Assembly: GCA_023374045.1 (NCBI GenBank)
Contig: JAIOTZ010000255.1
Span: 1-64,000 of the forward strand
Length of the DNA stretch: 64,000 bases
Source: Limonium bicolor
Taxonomy: Eukaryota; Streptophyta; Magnoliopsida; Caryophyllales; Plumbaginaceae
Direction: 5' to 3'
The notes under the pieces were generated by a model that was not told the origin of the DNA, did not search any database, and worked only from the letters and a program-made list of their open reading frames with translations. Every line of letters begins with the position of its first letter. Positions within the stretch are counted from its first letter, which is position 1. A program made the translations under genes and the position numbers. Of the stretch, positions 1 through 64,000 are shown piece by piece.

Positions 1-384
1 TAAAATGCAATTTTTGAAAACTAAAGGGGTATTTATGTATAGGGCTGAAATGTTTATGTATGAAATTGTTTATAATGATATATTTATGTTTATGAACTTA
101 TAACATAAGTTTGAGTAAGTTAAAATAAAGTTTAAGCACTTAAATGACAAGTTTATGAAATTTTGGGATTAAAGAGTAAAATAAGGGAACTAGGGTGTAG
201 TTGTTGTATAAAATTATTCATAATGACATAATTATACTTATAAACTAATTTTACAAGTTTTGGGTAATTTAAAATAAAGTTTAAGTGACTAAGTAACAAG
301 TGTAGTAAATCGAATGTCAAAAAGGTAATTTTCTTAAAGTTTGGAGTATGGTTGGTAAAGGTCCAAAAGTCTTGTAATTTAGAG
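1..384. other. AT-rich host flank with a two-copy tandem repeat
   Basis: There is no convincing coding sequence. Two related segments (about 60-175 and 208-325) share a block around TTAAAATAAAGTTTAAG at about 118 and 267, a period close to 148 bp. Similar wording resumes after the solo LTR at 24,098 (AAGTTTTGGCTAAGTTAG), so this is probably the same host locus, perhaps an intron of the PMD-like gene at 24.26 kb. The repeat is visible; the intron reading is inference. Confidence 0.4.
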
Positions 385-389
385 ATAAT
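385..389. repeat. Target-site duplication (left) of solo LTR F
   Basis: ATAAT immediately precedes the LTR terminus TGTAACACCCC at 390 and recurs at 24,093-24,097 directly after the other terminus. The word is AT-rich, so chance agreement is possible, but both copies sit exactly at the expected boundaries. Confidence 0.6.
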
Positions 390-493
390 TGTAACACCCC
401 TAGTCCTAAACTTGTAATAACGTCACAAGTTGTAGCATAATAAATAACATTCGCAGCGGAAAATAAATCTATCTAATGTTGGTGTTACACGCC

Positions 494-515
494 GTTACTC
501 ACCCATGTGAGTAAC
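494..515 (-). other. Conserved U5 hairpin, F copy
   Basis: In the sense (minus) direction the stem is GTTACTCAC / GTGAGTAAC with loop ATGG, nine perfect pairs, about 100 nt from the LTR end. It is the counterpart of hairpins in families A, B, C and D; here two inner pairs differ from B but pairing is kept. Confidence 0.75.
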
Positions 516-2971
516 AAGGCAACCTTACTCCATCCATCAACTTCAACTCCTCACCGCTGTGATGAACAAGATACTGAGCATACTTAACTTACAAACCAAA
601 TCCAAACTGAGCAACTAAATGAAATGCAACAAACCCCGAATACAGTACATAATAAAGCTACAAGTGTTTATTGAAACGCATCAGCTACCCTGTGCCCCGC
701 ACTCCGACTTGTCTTCAATCAGTAACCTGAAATGTTTTGCCCATAGAAGGGCTCAGCAATCGAAATGCTGGTATGCTAAATGTAGTCCTAAGTCATCTAG
801 ATTCCTTAAGTCATTTTAGCCATCTTGATATTATATTCATTACATAATAATCCATTTTACAACAATAGTAATAACTGTAATGTTAATTAAACACACAATA
901 GTTCACCTACAATATCATCACAATAAAAACAGATAGTCACATCAATAAACCATAGCAATAACCAAACAAAATACACGTATTAATTAACTGCACTTGTTAG
1001 TAGGTCACATGACCATTATCCTTTTAAAACAACCACTTAAACTTTTCCAATTAAATACCACCTCAGGCGTCATGTTAAGGCAACCCTTAATAACTTATTA
1101 ATGGACAGTAGTCCCCTGGGTTCCAATGGAACCGTTACCAGCTGACCTTATGGCCCTGGATAATTATTTTGACCGATCCGGTCGAACCTGTGCACCAACG
1201 GTAGTGCCCTCCGCCATCGTCGAATGTGGACAATGGATTCCCTTGAGTGACTCCCCATAGAAGTCCCTCGTAGTGATCACGATGCGCAACCAGAAAGTCG
1301 AAACAGTCTGGATTCCTCTCTTTATAAGTTAGCCCTTTAGTTAGTGATACAATATCCAATCCTTGAGTTAAGACTATAACAGTTGACCATCAGTTAGGTT
1401 CTCATAATACCTAAAGGTCAGTTAGTCTTGTTCCAGTTTAAATGTATAAACTTCCAGTCATAAGATGTTCGCGTAAAATAAAACGCAACAGTGTCGAGCA
1501 ATACAGTAACACAAGTTAATATACATAAATCACAGATATCGCTCTTAGCAATTAAACACACAACGTCTGGACCTCAAGAAAATCCTTAGGACATTTAGAC
1601 CACACAATTAACATACTGTGCACCGTAGTAATCGCTAGCGTGAAGATTCACGCTCGTCTGGTACGCCTCATAGCTCGTCCTCTAGCATACGTCCTCTATG
1701 TACTCAACTCTGGAATACGAGACTACATATTAGCTCTCTATAATGCGAACTAATTCGGTATCCCGACTAGTCACTAATCCCCCCTAGTAATTACCCCGTG
1801 ATTATTCAGTGCCTATTATACGGGTTTTAAACGATTTAGGACTAGTTAAATCATCCCTTAACTATATTGTGATTAACATGTAGTATCTATTTACTACTTA
1901 GGATCTAACCCAAATAACCTATCTCATTCATTCATAGGTTTGTTATTTGTATATAATACACACTCCCATATAGTTTGTTACTATATGTTAATTATATCCT
2001 TGACTTATAAATCTCTAGTTCTCCTTTCAAGTATGAGTTGGTCAACTTGATCTCTTTGGTCAATTAAGTTGACTTGGCCAAGTATGTTGACTTGGTTAGT
2101 TTATCCAAGTACATAAATTTATATAATGCTATAACCCTTGTAATATATAATTCACTCATCATCTAATATGTTATACTTTAACATAAGGGTTCATAGCCAG
2201 TGTGTCATAATTTATCTTCCCACCTTATAACCTCTCTTATTTAATATTATAAGGTTCCCAACCATATCATATAATCCATTCACTTCATATATTCTTATAT
2301 GTATAAGAATTATAAAAGTCATTTATTAATTGATATATCTTATCATTTATGTAAGGTGATTAACCTTACTTGATTGTGTTATCTTACACAAAATCATACT
2401 AAGATTATAATTCTAATGTTATGTGACATTATCTAGTATATTATTAGACCTCTAACGTCTAATTAATATCCCACCTTATTTTATAACTTTATTATTCCAC
2501 CACGTGTACTAGTTTCATTAATAACATTAATACTTTATAATTGTTATAACATTACAACCATAGCCTAAAATTCAATCCTAAACTTCATATTGTACTTACA
2601 ATACATAGGTTTTATTAATCACTAATATCCTCAATGGTGTTACATTATTTAGCCAAATAATTTCCAACCTTAGAGGTCGAATTCAATTATACTATATCTT
2701 ATAAGTTGATTCCTCTCTAATCTAGTATAATCTAATCCTCCTTGTCTTTAGTTTACTAATATGTATATATATATAAATATATTTAATTTCCCTTACTCTA
2801 TTAACCAAAATCGCAATCCTTTGATTATATATTCCTATACATATAAATATACTCATTTCGAATTAAAAGTCATACTAAGTGACTTTCATCCGCTTAACCT
2901 ATGTGTATATATAATGGCGTACTTGTGCCTATAATTGTTATTATTATCAATAACATTATATCAATTCCCCA

Positions 2972-2976
2972 TTAAC
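2972..2976. repeat. Target-site duplication (left) of the copia element
   Basis: TTAAC precedes the LTR terminus at 2,977 and is repeated at 8,110-8,114 directly after the other LTR. Confidence 0.9.
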
Positions 2977-3130
2977 TGTAGAAATTCAGTCAAGAGCTGT
3001 GCACTGTATACAGTCTTGACTATCGAGAAGAGGAACGAATCGAGCAAGAAGGTAGAATACTTTCTTTATTATTATTTTCTAGTAACATACGACTTATGTT
3101 ACTGTATGTGTTGTATTACAGAGATGGACT

Positions 3131-3185
<55 letters not shown>

Positions 3186-3268
3186 GTAGTACTAACGGTA
3201 ATATAGTAAACATACAGACCCGACACCGCGCTATATATAAAAGGATATACATAAGTAATATTCCAACA
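2977..3268 (-). repeat. Copia 3' LTR
   Basis: This is 292 bp long, starts TGTAGAAATT and ends ATTCCAACA on the plus strand. It matches 7,846-8,109 essentially base for base outside the microsatellite at 3,133-3,185. Confidence 0.95.
3133..3185. repeat. (CT)n(TA)n microsatellite in the copia 3' LTR
   Basis: About 15 CT units are followed by about 11 TA units. The other LTR has only a few CT units and fewer TA units at the same place, so the tract changed length after insertion, or is mis-sequenced. Confidence 0.95.
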
Positions 3269-3283
3269 GCCCCCTCAAGACCA
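3269..3283 (-). promoter_or_regulatory. Copia polypurine tract
   Basis: On the minus strand CTTGAGGGGGC directly abuts the LTR start TGTTGGAATA. A purine run at this place primes plus-strand DNA synthesis in LTR retroelements. Confidence 0.8.
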
Positions 3284-3429
3284 AGGATGGGAGATGTATA
3301 ACAGACTTGGTGTTGAACAGATCAGTGTAGGAAATGCGTGGAGAACAGCCCTTTTTATGTTGCGGAAGTATTTGTCTTCAGAAGAAAATCCTTGTATCCT
3401 TTGGCAGTAGCTTGCTTAGTTAGAACATT

Positions 3430-3835
3430 GCTATTTGTTGAGTCCCTGGTATGTGCTGCAAGAGAGATAAGACCTTCCTGGATTTTCTCTCTCACTAGGT
3501 GACAATCAAGGTCTATATGTTTAGTCCTCTCATGGAAGACTGGGTTTCTAGCAATGAAAGTTGCTGCCTTGTTGTCACAATTAACTTGAATGGGTGTTAT
3601 CTCTTAACCCCTAGTTCTTGAGCGAGCCTGGAAAGCCATGTCAATTCTGTGGTGACTCGTCTGATGCTTCTGTACTCTGCTTCTGCTGTACTCAAGGACA
3701 CGGTTTGTTGTTTCTTCGATTTCCAGCTGTTGGTGTTCCTCCTAGGAGTATGATGTACCCACTAACAGACCTTCTTGTTAGTGTGCAACTAGCCCAATCT
3801 GCATCGCAGTAGGCTGTCAGCTTCAGATCTGGATT
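3430..3835 (-). pseudogene. Copia RNase H domain, frameshifted
   Basis: Reading the minus strand in switching frames gives YCDADWASCTLTRRSVSGY, the start of a copia RNase H with its catalytic Asp. Further on come TAEAEYRSI and a segment resembling [23 protein letters not shown], including the conserved DNKAA and HERTKHI-type motifs. The frame is lost after about residue 30 and regained, so at least two indels are needed to explain it. It follows RT and ends about 160 bp before the polypurine tract, the normal place for this domain. It would degrade the RNA strand of the RNA-DNA hybrid. As read it is not translatable. Confidence 0.75.
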
Positions 3836-3870
3836 TGTGTTGAAGAAGATGCCTTGTTTGGAGTTCCCTT

Positions 3871-5060
3871 TTATATACTTGAGAAGATGTTAGCTGCATT
3901 GTAATGTTCCTCTCTTGGATCCTTCATGAATTGGCTGAGATACTGAACAGAGTATGCCAGGTCAGCTCTGGTGTTCACCAGAAAATTGATTCTTCCAATT
4001 AGTCTTCTGTAGGTGGTTGCATCCTTAAGAGGTTTCCCTTGCATATTTTCGAGTTTGGCTCCTGTGGGTAAGGGGACAGAAGCAACAGAACTGTTAGTAG
4101 GAAGATAATCATTTAAAAACTCTTGGGCATACTTACCTTGGTGAAGGACCACTCCTTCTTGTTTTATAGGAACTCCATTCCTAGGAAGTAGTTCAGCCTT
4201 CCTAGGCTTTTATTTTGAATTCTGCATCCAAGGACTGTTTACCTTTTGGATTCTGAGATGTCCATTCCCTTGTGCTCTATCAATACCCAATGCCTAAGAA
4301 TGTCGCATTGGCCATTGAACTTAACAACAAGTGAGTAATCATTTTTTGATTGTACAAAACCATGGGTGTAAAGAAAATTGCTTAATTTATCATACCATTC
4401 TCTACTTCCTGTTTCAGTCCATAAATGGATTTATGCAGCCTGCAAGCTTTATTTCTGTAAAGATCTTTCATGCCATCTGGTACTTCCATATACACTTCTT
4501 CATGGAGATCTCCATGAAGGAATGCATTGTTGATGTCAAGCAGATGAATGAACCAGTTTTGTTTTACAGCAACAGCAACAAGCATTCTAATAGTTGTGAT
4601 CTTCACTACTGGAGAAAATGTCTCCCAATAATCTTCCCCATATTTTGATTGTACCCTTTGGCTACTAACCTAGCCTTGTACCTTTCAAGAGTCCCATCAG
4701 CTTTCAGTTTAACCTTAAACACCCATTTACACCCTATTATGTGTTTGCCTTTAGGAATATCAGTGATGCTCCAGGTTTTATTATCCTGAAGAGCCTTTAA
4801 TTCAGCTTCCATAGCTTTTCTCCATTCAGGTTTTTGAATAGCTATCTTGTAAGTTTTTGGTTCACTGAAATTCTGTGAGTTAAGGCTAAAGAATAGGACT
4901 GTTGGTTAAGGGAGTGAACAAGCAGGCCTTGATAGGTTTTTATATCAGTCAGGAACTCAGGTAATAGGTTGTTGGTGGTTTCTGTATTTCTCAATCTCTC
5001 ATGGAGGATTTCAGTAAAGATGTCATCTTCAGGTATATGAACTTTCCCAAGGAAGTTCAC
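3871..5060 (-). pseudogene. Copia reverse transcriptase, broken and lacking YVDD
   Basis: Family motifs appear in order on the minus strand: [13 protein letters not shown] (4,812 onward), [28 protein letters not shown], then [19 protein letters not shown] and [10 protein letters not shown] (to 4,382), then RLIGRINFLVNTRADLAYSV (4,152-3,871). These pieces lie in different frames, with breaks near 4,840, 4,620, 4,380 and 4,160. Between 4,340 and 4,230, where the catalytic YVDD box should be, the translation in every frame lacks it, although flanking blocks such as LGRLNYFLGMEF survive. A small replacement or deletion there is likely. The enzyme would copy element RNA into cDNA; this copy cannot. 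The N-terminal part (5,060-4,842) is the integrase-RT linker. Confidence 0.85.
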
Positions 5061-5437
5061 TCAGGTGACTGGGTAGGTGTCTCTCTCTGGTAGACCTCCT
5101 AAGGGTACTGGAGTCACTAATCTGCTCCTCATGGTTCTGTTCTGTGGTTTCGGTATTGTCTAGATCTGGTATAACTGTGGTTTCGGTATTACCAAGATCT
5201 GGTGTGTTTTCAGTATTGCCTAGGTCTGGTCTGTCTGGTATGCTCTCAGATTCAATATGTTGACTGACACAATCGTCTTCTAGACTTTGTTGTGAGGTGA
5301 CTGCTGTGTGATGATGTTTTCTGTGTTGCTAGTTCTGGTTTGGAAAGGGAATTTACTCTCACAGAAAGTTAAATCCCTACTGATGGTAACCTTGGAAGTC
5401 TCTAGGTCAAGGACTTTGTGCCCCTTTTTGTTCTCAG

Positions 5438-6574
5438 CTATCCCCAAGTAACACAAGCAGATCCTCTGGGGTCAAATTTTCCTTTACTCTTTCCCAAAAT
5501 GGTTCTGTAACAGAGACAACCAAAGGTCTTTAGGGAAGTATAATCAGGTTTTTCTTTGTAGAGTCTCTCATATGGTGTTTCCCCATCTATGGCTTTGGAA
5601 GGCAGTCTATTAATGAGGTGTGTGGCATACTTTATACACTCACCCCAATAGTCTAGGGTAATGTTGGCTTGGAAATAGAGGGCTCTGGCAGTTTCTAGAA
5701 GATATCTATGTTTTCTCTCCACAACTCCGTTTTGTTGTGGAGAGTGGGCACAGGTGGTTTCATGAATAATGCCATTGTCCCTAAAGTATTTTATTCCCTC
5801 ACTGCTACTCCCTAACTCAAAAGCATTGTCACTTCTGATTCTCTTGACTTTGACATTAAACTGTCTCCCTATTAGCTTGATAAAACATGTGAGAATGTAA
5901 AAAGCATCAGATTTGTTTCTTAGTAAATGCACCCAAGTACTCCTGCTGTAATCATCCACTAATGTCAAAAAATACCGATTTTGATCATAAGTGGGCACCT
6001 TGAAAGGTCCCCAAACATCCACGTGGATGAGATCAAAACATTTCTTGGTTTTAGAAATAGAATCAGCGAATGGTTTTCTAACAGCTCTAGCACGTTGACA
6101 GACATCACAATCATTTTCAACCTTTTCATGTTTTATTAAGCCCAAAGAATACAGTTTCTTATACGGGACATGCCCCAGTCTAATGTGCCACAAAACAGCA
6201 TTGTTTTTGTCATGAACAGAACTAGAAGCAACAACGGTTCTTTCACCATTAACAATATTTACAGCTATATTGTCTAAACTATCATTGTGTAACATGTACA
6301 GTCCGTTCACAGTAGTTCCAATCACCACATTGTTCTTACCATCAGGGTCCTGCAGAGAACAAGAAGATGCATCGAAGGTGATAGGATGTCCAATCTGTTT
6401 AACAAGTTTCTTCACTGACATCAAATTGAAGTTGAAGCATTTTACAAATAAAACATCTTCAAGAAGGAACCTATTTCCTATCTTGACATTACCGCATTTT
6501 TGAACAGTTTGAACATGTCCATCAGGCATGATCACCCTTCGATTATCTTTGAGATTTTGCATTCTGATGAACAT
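5438..6574 (-). pseudogene. Copia integrase (GAG-pre-integrase plus rve core)
   Basis: A 378-codon frame. Residues about 1-60 continue the protease (QNLKDNRRVIMPDGHV). Residues about 90-170 are the GAG-pre-integrase zinc region (LWHIRLGHVPYKKLYSLGL ... CDVCQRAR). The core follows with FDLIHVDVWGP (first Asp), RSDNAFE (second Asp) and HSPQQNGVVERKHR (Glu), so the DDE triad is intact. It ends with KTFGCLCY, and the frame is lost near 5,455 within GTGTTACTTGGGG. The upstream end overlaps the gag-protease frame by 43 bp and needs a one-base shift at an A6 run near 6,577. The enzyme would insert the cDNA into the genome. It is a segment of a polyprotein, so the first Met is not a true start. Confidence 0.9.
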
Positions 6575-7751
6575 TTTTTCATTACCACACTGTGCTCAGA
6601 GGCTCCCGAGTCAATTATCCAGGATTCACTACTACTAATTTCATTTTCACTAGTTAAACACACAGAACAGAAGGAATCAGAAGAGTTTGCACGATTGTTT
6701 TTACCTGCAAAGCTGCAGAAAGCTTCTGTCGAGTGTTCACTTGTGTGTTCTCGTTGCAGCAAAGCCTTGAGTTGACTCACCTCTTCACCAGAAAGCATGG
6801 AATTGTTGTCTCCTGACTGTACAGTAGCAGTTCCGGCCACCAGATTTGCCTTCTTCTTCCACCAGTCCGGATATCCCACAATTTCAAAGCAGTTCTCTCT
6901 GATGTGCCCACGTTTTTGGCATTTGGTGCAGTGAAGATCTTGTTTATTCACACCATACGATGGTTTCTTGTATCCTTGTGTCTGACTAGGTTTCTTCATC
7001 TGCTCTCTTCTTGCACTTAGGACCAGGGAATCTTGCTCGCCATTACCAGTCTTCTCAGAAATTTGCTTGCGCTTCTCCTCTTGACATACCATAGAGAAAG
7101 CTTCCTGAATGCTAGGCAGAGGATCCTTTAGGAGTATGTTAGCGGTGACATTAGAGTATTTCTCGTCCAGTGCCATAAGGAATTGCATGAGTTTTTCTGA
7201 CGCGTGCTTGGTTTGGTATGCCTTCTTGGCGTCGCACGAACAGGTGGGTTTGCTTTCGAGGGCGTCTAATTGATCCCACAGCCGTCGCATTCTTGTGTAG
7301 AAATCTGAGACGCTCTCAGCCCCTTGTTCCATTCTGTTCAATTCCTTCTTGAGCGCATATATCTGGGTTGCGTTTGCTTGTTCGTATGTCGAACAAAGAG
7401 ACTTCCACGCATCTTCTGCTTTGGTAAAATAGATGATAGATTCGCCAATCTCTTTGCTCAAGCATTGACTTAGCCATGAGACTATCATATTGTTACATCT
7501 TTCCCAATTTCGATACTTCGCGTCGTTGCGGTCTGGTTCCGTTAGGGTTCCATCCAAGAAAGCGAACTTGTTCTTCGCTTTGAGAGAGACCGTCATTTTT
7601 TGTTTCCAGCCCCCGAAGCTTTCCCCTGGTCGATTGCTGAAAGTGTATCCCAAAATCAGACCTGGATGGTCATTAGAACTCAAGAAAAAAGGGTCGTCAC
7701 TATCTGCGGCCTTCGCTTCTGATTTTAATGTCTTCTTTTCTTATTCGTCAT
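6532..7751 (-). pseudogene. Copia gag with zinc knuckle and protease start
   Basis: The main frame (7,683-6,532, 383 codons) has the plant copia gag opening SSNDHPGLILGYTFS, a UBN2-type capsid region with WDQLDAL, a CCHC knuckle (CTKCQKRGHIRENC, about residues 255-268) followed by GYPDWWKKK, and the protease motif WIIDSGASEH near residue 355. A better start is the ATG at 7,751: one base missing in an A-run near 7,738 would join a leader ending DDPFFLSSNDHP, a familiar copia N-terminus. The frame ends early because of an A6 homopolymer shift near 6,577. Gag would form the particle and bind RNA; the Asp protease would cleave the polyprotein. Confidence 0.9.
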
Positions 7752-7833
7752 TGGTGGTTAGAAATTGAGAAGAGTATGAAGCGATTGGCGAAGCGAGGGT
7801 AGGAGAAAGAAGATGGAAGCGGGTCGAATTACA

Positions 7834-7845
7834 GCTCTGATACCA
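7834..7845 (-). promoter_or_regulatory. Copia primer binding site (initiator tRNA-Met type)
   Basis: The minus strand reads TGGTATCAGAGC, directly next to the 5' LTR with no spacer. This is the usual plant copia PBS complementary to the 3' end of initiator tRNA-Met. Confidence 0.95.
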
Positions 7846-8109
7846 TGTAGAAATTCAGTCAAGAGCTGTGCACTGTATACAGTCTTGACTATCGAGAAGA
7901 GGAACGAATCGAGCAAGAAGGTAGAATACTTTCTTTATTATTATTTTCTAGTAACATACGACTTATGTTACTGTATGTGTTGTATTACAGAGATGGACTG
8001 TTCTCTCTATATATATATATATATATGTAGTACTAACGGTAATATAGTAAACATACAGACCCGACACCGCGCTATTATAAAAGGATATACATAAGTATAT
8101 ATTCCAACA
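7846..8109 (-). repeat. Copia 5' LTR
   Basis: This is 264 bp with TG...CA termini, near-identical to 2,977-3,268 apart from a shorter CT/TA tract and small indels near 8,073 and 8,097. It contains the promoter for the element, on the minus strand. Confidence 0.95.
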
Positions 8110-9157
8110 TTAACTCCAACTTAATAATCTAACCGCCATTATAAAATTTCGAACCATTACATCAATTGTTCCAACCCTCCAGTTTTATATATATACTTAT
8201 GTGTTTATCATAAGTTTCAAGGTCATACTTATATTACATTAATACTCTTGACTTAATATATAACCCTTACTATGTATATATAAGTATATTCCCATAAATT
8301 TAATGTTACAAGAATATATAGATTCATATCTCCTAGTCTTTAATTCATCGTTATATATATATGTATATATAAATTCCCATATAGATATAGAAATTTTCAT
8401 ATATCTGATGTCAACCTTAATACTTACTAATCAATATCGATTTAATAAAGTGATTCCTTAATTATTTTCATCCCTCACTTAATCAACTTACCAAATAAAA
8501 TTATTGCAACCTACTAATTTATTACTTGTAGATTACAATTCTATTACTTATCATATCTTCCTTTCTTATTTCAAATTATATGTATGGTCTCCGCCCTAAA
8601 ATTACAAATCTTTCAAACTACTTAATAATTAATTCATTTTTTTCTAAACAAATAATTATTCCTCTTCTCACCCACCCAGCCCATCCTAGCAGCAACAATC
8701 TTTAACGTATATTCCCAACCATTGTACCTAATATAACTCTCCACCCTAAGTTTCACTTATTAATTATACAGTTCTTAGTTAATTTAAGTTCAGTCTCCCA
8801 TCTTGTAAACTCATAAGCCGTTTGATTGCCGAGCATGTCTAAGTTCTAATTAGGCCCGTACCACCAACCCTTAACTAAATACACTCATTTATGTTTTATT
8901 CACGATAGACACTAAGCACAATTGAAAAATTATCTCAACTTGAAATTTGCCTTTACAAATCCATTAATACCTCCGATGTGTATACTGAACATACATACTC
9001 ACGGTGAATTTGTAGTGAGCTAATATATTACTCACATGTATACTAGTTATCTAACTCATACATTACAATTCATTTACATGTAATATATGCGATTTGGAAC
9101 TTGGAGATAATTTAAATCACTTTCCTTCACTAATCCCAGTTTACCCCAATAAATCAC
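8110..9157 (-). mobile_element. Solo LTR of family F, segment 2 of 3
   Basis: This starts with the TTAAC duplication of the copia element and ends with ATCAC (9,153-9,157), the duplication of the Athila element. It is AT-rich with no coding sequence. It is assigned to F only because it lies between F termini and both inserts have clean duplications. Confidence 0.6.
9153..9157. repeat. Target-site duplication (left) of the Athila element
   Basis: ATCAC lies here and again at 22,141-22,145, flanking LTR termini TGCAAACAG and ACTCATCA. Confidence 0.9.
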
Positions 9158-10760
9158 TGCAAACAGAGAAACTGATCTACTAAAACTAAACAAATTAATC
9201 TAGAAAATAATAAATCAATACGTCTATCGGGTTCCAAAAATCCCGGTCATTACAAGTATAGAAAGTTAAGCAACCAAGTATCGAACCGTGGGACTTGAAT
9301 AAATAAGCCTAAGTCCTATCCTAAATCCTAAGAAACTGGAAATTCGGGGGTTGTGAATTGTTTTTGAGACTGAATCGAATAAATGCAAATCAGAGTTGAA
9401 ATAAGCAATCGGTAAAAATGAATGATGAGTTTGATAATATGAGTGGAACTCCGGGTTCGGGTTGTTCTTTTCTGGTTGAATCTAGTAACTCCTACAATTT
9501 AATTATGAGAAACGGAAAGGCCAATTCTTTCTATCCCTTCAATGCTAAATCCTAGTTCATTGAAGAGCTCACCTATAGAACGTGTCAACTCTAATCTAGC
9601 AGTTGGCAAACACATATAGGGGAATAAGCACAAGAATTGTTAGCGTTTGTAGGAAAGATTACCTATCCGACTAATCCTTCCCCAAATTCCCAGGTTTCGA
9701 ACTCCCTTAATCACCTTGTCTGATCTTAATAGGTTTCGCAGAACAACTCTATAACTCGCGAAATTAATAGAAAAGAAAATTGATAATCATTAACCTGAAA
9801 ACAATCCATTACAACAGCCTCATAATCAATTGCAGAATCTTTACACATTGAATCCATCTTGAACAAACCCTACCCCAGAGTTAAATCCCTACTAGCCAGA
9901 CATTGCAAAGAAACAGATAAATACAATCAACAAAGAAATCATCTAAAGGAAGAAAAACCCTTCTATTGAACGACTATCCAGAATCGATGGATACAGGTGT
10001 AAGGTTGAAGATGATGGCCTCACTCCCTCCTGAAAATGCTCCTCTAGAACGATGGTGATAAGCTTGATGAATGTGAATGAAGGTGAACTGATGCAATTGG
10101 CGTGGATGAATGGAGAGAACCTCGTTTATCAGCGTGAGAGTGTGTGTTGTAATGATCGATGATGAATGAATTCCTTTCTCCTCTGATTAGGTCAGTTAAA
10201 TAGACTTTTCCTCTCTCTTTTTCCCTTCAAAACGCCGAGTTTATGCTGAATTTTTCGTCCCGTCCGAACATTGGTCCGACCTTCAATGTTCGGACACAAT
10301 GCTTTGAGCGCTCCAATCCCAGAAGTCTCGACTTGTGTCCGAACTTGGATGTTCGGACACAAGTTTGGACATGCTTCGTGCATCAGACCTCCGGCTTTTC
10401 TTAACCATGTCCGAACTTCGATGTTCGGACTGAAGTTCGGACATTCCATCAGGCGCAGCACACGAACTCTCGACTTGCGTCCGAACTTGGAAGTTCGGAC
10501 ACAAGCTCGGACATTCCTTCAAAATCCTCTAAATTCATCGTTCGGACTCCAATTCGACCCCCGTTTGTTGCATTATCTCCCTTGTGAGTTAATCTACTGT
10601 TTCCTTGGCTTTTCTCTGCATTTAATCATAGAAAAAGGTATCAAGCCTTACCAAACAACAAACCAAAGGAAAACGGAAGATAAGTGTGGAATATTATCGA
10701 TGTACGTATAAAAATTAGGCATTAAAGATCACTAAAACCATTCATATTTCCCACTCATCA
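9158..10760 (-). repeat. Athila 3' LTR
   Basis: This is 1,603 bp, starting TGCAAACAG and ending CCACTCATCA on the plus strand. It aligns along its whole length with 20,545-22,140. It carries a four-unit hairpin array at 10,262-10,515. Confidence 0.95.
10262..10515. repeat. GTCCGAAC hairpin array in the Athila 3' LTR
   Basis: Four units begin at about 10,274, 10,337, 10,409 and 10,479 (steps 63, 72, 70 bp). The typical unit is GTCCGAACTT, a 2-base gap, ATGTTCGGAC, 2-3 bases, AAGTTCGGAC, so one 10-base word is followed by two inverted copies. The first unit is degenerate. The surrounding LTR is AT-rich, so the array stands out. It lies 250-500 bp from the U3 end of the LTR. Confidence 0.9.
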
Positions 10761-10777
10761 AACCTCCTCACACTTAA
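10761..10777 (-). promoter_or_regulatory. Athila polypurine tract
   Basis: The minus strand reads AAGTGTGAGGAGGTT directly before the LTR start TGATGAGTGG. It would be the plus-strand primer site. Confidence 0.85.
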
Positions 10778-12160
10778 CCTTTGCTTGTCCTCAAGCAAAG
10801 CAGGAGTAAAACGTCTCAGAATGCCTCAGGGCCAAACCTTGGGATTGCACAAAATAAGGAGTTTAAGACACAATAATCACCCAGGAATCGATCTGCTCTT
10901 AACTGCATGTCTCTTAAACAACGAAGCACACTTTTAAAACAAAAGAATATGAAGAAGCCAAATCATGAAGTCAAAACATAGAGTAACTCAGAACCTTCCA
11001 ACCTTTTCTCTTCTCAAACCCGTGGATGACAAGGGGTGTGAAGTTCTGCCATATTCCGCAGAACCTTTCAACACCACGTACTCATGATCTAATTTAAGGA
11101 ATTGCCATAAACATAAGACTTTAAAGAACTTCCTCTTTTTTTTCTTTTGCATACATATCAATTTCGCGCAAATAATTCATCCCCCAGACTTTTCTCTTCA
11201 TCCTTGTAACGGTATTGGGTCTTTTATCCCAGATCAGACGACCTTAGGTAAATGGGTGATGAAGCACCCCTAGGACTTAATAACCGGATGGAAGAGGCCT
11301 GTTTTTGGTTCAGAAAATAACTTAGATCAGAGGAGTACCTTGCCTTTATCCTTCATTCCAGACATTCTCATCATTCCCAAGGTTCCAAGTTAAACCAGTT
11401 CTAACTTCACAACTAACTTGTTCACAGACATTTAACAAAATTCTGTCATTTGAAAATATGATATGAGAGCATACAGCTTTGAGCAAACCAACCCTAAAGG
11501 TCATTACCGGACTCAACTCCACAACTAAAGATCCACCCAAGTATTCAACACTAAGAAGCACTCTAAGGGAATTACCCCCACACAGCCCAAAACCAAACAA
11601 AAATTAGAGCGGGAATAAATGATTGACTGACACATTCAGAAAGATCTCCCCCTTCCTCACACTTAATGAGGAGCAATGTCCGCATTGTTTAAAATTTATC
11701 ACAAGAAGGAGATGGGACTGAATGTGGCAGACTCACAAGGGTGAATGGAACAGTGACAGAGTTATTCTCGTTTAAAGCACGGGCTGAACATTAACCAAAA
11801 AGAAAAAGAAACTGAAAACTCCCCTGATTTCTTTTGTGAAGCTTTGAGGAAGAGTTTCTTCCTCACACTTAGTGTCCAGGGAGGGGAGAGTGTTTCCTCA
11901 CACTTGCTTCCAAGCTAGTGTCCGGCATGGGGTCAGCATACTTGCACACATTCAACAAACAAAACAAAAAAAGTATGCTAGAGCATCGCATTAGAAACAA
12001 CAGGAGTCAGAGTTAAAGATTAAAACAAACTAAAATTGAAATAAATTAAAATACAACCCAATCGAACTAAAAATAAAGAAGTCTAACACAACGGAAAGTA
12101 AATCCAAAAAGAAGTCCAGAATAGGCTTCTAAACAAGAGTAGCACCAAGCAATAACATAA
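10778..12160 (-). other. Athila 3' non-coding region
   Basis: No convincing reading frame. It contains repeated short phrases such as CCTCACACTT (10,769; 11,652; 11,869; 11,893), that is, G/A-rich tracts on the sense strand resembling the polypurine tract. The region is normal spacer between the env-position ORF and the 3' LTR. Confidence 0.6.
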
Positions 12161-12191
12161 TCACTGTGGAGGCGGGTAGTACGCCTGCCAC

Positions 12192-12295
12192 TGCTGAAAC
12201 TGCGCGACCAAAGCCTCATAATCATCGTGGGAGCGGCGCGTGCTGCTGAAACTGAGCGACCAGAGTCTCATAGTCGTCCTGGGAGCGGCGTGCCT
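12192..12295 (-). repeat. 52-bp tandem duplication at the end of the Athila third ORF
   Basis: The phrase from TGCTGAAACTG to GGGAGCGGCG occurs at 12,192 and again at 12,244. The copies differ at a handful of bases. The period breaks the frame by one base. Confidence 0.8.
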
Positions 12296-13367
12296 GCTGC
12301 TGAAGAGTCTCGATCTCCGCCTGATAGCGTCGATCCATCTCTATGAAACGGGACTCCAGCTGATCAAACTCGTAGCGAGTGACATACTCGCTCCCAGGGG
12401 CTGGCAGTGCAAGAAACGCCTCATGCTCGTCAGGTGTAGCAGTAGGGGCGGGCTCTGATGGACCCTCACCCGCCTCTCGCTGGCGCTTCTGTGGTCGCGC
12501 GGCAGCCTTCTTCCTCCATTGTCCCTCGCTGAACTCAAACCGCATCTTCTTCAGGGCGCCCGCATCGATAGGAGCCCGCGCAGCATGCAGCCCCACAGTA
12601 GGAACGGTAACCCTCTGCCGCCTGAGTATGCTGCAGATCATGACCGGGAAGCCCAGCTTGTGCTTGTCTTTGTGCTCCATGATGTACTGCATATGCAAGA
12701 AGATCACCCATGGCAAGTAAGTGATCTGTGCAGCCTCAGCAAACGCCGGATTCAGCACTGTCTGAAGAAGTAGGAAGTCAGTATGGTTCAGGTCCGAGCT
12801 CTGACGTGGTACTACGTTCGCAGCCAGTAGTGCGAGCAGGACTCTCTCCTGAGGGCTCTGAAGCGAATCAGCAGGGACGACCTGCTTGGATGGGTCATCC
12901 CCTCTGTGTCGTCGTGGTCCTTGAACCATGAGGGGGGTATAGTGTTGGATAGTTGCCGTCTTGAAGTCGTTGGGGTTGAGATGCTCAGGGCGGTCTGGGG
13001 CAGGATAAGGAATGTCCAAATAGTGAGCAATCTCCATCGTGGAGACTTCCACTCTATCTCCGTCTACTATGGATTTGATCTGGCCGTCCTGGAAGATGGC
13101 ATTTGCATAGAACATGCGCACGGCTTGTTCAGAGTACTGGCCTCCCATATCTAGAATCTTGCCCCACCCAAATGGGTTTAATAAAGCCCTCAGTCCCAGC
13201 TGTTGCTCCAGTTCTGGTACCACACCCCGCTCAGCAATTATATCGACCTCCTTCTCAAACCACTCTTTGGCTGCCTCGTTTCTAAATTCTGGTTCCAGAG
13301 CTCGACGCCTTGAACTGGTGCTAGCTCCCGCTGCTCGCTTACCACGGCCGGTGAATCTGCTCAACAT
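12222..13367 (-). CDS. Athila env-position ORF (Athila ORF / plant transposon protein type)
   Basis: An open frame of 381 codons starting MLSRFTGRGKRAAGAST. It has a basic Ser/Arg-rich N-terminus, a middle region (about 40-260) resembling the putative plant transposon protein domain seen in Athila elements (AAKEWFEKEVDIIAERGVV, LNPNDFKTATIQHYTPLM, YLPWVIFLHMQYI), a KR-rich segment near 285-300 and a C-terminal coiled-coil-like stretch (RFIEMDRRYQAEIETLQQQ). No signal peptide or clear membrane helix is visible, so calling it an envelope is not justified. A 52-bp duplication at 12,192-12,295 repeats the phrase encoding DDYETLVAQFQQ; because 52 is not a multiple of three the frame ends early. 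With a 51-bp period it would continue to a stop at 12,161 (ending YYPPPQ). Function is unknown. It is the least damaged ORF of the element. Confidence 0.8.
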   Translation of the reverse strand: MLSRFTGRGKRAAGASTSSRRRALEPEFRNEAAKEWFEKEVDIIAERGVVPELEQQLGLRALLNPFGWGKILDMGGQYSEQAVRMFYANAIFQDGQIKSIVDGDRVEVSTMEIAHYLDIPYPAPDRPEHLNPNDFKTATIQHYTPLMVQGPRRHRGDDPSKQVVPADSLQSPQERVLLALLAANVVPRQSSDLNHTDFLLLQTVLNPAFAEAAQITYLPWVIFLHMQYIMEHKDKHKLGFPVMICSILRRQRVTVPTVGLHAARAPIDAGALKKMRFEFSEGQWRKKAAARPQKRQREAGEGPSEPAPTATPDEHEAFLALPAPGSEYVTRYEFDQLESRFIEMDRRYQAEIETLQQQARRSQDDYETLVAQFQQHAPLPR

Positions 13368-14321
13368 CTACTCATACAAGGGTAAACAATGTCAAATAAA
13401 GGAAAGCAATAAAATAGTCTAAGTATGCACTGAATTTATCCCAAAATTCGATAGAGTCTCCCCTTAAAAATTCATCATTCTCCACAACAAAGGTCAATCA
13501 ATTTTCCAATTTGCAATGATAATCCTCAACAATTAGTGACCAGCAGAGACTTAACCGACAAAAATTCGTAAATTTCAATCGGGTGTAACAGCATTTCAGT
13601 CAAACAAAATCTCAGTCATGCAAAATCCCCAGATTCAAAATAACATCCCAATAATGTGGTTCAACCACTTCTACTAACAGTTCAACCACAGCTCAGCAGA
13701 AAACGAAAGTAACTCATTCAGATTTAGTCCCACTCACTCTTTACCAGTTCATCCATGCAAAATAAAACTACACTCAAAAATTTCTACAATGAAATCACAG
13801 TAGTGCAATTTTTAACATTTCTATCCAGCAACTTACAACAAAGCAGAAGATTAACCCCATGTATGCAAATGTAGCTCAGAAATCTCAATAATAACAGCCC
13901 ATTCTCGATTTTTTTATACCTCAGATTCCAAAACTTGTCAAAAACACATTAAAAGAGGTAGAAAAATAGAGAGATTACCTTGCTGGAGTTGAATGAATGA
14001 TTAGAAGTAGATATAACAGCAAAAACTGCAAGAATCGAACTCAAAAACCCCCAAATCGGTAGTTATGGTTCTAAGTCGAACAAGGTCTGATTTGAACTGG
14101 TGTGAGGATTTGTTGGCCGATTTCAGTTGCTAGAGTGGTGGAGAACTCAAAACCGAGCAGATTGGTAGTAAGAATGTGGAATTTGGTGGAGATTTGAGTG
14201 AGTTGTGAGAGATTGAAGAAGAAGGGAGAAAGGGGTGCTCTGTGTGCGTCGCGAGTGAGTTGATGAGTTTTTGGAAAATTTTTAAGTCCGACGCGTTCTT
14301 TTAGTTCAAAATTTTCGGGGT
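13368..14321 (-). other. Spacer between third ORF and hairpin array (Athila)
   Basis: AT-rich, with no coding sequence seen on either strand. In sense direction it is a leader of about 950 bp for the third ORF, downstream of the internal hairpin array. A spliced or internally initiated messenger would need its signals here, but none was clearly recognised. Confidence 0.5.
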
Positions 14322-14560
14322 GTCCGAACTTCGATGTTCGGACCGAAGTTCGGACATACTTACCTCGGCAGAGCTTCGCGTCGTGTCCGAACTTTGATGT
14401 TCGGACCTAAGTTCGGACATCTCGTTTTCTTGTTTCACCGCACTCTTGAATCAGGTCCGAACTTCAATCTTCGGACTGAAGTTCGGACATGTTGTTTTGC
14501 GCAGGTATCCAACTATCGAACTGGGTCCGAACTTCAATGTTCGGACCGAAGTTCGGACAT
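14322..14560. repeat. Internal copy of the GTCCGAAC hairpin array
   Basis: Four units start at 14,322, 14,385, 14,455 and 14,525 (steps 63, 70, 70 bp), each GTCCGAAC, short gap, GTTCGGAC, gap, AAGTTCGGAC. Unit structure and spacing match the LTR arrays, and part of the spacer is alike (AACTCTCGACTTGCG in the LTR, AACTATCGAACTGGG here). It sits between the end of pol and the third ORF. Confidence 0.9.
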
Positions 14561-14737
14561 AGCCAAAAATGCACCATTTTGCTTCTTTTTGAGCTCCAAC
14601 CACTGCAACAACAACATTACCCTAAAACAAAACTATAAACAACATAAAAAACACAGAATAAAAGTACCGAAAACACTGGGTTGCCTCCCAGTCAGCTGCT
14701 CTTCTTTAATGTCTTTAGCTAGACAATTTCTGGTTGA

Positions 14738-15870
14738 TCAATCAGAAGAGGTGTGATGAGCAGCTCTACAACAGCCTATAGTGAATTCCTTCAGCCTTCT
14801 CAATTCTTTTCGCATTCGCCAAGAGAATTTCTTTTTCACATTCGAACTCGTCTCTTGAGAATTCATCTTCGCTGTAGGATTGGATTCACTCTCCAAAAAG
14901 AATAGTGCCTGCAAGGGAAAAAGGTTATGATCAGTACCAAGATAACCTTTTAAACGAGCACCATTTACCTTAAAGGTTTCACCAGCCTTATTCTCCAGCT
15001 CATATGCTCCATAGGTTGTAACTCCCACAACTCTGAAGGGACCTGCCCAGTGTGATTTTAGCTTCCCAGGAAAGAGACGTAGTCTAGAGTTAAAGAGCAG
15101 CACCAGATCCCCCACTTTGAAGTCTCTCTTTTGAATCATCTGGTCGTGGATCCTCTTGGTGCGCTCTTTGTAGATCCTTGAACTGTCGTATGCCTGGTCT
15201 CTCAATTCCTCCAACTCAGAAAGCTGAAATCGCCTCTTCTCTCCAGCGTCATGTAAATCAAAGTTAAGAGCCTTTAAAGCCCAATAGGCTCTGTGCTCTA
15301 GCTCAACTGGGAGATGACAAGCCTTCCCGTATACCAGCTTAAAGGGGGACATCCCAATGGGAGTTTTAAATGCGGTTCTATAGGCCCATAGAGCATCATC
15401 AAGCTTGACAGACCAATCCTTCCTGGAGGAGTTGACTGTCTTCTGAAGAATCCATTTGAGCTCTCGGTTACTCACTTCTGCTTGCCCATTAGTTTGGGGT
15501 GATAAGGCAAAGCAACCTTATGAGTCACCCCGTACTTAGTCATCAGAGTATCAAAAGCTTTGTTGCAGAAATGAGAACCTCCGTCACTGATGATAGCTCT
15601 TGGCACACCAAATCTGGTAAAGATGTTCTTCTTCAAGAATTTTACCACGGTTCTAGCATCAGCAGAAGGGCAGGGGATTGCTTCGACCCATTTGGAAACA
15701 TAATCTACAGCAACAAGGATGTAGTGGTTTCCGTGAGAAGAAGGAAATGGGCCGGTGAAGTCAATACCCCAACATCAAATAATTCCACTTCAAGGATTCC
15801 CTTCTGCGGCATCTCATGCCTTCTTGAAGTGTTCCCCATCCTCTGGCAGTTATCACAGTGAGCACAGAAG
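14738..15870 (-). pseudogene. Athila integrase core and C-terminal domain
   Basis: The 245-codon frame (15,475-14,738) starts at [14 protein letters not shown] and has [39 protein letters not shown], then a GPFRV ... YGAYEL C-terminal chromo-like or SH3-like region. Upstream, in another frame (15,860-15,480), lies [20 protein letters not shown] with the second catalytic Asp, and PYHPK. A one-base loss at about 15,490 separates PYHPK from the conserved NGQAE-type block that holds the catalytic Glu. Another shift near 15,780 separates it from the zinc region. It would integrate the cDNA. As read it is split into three frames. Confidence 0.88.
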
Positions 15871-16682
15871 CGGTGGACATCTTTGTGTAGAGTGGGCCAG
15901 TAAAAACCACACTCTAACACTTTAGCAGCTGTCCTAGTAGGACCGTGGTGACCACCTGCCTCTCGGGAATGGCAGAACTCTATTACACTGTTTACCTCTT
16001 CATCAGGGAGACATCTTCTGATTAGACCATCAGCACAAACTCTGAAGAGATAGGGGTCCTCCCAAACGTAATGACGGGTCTCAGACAGAAACTTCTTCCT
16101 CTGGTTGTAGCTTAGATCATGGGGAACCAACCCAGAGGCAAGATAGTTAGCCAAGTCAGCGTACCATGGATCGTTGACTTTCCCAATTACAAAGACCGTT
16201 TCGTCAGGAAAGAATTCATTTATGGGAACCCCGTCATCTGGAGTCTCAAGCCTCGATAAATGATCTGCTACCCCATTCTGCTTCCCTTGCTTATCAACAA
16301 CTTCCAAGTCGAACTCTTGGAGAAGCAGGATCCATCTTAGAAGTCTAGGCTTAGAATCATTCTTTTGGAACAAGTACTTCAAGGCGGAGTGGTCGGTGTG
16401 AGCAATTACCTTACTCCCCAGCAAATAAGGTCTGAACTTGTCAAGAGCGAACACCACAGCAAGTAGCTCCTTCTCAGTGGTGATGTAGTTCTTTTGAGGC
16501 TCCGTCAGAGTCTTACTCGCATATGTGATGACCCTCAAAATCTTATCCTTCCTTTGACAGAGTGCAGCACCAACAGCGAAGTCACTAGCATCAGTCATTA
16601 CCTCAAAAGGAAGGGTCCAGTCAGGGGGAACCACAATGGGGGCAGAGATGAGTTTATTCTTGATGGTTTGAAAAGCCTTCAA
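15705..16682 (-). pseudogene. Athila RNase H and integrase HHCC zinc domain
   Basis: A 325-codon frame. The RNase H part begins [19 protein letters not shown] (first catalytic Asp) with [29 protein letters not shown] (catalytic Glu) and [14 protein letters not shown]. Then [12 protein letters not shown] marks the end of RNase H. The integrase zinc finger follows: [10 protein letters not shown] with [12 protein letters not shown] (HX3-5H...CX2C). The last residues after [12 protein letters not shown] are out of frame. It joins RT upstream (end 16,705) by a frame shift near 16,690. Confidence 0.92.
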
Positions 16683-16704
16683 GCATTCTTCTGAAAAATA
16701 AACT

Positions 16705-17530
16705 TTACATCTTTCTGCAGGAGATCAGACAAGGGCTTCGCATTTTCGAAAAGTCCTGGATGAACCTTCGATAGAATCCTGCGTGACCCAGAAAAGATCT
16801 AACTCCTCTGACTGAAGTGGGAGGAGGTAACCCCTCAATGACTTCCACTTTTGCCTTGTCCACCTGAATGCCATCTTTGGAGACCCTGTGCCCAAGCACT
16901 ATACCCTCATGTACCATAAAATGGCACTTCTCCCAATTTAAAACCAGGTGGGTCTCCTCACATCTGCTTAGTATCTGATCCAGCTGATCCAGACACACAT
17001 CAAAATTCTGGCCATACACCGAGAAGTCGTCCATGAAGACTTCTATACTCTTCTCAATAAATTCGTTGAAAATGGCCATCATGCACCGCTGGAAGGTGGC
17101 CGGTGCGTTACAGAGACCAAATGGCATCCTCCTATAGGCAAACGTGCCATAAGGGCAGGTGAAGGTGGTCTTCTCCTGATCCTCTGGCGCGATGGGAATC
17201 TGGAAGTAACCGCTGTATCCATCAAGGAAACAGTAGTACTCCTGCCCAGCAAGCCGCTCCAACATCTGATCGATGAACGGCAGCGGGAAATGGTCCTTCT
17301 GTGGCCTCGTTCAAACGCTGTAGTCTATGCACATCCTCCAGCCAGTGGTCTGTCTTTGAGGTACCAGTTCTCCCTTATCATTGGGCACCGCCACAATTCC
17401 TCCTTTCTTGGGAACGACTTGCACAGGAGAAACCCAGCGGCTGTCAGAGATGGGGTAGATGATGCCCGCATCCAAGAGCTTTAATACCTCAGCTTTCACT
17501 ACTTCCTTCAGTTGGGGTTTAATCTCCTTG
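16705..17530 (-). pseudogene. Athila reverse transcriptase
   Basis: Two frames: 17,499-17,311 (EVLKLLDAGIIYPISDSRWVSPVQVVPKKGG ... GWRMCIDY) and 17,265-16,705 (FLDGYSGYFQIPIAPEDQEKTTFTCPYGTFAYRRMPFGLCNAPATFQRCM ... EVFMDDFSVYG ... LNWEKCHFMV). The catalytic FMDD box and the FLDGYSGY Asp are present, so the active site is intact. The break near 17,300 interrupts the fingers-palm junction (after MCIDY). The end VRSFLGHAGFYRRFIQDFSK is the connection to RNase H. It copies element RNA into DNA. Confidence 0.92.
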
Positions 17531-17637
17531 GGGTTGCCTCACTGGTTTGATACTATCTGTAGATCCGGTGAGTGCAGAACCCTGGACTAATCCCTTTAAT
17601 ATCTGCCACTGACCACCCCAATGCTCCCTTGTGCTTC

Positions 17638-18628
17638 TTAATACCTCCAGAAGTCTGCTTTCCTGCGAAACAGACAAAGAAAAGAAATAATAACTGGCAA
17701 GGCGCTACCCTCTGCCAAGAAAGCATATTTAAGATTTGAAGGGAGAGTTTTTAATTCAAGAGTAGGGGGCTTCTCTACTGAAGGAATGAGCCTCTGAGTA
17801 GGCCTGTCCAGTGGCTCCACAGGAGGAGCATGAGGGCGAAAATAGGTTCGTCCCTGGTTAAGCTGCTGGACAAGTAGCTACCTCAGTGCTCTCCTTGTCA
17901 TCCTCAATCGAGTGGCATAACACCTGTTCTAACAGATCAGAATTCTCAAACAGGAAGGAAGAGTCATCAGTACTTTCAGCGACAAGTGCATCATAATCAT
18001 CAGTATAGTCGACATCAATAGAAAGCACAGCATGAGAAGAAGCATTTGTTCTCATCATCTTGGTGATATCAAAACTAAGCTCCTCATTATTAAATTTAAG
18101 GGTGATTTTTCCTTTGTCAACATCAATGACAGTTTTAGCAGTTCGCAGGAATGGTCTACCCAAAATTAATGGCACTTCAACATCCTCATCCATATCAAGA
18201 ATAACAAAATCAGCAGGGAAGAAGAAGTTACCAACACCTACCACAACGTTCTCAACCATACCACGAGGTTTGATTGAGGAACGATCAGCCAATTGTAAAT
18301 TAAAGTTGATTGGGACAAGCTCACCAGCATGAAGCTTTCTAAACATTGAGTACGGCATCAAATTTATGCTTGCTCCAAGGTCGCAGAGTCCGTACCCACA
18401 GTCCATGTCTCCTATGGTGCAAGGGATGATGGGCTGCCCTGGATCTCCACACTTCGGAGGGAGCTTCTGCTGGATGGCTGCAGAGCACGTCTCTGTCAGC
18501 TGAACAATCTCCTTTTCCTTGAACCTTCGCTTGTTAGAAATCAAATCCTTCACAAAGCGAGCATAGTTAGGCATCTGCTTGATAGCATCAATCAAGGGAA
18601 TATTAGTAAGCTTCGAAAATACACTCAA
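17638..18628 (-). pseudogene. Athila aspartic protease and pol linker
   Basis: The frame 18,628-17,858 (256 codons) holds MPNYARFVKDLISNKRRF, KLPPKCGDPGQPIIPCTIG, the catalytic DLGASINLMPYSMF (Asp near residue 83), PADFVILDMDEDVEVPLILGRPFLRTAKTVIDV and KGKITLKFN. The ILGRPFL block is the usual second protease motif. A following frame (17,820-17,638) contains LELKTLPSNLKYAFLAEGSALPVII, the Athila protease-RT linker. The protease would process the polyprotein. Frame breaks lie near 17,850 and 17,620. Confidence 0.9.
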
Positions 18629-18713
18629 AAATTTCCCAAATTGATCATCAAGTTCTTTCTTTTAATCTATTAGGGAAGGAAGTTCCTTAGGAACCACCTT
18701 ACCCTTGGAGTTT

Positions 18714-20436
18714 TTAGCATTTAAAATGAGAAGGGGAAGAAATAGGAGCCTGGGTCTCCTCAACAACTACCTCAGGAGGGGCTAGGGGCCCTGACGGTGC
18801 ACCAGTGCTAGAAGAAGGGAGACCAGTCTCCTCGTCAGCTTGATCCTCAGCCATTTGATTTCTATTTATCAATTGCTTCCCGCTTCTTAAGGTAACTGCT
18901 GCCACCTCTTCAGAGTCTGAGCAATCCTCAACTACCACGGTTTCCGAAACCGTCACTGCCTTCAACTGAGCTTTAGGATTGGGGTCTGTTTGGGAAGGCA
19001 GTGAGCCAGACGGTCTCTGCTGTAGGAGGAACTGAGTCAACTGACTCATAGTTCCTTGCATCTCCACCATAGCGTTCTCAAGCTTTTGCTGGCCAGCTGC
19101 CAGATTCTGATTTATCACTGTTTGTTGCTCTTGAGAGGCCATCAGTTTATCCATCATCTCCTTTAAATTAGCATTATTCGAGCTCAGTGATGATGGCTGA
19201 GCTGGAGACTGCTGTGGCCTAAACTGATTGTATGGGGGCCTAACAAAACCGGGTGGTGCTCCCTGACTTGCCCTCTGAGGCTGCATCTGCTGTGAGTTGA
19301 GGGCGTTATTTGGATTACCGTACCTCAGGTTTGGATGCTGGTTCTGCATCCAAGGCTGCCTGTTGTACTGACCAATTACATTTGCCTCCTCAGTCTGCCT
19401 CATCTCAGCAACCATCGGGCAGTCTTCATAATCATGGCTGTCTCCACACTGAGAACAGCATACCTCATTTGGACCAGTAGACACCTTCTTGACGGCTTGC
19501 ACAGATGTCTGTCCCATAGTGAGCCGCTCGAGCATCTTCGCCATATTGCCCACTGTGGTACTTAAATGGGCCTGCTCAGCAGCAATCTGCTCCATCATAG
19601 GATCTGGAGTCCGAGAGGAGGTCTGCCCAACTGTAAGACCCTTCCACCACTGTTGCTCCACTGGCGGAGCTCCTCGCAGTAGGACTCCATGGCTGACATA
19701 AATTCCTCTCCACTTTTAGCCAGCAAATTTCCACCCAGTGCGGCTCTGACCTCGGCTCTGTGCTCATCTCTCAGCCCTTGGAAGAACCCCTGGGCCAAGG
19801 AGGTCATGTTCTGACCGTGATGCGGGCACTGGCGGAGCAGCTCCTTGAATCTATCCCAAGCTTCACAGATTGTCTCACCGCCGGACTGTCTGAAAGCGGT
19901 CAGGTCAGCATCATCTGTCTGGTCCGGGAGATGGGGATATACTTCTCATAACCTCTCCGTCAACAGCTCCCAGGTAGTGATGATACCTGGTGGTAGACGG
20001 TGGAACCACTTCGAGGCTTCCCCTGATAGACTGTGCTGAAATAAGCACAGCCGAGCATACTCCTCAAGCCCCTGAGACATCCCCAACGAATCCAATGGAC
20101 TAAGAACCGATGGACATGGTCGAGTGCATCAGCCGGGTCTGCGCCTGAGAAGGTCCCTGCTATATGATTCCTGACAGCGTTTGTTTGATGGCTTGGTTTC
20201 AACTTTTGCCATTCTGCTGTTAATTCAGCTGTGAGGTTCGGTAGAGTCACAGGTCCTCTTCTAGGAGCAGCTGGCGGGCGATTAATTCTTCCCAAAGTGG
20301 CCTGCTCAGCATTTGGCATTGGCTGGTCCGTTAGCAGCCATGGCGAAGGTGAGTGCTCTTCTCGCCTACGAGCTGTACGGTTGATCTCTAGGTCTAAGTT
20401 GAATCTTGGTGGGCCTCGAGATCGAGTACCGTGCAT
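18714..20436 (-). pseudogene. Athila gag with zinc knuckle, multiply frameshifted
   Basis: Gag starts at ATG 20,436 (MHGTRSRGPPRFNLDLEINR) and runs in three or more frames. The first frame (to 19,960) has DALDHVHRFL, and the other frame there reads GEASKWFHRLPPG and TRQMM, the capsid-type retrotransposon gag region. The frame 19,807-19,595 has QGFFQGLRDEHRAEVRAALGG. The last frame (19,661-18,714, 315 codons) has AEQAHLSTTVGNMAKMLERL, a knuckle CSQCGDSHDYEDC (CX2CX3HX4C), a Gln/Pro-rich stretch, a coiled-coil-like segment (KLMASQEQQTVINQNLAAGQ) and VTLRSGK near the gag-protease junction. Gag forms the particle. Breaks near 20,100, 19,950 and 19,640 are single-base. Most residues fit the lineage once frame is ignored. 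Confidence 0.9.
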
Positions 20437-20522
20437 TCACCAAACACCTGCACAGTTACACAAAACAAATCAAATAAATAAAAAACAATTGACAACCAAG
20501 GCAAAGGACTTGACAAAGTCAA

Positions 20523-20541
20523 GTCCCCGGCAACGGCGCCA
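20523..20541 (-). promoter_or_regulatory. Athila primer binding site
   Basis: The minus strand reads TGGCGCCGTTGCCGGGGAC, three bases (AAA) from the 5' LTR. This string is the Asp-tRNA-type PBS I associate with Athila-lineage elements; tRNA identity was not computed. Confidence 0.9.
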
Positions 20542-20544
20542 TTT

Positions 20545-22140
20545 TGCAAACAGAAATTGATCTACTAAAACTAAACAAATTAATCTAGAAAATAATAAAT
20601 CAATAGTCTGTCGGGTTGCAAAAATCCCGGTCACTACAGTATAGAAAGTTAAGCAACCAAGTATCGAACCGTGGGACTTGAATAAATAAGCCTAAGTCCT
20701 ATCCTAAATCCTAAGAAAACTGGAAATTCAGGGGGTTGTGAATTGTTTTTGAGACTGAATCGAATAAATGCAAATCAGAGTTGAAATAAGCAATCGGTAA
20801 AAATGAATGATGATTATGATAAGTGGAACTCCGGGTTCGGGTTGTTCTTTTCTGGTTGAATCTAGTAACTCCTACAATTTAATTATGAGAAACGGAAAGG
20901 CCAATTCTTTCTATCTCTTCAATGCTAAATCCTAGTTCATTGAAGAGCTCACCTATCAGAACGTGTCAACTCTAATCTAGCAGTTGGCAAAACACATATA
21001 GGTGGAATAAGCACAAAGAATTGTTAGCGTTTGTAGGAAAGATTACTATCCGACTAATCCTTCCCCAAATTCCCAGGTTAATTCGAACTCCCTATTAATC
21101 ACCTTGTCTGATCTTAATAGGTTTCGCAGAACAACTCTATAACTCGCGAAATTAATAGAGAAGAAAATTGATAATCATTAACCTGAAAACAATCCATTAC
21201 AGCCTCATAATCAAATTGCAGAATCTTTAACTACATTGAATCCATCTTGAACAAACCCTACCCCAGAGTTAAATCCCTACTAGCCAGACATTGCAAAGAA
21301 ACAGATAAATACAATCAACAAGAAATCATCTAAAGGAAGAAAAACCCTTCTGTTGAACGACTATCCAGATCGATGGATGCAGGTGTAAGGTTGAAGATGA
21401 TGGCCTCACTCCCTTCTGACGATGCTCCTCCAGAACGATGGTGATAAGCTTGATGAATGTGAATGAAGGTGAACTGATGCAATTGGCGTGGATGAATGGA
21501 GAGAACCTCGTTTATCAGCGTGAGAGTGTGTGTTGTAATGATCGATGATGAATGAATTCTCTCTCTCCTCTGATTAGGTCAGTTAAATAGACTTTTCCTC
21601 TCTTTTTCCCTTCAAAACGCCGAGTTTACTGAATTTTTCGTCCGTCCGAACATTGGTCCGACTTCAATGTTCGGACACAATGCTTTGAGCGCTCAATCCC
21701 AGAAGTCTCGACTTGTGTCCGAACTTGGATGTTCGGACACAAGTTCGGACATGCTCCGTACATCAGACCTCCGGCTTTTCTTAACCATGTCCGAACTTCG
21801 ATGTTCGGACTGAAGTTCGGACATTCCATCAGGCGCAGCACACGAACTCTCGACTTGCGTCCGAACTTGGAAGTTCGGACACAAGCTCGGACATTCCTTC
21901 AAAATCCTCTAAATTCATCGTTCGGACTCCAATTCGACCCCCGTTTGTTGCATTATCTCCCTTGTGAGTTAATCTACTGTTTCCTTGGCTTTTCTCTGCA
22001 TTTAATCATAGAAAAAGGTATCAAGCCTTACCAAACAACAAACCAAAGGAAAACGAAAGATAAGTGTGGAATATTATCGATGTACGTATAAAAATTAGGC
22101 ATTAAAGATCACTAAAACCATTCATATTTCCCACTCATCA
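20545..22140 (-). repeat. Athila 5' LTR
   Basis: This is 1,596 bp, TGCAAACAG ... CCACTCATCA on the plus strand, near-identical to 9,158-10,760 with scattered one- to four-base indels and fewer substitutions. It contains the hairpin array at 21,643-21,895. Confidence 0.95.
21643..21895. repeat. GTCCGAAC hairpin array in the Athila 5' LTR
   Basis: The same four units as 10,262-10,515, with units at about 21,655, 21,718, 21,788 and 21,859. Here the second unit keeps AAGTTCGGAC, where the other LTR has one changed base (AAGTTTGGAC). Confidence 0.9.
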
Positions 22141-24092
22141 ATCACGTCAATTCCATTCAGCCACGACTGCTCAGAAAATCTAAAAACTACTTAATATGTT
22201 ACTATTCCACTTGCACCACTTGTATTTTTAATCCCTATATTTACTTACTCCAGTAGCTACTTCCAAGTACATTAAACTACCGTTTCTATGCATCAGGAAT
22301 GCAAGTCGATCTCAACGGACAGAGAAACAAGCTCAGCATCATGGAATTATCTAGTTATAAGTACAAAATTTCATAATCGATTTAGTAATAAAAGAAAGGA
22401 GTCAAGCAATTTGAAGGGAGGGACTACGGTACTGCTAATATACTAAGATAGAAAGAACCTCCTACTGTACATATGCATATCGTTTGCCATCAGGTGCAAC
22501 AGAGAATACAAAACTTCTCATATATTTATATATTCTAATATTAATAATTTCCTACCTACCACTTATCAGATTAACACTTATTTTTTTCCTTTTCAATATC
22601 TAATCACCAAATCCACCGATTAGTACGCAACCCAATATCATTTTCCATTTGTTAATTCATTTTTGTTTGCACAACCAGAAGGACTTAATCCCAATATGCC
22701 TCAGATTACCCATAGCCTCAATTTTACTTTTCGATTAACTACACATATGTACTTAAACAAAAACGCATGGCAACAAAGAAGTCAGAAGGTTATAGTTAAG
22801 GATTATATAGAAAGTAAATTATTAACCACAGAATTTCATATTACTCACCACTCCAAGAATCCTAAAATCGATTGGGTTTTGGCTTCCTTTCAATTCCAGC
22901 CATGACCAGATTACCAAGCTTCTGACGTTTTTCAACAGACAAGAACGGGAAGGAGTTAGGGTTAAGTTTTTGGCGCAAGTCTGAAAACAAATTCTCAGAA
23001 ATATAGAACCTCACCTCAGTAATCTGGTTTGGACCCAAACAAGAAGCAGCGCCTCTGATTTCCTCCCAGGTTCCGGATTTAAACAAGAACATCCCTTACG
23101 AATTTGTTCGTCCAGATCCACACCAGAAAAGATGCTAGTTGTTTGTTTTTTTTTTTTTGGGTTTGTACGAGGGAACCACCTTTCGTTTTCCTTTTATCAA
23201 GGACGATTTAAAATCTCCAGAAACTTGAAATCCTAAAATCACTTCCTTCTTCTGGTTCTTCTATCTCCAACTCGCCACCACGCACCTTATAACCGGGTTC
23301 CATGGTTAATCCTCTCATCGTTTTACTTACTGGTAAAAGAGTAAAGAATTTAACAGGAGATTCAAGGAACTCGAGATTGAAATTACAGGGAAAGTTTCGG
23401 TTTGTTCAGAGAGAGAAGGAGATGGGGATAGAGAAGCGCAGAGCGTAGAGAATGAAAGAGTCAAATTTACAATTCCAAAAATTGAAAACGAAGAGAATGA
23501 ATAAGAGGCGGCGCCAATGTATTAGTTTGCTAGTTTAGGGTTTGAAAATATAGAAAGGAAATAAGAGCGTCCAATTAAATTTCTAACATGGCCATCGATT
23601 TGGGCTCCTTAGGCTCCAATTTTAACTAAATTTGGGCTCTTATAATTTTTGAATTGCAACCTAATAGGCTAATATGGTCCATTCAATTTTATAATTAGTT
23701 AATATGTTCATAAAGTCTCCTAAATTGAGTTAATAGGTTAGTAACCTCTCACACTTCAACATATTAATTTCATCTCATTATTTCATGTAATGATACATAT
23801 TTCCTGTTATAACTACTTAATCAAGTAATTTCTCTTTATAAATATACCTTTTAAATCTCAAGGTATATTATAGCATAATTCAATCAACACTCTTTGTGTA
23901 ATTATTTATTTTTCTCTTTTCCTCTACAATTATCTCAACCATATAATTATACAAATATAATCAATGTTTGATATTTCCTTAAATCATATAAAAGTTCAAA
24001 TAAATTTATTTCTCAATTTATTACTTATACACATACGTATATATATAGGTAATTAAATTATAATTACCTTTTAATTCATCAGGGATATTTTA
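22141..24092 (-). mobile_element. Solo LTR of family F, segment 3 of 3 (U3 end), with gene-like leader
   Basis: Starts with ATCAC (the Athila duplication) and ends GGGATATTTTA, matching the GGGGTATTTCA terminus of families A and B except for one base that turns CA into TA. ATAAT follows at 24,093. The part 22,862-23,545 looks like a gene leader on the minus strand: a telobox-like AAACCCTAAAC (23,533-23,543), a CT-rich stretch, an ATG with MEPGYKVRGGELEIEEPEEG (from 23,303) and a 76-codon frame (23,092-22,862, MFLFKSGTWEEIRGAASCLG ...). I do not recognise these peptides. They could be LTR leader sequence or a captured gene fragment. The rest is AT-rich with no gene. Confidence 0.55.
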
Positions 24093-24097
24093 ATAAT
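24093..24097. repeat. Target-site duplication (right) of solo LTR F
   Basis: ATAAT follows the LTR terminus; see 385-389. Confidence 0.6.
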
Positions 24098-24263
24098 ATT
24101 GACCTGATATGTTATATTATAAGTTTTGGCTAAGTTAGATAAGAGTTAAGGATTACAATGATGAATTTGGAAAGTTTTGGGGCTATACTATAATTGTTCT
24201 GTTGATTTATTATTACTTACTTGTGTAACTCATCTTAACTGGGTTGCTTCAACTTGTGCAGTG

Positions 24264-25077
24264 ATGGATAAGCTAAAGAATGTTCTGATGAACGTCTACA
24301 CCAAAAAAAAAAAGAAGGACAGGAACGTGGAGCAGCCAATGACTGCTTCGTTCCGTCGTGAGCGGGCTGCCGCAGTTGATCCTCCACGACACTCATCTTT
24401 CCAGCCACAGCAGGGTCATGCTGAGCCTGCACAACACTCATCTTTCCAGCCACAGCAGGATCATGCTGACTCGCCTCGTCACTCGTCATATCACCCACAG
24501 CAGCAGCCCATCATGGAGCCATCCTTTACCCAGTCATTACATGATTCTGACCCAGTCGCAGACATACCTAGGAGAAGGATGCCTGAAGCTTCATCCTCTG
24601 CAGGTGATTGGTCATCTGCTGATCTGGCCCAGCTCCATAGCTCCAGTTACAATATAGAGGGTCAGAGTAGCCACCACGTGGGGCATGTGGAGGCACAGAC
24701 TTATGCTGGTGGTAGCTATCATGACCACCGTGTGGAGCATGGGAGGCACAGACTTCTGCTGGGTGTAACTATCATGACCCCCGGACCCCTCCGGATGCTG
24801 CAGCACCCATTGACATGGACATAGATGAGGAGGGGGAGGTTGAGGAGACATCTGAGGATGAGGGCCTAGACGAGGATGACCCTGATCAGAAGAGCGCGAC
24901 TGATGAGGAAGTTGCTCGCGCTATGGAGCCCGTTATTCCCGCTTTCTGGACGCTTTCTGGAGGCTTACTGAAGTGCCAGTACCCAGTGGTCCACTACTGA
25001 CTAGTGTCATCACCAGCTTCGGTGGGCATGTCGCCATTGACCTTTGGTCAATGACTAAAGTATATACTATCTTATCT
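24264..25077 (+). pseudogene. N-terminal part of a plant-mobile-domain-like gene, truncated
   Basis: A polypyrimidine-GCAG acceptor-like site at about 24,260 precedes ATG 24,264 (MDKLKNVLMNVYTKKKKKDR). A low-complexity region follows with three 14-residue repeats around HSSFQPQQDHAD (42-bp tandem), and a 57-bp duplication at 24,685-24,790. One base is missing in the second copy near 24,737, shifting the frame; restoring it would join an acidic stretch (MDIDEEGEVEETSEDEG, 24,815 on). After another shift near 24,960 the frame reads VPSGPLLTSVITSFGGHVA then IDLWSM, which resembles the opening block of the aminotransferase-like plant mobile domain (PMD, MAIN/MAIL1 and transposon-borne relatives). 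A 5' splice-like AAAGTATATAC occurs at about 25,057. The gene is cut at 25,083 by LTR A, and no continuation was seen. PMD identity rests on one short block. Confidence 0.45.
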
Positions 25078-25168
25078 TTCAGTGTAAACCCCTCCAACAA
25101 CCCACATAACAACAATCTGCAGCGAAATTCAACTCATCACATTACTTATTCCAATGGTGTTACACGCC

Positions 25169-25191
25169 GTTAACCCACCCACGTGGCTAAC
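25169..25191 (-). other. Conserved U5 hairpin, A left-LTR copy
   Basis: Same hairpin as 34,120-34,141 with one extra C on the GTTAACCC side. The single extra base is more likely a sequencing error or recent indel. Confidence 0.6.
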
Positions 25192-27014
25192 AAGGCTAAT
25201 ACAATACATACACATTTGTATCGGTCTGATGGACTAGATTCCCGAGCAACTACACACTACATTCCTCATTCCAATCAACATTTATTATATACATACATTC
25301 CCACTGTACGAGTGTTTACAATACTAGCCGATAACATTTCGGTCTTACTACGCCTATCATATTCATGCCATTTAAATGGCTACCCATTATAACATCGGCC
25401 CGTCCTACTCTCGAACGGCTTCCAGCACTTCGTACCTGAAATAGGAAAAGAAGAGAAAGGGGTGGCCCCAAGGGGCTCAGCACCTTGCTGGTATGGTAAT
25501 CCAGCAGCCCACATGCTACCGGGCCACGCACGACTAATTGTCGTCTTAGCATACAGTTGATTATTTTTAAATCATGCCACAAACCATTAACATATCACCA
25601 TAATATTCGCCTCAATGGGCTCAATCCATAACCAAAACATCCACACTTAACCAACCATCCAATTTCCTTAAACCCTAGAGGTCTCTCTAAAATGGAGCTA
25701 CTTCCTTAACGACGGCATGTACCCATTAATCGGGTTATCCTCAAATGCCTCTTATCACAACTGGGACGCATTTCCATTTCATACATTCCATATCCTACAA
25801 CATGACTCATTCCACTCATAACACATAACAAGCCTTCTTGCTTCGTGTACACATGACAACGTTCCATCATTTAAAGCATCCAATATATATATATATATCA
25901 AAGCATAACAAGGGACTTTGCATAGCATTTAAACATTACATACACCATAATCGGTTCTCAAAGGAACCCTCCACCTAGTTAGTATACCCGAGAGCCTAGG
26001 GATTTTTTGCCAATCCCATGTTAAGCTCGTTACCATCCTCTTACCGTCCGGTTATATCTAGAAACGGTTAACTATATACCCAAGGTGTGTCGGATATAGT
26101 AATCCCAAGCACACCCTAATAACATAACCATTAGTATGCCCCCGTGGCCCGACGTGAGTCAGTAATATAGCTTTGGTTAAGCTAAGGGGAAAGTTGGAAA
26201 CCCAATGGGAAGACAACCTTAACATACACAGAGGGTCGAACCTATAATGGCACGAACCCCCATCCTCACACGCGTGGCCGGAACAGACCGGGACTCCTCA
26301 CCCCCCGTTAGCACATATCCCTCATAATAAGTAGTTGGGATCCATTATGGAGCCCTACCACATCCATTCACCATTCGGCATCATAACCGAGTTAAGCACA
26401 CAAGGGAGGTTCACACACTTGCTCACAGCAACAATGTCCAATTAATTCACACATAGCCGTGGTTAGCACGTACCCAAGGTTTGGGCCGTCAACTCCGAAT
26501 ACCGATCACTCATGTGTTCCTAGACTTGGTTAGTTAAGGTTTAACACATATTTGAGGTTAAATGGTATCGGAGGCCAAATTCGCCACATAAATGAATTAC
26601 TATAAACTCATTACATGTTTTAATCTTACAAGGTGGCAAACATTCAAACATATTGGCATACAGCCGGTGTAATCCGTTAGGACACAGGTTGCAAGAAAAC
26701 CATACCTGTCACCGGAGTCCACTTTTCCACGTCCACTTATGTTCCTCGAGCAATTCTCGAACAACTGTTAACATCACATGTGTTTTCATTAACATCGGGG
26801 TTTGCTTGATTATTTAATGTCAATGCTTAATTTTTCCCCGTTAACTTGGTTACTTACTTAACATTTTAACTTGTTTTACTCTCACATTTTAATACAACTT
26901 TTAGCCCTCTTTATTTCCTTAAAAAACTCACCTAACATGTCCTAACATCCTTATAACATCATTACCTACCAATCCCATCCCACAATGATTTCATAACCTT
27001 AAACCATGTTTTTG

Positions 27015-27203
27015 GTCCGACCGACCCACCGAACCGACCCACATTCTGGGTCGGTCCATGTGCGAACATTTTCCTTACTTTGAAAACTGACCGACCGACC
27101 CATGTCCGACCCCACCCTTTTGGGTCGGACCATCACCGAACATTTTCCCAACATTTTCAGAGGCTCGACCGACCCACAAACTGGGTCGGCCCTGGTCGGT
27201 CGC
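27015..27203. repeat. GACCGACC hairpin array, family A LTR
   Basis: Three hairpins: 27,033-27,055 (ACCGACCCA / TGGGTCGGT, loop CATTC), 27,104-27,130 (GTCCGACCC / GGGTCGGAC) and 27,169-27,189 (CCGACCCA / TGGGTCGG). Centres are 73 and 62 bp apart. The GC-rich array contrasts with the AT-rich LTR. RCCGAC, the DRE/CRT core bound by DREB/CBF factors, occurs repeatedly. Confidence 0.85.
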
Positions 27204-29610
27204 CTCCTAAACTTACCCAAACTTTGTCAAATCTTCACCAAACTTCTCCTAAGGCCTCTAATGTGTTCTAACATCATTTGGCACTTCAAACACACCCTTA
27301 GATATTCTTAAACACTCACAAAACTATTTTTCCTAATTCCTTAAACCTTTACTTATATCTCCACAAAATTCCTAACACTTACAATGTTTCTCCTTATGAT
27401 TTCTAGGTGGCATTTCACCTATAATGACCAAAATACCAAGGTGTTCCCTCTACACCTATCATCATCTCTCAACTTCTTTTCTTACTAACTAAATCTCCTT
27501 TCACAACTTCTTAAACTCTTACTCAAAACCTTACCTAAACATCATTTATCTTTGAACACCAACATTACCTAAACCTTAAACAAACTCCTCCAAGACTTAA
27601 ATACATCTTGAGAACACCCATAGATTTCTAAAACTTCCAAGATAATGCCTAAATCCTTGCATCACTCTTAATCACTTTAATACATGTTTCTTCTCAAGTA
27701 AACATTCAATCACCTTTAACACTTCCTAGTTCACCAAAACCACTTAAAACACTTAGAACCTCTTACACATCTTCCCAAATTTGGCCATAGCTTCTCTAGT
27801 ATATAACCACATCCAAACACTTAGGTTTCTACCTTATTTCATCCAAGAACACCTAAAATCCATCAAACACATTTTATACACAAACTTCACACATTAAGCA
27901 CTACATCACAATATAGTGCATAACTTAAATTGCTTGGCACTTAGGCCCTTAAATGCATGGCTCTTAGGCCCTTAAAATTGCATAACCTTAAACACTGAAT
28001 TTCCCACATAAATAATGCCTTTGACCTGCAAATACATACACCAAAACATATTTCTTTTACTAGTCTCCTTGAGAACATTTTGCTAGGTCACTCACCTTGG
28101 AGGTTATATTTTTAAGCAAATCAAGCTCATTTTCCTAAGGCATTTAACTACATTGAGATAGTTTATTTACCTCTTTTCCTCACAAACTTCTTCCTTGTTT
28201 CCTTACAAACCGGTGGGGTACTTGATTCTTGTCAAGTTCTATACATTGTACAAGCAACATAATGAGTATTCAAGCTTTATGCTTTATCTCATTGTAAACC
28301 CTAGTTACATATATTATCTTAAGGTATTAACATGATTGTTTTACCTTGGAATGGAAAGAGAGCTTGATATATATCAAGAGAGGACTCCTCCTAGCCCTTG
28401 GAAGATTCAAATGAAGCTAAACAAGCAAGGTAAAGACACCATGGTGAGGTTAATTTTCGGACAACACCAAACATGAAGGAAATGTCATTTTTCTTTGAGT
28501 TTCCTTACCTTGAAGCAAAGGAGAACAAGAATATGTGAAAAGGTGAGCTCAAGCTCCTTCAATGGTGAATCTTCATGGCACCAAAATGGAGTTCTTGAAG
28601 ATTTGAAAAGATAGAAGTAGAGCTTGACTAACTAAGAGAATGGTGGTGTTTATTTTTGATTTGGCTAAGTGAGCTAGATTTTACATGTGGTCAAAGGTGG
28701 AACTTCCATGGGGTAGTAGCTTACCGAGAGAACAAGAAGAAGAGAGGAAGAAGAGAGTGTGGAACCGTGGTGAACAAGGGAGGAATGAGAGAATGAGATA
28801 GAATTTGCTTTTAAGAGATATTTGTAACTTATAAAGCAAATAGTACTTACTTAAGCTTAAGTTTACTTATTGATTTCTTTACATGTTGGTGACTCACACC
28901 ATGAAAACCGGCCCCCATATGCCTAGGAGGGTATAATGGTCTTTGTTGACCAATTTAATTACTTATAACATTATGTTACAAACTAGTTATAAAAATCACT
29001 ATTCACTTATAACAAGGCACATAGAAGTGAAATTTTTGATTTCCCACTAATATGGCCACCCAAATGTGATCTATATAGTACACATGTTAATTAAAGAGTA
29101 ATGATGGACATTTAGCCATTCAAAACTCATTTACAAGACAATTTTTCAAAAACGTGCTTTAACTCCTTAAAGCACATTTTGTGTTTTAACTTGTTTTCAA
29201 GCTTGGTTTTCTTTAGTAATTGATTTAATATGTTCATTAACATATAAATAAGGTATAGGTATGACCATTAGGTCTTATACACATTCATCCCAAGCTTAGA
29301 GCACATTTTTGCTCATATTGACTTTAAGGTATTTATTTGTGTTTCGTTTGGTTTTATTGTCTACCAAGGTTTCCTAAGGACTTAATAGCCTTATTAAATC
29401 ATAATTAAATTTATCAAGTCTTGGTAGGCTCTTTGGGTCCTAACCAAGTTCACTCATAGCTTAGAGCATGTTTTTGCTCATACTGTGTCTTAGTGCTTTA
29501 TTGCACTTTACTATATTTTAAATTGTCCATTCATGTTTCTAAGGCACTTTTTAGCCTTTAAATACCATAGTTTAACATTTACACAACATACCAAGGTTTG
29601 GGGTATTTCA

Positions 29611-29627
29611 ATCTACCCCCTTAAAAG
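29611..29627 (-). promoter_or_regulatory. Family A 3' polypurine tract
   Basis: The minus strand reads CTTTTAAGGGGGTAGAT then the LTR start TGAAATACCCC. Confidence 0.85.
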
Positions 29628-30966
29628 AACTTCGTCCTCGAAGTTCACATTTCCTCGCATCATTGGATTAGAATACGGGAATTACCTATAGCACAAAACT
29701 TCCATTTCCAACCATCTTTCACAACCAACCTCGGACTTAATCGTCCGGGCAACATATCCACATTATACATAAAATATCATACTCACCTGGTAACCTCGGA
29801 CTCAATGGTCCGGGTACCTTCACCATACTTGCACCCATACAATATCCCTCAGACTCTTAGGTCTGGGTGACATAACCACATTAGACTCATAGGTCTATGT
29901 AACACACACATTTAGACTCATAGGTCTTGATAGCACACACTTTAGGAGATCAAATCAAATAACCCTTATCACCCATACCAAACAACATGTCATAGCATGT
30001 ATATCAAACAGAAATACCTTTTCCATCTCTCCATGGGTTCGAATCCCACTTTGAGTACATATACATTGTGATCCCAGAACCCGGTCGCGATGGACACTTT
30101 CTGGTCCCCGTTCCTTTGGGAGATCAAAACATTCACTTAATTTTAACATATGTACTTCTCATGTCACCGGTCCGAAGACAAGGCTCATACGTCCTAGCTC
30201 GTGAGCAAGTACTACAAAAATATTCTTTACGAGGTTAAGTATATAAGAAGATCTTTACTCAAAATATTATGATTGTTTTTAAAACACCGATTGAAAATTC
30301 TTTTGAAAACACCACACAACTCCAAGTCCAGTTTATGCTCCTTGTATCTTTCTAACATGGTTATTTGTAATTACTTATAGGGAGCTTCAAGAATCATCCA
30401 ACACTGATGTGACAGCATCGGTGTGAACTATCTTTCCACCCCAATTTGTGTTCGGCTTCCCTTGATCTCATGATAATCAAGTTTCACCTCCCACTTCATT
30501 TTCAACCAACAATTAATTCAAGCATACCCCATTTTCTATCTTTGAATCTTTCTAGTCGTATCATTACATCTCCAAAGGATAGAACTCCGTCTATCAATCA
30601 TCATCCAAATCCAACTTAATTCAAGTTACCTAGAGAAGTTAGTTCTCACTAGGTCTAGTCGGTCTCATAACCCTTCATAAATCACAACATGTATATATAT
30701 ACATATAGTTTTTTATCAAAATACCATACATAGTTTATATTTATGCACCGTCGGGGTTTTAGTTCCCCGGGAGTTTCTTTACCTCCTTCCACTTGTACAT
30801 CACTTCCACAATGGTATTCGCATCTTCTGTGCGCAATTACCAAATTTAACCACAATAAGCGTATGTTTATATAACCCACGCGCCAACCATTATAACAATC
30901 ATTTTGTGCTATGCACCCCTAGTTCGCGTACACTTGTACGGTAAAACACACTAAGTGGTTTTGCGC

Positions 30967-31002
30967 TCTACCCCCCTTAAAAGGGATTACGCCCACGTAA
31001 TC
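30967..31002 (-). promoter_or_regulatory. Internal polypurine-tract copy plus hairpin, family A
   Basis: In sense direction a hairpin (stem GATTACG / CGTAATC, loop TGGG, 30,985-31,002) is followed by CCCTTTTAAGGGGGGTAGA. The purine part matches the 3' PPT and lies 1,356 bp from the 3' LTR. It is a candidate central PPT. Confidence 0.65.
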
Positions 31003-31480
31003 AATCACTAGACCTTGGCTTAAAACGTTCTGCGTCGTGAAGTGTTTTAACTTCCACGCGGTCCAATACACAATGGGTTCTGATTAGAGGATCTTAACCA
31101 TTGGCGGTTTAGTCCCTAAACCAGAATTCGCATTGGAGTTGTAACTCGTAACCGGTTTCGGTCCTGGCCTGTGAGGCTTTTAGGTATTGGTACTAGTCAT
31201 TTATTCATATTCACCATATATATCCGGTACCTGACGCATGGGCTCACTGGCCTCTGTTGCGCAACCCTGATAATTATAGAGCTGGTTTGCCCCATTCGTT
31301 ACTGTTAATGTATTGTACATCTCCAATGTATTACCCTTATCTAGGTAACAATGGTTTCTCAACCGACGCATGGTATCTCTTACCCTGAGCGAATTCGGTG
31401 AGTTTCACGATTTCCCATCCACTTTTCCAATAGCTTACCGCGTAAACTACTATGTAATTCACAATGATTGACTTATTTCT

Positions 31481-31497
31481 ACCGACTTACTGTCGGT
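31481..31497 (-). other. Conserved internal hairpin ACCGAC/GTCGGT, family A
   Basis: Stem ACCGAC / GTCGGT with loop TTACT (plus strand). Equivalents lie at 42,311-42,325 (B, loop TTATT) and 51,775-51,789 (C, opposite strand). Confidence 0.65.
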
Positions 31498-33183
31498 TGA
31501 GATTGAGCTACTACCTAATGTGTAGTGCTCTCTCAGTTATTTCCCACACCTGGGGTATATCTCATACCGATATTTGGCAGCTAGTGCTACTGTGGTCACT
31601 TACTGTTGTATCTCCACTGGGGTTAACTCACAACTCTGCTTACTCACCATTTTATCATCTAACAACCCTCATACAACGGTCGCTTATTGCGCACCGTACC
31701 CTTACTCCTTGTATAACATCAGCTTACACAGTATTTACTGTCATATTGACTTCCACACATATACTTGTATTATTCACATTATTGTTCATCATTCATTTGG
31801 ATGACTACTGAATGCTCCTTGAGCATCGATCATTCAGGTCACAAGCCGGCATTATTCAGCTCGGTGTTTCACTTTACACGCACACACTACTAAGCTAATT
31901 GCTCTCTTTCAACAATAACATCGTCTATCCTTAATGTATTCCTTGAACTTGATTCACATTACTACCGCTCCCGCGGTGTCACAACATTGAGAGGTATTCC
32001 CACTCTTAATGCAGTGGTTCGTTCTCCACTCTATTCACTTATACCGCATGAACTTCTACAATCAACCGAATTTATATAACATATCTTGCTTATGGCTTAT
32101 AAGCCTTATTTGCCTTGAGCTGGGCTCCATGACAAGGTCGTTGTATTCCGTTTCCTTTCATGGGATGCCCCTTAGGCTTGTCAGTCCGTCTCCTGACCAC
32201 TTATGTCTAAATTTGGTGTTAGTTTCAACCCTTGTGTTTCTGTCATGCATTTCATTCAACAATTGTTGATGCGAACACCCTTCAAGGATTGCTCCAGGGT
32301 GTTGCTAAGGTATGCCATTACATTAGGCTTGCATCTATGGGTAAATTCAGTAAACTACACCTTCCTATGTTCGTAGCTGGGTACTCATTCCAGCTATCAT
32401 GTTTTATCCCTTAGGCTTATCATGACACATGTGGTGTCTTTCATAATAGTCCGTGCTCTTCGCACTCCTTGACTCTTTACATTTCCTTGAAATAAACTCA
32501 CTAGTTCCTTTAGTCCTTTTTAACTTAACTGGGTTCCTTAACTTCAACTAGTCCTGTAATCTCTAGCTTTCGTTTGATTTTACTGCTGACCGTAGACGGA
32601 GTCGACTACTTCCCGTGCTTCGGACTCTACTGGTATACATATATGGGGTATCATACTGATACATTACTACTTACCCGACTAACCTATAAGTAGGTCTGTC
32701 AGGCCCACATGCTCCTATCGGAGTGCGGTCGTCCCACAACACAGTTGGTACACTTGTAGTGTCCGTCACACGCCTAGGCGAAGTATTCTGTTGTCAACTC
32801 CCTTATATTGTCCCGTGACAATATTCATTCCTTACTTCCCGAACTTAATCGAGGGAAGGTTTATCCACTGTTGCATCCTTGTCAGTTGCTCTCGGTTTCA
32901 CTGGTTTGGTTTAAAGAAGGTTGGAAAGAAGTGTTGGTCTGAAAGAAAATCCGGTTTGAAAAGAAAAGGGTTTGTGAAAGATTAGGTTTGAAAGAAAAAT
33001 TTCCACGGTTTCACAACATCTTCTTACCTTAGCCAAGTCTAGCTTCTTGCTGACTGGTGTACTTCCAATTACAGAGGTTAGGCTAACAGGCCCTTCCACT
33101 GTTATGACGATCACATTTAACTCCATGGTACTTCCCCAAGTACCTGTAGTGGTTATGAATTTCCCGGACAGCCCGTTATAGCA

Positions 33184-33203
33184 GCACTTGCTATGGCAAG
33201 TGC
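33184..33203 (-). other. Conserved internal hairpin GCACTTGC/GCAAGTGC, family A
   Basis: Eight perfect pairs, loop TATG on the plus strand. Family B has the same stem with loop CGTG at 44,531-44,550, so only the loop has changed. Confidence 0.7.
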
Positions 33204-34000
33204 GCCATGCTAACTGGCTATCGGTTTGACACATACCGATTGTGGTATTGTTTTGACCCATATTGTCATCAGTGGCCTTGTTGGCCCTCACTGATTTTAC
33301 TGCCTTGATGGATACTCCTCTAGGTGACTTCTCACTGTTTCCACGTAATAATCAGTAGCTAGGGTGTTTCCCTTTCTGGGAGACCCCTTTGTCTTAGTAT
33401 TATATTCACCTTGTAGCCCGTTCCACGCATTGTCGTGGTTACTGAGACTTGTCTCTTGTTTGGGCACTACGTTGTAGTTCCTTGACGGTTGGTATACCGT
33501 TGGTGTTTTATTTATTAACTGTGGTCCCATAGACGTTCGTCTCGGGTTTTATTAATCCACTTCTTGCCGGTTGCACGGTTGGTGCATTGCAAGCTGGTCA
33601 TCCTCGACTGCTCGGCATGTCGACCCAGGTTGACTGGAAATTCTATTCTTCTATACACAAAATCCTTCATTTGTCGTATGGAATGCGGTTAACATTGTTT
33701 AGATGGAGACCGTCTCCGGGATTCCCAGTTTTCGGGATCTACCGTATGACAGATTCTCCGTACCCTAAAGTATGTAATAACAGCCAGATCGGGTATTCCC
33801 GAGTAAGAGTGGACTTTCATCTCTCTGGCGTTGTTTCCCAAGTTATATAACAGGGATTGTGGAGGGTGGGATGGATATTGTAGGTTTCCAGTATTCACTG
33901 GTAATTTCTAACTAGCGTATCTCTCACGCTATCACTCAACCCTTTACCCCAAGTACTCAAATCCTAACTCGGTATTCCCTGAGCTCGGTAATTCAGTCAT

Positions 34001-34026
34001 CAGAGCGACACTTCGCTCTGATACCA
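34001..34026 (-). promoter_or_regulatory. Family A primer binding site and overlapping hairpin
   Basis: The PBS TGGTATCAGAGC (minus strand, 34,015-34,026) lies five bases from the LTR. Its last six bases CAGAGC form the start of an eight-pair stem CAGAGCGA / TCGCTCTG with loop AGTG (34,001-34,020). Half the primer site would therefore be paired in the RNA. Confidence 0.9.
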
Positions 34027-34031
34027 CTTTT

Positions 34032-35986
34032 TGTAACACCCCATCCAACAACACCACATAACAAATCTGCAGCGGAAATTCAACTCATCACATTACTTAT
34101 TCCAATGGTGTTACACGCCGTTAACCACCCACGTGGCTAACAAGGCTAATACAATACATACACATTTGTATCGGTCTGATGGACTAGATTCCCGAGCAAC
34201 TACACACTACATTCCTCATTCCAACTCAACATTTATTATATACATACATTCCCACTGTACCGAGTGTTTACAACTACTGCCGATAACAATTTCGGTCTTA
34301 CTACGCCTATCATATTCATGCCATTTAAATGGCTACCCATGTATAACATCTGCCCCGTCCTACTCTCGAACGGCTTCCAGCACTTCGTACCTGAAATAGG
34401 AAAAGAAGAGAAAGGGGTGGCCCCAAGGGGCTCAGCACCTTTGCTGGTATGGTAATCCCGCAGCCCACATGCTACCGGGCCACGCACGACTAATTGTCGT
34501 CTTAGCATACAGTTGATTATTTTTAAATCATGCACACAAACCATTAACATATCACACATAATATTTCGCCTCAATGGGCTCAATCCATAACCAAAACATC
34601 CACACTTAACCAACCATCCAATGATTCCTTAAACCCTAGAGTGGCTCTCCTCTAAAATGGAGCTACTTCCTTAACGAACGGCATGTACCCATTAATCGGG
34701 TTATCCTCAAATGCCTCTTATCACAACTGGGACTCATTTCCATGATCCATACATTCCATATCCTACAACATGACTCATTCCACTCATAACAAACATAACA
34801 AGCCTTTCTTGCTTCGATGTACACATGACAACGTTACACTCATTTAAAGCATCCAATATATATATATATATATCAAAGCATAACAAGGGAATTTGCATAG
34901 CATTATAACATTACATACACCATAAATCGGTTCTCAAAGGAACCTTCCACCATAGTTAGTATACCATGAGAGCCTAGGGATTTTTTTGCCAATCCCATGT
35001 TAAGCTCGTTACCATCCTCGTTACCGTCCGGTTATATAGAACGGTTAACTTATACCCAAGGTGTGTCGGATATAGTATCCCAAGCACACCCTAATAACAT
35101 AACCATTAGTATGCCCCCATGGCCCGACGTGAGTCAGTAATATAGCTTTGGTTAAGCTAAGGGGAAAGTTGGAAACCCAATGGGAAGACAACCTTAACAT
35201 ACACAGAGGGTCGAACCTATAATGGCACGAACCCCCATCCTCACACGCGTGGCCGGAACACCGGACTCCTCACCCCCCGTTAGCACATATACACTTAATA
35301 ATAAGTAGTTAGGGATCCATTATGGAGCCCTACCACATCCATTCACCATTCGGCATCATAACCGAGTTAAGCACACAAGGGAGGTTCACCACTTGCTCAC
35401 AGCAACAATGTCCAATTAATTCACACATAGCCGTGGTTAGCACGTACCAAGGTTTGGGCCGTCAACTCCGAATACCGATCACTCATGTGTTCCTAGACTT
35501 GGTTAGTTAAGGTTTAACACATATTTGAGGTTAAATGGTATCGGAGGCCAAATTCGCCACATAAATGAATTACTATAAACTCATTACATGTTTTAATCTT
35601 ACAAGGTGGCAAACATTCAATAAACATATTGGCATACAAGCCGGTGTAATCCGTTAGGACACAGGTTGCAAGAAAACCATACCTGTCACCGGAGTCCACT
35701 TTTCCACGTCCACTTATGTTCCTCGAGCAATTCTCGAACAACTGTTAACATCACATGTGTTTTCATTAACATCGGGGTTTGCTTGATTATTTAATGTCAA
35801 TGCTTAATTTTTCCCCGTTAACTTGGTTACTTAACTTAACATTTTTAACTTGTTTTACTCTCACATTTTAATACAACTTTTAGCCCTCTTTATTGTCCTT
35901 AAAACTCACCTAACATGTCCTTAACATCCTTATAACATCATTACCTACCAATCCCCATCACCACATATGATTTCATAACCTTAAAC
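34032..35986 (-). repeat. Family A 5' LTR, truncated by family B
   Basis: Begins TGTAACACCCCATCC and matches 25,083-26,999, then stops at TTAAAC where the B terminus TGTAACACC starts. The continuation homologous to 27,000-28,045 (including the hairpin array) is absent from the window. A TA microsatellite lies at about 34,858-34,872. Confidence 0.85.
34120..34141 (-). other. Conserved U5 hairpin, A right-LTR copy
   Basis: In sense: GTTAGCCAC, loop GTGG, GTGGTTAAC. All nine positions pair if one G-U pair is allowed; the opposite strand would have an A-C mismatch there. Confidence 0.8.
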
Positions 35987-36087
35987 TGTAACACCCCAAC
36001 TGCTAATCTCATCATTACCTCTTAAACTGTTACAATTCACCATTAAGCTCGCAGCGGAATTCAAATACAACAGAGTGAAACAACGCC

Positions 36088-36109
36088 GTTAGCCACCCTC
36101 GTGGCTAAC
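36088..36109 (-). other. Conserved U5 hairpin, B left-LTR copy
   Basis: In sense: GTTAGCCAC, loop GAGG, GTGGCTAAC, nine perfect pairs, 101 bp from the LTR end. Identical in the right LTR at 45,590-45,611. Confidence 0.85.
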
Positions 36110-36633
36110 CAGGCCTGACTCACATACAGTAACGGTCTGATGGACTGGAACAACCGAGTACTTCATACAAACACCATAATCATTTCACTTCTTACTATAC
36201 CGAGTCTACATTATACGGATGCCGATAACATACTCGGACTTACACCTTATTCAAACGCATAAGTAATTACAATCTAACTACCCATGCTCACAGCAGTCCC
36301 CGTCCTACTCTCTCGAACGGTGGCCAGCTTCGAGTACCTGCACACTAAAAACGTTCCCCCTAGGGGGTCAGCTTTCGCTGCGCATGAAATTCGCATATAC
36401 CGCGTGCTAACCGCGGTACGCCGACTACTTTGGGTCGGATATACATGGAGTTTATTTTAATCAAACAACATGCATCATGGCAATACAATATATATGTATA
36501 TCACACAAGGAATCTACATCCAATCACGGAACACGATTCCTAACTAACATAACAATGTTGTTAGTGGTAACTGGTTACTCTTAGGCATTGAGAGTTGTTC
36601 CTCACTATGCCTTGTTTACTTATTCAATACCTC

Positions 36634-37467
36634 ACCCGCTCTCTCGGGTTACGTATTCGTATACACACCCATTCTCTTGGGCTACTCATTCTTACACTTA
36701 CCCATTCTCTCGGGTTACACATTCATATACTCACCCCTTTCTCTCGGGTTTTATCTACAAGCTCTTGTAGATTCTCGAGACACTACAGGTCTCCTACATC
36801 ACGCTTGTTACTCTTATACATACTTGAGCCAAACTCATGGCTCTCTAGCATAGTCTTACTTCCCCGGTTTCGACCCTACTCTGGGTCTAGCATGGTGGGA
36901 AGGTTCAACTAGCTCACGGAACTCTCTCTTAGTTCCTAACTCTTTTTACATAGGTCCGACTACTCTCGGACTACTCACATTCCCAATACTCCTCTCTCGG
37001 AGTTATAATTATATCATGTATATTAGTCTAGAAGCATCACTCTCGATGTTTCTAATGACTTAGGGAACATTACTCAAGTTTGGTTAATCTTAGGTTTTAA
37101 GGGTTACCTTTACAGTACATATACTCGTACTTTCGGTTATATTCTTATACCGGGTAAACCCTCTTATAGGAGGTCGACCATGTCTCAAGGGAGTTACTAA
37201 TCCCCTAGGTCTCATTACCTTCCTTATAAGTTCACATTATTGGATTAACTTCAATCCTCTCGATGGAGGTTCATTTATCTCTCCACTCATATTTATTTCG
37301 TGGATCGTTTCAGTAAGGTTCTCTAACCGTTATCGGGTATATACTCAACCCGTACATCTCCTCGCATTTTAGGGAGTTCATATGTTTGTGTTATCGTTAT
37401 ACTTTAATCGATAGCTTGTGTGTGTTTGCATAATACCATTGGTTATGTGACTACCCGTTCAACGGGT
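36634..37467 (-). repeat. Chain of short hairpins with CTCTC loops, family B left LTR
   Basis: At least a dozen stem-loops of 4-7 pairs at intervals of roughly 30-60 bp. Examples (plus strand): ACCCG/CGGGT at 36,634; three 33-bp tandem units ACCC...GGGT to 36,750; CTACAAG/CTTGTAG; GAGCCA/TGGCTC; GGAACT/AGTTCC; GTCCGA/TCGGAC; CTCC/GGAG; ACCCG/CGGGT at 37,453. Many loops read CTCTCT, ACTCTC or close. Repeated at 46,134-46,973 in the other LTR. Confidence 0.75.
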
Positions 37468-38034
37468 TTCTAGTCAATCAGTACTCACTAAGAGTCGGTC
37501 TATGCACTAAGTTAGACCACACCGGCATATAAGTATGTTAGCTCATTCAACATACAACAATGCATGCTAATCAAACAAGGGATTATTTTCATGCTTTAAT
37601 CTTGATTAAGCCGGCACACAAACACACAAATCAGAGTAACTCGGTTAGCATACGGGGCATGAGAAAATCATACCTTTCACCGAAGAGCACTCTAATGTGC
37701 CATCACATGTTCCTTGGAAACTTTGTACAACTGGTAACATCATAACTATCTTTATTAATATCGGGGTAACATAATTATTAACGACTAATGCGCCCATGAT
37801 TAACCCCGTTCGATAGTTTATAACTTACATTTGTATTACAACTTCTTACCACTCAATCACCATTATAACTTACTTAATTTATCCTTAACAACCTTATTAT
37901 CTTAACTTTAAGCATTAAGGTTTATACTTAATCTTAACTTAATTACTTAAGTTCTTAGGGTCCCAATCATCACTACCCTATTAATGGCACACCTTAATAC
38001 CAATTAACATTCTTAGAAATTAAAATTTCTCTTC

Positions 38035-38336
38035 TTTTTTTTTTTTTTTTTTTTTTTTTTAAGGGTCGACCGACCCACCGACCGACCCAACCCCTGGGTC
38101 GGTCCGTCCCAGTAACTTTCTGGTTCAGAAGACAACCTTAGACCGACCCACGACCGACCCATCCTTATGGGTCGGTCCATTACCGAAACTTTTCCTTCGT
38201 TAAATTTTGCCCGACCGACCCAAAGCTGAGCCGACCGACCCAAACTCTCTGGGTCGGTCCATTGCCGAAGCTTTCTGGCTGGCTTAACGTGGTCCGACCG
38301 ACCCAGAACTGGGTCGGACCCTGGGTCGGTCCACTA
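38035..38336. repeat. T26 tract and GACCGACC hairpin array, family B left LTR
   Basis: After 26 T come four hairpins at 38,081-38,103, 38,153-38,176, 38,234-38,258 and 38,297-38,317, mostly ACCGACCCA / TGGGTCGGT. Centres are 73, 81 and 61 bp apart. About a dozen ACCGAC or GTCGGT words are present by eye. Confidence 0.9.
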
Positions 38337-39773
38337 CAGATTTCTCTCTTAATTTATTCTTTCAACTCCAATTCAATCCTTAATCTTTCCATAAACTTTC
38401 CACAAGTTTTCCACATATTTAATCACCTTAAAAACATGCTCTAAATCCCTTCAAATCATGGGTTAAACCCTTACTCAATTTCTTACTCAAAATCACAAAC
38501 TTTTGCATTCTTGTTTCAACAACTTGCACACTTGTGCATTTTTCTAGCTTCTCCTCAACTCTTTGCATTATGTTCTCTTTCATTTTGACCATTCCTTATC
38601 TTCCAACATAATGCACATCTCATTCCAAGTTCCAAGACCCACTCTTAAAGCTTAAAATCTTCCTTGGTTTCTAAAAACTCCTAAGGCACTTACACAACCT
38701 CTTTTGCTACAGATTTTGCACATCTCACCACAATCATCCTCTCATATTCTTGGGTGATCATTTACCCAATTCAAACTCCAACACCCTAGCTAACCCTAGG
38801 TTATTCTCCACACAAAACATCACTTAAACCACTTAGGTTTCTACACAAATTTTGCCATAACTTGGCTACTTCTCTAACATTTCCCAAAACTCATGCCACC
38901 ATTTAAATCATCCTAAAACTAGCCAAACCACAAGGGTCCTATCAGCACAAACAAGTTCACCAATACTCATCAATTCTCCAAATACAATACCATGCATAAT
39001 TTATGAAATGCATAACACTTAATCAAACACTAAATTCACAATGTTTTCTCACTTGCATTATCTTGTACAAGCACATTGCTACCTCAACTCAAGTGGGGTT
39101 CATTTAATCATTAACCCTTCCCAAACTCTAATACATGTAGAGTATACTTAAGGGTTGGTTTCTTACCTTGGATTCTCTCAAGTTTCCTTTTAAATACTCT
39201 TCTCTTCTTCTCCTCTTTTCTTCACCCAAAATCGGTCAAGGCAAATCATTTGCCCATTTCTCTAGCCACATTCAAATTGCCAAATAAGCACCAAGGAGCT
39301 CCCTTAGGCTCAACAAATAAACTAAAATTCACAAGGATGCTTAAAGCACCAAATTAGGTTTTACCTTTGGAATTTCTTGAATGGTTTTCAACTCTTGAAT
39401 CTTAAGAGGGACTCCCACCACCATTAAAGCTTGGAGAATATCTCAAACAAGGAAGAAAAGCTAGTCATTACCAAAAGCCAAAATCGGCCAAGGTGAGAAA
39501 ATGGAGAAACATGACTTTTTCATGGATATTTTTACCTTGCTAGAAAGGGGAAGCTTCAAGCTTCAAGATTATGTGTTTTTCTCCTCAAATGGGCAACAAC
39601 CATGAAAATGAAACTCAACCTTTTTGAGTTTTGAAAAGAGGGAAGTGTAGAGTTTGATGAGAGGAGTTCAAATATACAATTATTTTTCAATTCGGAGCAA
39701 GGATGAAGCTTGGGCAAGGAGAAGAAGGTGGAGAAGCCATGTGTGGAGCTTCCATGTCGCACAGCACACAGAG

Positions 39774-39910
39774 AGGAAGGAAAGAAATCGTGAAGAAAGG
39801 GAAAGAGAGAAAGAAGAAAAGAGAATGGGAGGAAAGAGAGAGAGAGGAAATTATGTTATGCTTTTTGCTTTTACTTTTCTCTCTCTTCCTTTTCTTCTTT
39901 CTTACTTATT
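39774..39910. repeat. Purine-run / pyrimidine-run fold-back, family B left LTR
   Basis: A 75-bp G/A run (39,774-39,850) is followed by a T/C run (39,868-39,905), able to fold back imperfectly. In the sense direction it lies at the expected transcription-start area. Equivalent at 49,200-49,350. Confidence 0.6.
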
Positions 39911-40484
39911 TACTAGCTTAGAGTTGTGTGTGAGTGGGTGACTCACCAAAAAACCGGCCCCACAATATTAGAGAGCTGGAGCGTTTTTCGTTTTCTGACA
40001 GAAAACGCTCGTTATTTTACCCGGTTTGGCACTATTCACTAACCGGGCCCGTTTTTCGGATTTTTCTCGTTTCTTTGTTTTTAATGGCTATTAAGCTTCC
40101 ATTAATACTTAATTATAGTTATATAATCAACTATAATTTTTACGGGTCCATTTGACCACTTAAAGTCACGTTTTCGGGTTTTCTCGAAAAACGTGCTTTA
40201 AAACTCCGTTAGCGTTTTAATCCATTATTTGGATCCGTTTTCTTCGGGAATCATTCCCGTATACTTATTAGGCCTAACTAAGCCTTAGGAATCCATCTCG
40301 GACCCTCTCGAGATCATATATCTCTTATACTCATTTAACGCACATTTTAGCGTTTTTCGCCTTTCAAGCGTTTTCTCTTTTCTTTTGGTTTTATTCTTTT
40401 TACCAATACTCTTTAGGCACCATTAGGCCTTTTATAATCATATTAGAGTAATTTAATCGCCATTCCTAGATCCGGGGTATTTCA

Positions 40485-40499
40485 ACCTACCCCCCTTAG
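40485..40499 (-). promoter_or_regulatory. Family B 3' polypurine tract
   Basis: The minus strand reads CTAAGGGGGGTAGGT followed by the LTR start TGAAATACCCC. Confidence 0.85.
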
Positions 40500-43400
40500 G
40501 AACTTTGTCCTCAAAGTTGCTGAATCTAGGTGGTTACTCTCATGGCATTCAATGCCAAGGTTATAGTACATGTATAACCCTACTGACTCCACAAGTCAGT
40601 CTCATTTCATACTACACATACCACACACATATCACAGCATGTATAGCAATCAAAAATACTCTTTTTACTCTCTCCATGGAATCGGTCCGAAGACAAGAAG
40701 GCACTACAGTCCTCGAATCCATGTTGAGTGATATACTACTGATCCCTCAGGTACCGGTCACGTTGAACACTTACTCTTTCTGGTTCACGGCCGTTTCATG
40801 ACAAATGGGCACTTACTCTCTCTGGCCCACGGTCCCTTCGGTTCTGATCAAAACGTTTCACATATACATATCCTCAGGCACTCTGGTTGACTCACTCAAC
40901 ACAGGAACATCTCAGGGTACTCTCCCCGTCCCGCTGCCTTTGGAAAAATCACACACTGTCACCCCCCGCCCCAACCGGTCACTTAGGACCGCCGCACGTA
41001 CGGTGAAATGGTTTCAAAACTAATACACGCCCACCGTTCTACCGGTCATCAAGACTTAAGGCCACAGCCATCGGCGGGTGATAGCGGTTTCAAAACCAAT
41101 TTTCATTTCCATCTTCATACTTGAAGAAAATTCTTTTTCCAAAATCTGTTTGAAAATTCTTTTTAAAAACATCACACAACTCCAAATCAGATTTATGGTA
41201 GCTGTATCTTTTCTTAGCGTGATTACTTGTGACCACTATAGGGAGCTTCAGGAATCATCTAACCCTGATGTGATCAGCATCAGTGTTGAACTATCCTTCC
41301 ACCCCAATTTGTGTTCGGTTTCCCTTGATCGCTAGCAGATCAAGTTCCACCTCCCACGTCAATTTCAAACAATCAGATAGTCAAACATTTTCGTTTTCTA
41401 TCTTTTACTCTTTCTAGTCGTATTCATGAAACAATTCGTTTCAATTAATCTCTAGTTCCTAGTACTTAGGTCATTTGTCATTCTCATTGCTTCACTACTT
41501 ACCTAGGTATTCCATACTTATGGCTTCTTTTACTCAAATTGTTGCTCAATTTAAAACACATAACATACAACTCCAAAGGATGGAACTCACTCCATCTATC
41601 ATTCTCAAATAAAGTCACCTAGGGAACTCACTCCCTCTTAGGTTACACATCGGTTTCATGCCGACTCATACTCATCATAACTCATGTCTAATCTCACTAG
41701 ACATATACTATAGGGATTCTCATTCCCCAGGAGTTTCTCTACTCCTCTTTTCATATATATTACATTCTCATTACTTGCATCTCTCATGCACAATACTCAT
41801 ACTTACACAATGAATGGGTACACATGTTTATGTAACATGAGGTCCAAACATCAAAATAATTTCTTTTGTGCTATGCACATAGTAGTTTACGCACCAATAC
41901 GTAAAACATACTCTAAGCGGTTTCTCGCCCTACCCCCCTTAAAAGGGGTTACGCCCGCGTAACCAACCATATGTTATCACTGAACATTGGTTCATTAATG
42001 GGAGTATTATGAAGTATTTTAACTTCAATGCGGTTAATTAACTCATAACCGGGTTCGGTTCTCTAGCCTAAGGCTTCAAGGGGTTTATGACATAGGTATA
42101 CTTAACCCTGAATCACGGTCCACAAGCTTCTGCTGCGTGACCTGATAACTAGAGCTTAATTCGCTCTTTGGTATTCTCAATGTATTTCAATCGTCGTCTT
42201 GGTATCTCTTACCGTATGCGAATTCGATGAATTTTTGATTGTCTCTCTCCGTTCTCTGGGAATCTACTTCGTATATCACTGTATACTTTGTGATTATTCA
42301 CATATTTTTCCCGACTTATTGTCGGTTGAGGTCAAGCTACTACTTAGCATGTAGTGCTTCCTCGTTTAATAGTGGCTCATGGATTATGTTTGTTTCTTGG
42401 TTTTGTGCCAGAGTTCTTCATTCATACTACTCTGCATTTTTCCACATATCGATCCTGGGCCCTGTGGGTTACTGCCCACGTTCTTTGTGCATCTTTAGCC
42501 AATGGTCGCACGGTTATCTCTCTAGATTTTCACTCAACAGGCTTGTTGACATTTCTCAATTCCTGGCTCTCCCACTTGATCATTACCGCACAAGTGCAAT
42601 ACCAAAACACTCAGTCATACAGAGTGCAGAAGCGTAAACCCTTGACAGTAAATCTCTCATGAGATAGGAATGATCATGTCTCCATTATCACATTTTCTCA
42701 TCAACTTCTGATCACTATCTGAATATACTCTCACAATGGTCGCTCACTGCGTACCTTGGTCTTTCTCATTTTCATGGCATCCGCTACTACTTTAGCTTCC
42801 GCCCGGGTGTACTCGCCATTTACACGATGGCTTGCCATTCACTTGGCTCAACAACATACGTTATTGTTAAAATTTCTCTGCGCACTTGCGCGCTGCTTAC
42901 TCTGCAGTTCATATTGCACACATACAGTGTTTACTACTCATCCGATTACTCTATCAGTTCCCTTTGTACTGCCATCAAGGTTCCTCTTTACACACTACTA
43001 TAGTTCATATACTCCTTGGCAATATACACATGCTCAAGTTTTACTACACCGCTCTAGCGGTTTCACATTACATACTTAGGTGGTAGCCTCTCTCTGGAGG
43101 ATTCACGCAAATGCCGCTCCATAGGCCCCATAATCACAAGTGGTATCCCCACTCTAAGGTAGTGGTTCATTCACCACTGTTCCTCTTATGCCTTTATGCA
43201 TATGTTTTACAATGTTTGGATCTATGTATTGTATTGGTTTTATCGGCTTACAAGCCACCTTGCCTCGAGTCATGCTCCATGCGGGCTGTTTATATAGGTT
43301 TCTCCTTTACCATATGTCATTAAATGGTTTGGAAGGTATTACCGGGCTCTTGATGTGGTTGTCTCACCACACTTCCGTACTTGGAAGGCCCTTAAAACAA

Positions 43401-45456
43401 CTTGATATTTGTTGATGCCCTCTGGCAATCTAGGGTATCCCGTGCTACGTGGGATCCCTTCGGGTTTTACCCGAGTGTTTGACTTAACACTTGTGTTCTC
43501 AACACGATGTTTCGTTCAACTACTGTTGACTCCGGCACCCTTCTCGGATTGCTCCTGGGTGTTACTGAGTAATGCCATTACATCTGGCTTGTACTCATGG
43601 TTATGTTCAGTTGTGACTTCGCCTTGCGGCTATGTCCTTGACTATCCCGTTTAGGGTTGTAATGTCTCCCATTATTGGGTAGATCCTTGGTACTTCCTAA
43701 TACCTTCTAGGTTAGGTCCTTATTCTCTTCAGTGAGGTATAAAGTGGGAATTCTATCCCGTTTATCGTACATTAATAAGTTCATTTAGGCATTCGCCGTA
43801 TTATTTACACTGGTATTCACCCAGTTATTAGGTATTTCCTGAGACATTTCCAATGTCTGTTTAATACTCTGTGCCTCGCTTCTTAACGCATCTTAATCCA
43901 CACTTACTGGATTCTTGACTTTACTTGGTAAGCTTCTTGTTTCTTCTTCGATCATTCGAGGTGTCCAACTGTCTTGGTTTGGATTGGCTCTTTCGTCCGT
44001 AGTATGGAGTGGGCTACTTCCCGTGTACCGTACTCTACTTGTATACATACATGGAGTATCTTATTGATACGTTACCACTTACCCGACTAACTCATAACTG
44101 GTCTGTCAGGCCCGCAAGCTCCTTTGGAGTGCGGTTGTTCCATGTCTCGTTTGTGTACACTTGTAGTGTCGGTCACGCCTAAGTGAAGTATTCTGTTGCC
44201 AACTCCTCTTATATGGTCCTATAATGACTTACCGTGATCCTCTGGTTTGGTTTAAAAATTCGGGGGTTTTTGGAAAATTCATGTTTGAAAGAAAATTCGG
44301 GTTTTAAAAATAAGCTCTTCATGGCATTTCAATGCCGGCTGATTCTTATCCAGTCCAGCTTCTTGCTGGCCGGTATGTTCTTTATACAGTGACTAGGCTG
44401 TTAGGCCTTTTCAAGGTTTCATTTCAGAATTCTTAAGGTTCGAGTTGCTATATTGGCTTCATTCGCCATTCTGGTACTTTGCTAAGTACTGATAGCTTGT
44501 CAAAGCTCTTCTTATTGGTCCCCTATTACTGCACTTGCCGTGGCAAGTGCGCGGTACTGGCGGTTTTTGGGTTAACTCATACCGGTCACGGTATTGTTCA
44601 CTTTATTTTGGTAGCCTCGTTGGCTCTTCCTTGATCCCCTAGTTGGATAACTGCTCCTTGGAGCTGCTTCTCATTCCTCTTGACATGACTGTCATTCATT
44701 TAGGTGCTCCTCCACTCTCGGAGTTCCTTAATTACTTTAATTCTATGCTTTACCTCGTTGCTCGTTCCCACGTCTTTACTGTGGTTACCGAGGTTTAGCT
44801 TATTTAGGTACTACTTTTGTAGTCCTATTCGGGTATATCCCGTAGTTATGCTCGTAGCTCTCTAAGCTGTGCCCGTTAGGTATTGCAACCTCTTCGGGTG
44901 TGGCAGGGTGGGTGTACCAACTCTCACTATGTTCTTAATTGATTGGTATACCCTTAGGGGTATTACATCATGGCGGTCCGTAGACGTGTCCCGGTTCTCG
45001 TTATTTCTCATGTGTCCGCCTTGTTGCACGGTTGGTGCATGCTTCTCACTGCTACTCGGCCTATTGGGTTCTCGCGACTGCTAAGCATGTCGCCCCAAGT
45101 TGCCACAGATTTCGATCTCCTTGGATTAGGATGTCTCGATCTCTCGCCATTATGTGCGGTCATTGTCATTCCAGCGGGATCCGTCTCCGGGCTTTCCGGT
45201 TCTCGGGACTTACCGCATGACAGGTTCTAGTTCAGAATGAAATATTAAATAACTGCCAGATTGGGTTTCCCCGTCTCTCTGGCGTTCTTTCCCAAGCTTT
45301 TAATGCGGGGGTTGTGGAGGGCGGGTCTGGTATTGTAGGTATCCAGATCACACTGGAAGTTCCTAACTAGCGCATCTCTCACGCTACCACTCAACCCATA
45401 GCCCTAAGTCACTATATCCTAACTCGGTATTCCCTAAGCTCGGTATTTCCAGTCAT
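40500..45456 (-). other. Family B internal region, non-coding
   Basis: No retroelement protein motif in any frame. It is collinear with the family A internal region, including the internal PPT copy, the CCGAC/GTCGG hairpin (42,311-42,325) and the GCACTTGC/GCAAGTGC hairpin (44,531-44,550). Short frames seen here are not shared with A. Confidence 0.75.
41931..41965 (-). promoter_or_regulatory. Internal polypurine-tract copy plus hairpin, family B
   Basis: In sense: stem GGTTACGC / GCGTAACC (41,948-41,965), then CCCCTTTTAAGGGGGGTAG. It lies 1,446 bp inside the 3' LTR. Compared with A, a G-C pair replaces an A-T pair in the stem. Confidence 0.7.
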
Positions 45457-45482
45457 CAGAGCGATACTTCGCTCTGATACCA
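45457..45482 (-). promoter_or_regulatory. Family B primer binding site and overlapping hairpin
   Basis: PBS TGGTATCAGAGC (minus strand, 45,471-45,482), spacer AAAA to the LTR. Stem CAGAGCGA / TCGCTCTG with loop AGTA covers 45,457-45,476 and includes the last six PBS bases. Confidence 0.9.
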
Positions 45483-45486
45483 TTTT

Positions 45487-48400
45487 TGTAACACCCCAAC
45501 TGCTAATCTCATCATTAACTCTTAGACTGTTACAATTTACCATTAAGCTCGCAGCGGAATTCAAATACAACAGAGGGTGATACAACGCCGTTAGCCACCC
45601 TCGTGGCTAACCAGGCCTGACTCACAACAGTAACGGTCTGATGGACTGGAACAACCGAGTACTTCATACAAACACCATAGTCATTTCACTTCTTTACTAA
45701 CCGAGTCTACAATATACGGTTGCCGATAACATACTCGGACTTACACCTCATTCAAATGCATAAGTAACTACAATCTAACTACCCATGCTCACAGCAGTCC
45801 CCGTCCTACTCTCTCTCGAACGGTGGCCAGCTTCAAGTACCTGCACACTAAAAACGTTCCCCCTAGGGGGTCAGCTTTCGCTGCGCATGAAATTCGCATA
45901 TACCGCGTGCTAACCGCGGTACGCCGACTACTTGGGTCGGATATACATGGAGTTCATTTTAAAAACAACATGCATCATGGCAATACAATATATATGTATA
46001 ACACACAAGGAATCTACATCCAATCACGGAACACGATTCCTAACTAACATAACGATGTTGTTAGTGGTAACTGGTTACCCTTAGGCATTGAGGGTTATTC
46101 CTCACTATGCCTTGTTTACTTATTTAATACCTCACCCGTTCTCTCGGGTTACTTATTCGTTTACACACCCATTCTCTTGGGCTACTCATTCTTATACTTA
46201 CCCATTCTCTCGGGTTACTCATACATATACTCACCCCTTTCTCTCGGGTTATTTATACTCAAGCTCTCGTAGATTCTCGAGACACTACAGGTCTCCTACG
46301 TCACGCTTGTTACTCTTATTACATACTTGAGCCAAAACTCATGGCTCTCTAGCATAGTCTTACTTCCCCGGTTTCGACCCTACTCTGGGTCTAGCATGGT
46401 GGGAAGGTTCAACTAGCTCACGGAACTCTCTCTTAGTTCCTAACTCTTTTTACATAGGTCCGACTACTCTCGGACTACTCACATTCCCATATACTCCTCT
46501 CTCGGAGTTATAATTATATCATGTATATTAGTCTAGAAGCATCACTCTCGATGTTTCTAATGACTTAGGGAACATTACTCAAGTTTGGTTAATCTTAGGT
46601 TTTAAGAGTTACCTTTACAGTACATATACTCGTACTTTCGGTTATATTCTTATACCGGGTAAACCCTCTTATAGGAGGTCGACCATGTCTCAAGGGAGTT
46701 ACTAATCCCCTAGGTCTCATTTACCTTCCTTATAAGTTCACATTATTGGATTAACTTCAATCCTCTCGATGGAGGTTCATTTATCTCTCCACTCATATTT
46801 ATTTCGTGGATCGTTTCAGTAAGGTTCTCTAACCGTTATCGGGTATATACTCAACCCGTACATCTCCTCGCATTTTAGGGAGTTCATATGTTTGTGTTAT
46901 CGTTATACTTTAATCGATAGCTTGTGTGTGTTTGCATAATACCATTGGTTATGTGACTACCCGTTCAACGGGTTTCTAGTCAATCAGTACTCACTAAGAG
47001 TCGGTCTATGCACTAAGTTAGACCACACCGGCATATAAGTATGTTAGCTCATTCAACATACAACAATGCATGCATAATCAAACAAGGGATTATTTTCATG
47101 CTTTAATCTTGATTAAGCCGGCACACAAACACACAAATCAGAGTAACTCGGTTAGCATACGGGGCATGAGAAAATCATACCTTTCACCGAAGATGCACTC
47201 TAATGTGCCATCACATGTTCCTTGGAAATCTTTGTACAACTGGTAACATCATAACTATCTTTATTAATATCGGGGTAACATAATTATTTAACGACTAATG
47301 CGCCCATGATTAACCCCGTTCGATAGTTTTATAACTTACATTTGTATTACAACTTCTTACCACTCAATCACCATTATAACTTACTTAATTTATCCTTAAC
47401 AACCTTATAATCTTAACTTTAAGCATTAAGGTTTATACTTAATCTTAACTTAATTACTTAAGTTCTTAGGGTCCCAATCATCACTACCCTATTAATGGCA
47501 CACCTTAATACCAATTAACATTCTTAGAAATTAAAATTTCTTTTTTTTTTGTTAAGGGTCGACCGACCCACCGACCGACCCAACCCCTGGGTCGGTCCGT
47601 CCCAGTAACTTTCTGGTTCAGAAAACAACCTTAGACCGACCCACGACCGACCCATCCTTATGGGTCGGTCCATTACCGAAACTTTTCTTCGTAAATTTTA
47701 CTATGACCCATCCCCGACCGACCCAAGCTAAGCCGACCGACCCAAAACTCTGGGTCGGTCCATTGCCGAAGCTTTCTGGCTGGCTTAACGTGGTCCGACC
47801 GACCAGAACTGGGTCGGACCCTGGGTCGGTCCACTACAGATTTTTCTCTTAATTTGTTCTTACAACTCCAAACCTTTCCTCATATATCCTAATATGTTCT
47901 AACCTCATTTGGGCACTTCAAACCCATCTTAATGACATCCAAAAACTCCTTAATTCTCCCCTTTTGCACTAATGCACACTTGTGCATTTTCTAACCTTTC
48001 TTAACACTTGCATTATTACTCTCTCTTCATTTAACCATTCCAAAACTTCCAAGATAATGCACACCTCATACCAAGTTCCAAGACTCACTCTTAAAACCTT
48101 AAATCTTCTTTATTTTTCTACAATTCTTCAAGCATTTAACAACCTCTTTTGCTACAGATTTTTGCATAAATCTCACCTCCAACATCCTCTCATATACTTG
48201 GGTGATCATTTACCCAATTCAAACTCCAACAACACCTAGCTAACCCTAGGTTATTCCCCACACAAAACATCACTTAAACCACTTAGGTTTCTACACAAAT
48301 TTTGCCATAACTTGGCTATTTTTCTAACATTTCCCAAAGTTCATATCATCACATTATTCAACCTAAAACTAACCAAACCCATCATGGGTTCTACCAGCAC

Positions 48401-49930
48401 ATACAAGTTCACCAATACACATCAATTCTCCAATACAATACAATGCATAATTCATAAAATGCATAACACTTAATCAAACACTAAATTCATAATGTTTTCT
48501 CACTTGCATTACTTGTACAAGCACATTGCTACCACAATTCAAGTGGGGTTCATTTATTCATTAACCCTTCCCAAAATACCAAAAGCATTAAGTTAGGCTC
48601 CAAGGTAAATTTGTTTACCTTAACTTCACAAGCCTTTACTCTTTTCACTCCTCTTCTTTCTCTTCTCTTTTCTCTTGCTTGAGAATCGGCCAAAGGCCAA
48701 GAAATTGCCCATCTCCCATTCAATACACAAGGCAAGAAATGAGTTCAAGTAGAAACACTTAAGCTCATCAATTAGAAATGCTTAAAGCTCTAAAATGTGT
48801 GATTACCTTAAAACCCTAAGATGGGGTTTTGGTCAAGAATCAAAGAGTAACTCCCTCCAAGCTCTTAGGGATTGAAACAATGCTCATAAAAGAGAGTAAA
48901 CAAGGCTCCATTAGAGACCAAAATCGGCCAAGGCATAAAATGGGAGAAAACAAGACTTTTTCATGGATATTTTACCTTGATAGAAAGAGGAAGCTTCAAG
49001 CTACCTAATGGTGTGCTTTTCTCCTCAAATGGGCAACACCCACGAAAATGAAACTCACCATTTTCGAGTTTTGAAAAGAGAGGATGGTAGAGGGTGATGA
49101 GAGGATCACAAATATGTACTTATTTTTGAGTTCGGAGCAAGGATGAAGCTTGGGCATGGAGGAGAAGGTGGAGAAGCCATGCTTGGGGCTTCCATGTCGC
49201 ACAGCACACAGAGAGGAAGGGAGAAAATCGTGATGATGGGGAAAGAGAGAAAGAAGAAAAGAGAATGGGAGGAAGAGAGAGAGAGAGAGAGGAAATTGTT
49301 AAATGCTTCTTGCTTTTACTTTCCTCTCTCCTCCTCTTCTTTCTTTCTTTATTTATTTACTAGCCTAGAGTGTGTGTGAGTGGGTGACTCACTAAATAAA
49401 ACCGGCCCCACTAAATTAGTAAGCTGGAGCGTTTTTCGTTTTCTTACAGAAAACGCTCGTTATTTTACCCGGTTTGGCACTATTCACTAACCGGGCCCGT
49501 TTTTCGGATTTTTCTCGTTTCTTTATTTTTAATGGCTATTAAGCTTCCATTAATACTTAATTATAGTTATATAATCAACTATAATTTTTACGGGTCCATT
49601 TGACCACTTAAAGTCACGTTTTCGGGTTTTCTCGAAAAACGTGCTTTAAACTCCGTTAGCGTTTTAATTCATTATTTGGATCCGTTTCCTTCGGGAATCA
49701 TTCCCGTATACTTATTAGGCCTAACTAAGCCTTAGGAATCCATCTCGGACCCTCTCGAGATCATATATCTCTTATACTCATTTAACGCGTATTTTAGCGT
49801 TTTTCGCTTTTCAAGCGTTTTCTCTTTTCTTTTGGTTTTATTCTTTTACCAATACTCTTTAGGCACCATTAGGCCTTTTATAATCATATTAGAGTAATTT
49901 GATCGCCATTTTTAGATCCGGGGTATTTCA
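45487..49930 (-). repeat. Family B right LTR (5' LTR)
   Basis: Matches the left LTR closely for its first 2.35 kb and last 0.55 kb, with a diverged middle (about 47,845-49,390). Contains the hairpin at 45,590-45,611, CCCCCTAGGGGG at 45,859-45,870, the hairpin chain 46,134-46,973, a shorter T run (T10) and the GACCGACC array 47,556-47,836. Confidence 0.9.
47556..47836. repeat. GACCGACC hairpin array, family B right LTR
   Basis: Four hairpins equivalent to those at 38,064-38,336 with small indels; one inner unit has lost part of its stem (near 47,705). Confidence 0.85.
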
Positions 49931-51357
49931 ACATATGCCTTTTACTAAGCCCTTGAGAGCATTTTTCTAAGTCATTTACCATTGGCTCCTTAAATCATTT
50001 TCATAAGCAATATAAGCTCATTTCTCCTAAGACTTTAAACTACATTAGGTTAGCATATTTACCTCTTTTCCTCACAAACTTCTTTCTTGTTTCCTTGTTT
50101 AAAAATCGGTAAGGGTGTTTGGTTTCTTGTCAACTTCTAAACAATATAAAAATAATGAAATGAGTATACAAGCTTTATGCTTCATCTCATTGTAAACCCT
50201 AAATACATAGATTGCCTTAGAATATTTAGATGATTGTTTTACCTTGGATATGAAAGAGAGTTTGGATATGTAGCAATAGAGGACTGCACCTAGTCCATGA
50301 AAGGTTGAAATGAAGCTAAAACAAGCAAGGTAAGGACACCATAAGGGTGATTTTCGGACAACACAAAAACATGAAGGAAACATCATTTTTCTTTGAGTTT
50401 CCTTACCTAGAAGCAAAGGAGAACAACAATATATGAAAAGATGAGCTCAAGCTCCTCCCTTGGAGATTCCTCTTGCACCGAAATAGAGCTCTTGGAATTT
50501 TGAGAAGATAGGAATGAAGAGCTTGATGAGACTAAGAGAATGGTGGTCTTTGTTTTTGATTTGGCAAAGTGAGATAGGAATTACAAGAGGTTGAAGATGA
50601 TATATGGTGGTGGTACTATTGCAAAACTGTGAATGGAGAGCACGAAGGAGATAGAAGTGAAGTTGGAATCGTGGGAAATGAAGAGAAATGAGAGAGTGAA
50701 GATAAGTATTTGCTTTTAGAAGATATTTGTAGTTAATAAAGTAAATAGTACTTTATTCATCATTAGTTTATTTATTTGTTAAATGCTAGCAAGAGTGGTG
50801 ACTCACACCATAAAAACCGGCCCCCTTTAGTTACTTAGGGGTGTTTTGGTCTTAGTTGACCAATTAAATTACTTATGATGATATATGTTATAAACTAGCT
50901 TATTTAGTTACTATTCATAAAAACAAGGCACATAGATGTGAAATTTTTGATTTCCCATTGATATAGACTTCCAAATGTGATACTAGGTAGTACACATATT
51001 AATTAAAGAGTAATGATGGACATTTAGCCATTCAAAACTCATTTACAAGACAATTTTTCAAAAACGTGCTTTAAGACTCCTTAAAGCACATTTTGTGTTT
51101 TAACTTGTTTTCAAGATTGGTTTTCTTTGGTATTTGGTTTAGTATGTTCATTAACACCTAAATGAACTCTTGATAAGCTTATTAGGTCTTAACCAAGTTT
51201 TCCAAGCTTAGAGCACATTTTAGCCTTTATTGACCTTAAGGCACTTGTTTGTGTTTTCTATGGTTTAAATTGTTTACTAATGTTTCTATGACTCTTTTTA
51301 GTCTTAATATACCTTATTTTAGTGTTTAAACAATATACCTAGGTTTGGGTTATATCA
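49931..51357 (-). mobile_element. LTR fragment G, related to family A (U3 part)
   Basis: Aligns with 28,045-29,610 of LTR A (for example CTCACAAACTTCTT, ACCGGCCCCC, AGTAATGATGGACATTTAGCC, CAAAAACGTGCTTTAA) but at clearly lower identity than the A LTRs share with each other. Ends GGGTTATATCA at 51,357. It is cut on the left by family B and on the right abuts the internal region of C. It is probably a separate, older element inserted in C. No gene seen. Confidence 0.7.
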
Positions 51358-53502
51358 AGTGACTTACTGTCAAGCGTTTACGCCTCTGCACTCTGTATGA
51401 CTGAATGTTTTGGTATTGCACTTGTGCAGCTAATGATCTAATGGGATAGCGAGGAATATGGAAAATGTAAATCATAGCAAACCTTTCTTTTCACCAACAA
51501 ACATGACATAAGCCAGTTAAGCAAGCTTAGCAACAAACCGTGCGGCCTAAGGCCAAATAAGCACGAAGAGTGTAAAACACACTAACAATCACAAGATGTG
51601 AATTCCATAGGAATACGAGGTGAAAGAAGACTGAGGAAAGTCACTAGGACCGACGCATAGAAATGGAGGGTCGTACAAGTAAAGAACACTTGTACTGAAC
51701 TAGAGAAACTTGTATAATTCAGAAGCTATTGACAACAGAGGAAGCACTACAATTAAGTGGTCACTTAACCTCGCCCGACAATAAGTCGGAGGAACTTAAT
51801 GAATAATCGTGAAAGCGCGAATAGTATGTACAATAGATTACCAGAGAGCTGGCTACAATCTAAAACTCATTGAGTTCAAACACGGTAAAAGAATACCACA
51901 CGTGCCTAGTAGACCTATTTCCACAATAGAGGGATAAAAGGTGATGTATAGCACATTAAGGATAACAAGAAGGGTGAATAACCCAAGTTATCAGGGTCGC
52001 GCGGCAGAAGCTAGTGGGCCCTAGCTAGGAGATTAATGTACCTAGTGAGTATAATAGAATGACAATTAATGCCTTGAAGCCGGTTAGGCTAGAACCGAAT
52101 GATTGTGAGTTAAATAAACTCATATAGGAATTCTTGGTGCAAAGACTAAACCATTGGGATGGTTAAGACCCTTTGACCAAGTATAGTATATAATAGGCCG
52201 TAGTAAGCTAAATGCTTCAGAGTGCTCGAACTTAGTAACCAATGTTCAATAATAACATATGGTAGATGGCGTAATCCCTTTTAAGGGGGGTAGAGCAAAA
52301 ACCGCTTAATGTAAGTTTCATGAAAAAACACATAAACCATAATGTGCATAGCACAAATGAGAATCAAATTGATGATTGGTACTATGTTAAATAAACATAT
52401 GTATTCATTCATATTGAAATTGTGGTAACTAGGCATTAGACATGCAAATACCATAGGATGAACATACCCATCTTGTAACCCCAGTGTAAGAGTATTGGTA
52501 AAGAAGAGTAATCAGTAGTGGACGTAGTTCCTCAAGTATTGTATTCCTTAAAGAAATAGTACGAAACGATTGAGAGTAGTAGATGAATGAAGTCCATGAG
52601 TAGTGTATTCCTAGGTAAACTATTGGAAGCAAATTGAGGATGACTGAATTTTATAAGTATTAAATTTCCTTAGCCAGAATATTAAAGATAATGGAGAGTA
52701 ATGGATGAAAGTAGCGAAGGTTGATGAAATGAGCACTTAGGCATTGAATCTCGAAGTAAAGTATTTGGAAGTAGAGTGAGGATGATTGATGAACTAAATT
52801 CCATTTTTGGTGTATGATTTGTAATTATGACTAGGAAGAGTAAAAAGATAAAAATTAAAATAATTGAATTATTTGGTTGTTTGAAACTGATGTGGGAAGT
52901 CAAACTTGATCCTGATCAGATCAAGGGAAACCGAACACAAATTGGAGTGGAAAGATAGTTCAACGCTGATGCTGATCACATCAGGGTCGAATGATTCTTG
53001 AAGCTCCCCTTAAGTGGTCACAAGAATCACGCATAGGATAGAAGTAATGAATATAAATGGGAATTTGGAGTTGTATACTTTAGAAAGATTTCTAATTAGC
53101 TGTTGGGAGGATTTTCCTTAGACTGAGAATAAAGATTTGGGTAGAAGCTTATACCGGAGAGGATGGTAGTGTAGCATGTTGTATTATTCCAAGGGCAGCA
53201 GGACATAGAGGTGTCCTGTGGCTAGATGACCCGAGTGCCTGCGGGATTGTATGTGTATTGCATTGCTTTGGGGATAGCTTTGCACTGTATGTATGTATAA
53301 AACTTGTAATGTGGAACCAGATGGTGGGATGTAATGCGGATTGGAGTAATTATGGTGCATTTGTATTGTATGGAATGTAGAAACCTGGAGTAATGGATTT
53401 GGGAATTGTAAGGAGGGAGAACGTATGACTTTGGCATTAGAAATGTATGAATGAGTGAATGTAGTAATCATATAACCTTGAGCAACTTTGAGGACAATGT
53501 TC
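51358..53502 (+). other. Family C internal region, non-coding
   Basis: Collinear with A and B internal regions on the opposite strand. It contains the CCGAC/GTCGG hairpin (51,775-51,789, loop AATAA) and the internal PPT copy. No coding motif seen. Confidence 0.7.
52274..52294 (+). promoter_or_regulatory. Internal polypurine-tract copy, family C
   Basis: CCCTTTTAAGGGGGGTAGAG, 1.22 kb before the 3' LTR. The upstream hairpin seen in A and B has lost its 5' arm here (only GGCGTAATCCC remains). Confidence 0.65.
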
Positions 53503-53517
53503 TTAAGGGGGGTAGAT
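53503..53517 (+). promoter_or_regulatory. Family C 3' polypurine tract
   Basis: TTAAGGGGGGTAGAT immediately precedes the LTR start TGAAATACCCCC. Confidence 0.9.
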
Positions 53518-55700
53518 TGAAATACCCCCAACTTAAATATAGTGATTAAAGTTATTCTAATACGTATTTAAGGGCCTAATAACGCCTAATTAATATTGGT
53601 AAGGAAAAATAAATCCAAAAGAAATGAGAAAAACTTAAAAAGCGAAAAACGCTAAATAAGCGTTAAATGACCATAGGAGGTATGAGACCTCGGTTAGCGT
53701 ATTATATGGATTCTAAAGGCTTAATTATGCCTAAATAACACGTAGAAACAAATTCCCGGAGAAAATGGATCCTTAAAATGGATTAAAAACACAAACGAAC
53801 CTTAAAGCGCGTTTTTGAGGAAACCGGGAAAACGTGACTTTAAGCGGGTCAAATAGACTCGTAACAATTTTGGTCAACTAAATAGTCATTAATAAACATT
53901 AGTGAAGGTTTAGAACCAATAAAATCAATAAAACGAAAAATAGTAAAAACTGTCAAAAACGGGAAGTTGTGGGGTAAAAGCATAAATAACTCAAACTAGT
54001 GTGTCCACTATTGTAAATAAAATTTTAAAAACCCATGTGGGCTGTGTGTCAACCGATTTGTTTCCCCTCACACACTCTTAATTTCCTTTTGATTTGCAAA
54101 AGACAAAAGAAATAATAAAGCAAAAAGTAACCCTTACTTTACTTTATGCACTCTCTCTCCTCCATTCTCTTTTACACTCACGTACATCACTCTTTCCTTT
54201 ATCTGAATTTTTCTTCTTCTTCCCATGCCAGCCATGGCAATTTCAAGAAGCCAAAGCAGCCCCCATATTCTCTCCTCTTGTTAACCCATCAAACCTTCAC
54301 CAAAAATTATACCATTGGAATCCCCTCATCAAGGAGAACATATTCCTCTTTTCAAAATTCAAAAACAAGCATTTTCATTTCCATGGGTATGCTGCATTTG
54401 GAGCTTCAAGACCACCATTAGAACCACCTTCATCTCCGTGTTACTGTGAGGTAAAAATATTCTTGAAACCTCATCTTTTTCTATCCCTTGTGGGCAAAAC
54501 AAAATTTTAAGCTAAACCCTTGTTGGTGCTTTGTATTCTACCCGATTTTGGATTCTTTGGTGGAGTACAAATATTGTTCTTGAGCTATTCCAAGCTTCAC
54601 CTACACCCTTGCAAGGTAATGAAATTTCTAAACCCTAAAACTTTCATTAAAGCTTAAAGATGGTTAGGGTTAGTTTTTGTATTGAAGTGTGTATATCAAT
54701 GGGTTGTAGTGTTAGAGAATCTAATTTACAAAATAGGTGAAGAAGAGAAAAGAAAGAAGAAGGAAGAAGAAAGAAGAGAGAAAAGGAAAGCTAGAAGAAG
54801 AACAAGGTAAATTACACTCTCTTGGTAGCCTTGTAAAATGTATTGTGTAACAGATTTTAGTAGCTCTTAATTGTGTATTGAAAATGGTAATGAGTAGTAG
54901 TGTAATGTGTAAGAGAATCCAAATGTTTTAAACCTTTGAAAGATATGTAAAAGCTTATTGAAACCTAGATGGGAATTGATGTTGAGTGCAAGAATTTAAT
55001 GATGTTAGTGTTGGTATTGTGTTGGAGAGCTTGGTATATTAATGCTGTTTACAAGCAGGAAAATGAGTGATGTTTTGTGAGCTAAAATATGTGGTGAGAA
55101 TGTAAAAATAGAGGGGAGACTATGTCAAAATTTACCTAGAAACTAGAGAACTTAAGAACTAGAAACTAGGTGAAAACATGTATTTGAAACAGATTTTGAT
55201 TGGAGCTAGTAGGTGGGTAGTAGGAGAGGTGTGTGATACATTATAATCCTTAGGAATGGCATTGGTAGAGGGAGTATTGAATGGTAGAAGAGGGAACAAA
55301 AATCTGTAGCAAAACAGTGTATTAGTACCTTGAATTTTAGGAAGAAAGTTGGTGTGCATAACCTTGGAAATGAAGGAAGAACTTGAGTATAGTTATTGCA
55401 AATGGTTATAAAGGATTTGGAATGGTATTTAAGTGAGTTGGTAGGAGGTAGGAAACTAGCAAGAGAAAGTTAGAAGTGCACTAGTGTGCAAAGTGCAAAA
55501 TGTAAGAATTGATGTTGTGAATTTGAGCACGAATTGGAGTAAGGGTTTAACCAAAGATTTGGAGAGGTTTAGTGCATGTTTTAAGGTGTTTAAACATGTA
55601 GGAAACATGTGGCAAGATTGTGGAATAAGTGGGAAAAGATTGGGGTGAATTTGGAGTCCAAAATGAGTAGAAAAACACTTTTAAAAACAGGGTCTGTTGT

Positions 55701-55786
55701 GGACCGCCCCTGTGGGGAGGTCCAGTCGAATTCTGCTGGACGGGTTTGTTTTTGTCTCGGATCGCCCCTTTGGGGAGGTCCGGACC
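55701..55786. repeat. GGACCGCCCC hairpin pair, family C LTR
   Basis: Two hairpins, 55,701-55,723 (GGACCGCCCC / GGGGAGGTCC, loop TGT) and 55,759-55,781 (GGATCGCCCC / GGGGAGGTCC), 58 bp apart, then the palindrome GGTCCGGACC. This is the counterpart in place and style of the GACCGACC arrays of A and B. Confidence 0.75.
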
Positions 55787-57435
55787 AGAGAGCAAAAAAA
55801 AATTGTTTTAAGGCTTTTAAACATGGGCGATTGATTGGTAATGGTTTTAGAAGTTGTTAAGGCCTTGTTTGGTGACTTTTTAAGGTCCTAAGAAGTGTAA
55901 ACAAGTTTGAGAAGTAATTAAGGAAGTTGTAAGTTTAAGAACATTAAGTTAAACCGAAACAATGGGATAACGGGGTAAGTATAGGAGTAGTAATTATATA
56001 TGTATTGTAATACATAGTATTAATGGAACCATTTGGCATGTAGCCATTGGTTCGAGAATAAGACTCGAGGAACGAGAGTGATCCAAAGGAACAAGGGAAC
56101 ACCCAGTGAAGTACATTCCGGTAAAAGGTATGATTTCTTCATGCCCTGTATCCTAATCTGGTTACCCCGATTTGTGTGCTTATTTGATCACCTAAATAAG
56201 ATAAATGCATGAATCGGACTATATTGCACTTACTTGTGCTTGATTTATGTGTTCTTGATATTTATTGTCTTGAACACTAGTTTGTATAATTCATGAAATA
56301 TGTGGATGAAGATGAAGAGTATTTGTACCTTGTAGTGTACTTGTGTATTGTATTGTATTTCGTATGGATGTATATATGAGCAATGTATTGTATTATTGTG
56401 GCTTGGATGTGTGACTTCTACTAATTCCTAACTACCTAACTTCTAACGTAAGTATAAGTAAATTGGAATGAGTAGAAGTCCGATATAGCTTCGGCCACGC
56501 GTGAGGATGAGGAGACACAAGAGGTTGGATCCGATTCCTGGTTCTTAAACTAGTCCACGGCCCAAACCCCTTAAATGGGTAGCATCCTGGATTGGTGAAC
56601 CAAGTAAATCCCGGTGGTGGGACAGAGTAGTCCCCGGGCCGGAGGTCCTGACGACTTGACTTGAGTAAGTAAGTAAGTAAGTAAAGTATGAGTATGTATG
56701 CGTAAGTATTATGTAACGAGTAAAAGAGTAATCTCCTCCCGATTAACCCGGGTGGACAAAAAGGAGCTAACATGTATTGTGTATGTATGGAATATGTATG
56801 GTGTATGTATTGAGTATGTATTGTGTATGCGCATTTCAGGAAAGGTAGTAAGTATCAATTGGCTTGTATGGACTACTTGTATGTATTGAAATGTATGTAT
56901 GTATTCCTTGTGTAAATTATTGTAGTATTATGTATGAAAGCATGTATGCATGTATGTATGAATAAAATAAACTGCATGTATTCGACCAAGTGGTCGGCGT
57001 ACCCTCACTAGTACGCGGGGTATGCGGTTATCATATTCAGCGTAACCTGACCCCCTAGGGGGAACTTTTAGTGTGCAGGTACCCGAAGCGGATATGGTCA
57101 AGGTAAGCGACCGGTGGCTACACTTGGATAGTTAGAAGTAGAATGTAGAAGCGTACAAAGTGGTACACCCCTTCTACTTAGAAAGTAAGTAGTTTGTGAG
57201 GAATGGGTAGTGGATAGACTCTTAATGAGTATCTATGAAATTGAAAGAGGTGTTGTATTTGTATAAGGATCGTAGTAAACTCGGAGTACTATAATGTATT
57301 GAACTTATGGAGTATTGTAATGAATGGGAAGTTCTAGTATTTGATTTGGTAATTGGAGTATGTACTGTAAGTGTGTAGTACTCGGATATTCCGGTCCATC
57401 AGACCGATGCTGTATGTAGTGGTAGTAGTAGCCTG

Positions 57436-57457
57436 GTTAGTCACGTGGGTGGCTAAC
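57436..57457 (+). other. Conserved U5 hairpin, family C
   Basis: GTTAGTCAC, loop GTGG, GTGGCTAAC, 105 bp from the LTR end. One pair is U-G in the sense RNA; the other strand would have a C-A mismatch. Confidence 0.8.
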
Positions 57458-57599
57458 AGCATTGTATCACCCACCGTTGAGTATGTAAGTATCCGCTGCG
57501 TGAGTCTGGATTGTATAATGAGATTGGACGGTAATGACAGTATTAGCGGTAGGGGTGTTACACATACCCACAACGATTCTATAAGACTCTAAAGATCTG

Positions 57600-60500
57600 G
57601 AGCAAGTTGGCGTGAACAAGCAAAGTTGCCGTGAGCTTTCCCTAAGCAATCCATTCTCAGGTGCAGCGCAAGGTGAGAACGTGGAAAAAAAACAGAAAGA
57701 AAGAAAGCAATCAGACCTCTGATTTCTGTAACTCCTTCCTCACTTTCTGGTGATGTTATGGCCTAACAGGTGATCACTTCCTTCTCAGTTAGCCGGGCTA
57801 GAGAGTTTCACATCGTGCCAAGAGCTTACCAGGAAACGCACACTTCGAACCATAGAAAAAAACTTGAGGTAGTGTGCTAACCCAACCGCTCCTTATAGGC
57901 TTTGAAGTTCTGTTCTGATAAGTGCATGTACATGCGCGATGTCCTGTGACAAAATGTTGCTGGAGGGAACTTGTTGGGGGGCTACCAAACTCCGTTCGTA
58001 ATGTAACAGGCATACCAATTGTTTCTGAGTTATATTACAGGCTAAACTTGGTCAAAAACAAACCTGTATAAACCCATTAATGAACTAGTACAGGAGGGGA
58101 TTGCAGTTTCTGTAGATTATGGAACTTCCTGCGTAACAACTTCTCAGGGAAAACATTGAAACTGTTTTTGGCTGGGTAATGTACCAAAGAACTTGGTAAC
58201 CCTCTAGACTAAGTGTAAGCAAGATAGGAGAGTCATAGAAAACTGATAGCAAATAAATAGGGGAGGAAGAAGTAGAGGAGTGCAGAAATGCAGTTTGATT
58301 TAACAGTTTTCGTTTCTGCTAAAGGAACTTCAGAACAGCAGCTCTTGCTGTCTTGGGTCTATTCCAGAGTTAAAGCGGTACTAAGGTCTTAACTAAGTTG
58401 CTAAACCATTTGAGGAAAAATTGAAAACTCAAGTTCATGAACAGCAAGAAAGATAAAAAGAGAAGCTACTCAAGTTGGGTTTCAATTTTCGGTTAATTGC
58501 AGTTTCAGTAATATGAAGTTCAGTGACTTTAACCATGTTGTTTTGGATCTGTTTTGGGGTTAAAGTCTGGATAAAACACTCAACTAAATAGGTAAGCAAC
58601 CTGGGTGGGGAGGACTGGAAATCAGATCAAGAAACAGGAAGGGGATGTGGAAGTAAAGTCATCAATTTTGAGCTTCAGTGTTTCAGTTGGTCTAGCTCAG
58701 TTTGGACATGTCAGTAACATTAACCAAGTTATTATGGGTTTGTTTTCAGTATAGAATCTTGATAGAGCCTTAACTAACTTAGTCAGCCATTTGGGAAACT
58801 TGAAAACTTAAATGCGTGGACAGAAGGAAAAGAGAAAAAAAAACACAGAAGAAGGTGTAGTAGTTTCCTTTTCAATTTCAGATTTCTCAGTTCTGTGTAT
58901 AAGTATAACCAGGTGATAGAGGGCTGTTTGGGGGTTGTTGTCGAGTTTAAAGTTGTGCTAGAATACCTAGCTAAGTAGGGAAGCACTTTGAGAGAGATTA
59001 GAAGACAGATAAGTAACCTAAAATAAGGACTGAAGAGGAGACACATATAATCCTGTCTTCAGTTGCTACAGGTTTTATGTTTCAGTATAAGGAGGTCTTA
59101 TAAGTGTTATCAGTATTGAGCCGGCTTAATTCTTGGTTTAAAACTCTACTGGAACACATGACTAAGTGGTTAAATACTTTGGAAAAAAATATATAGAGGT
59201 TAGTTTAATTAACTAAAAGAGAGGTAGAGTGGAGATGCAGAAATTAGTTTTCAGATTCCTACAACCTATCAGTTTCGGTATAATTATCATCCAGAGGAGT
59301 ATAATGATTCTACTGCGTGATTGTTGAATCTACTACCCTACTGCTACGCTTATCTAGATTACAAACTCTTGGAGGAAAATAGTAAGTAGGTTGAGAAACA
59401 GAAGAGAGAGAAGCGGAAGAGAATGTGACAGATGCTAGTGTTTGGATTTTTGTCCAGGTACCCACCAGTTCAGGTGTAGGACTCTCTATGAGGTCACCAA
59501 TGTGGTTGTGGGTTTGTGTTGGGTTTAGAATCTTGATAAAGCCCCTAATTAACTGCGTCAGTAGGTTGGGATGATTAAAAGCCGGGTATGAGCACAAACA
59601 GAAGAGAATAGAAGGAAGAATATCAGACTTTGTTACTTCAGTTTTATAGTTCTTCTAAAGTTGAGTTTCTGTGTAACATTTTTACAGAGAGTTTATAAGG
59701 GTCGAGTTGAGAAGCTAATGAACCTAAACACACCTAATACGCTTAAGTAGAGTCATAAGCACTTTGGGGATAAATTAAAAGTCAGTGTAAAAATCTGACA
59801 GAGGAAGGAACAAAAAAAAATGAATGAGATGTGCCAGTTTTGTTTCCCAGATTTTTAGTAGAATGTTGTTCTGTACAAACTGTATGAGCGTTTTATTTGG
59901 TTGGAGATGGACTTAAAGCCTTTTAACTCACTTAACAAAGAGTGTAAACACGTAGGAAGAAGCTTGGAAGTCAGTTTCACCGCTGACAGATTAAATAAAA
60001 GAGAGATGCACCAGTTAGGTTCTCAGTCCTTACCAGTTTGGCTTCAGTTCATGATTTCAGAGTTGCAGATTTCTGTTTCTGTGTAAACAATTTCCAGGGA
60101 GGGTGCCCAGGTGATCTTGGGGCTATTTCGAAATTAAAACTAGATCATACAATCAGCTAGCTAGGCAATCAGGTTGAGGGACAATCGAGGGCCTGAATTG
60201 AGTATAAGTAGAAAGAATTCAAGGAGGGTATACCAGTTTTTGTTTAGTTTTCAATTCTTTTTCTGTTCAATATATTCAATACAGCATTGAATTTAACAGA
60301 GTTGCTCTAGGTTGTCTTGAGTTTGAAATATGACTAGAACACTTAGCTGCATAGATGAGTGCTTGGGACAGATCAAAAGACAAGTCAATAATCAACAGAA
60401 AAGAAATAGGAGAGAGATTAGCAATTATATGTCTCAGTTTTTGTTCTGAAACTTAGGCTCAGTATAACCAACTTGCAGAAGTTTTAAAAGTATTGAATGG

Positions 60501-61150
60501 GTCAGGAGATGAAGTTGAAACCTGACTAATACATCATCCCAAGTGTACAAACACTTCGAGAAAACTATAAAGCAATTCAAGGCATTGAAAAGAAAAGCTC
60601 AATGGAAGTATGCACAGGTGTTGTTTCAGTTTTCTGAAACTTACGTTTCAGTATGGCTGGATTCAGGGGTAGTGAGTGAGTGAGTGATGTTAGTTGATAA
60701 TGAGCCCCAAACACTCCTAACACAACCGACTAAGTGGGTGAAGCAGCTTGGGGAAGTTAGATATCAGTATGGACTTTGGGAGTAGGGTTAAGTAAGGTTA
60801 GGAACAAAATTTTCGTTTCAGCTTTGTGAATTCGTGTTTCAGTATGGTAACTTCCAAGGTGCTAGGAATTATGGCGATGGATCAATAATGAACCTAAATC
60901 ATAGCTGATAAATGAATTTAGGTTAGCAACATTTTGAGAATGTTAAACATCAGTTTGCTACACTAGAAGTGAAGTTAGATAAGGTAATGCATGGGAAATT
61001 GTGTTTCAGATTTGGAGACTTTAGGGCATCTGTATAAAAATGTTTTAGGAGTATCTTAAAAACCCTATTGTTGTGATAATGGATTAAGAACATTACCAAC
61101 CTACTTAGCTAAGGTAGGGATACATCTTAGGCAAATGAAAATCCATCTTA
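57600..61150. repeat. Degenerate tandem array, period about 193 bp
   Basis: Some 15-18 diverged units. A recurring phrase (ACTCAACTAAATAGGTAAGCAACCT and relatives, then TTGGGGAAATT-like and CAG) starts near 58,386, 58,577, 58,765, 58,961, 59,151, 59,335, 59,540, 59,733, 59,914, 60,140, 60,330, 60,520, 60,710, 60,895 and 61,090. Each unit also has a GA-rich stretch and one or more TTTCAG words. Units before 58,200 are uncertain. No coding sequence. It lies between LTR C and the recognisable part of LTR D, so it may be part of LTR D into which C inserted. Confidence 0.75.
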
Positions 61151-61914
61151 GATAAACTTACTACATGATAGTGCCTATAATACCTTAAAACGTTAGCTAG
61201 GGGAAGAACTTAGTTAACGTATGAATCAACAATGTAAATGTCCTAGGGGCTTATCAAGCCTAAGGTTAATACTTGGAAAGTTCTAAGGGCTAGTATAAGC
61301 TTAACATTCAAAAGTTCACCTAGGGGACAACACCCGATAAAATGGGATAAACTAGGAAAATGTTACATCTGTCGTCGCATAAAATCATAAACTGACTAGT
61401 TGTTTTAATTACCGTTAGGGCCATGGAGAACGCTAAACGGGACCCCGTATGTGAGATAACTCTCCCTTCTAAATAAAGGTATGGACATGTGTGGTTCGTA
61501 TGTTGCCGTGTTACACGGCTTGTTTGCTGTGTGCTTTGTGTGAAAAAGACCATAAGATTAAAGCATGAAATTGGATTACTTGCTTATCTTGCTTATATGA
61601 TTGCTATATCATTGTTGTATATTATTTGCGCGCACACAGTAGTTTAGTCCCTTCTCGTTTATGGACCTTGAGATGAAACACAATGAACTATGTAAACAAG
61701 GGAACTACATAAATGGAAAACTCCTCTCTAACTATAGAGGACCGCTAATGACACCCACTATGGTGTCGAGATTATAATGATAATGAAAAGTAAAATACCA
61801 ACCGGTGAAACAAGAGAATTACCCGGGAAGGAAACATCTCGGGCCGCGCGGTATGAAATGCTCGGGAGTTGGTATCTGCATCAGATCCTTCGATCGACTA
61901 TTGTGGAGCACATC

Positions 61915-62100
61915 TTGGGGTCCAGAAGTGACCCCTCTCTCTCGATGTACTACGCCGGGATTAGAAGATTGGCAATTTGGAAGCATGACCTGGGGTCTAG
62001 AGATGACCCCTCTTTCTCGAAATGATGGCGGGATTAGAGGATCAGCTATTTGGGAAGCATAACCTGGGGTCTAAAGATGACCCCTCTTTCTCGACGGATG
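61915..62100. repeat. 73-bp tandem repeat with GGGGTC/GACCCC hairpins
   Basis: Three units. Hairpins at 61,917-61,935 (loop CAGAAGT), 61,992-62,010 (loop TAGAGAT) and 62,066-62,084 (loop TAAAGAT), each followed by TCTCTCTCGA or TCTTTCTCGA. Steps are about 74 bp. Confidence 0.9.
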
Positions 62101-62919
62101 ACGCCGGGAATGGAGGAATTTGCTATGGAGGAGATGTCCTCCAACGTGCGGTATTAAAAGAATTCACAAATAATCCTTAAAGAAACAAGGAAAGATTGGC
62201 ACCTACATGATATGGTCACGGGATCTAACTATATCCCCAGACCGGGTGCATGGGAAGAGAAAGAAAATATATATTATGGGAACAGGAGAAAAGAAAAGAA
62301 AACACACAACGCTCGAACTCGAATGATCCCATAGTGAGGATCATGGGTATAACATACCTACGTACACATTTTACCATTTACATGGTTGTTGTTGCTATGC
62401 TAGCAGCTTGTTGTGCTTGGTTGCGTGTTTGATGTTGCTATGACGCCAGCATGTTATGTTTGGTTGTTTGTTGTTAATGCTTTGCTACCTTTGAGTGTGT
62501 ATGAAACCATGATGTATTGTGGCCTGCTTTACTTCTTTATTATAGCATGTAAATTGACTTAATAATATTCGACCAAGTAGTCGTGTGGCCCAGCAACATA
62601 CGGGCTACACACGTTCATACTCAGCGTTTGCTGAGTCCTTTACACCCAATTTTTTTTCAGGTATTGTGCTGGACGATAACAGAGCGTAGGAGGGATGGCT
62701 ACCATGGGGGTAGTCCATCAGGGCATAACTTTTGAATTGTGTAGTATGTTTAGTGTATGGGTTGTTACTAAACCCGAGATGTAATTATCAGATTATGATT
62801 TGGTATTTTTATTGTAGACACTCGGTATTTGGAAATTGTATTGTGAGTTGTATATGAGTTTTGTTAGATGGCTGTTTCCAGTCATACAGACCGTAACTTG
62901 GTGTTGGAAGAGTGGTCGT

Positions 62920-62941
62920 GTCAACCACGTGGGTGGTTGGC
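62920..62941 (+). other. Conserved U5 hairpin, family D
   Basis: GTCAACCAC, loop GTGG, GTGGTTGGC, 101 bp from the LTR end. Two pairs differ from B by matched changes and one is a U-G pair. Confidence 0.8.
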
Positions 62942-63047
62942 GTCTGTGACACCTGGGTGAAGTTTATTCCGCTGCATAGTTAACTTGTAATATGGCGAGG
63001 AGCGATGTTGGTACCGTTGGATGTTTATTCGGGGGTGTTACAAAAAG

Positions 63048-63073
63048 TGGTATCAGAGCATAGTTACGCTTTG
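63048..63073 (+). promoter_or_regulatory. Family D primer binding site and overlapping hairpin
   Basis: TGGTATCAGAGC (63,048-63,059), five bases from the LTR. CAGAGCAT / ACGCTTTG with loop AGTT (63,054-63,073) gives seven of eight pairs, one of them G-U. Confidence 0.85.
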
Positions 63074-64000
63074 ATGACTGGAACAGAGGAGTACCGAGTA
63101 TAGGAAAACTTGAATTTGGGAAACAGGGTTAAGGGTTAGTATGTGAGGCTCGTTAGTTAGGGTTCTTCCCCAGTAATTACTGGATACCTAACAGACACCT
63201 AAACCCAACCTCCACGTCCCTAGGGTCCATTTTAATTCATAGGAATAACGCCGGAGAGGTAGAAAGCCTCCTCACGTAGCCCTTCATTTCCCTTTGCCCA
63301 CACCAACCGAATTGGTAAGCTTCCTCTTGCTCTATCTTTTCTTCTTCCTTTGCTAAGTTAAGCCCTTAGAGCTTCAAGCTCCATTAATGGTGTATCAAGT
63401 TCTAACACCATTTTAATGTAATTTCCTAGTTAATTCTACTAAGTCTTGAAGCAAGAAATCATCCTAGCAACTTCTACCATTTTCGCCAAGCATAAGTGTT
63501 CCAAGGAGGTTCCTAAATTCAACAACAACACAACGAACAACAAGATCCAGTTAAGGTATATTTTGATGTTGAAAATCCTAGTAAATTACCTTAAGCAATT
63601 TTCGAAATTTAAGACCTTCTAAGTCCATATTCTCTTCATTATTTCATGAAGGAAACTTGGATCTACAATCATCCCAAGGTGTACCAAAAATACCTTGTTT
63701 AATTCCTAAGGTAAACTGTTGTAAAATTACTTCAAATATTATTTATAAATCCTTGTTAAAAGTCTGACAAATGGATCTCCTACATATGTACATGGAGGCC
63801 GAAATACCTTCATCAAAATAGTTTTTGGAGAGCTTGGAATTCAAGGAGAAATCAAGTACAAGAATTGTCTTGATTTTAAGGAGTAAGTTTATACAATTAA
63901 GGTTTATTAAGTCTAAGTTTGATTTAAGCTTCAAACTTTGGTATAAATATTTTGTATAACCTCTAAATAAATTAAGACCGAAAACTATGGGTTATATTGT
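63074..64000 (+). other. Start of the family D internal region
   Basis: Up to about 63,290 it is recognisably like A and B next to their PBS (TGATGACTGGAA, TACCGAGTATAGG, TACTGGATACCTAACAG, AACGCCGGAGAG). After that similarity fades; CT-rich text at 63,310-63,350 looks like an LTR leader and another insert may begin there. No gene seen. The element continues beyond the window. Confidence 0.55.

Follow-up and report, generated by a model that had tools for sequence, protein, structure and literature searches.

A hairpin with a 9-bp stem recurs near the U5 end of the long terminal repeats (LTRs) of five Limonium retrotransposon families, and its stem has repeatedly changed on both sides with the pairing kept. 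The stem-loop structure itself is well supported. Judging from the sequence, we favour, with some reserve, the view that it is a conserved U5 stem-loop of the genomic RNA, probably used for packaging or for starting reverse transcription.

The hairpin and its setting in the window

The window, that is the whole 64,000-nt (64-kb) stretch of DNA analysed, carries the following hairpin copies:

494..515, minus strand: U5 hairpin, family F, GTTACTCAC-ATGG-GTGAGTAAC (sequence and covariance model)
25169..25191, minus strand: U5 hairpin of the 3' LTR in family A; a single base is inserted in the 3' arm (covariance model)
34120..34141, minus strand: U5 hairpin of the 5' LTR in family A; position 5 is G.U
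36088..36109, minus strand: U5 hairpin of the 3' LTR in family B; perfect 9-bp stem with a GAGG loop
36083..36114, minus strand: family B 3' LTR hairpin plus its lower stem GCC(TG)...GGC
45590..45611, minus strand: U5 hairpin of the 5' LTR in family B
57436..57457, plus strand: U5 hairpin of family C; position 6 is U.G
62920..62941, plus strand: U5 hairpin, family D, U.G at position 2 and C-G at position 3

Six 22-mer hairpins had been described in a sequence-only reading of the window, and their positions, stems, loops and pair types are all confirmed by the window sequence, including the non-Watson-Crick pairs at position 5 of A, position 6 of C and position 2 of D, all three of which are G.U in the sense strand. 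A damaged seventh copy, GTTAGCCACGTGGGTGGGTTAAC in the other A LTR (25169-25191, minus strand), was absent from that list. The claim that five families share the hairpin stands, but the two B copies are not independent since both sit in LTRs of one family. A covariance model of the 32-nt region recovers seven window copies, each with an E-value of at most 1e-7 (five of the seven had been in the model's own alignment), and the next-best match in the window is the reverse strand of F (E = 0.46). Each of the four window LTRs with known borders has one hairpin. The search of the 64-kb window against Rfam gave 0 matches at gathering score, and a ribozyme or other known RNA was rejected on this ground; a tRNA gene was also considered, and none was found.

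In most alignment rows the 9-bp stem is extended below by GCC(NN)...GGC. The loop is mostly RWGG, which in 43 sampled loci was imposed by the selection motif. Among the 100 genome matches listed, the first two loop bases, free in the pattern used, are always GT, AT, GA or AA; exceptions encountered are GTTG in L097 and one TTGG.

The borders of the surrounding LTRs and the primer binding sites (PBS) are as follows:

25083..27004, minus strand: 3' LTR of element A, with 96% identity to 34032-35986 (self-comparison)
34032..35986, minus strand: 5' LTR of element A (self-comparison)
34015..34026, minus strand: PBS TGGTATCAGAGC (tRNA-Met type), element A
34000..34021, minus strand: second hairpin, including the PBS, TCAGAGCGA-AGTG-TCGCTCTGA, element A
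35987..38371, minus strand: 3' LTR of element B, with 96% identity to 45487-47871 (self-comparison)
45487..47871, minus strand: 5' LTR of element B (self-comparison)
45471..45482, minus strand: PBS, element B
45456..45477, minus strand: PBS hairpin, element B
63048..63059, plus strand: PBS, element D
63053..63074, plus strand: PBS hairpin, element D, imperfect, one G.U

The LTRs of A, B and D end with GGGGTGTTACA; behind this come AAAA(G) and a 12-base PBS of the tRNA-Met type, TGGTATCAGAGC. All three thus show an LTR ending in CA with a tRNA-Met PBS directly downstream, as is characteristic of chromoviruses. We confirm that the hairpin lies some 100 nt ahead of a PBS of the tRNA-Met type; the distance to the LTR end, given earlier as 88-105 nt, is close to that in sampled relatives, where it is 88-111 nt (n = 43). 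Measured from the loop, the distance to the LTR end is 101-124 nt in the 43 sampled loci.

The PBS is itself part of the 5' arm of a second, covarying hairpin of the form TCAGAGCGN-AGTN-N'CGCTCTGA, the 3' arm of which repeats the PBS complement, as a tRNA end would. The N-N' pair lies outside the part fixed by the PBS and is A-U in 26, U-A in 18, G-C in 10 and U.G in 3 of the 57 fitting loci (out of 70); the other 13 do not fit the PBS-hairpin form.

For 12 representatives, RNAalifold predicts a helix between TGTAACACC, just after the U5 hairpin, and the LTR end GGTGTTACA. We regard this helix as possible at most: its LTR-end arm was fixed by the search pattern, and of 43 loci only 7 have a complementarity above that of shuffled sequences (p<0.05). 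A strict TATAWA was found 290-380 nt upstream of the hairpin in one of the 12 representatives (L016), and other TATA-like stretches were seen there by eye.

Several features of these LTRs are recorded as side observations. The A and B LTRs abut exactly at 35986/35987 (BLAST borders), and the B LTR at 45487-47871 has B-type internal sequence on both sides (45487-49932), an arrangement like that of a tandem array. Two consecutive small hairpins (AGCA..TGCT, and GCCCC..GGGGC or CCCCC..GGGGG) precede the U5 hairpin by about 200-340 nt, for example in L045, L048, L049, L050 and L054; in many families they are followed by a pyrimidine-rich stretch and CAG/GTAC, resembling a 3' splice site.

Abundance, covariation and strand bias

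The pattern GTTANNCACNNGGGTGNNTAAC has 71,425 exact matches (35,937 + 35,488) in the 2,924,550,425-base genome, and its reversed control has none (0 + 0). Two stem pairs are free in this pattern, and both are paired in all 100 matches listed: position 5 is G-C in 70, G.U in 22, A-U in 6 and C-G in 2, and position 6 is C-G in 59, U-A in 32 and U.G in 9. Because the copies are related by descent, match counts alone were not considered sufficient and further tests were made.

For a sample blind to the hairpin, LTR ends were collected by their terminus and PBS (GGGTGTTACA N3-7 TGGTATCAGAGC), a pattern present at 63,915 places genome-wide. The first 100 of these, all on one contig, made up the sample, and 70 were fetched. 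The hairpin is present at 78 of the 99 places examined. In 43 of the 70 fetched loci, RWGGGNG occurs at the right distance, with one candidate each; this motif sets the register without using the stem, but with it the loop is given, and so is the 3' base at positions 7 and 9. The covariance model adds six more at E<0.05 (L052, L076, L097, L098, L105, L107), of which L052 has E = 0.049 and the other five are below 1e-6. At 29 of the 30 unfetched places, the hairpin pattern is matched exactly, on the same strand and 60-160 nt away.

No recognisable hairpin was found in 21 of the 70 fetched LTR ends, which share terminus and PBS by selection (L046/L060/L061/L081/L103; L050/L053/L055/L084/L085/L088-L090/L095/L104; L078, L079, L080, L086, L087, L106). 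The hairpin is thus not required by every such element. In the first five of these loci, GCCTTG and GGCGTGTAATACCC enclose another inverted repeat, which is A/T-rich and reads CGTTATTA..TAATACG or CGTTATT..TAATACG in the same GCCTT...GGC setting; after it comes TGTAATACCC, complementary to the LTR end.

LTR end and PBS were also seen on short contigs in six bacterial assemblies (L004-L009), which seemingly represent one other LTR element family and are presumably contamination; the covariance model finds no hairpin in these six contigs. In viral contigs, neither the LTR end + PBS pattern nor the PBS hairpin pattern has a match (0 each), and three matches to the U5 hairpin pattern were judged unrelated by eye, their surroundings resembling coding sequence twice and a terminator once.

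Sampled families differ in their stems (for example GCTAGCCGT/GCGGTTAGC, GTTGCTCGC/GCGAGTAAT, ACCACTCGT/GCGAGTGGT and GTCAACCAC/GTGGTTGAC) and keep the pairing: over 36 distinct rows, 96.3% of stem cells are paired, or 92.6% with the GCC/GGC lower stem included, and both-side changes occur at six of the nine stem pairs (positions 1, 2, 3, 5, 6, 8; 52 cells). The covariation score is 0.576, compared to 0.326 +/- 0.021 for shuffles (0 of 500 reach the observed score) and at most 0.177 for slid strands. Two of the five covariation measures do not beat shuffling (both-side-changed pairs, 106 of 500; further pair types, 407 of 500). Alignment A1 has 37 rows; 11 of the 43 loci were dropped as identical 32-mers, wA3 and wB5 were dropped by hand, the six loci found by the covariance model only (L052, L076, L097, L098, L105, L107) are not included, and L062 and L099 were kept despite deletions.

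The families share an LTR-end ancestor and their copy numbers are not independent, as would also be the case for an inverted repeat that is merely inherited, common by descent and without function. We consider a null model which keeps the tree and each column's substitutions. It was applied to 52 rows unselected on the outer stem, namely 47 of the 49 hairpin-bearing sampled loci (L052, L076, L097 and L105 added; L098 and L107 left out for indels) and five window copies. The observed value is 96.6%, against 77.9 +/- 4.8% with a maximum of 89.7% in 1,000 trials; with a tree from the flanks only, the null gives 74.9 +/- 4.9% with a maximum of 89.1%. When positions 7 and 9 are excluded, the observed value is 96.2% and the null maxima are 88.7 and 91.5%. 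An earlier tree test gave 97.8% against a maximum of 93.5% in 1,000, and all eight same-branch double changes went from pair to pair; its rows were partly stem-selected (65 distinct of 78 rows, including L010-L039, which were selected on positions 1-4 and 7-9).

A G-test/APC scan, made with a purpose-written script in the style of R-scape (not R-scape itself) and run on those 65 distinct rows, has 0 pairs at E<0.05 among all 23,220 column pairs (position 8, E 0.37; position 5, E 4.6), which is what a functionless repeat could also yield. Restricted to the 12 stated pairs, positions 8, 5 and 3 pass at 0.0002, 0.0024 and 0.049, and the remaining nine stay above 0.05. The scan thus gives moderate support. 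The covariation claimed in the sequence-only reading is upheld by the compensatory changes and by the tree null being exceeded, but not by the all-pairs scan. We give almost no credence to a functionless repeat, as the stem has repeatedly changed on both sides with pairing kept and as, in each of four settings, all 1,000 trials of the tree-keeping null stayed below the observed value.

A further alternative is a dyad acting at the DNA level, such as a palindromic transcription-factor site in the LTR. The inverted repeat is perfect in B, and a CACGTG core is present in the commonest loop type, GTGG (87 of the 100 genome matches listed). A palindromic site mutates alike on both strands, so that about equal numbers of G.U and A.C are expected without selection on one strand. 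The numbers found are far from equal. Among 36 distinct 22-mers there are 37 G.U against 6 A.C cells, or 25 against 5 when positions 7 and 9 are excluded, which cannot show A.C in most rows as their 3' base is fixed by row selection (an earlier row set gave 34:4). The bias at position 9 (C to U in a CpG, with a loop starting with G) may be partly mutation-driven. On the tree, 20 events lead from Watson-Crick pairs to G.U and 5 to A.C (15 and 4 excluding positions 7 and 9). Genome-wide, the copies have 16,768 G.U against 108 A.C at position 5 and 6,095 against 195 at position 6, together 22,863 against 303, counts which are inflated by descent. Stem changes compensate, moreover, and CACGTG is missing in many families. 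A DNA-level dyad is thus very unlikely.

Folding shows the same asymmetry. The sense stem has a pairing probability of at least 0.95 in 11 of 12 representatives and of 0.70 in the other; for the reverse strand it is 0.0 in six of the 12. The six representatives with wobble pairs have 0.70-0.99 in sense and 0.0 on the reverse strand. Equal wobble numbers in sense and antisense, which the sequence-only reading had named as evidence against its view, were not seen; the sense G.U bias is borne out, and together with the compensatory changes it backs the claim of a structure acting in the transcript.

The strand bias would fit any sense single strand, and the LTR end is copied in both strands, so that the structure might instead form in sense-strand DNA during reverse transcription. 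A preference for G.T pairs is, however, more typical of RNA than of DNA, and we regard a DNA structure of this kind as highly improbable.

Elements carrying the hairpin

A Ty3-type gag follows the PBS in all seven hairpin-bearing relatives scanned, which had been chosen for a long frame. Retrotrans_gag is above its cut-off in each (L047, L048, L049, L051, L054, L058, L065), and Ty3_capsid is found below its cut-off in L047, L054 and L058. As 13 of 30 loci have no frame of at least 110 aa within 1.5 kb after the PBS, the linkage to gag is seen in part only. RT and RNase H also occur downstream of L049. In L116, 3.5-6 kb downstream of the L062 PBS, RVT_1, RNase H, rve, SH3_Tf2-1 and Chromo are found in separate broken frames. 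The scores from this one relative are above cut-off for SH3_Tf2-1, 22.2 bits for rve (cut-off 32.6) and 24.0 bits for Chromo (E 3.8e-5; cut-off 25.1).

In the window itself, ten frames of 78-146 aa were compared with Pfam, taken from A, from B and the B-like sequence beyond it, and from the region upstream of the C LTR; none has a match. Three of the ten were again without match at a looser limit, as was the frame at 156-422 near F in the Pfam search, and no homologues of the frame at 32914-33351 were found. The window copies show no recognised domain in the tested frames, although their LTR pairs are 96% identical.

The hairpin is common to gag-coding elements and to copies without recognised coding domains, which are non-autonomous or decayed. 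We infer that the carriers are a very abundant, chromovirus-type Ty3/Gypsy group, which may be Tekay-like, together with relatives that have no recognisable coding sequence.

A candidate leader signal and known systems

The sense RNA would fold into the 9-bp stem, usually with the GCC/GGC lower stem and a two-base bulge, and present the RWGG loop. This hairpin would lie about 90-110 nt before the LTR end, with the PBS about 5 nt past that end and inside the second covarying hairpin; from this position relative to the PBS, a location in the leader is predicted. Selection preserves pairing and loop over stem sequence, as expected for a protein-bound RNA. Most probably the hairpin serves as a cis signal in the leader of the genomic RNA that would be recognised by Gag (nucleocapsid) or by the reverse-transcription complex, either for packaging or for setting up the tRNA-PBS complex, and gag-less copies would retain it so as to be served in trans. 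Conserved pairing and loop with drifting stem, the transcript strand, the fixed distance to the PBS, and carriers with and without gag all fit such a leader signal.

The same covariation and strand bias would result from an RNA element for 3'-end formation, stability, export or translation. The LTR sits at both ends of the element, and a TGT(A)..CACC stretch lies behind the hairpin in most sampled loci; both speak for this alternative. The hairpin position is, however, tied to the U5 end and the PBS (88-111 nt) and not to a visible AATAAA, which was found up to 400 nt upstream of the hairpin in only two of 12 representatives. A role in translation is less likely because the hairpin is kept in copies without recognised coding domains. 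We consider this alternative unlikely, though by no means negligible.

For the U5 leader signal, priming, packaging or dimerisation had been proposed as functions in the sequence-only reading. The first two are retained here as candidates. Dimerisation by loop-loop contact through CACGTG is rejected as a shared mechanism because the palindrome is absent in families with GAGG, ATGG and AAGG loops. A more specific proposal, which we advance tentatively, is that the RWGG hairpin is a packaging or priming handle common to gag-coding and gag-less chromovirus families, and that through this single RNA signal large numbers of gag-less copies could be mobilised in trans. Compensatory retention in both kinds of families would then reflect the need for recognition by one element's Gag or RT. 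If so, an RNA motif of 22-32 nt would make the recognition in trans of elements lacking coding sequence easier to understand, would serve as a search model for non-coding elements, and would make RNA packaging of plant retrotransposons addressable by a break-and-restore test on a reporter RNA.

It would also be the first such signal defined by covariation in plant Ty3/Gypsy elements within the literature searched. In the parts of the open-licence PMC literature covered, we found no account of a leader hairpin with covariation in a plant Ty3/Gypsy retrotransposon, and the terms "packaging signal", "dimerization" and "encapsidation" do not occur in a 2025 review on the host factors of LTR elements in plants.

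As in retroviruses, a conserved RNA stem-loop lies near the PBS. The retroviral U5-PBS and packaging stem-loops, for example those of mouse mammary tumour virus, in which a purine loop and the PBS are packaging-signal elements (PMC8096270), resemble the Limonium hairpin in having a purine/G-rich loop near the PBS. In contrast to these, the Limonium hairpin is inside the LTR, about 100 nt before the PBS, belongs to Ty3/Gypsy elements and is a candidate for Gag binding and packaging.

The leader of yeast Ty3, analysed by SHAPE (PMC11381356), shares with it the superfamily, tRNA-Met priming and a PBS prone to intramolecular pairing. Yeast Ty3 also has a small hairpin with a suspected role in dimerisation, and its proposed dimer site is a six-base palindrome at nt 391-396 (PMC11381356), whereas the Limonium hairpin is in U5 and its loop is non-palindromic in many families.

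In a survey of LTRs by hidden Markov models (HMMs), the conservation that remains in long R regions is connected with stem-loops, and the U5-IR loop of retroviruses is mentioned; the attempt to obtain HMMs failed for plant Metaviridae, and in the excerpts of the survey no such hairpin was found (PMC3601003). Beet chromoviruses use a tRNA-Met PBS (PMC3605345). A parallel to the trans-packaging idea is provided by the copia element BARE2, which has conserved dimerisation and packaging signals and is parasitic on BARE1 (PMC3735527).

The palindromic motifs in the LTRs of Sireviruses (PMC2829016) likewise represent conserved dyad symmetry in plant LTRs. Those motifs belong to Ty1/copia elements, where each LTR holds many of them, and a CGG-CCG core is present in nearly all (PMC2829016). 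The Limonium hairpin, in contrast, is single near the U5 end and shows strand-biased covariation; its identity with the repeated Sirevirus motif is ruled out by the single copy per LTR and the lack of a CGG-CCG core.

Two other regions of the window are recorded as side observations. Ty1/copia gag and integrase frames are found at 5438-7740 (minus strand). At 9158-22141, an LTR pair with 96.6% identity surrounds RT/RNase H and Transposase_32 frames; this apparent Ty3/Gypsy element has several palindromes with a CGGAC core, which resemble the repeated motifs of Sireviruses.
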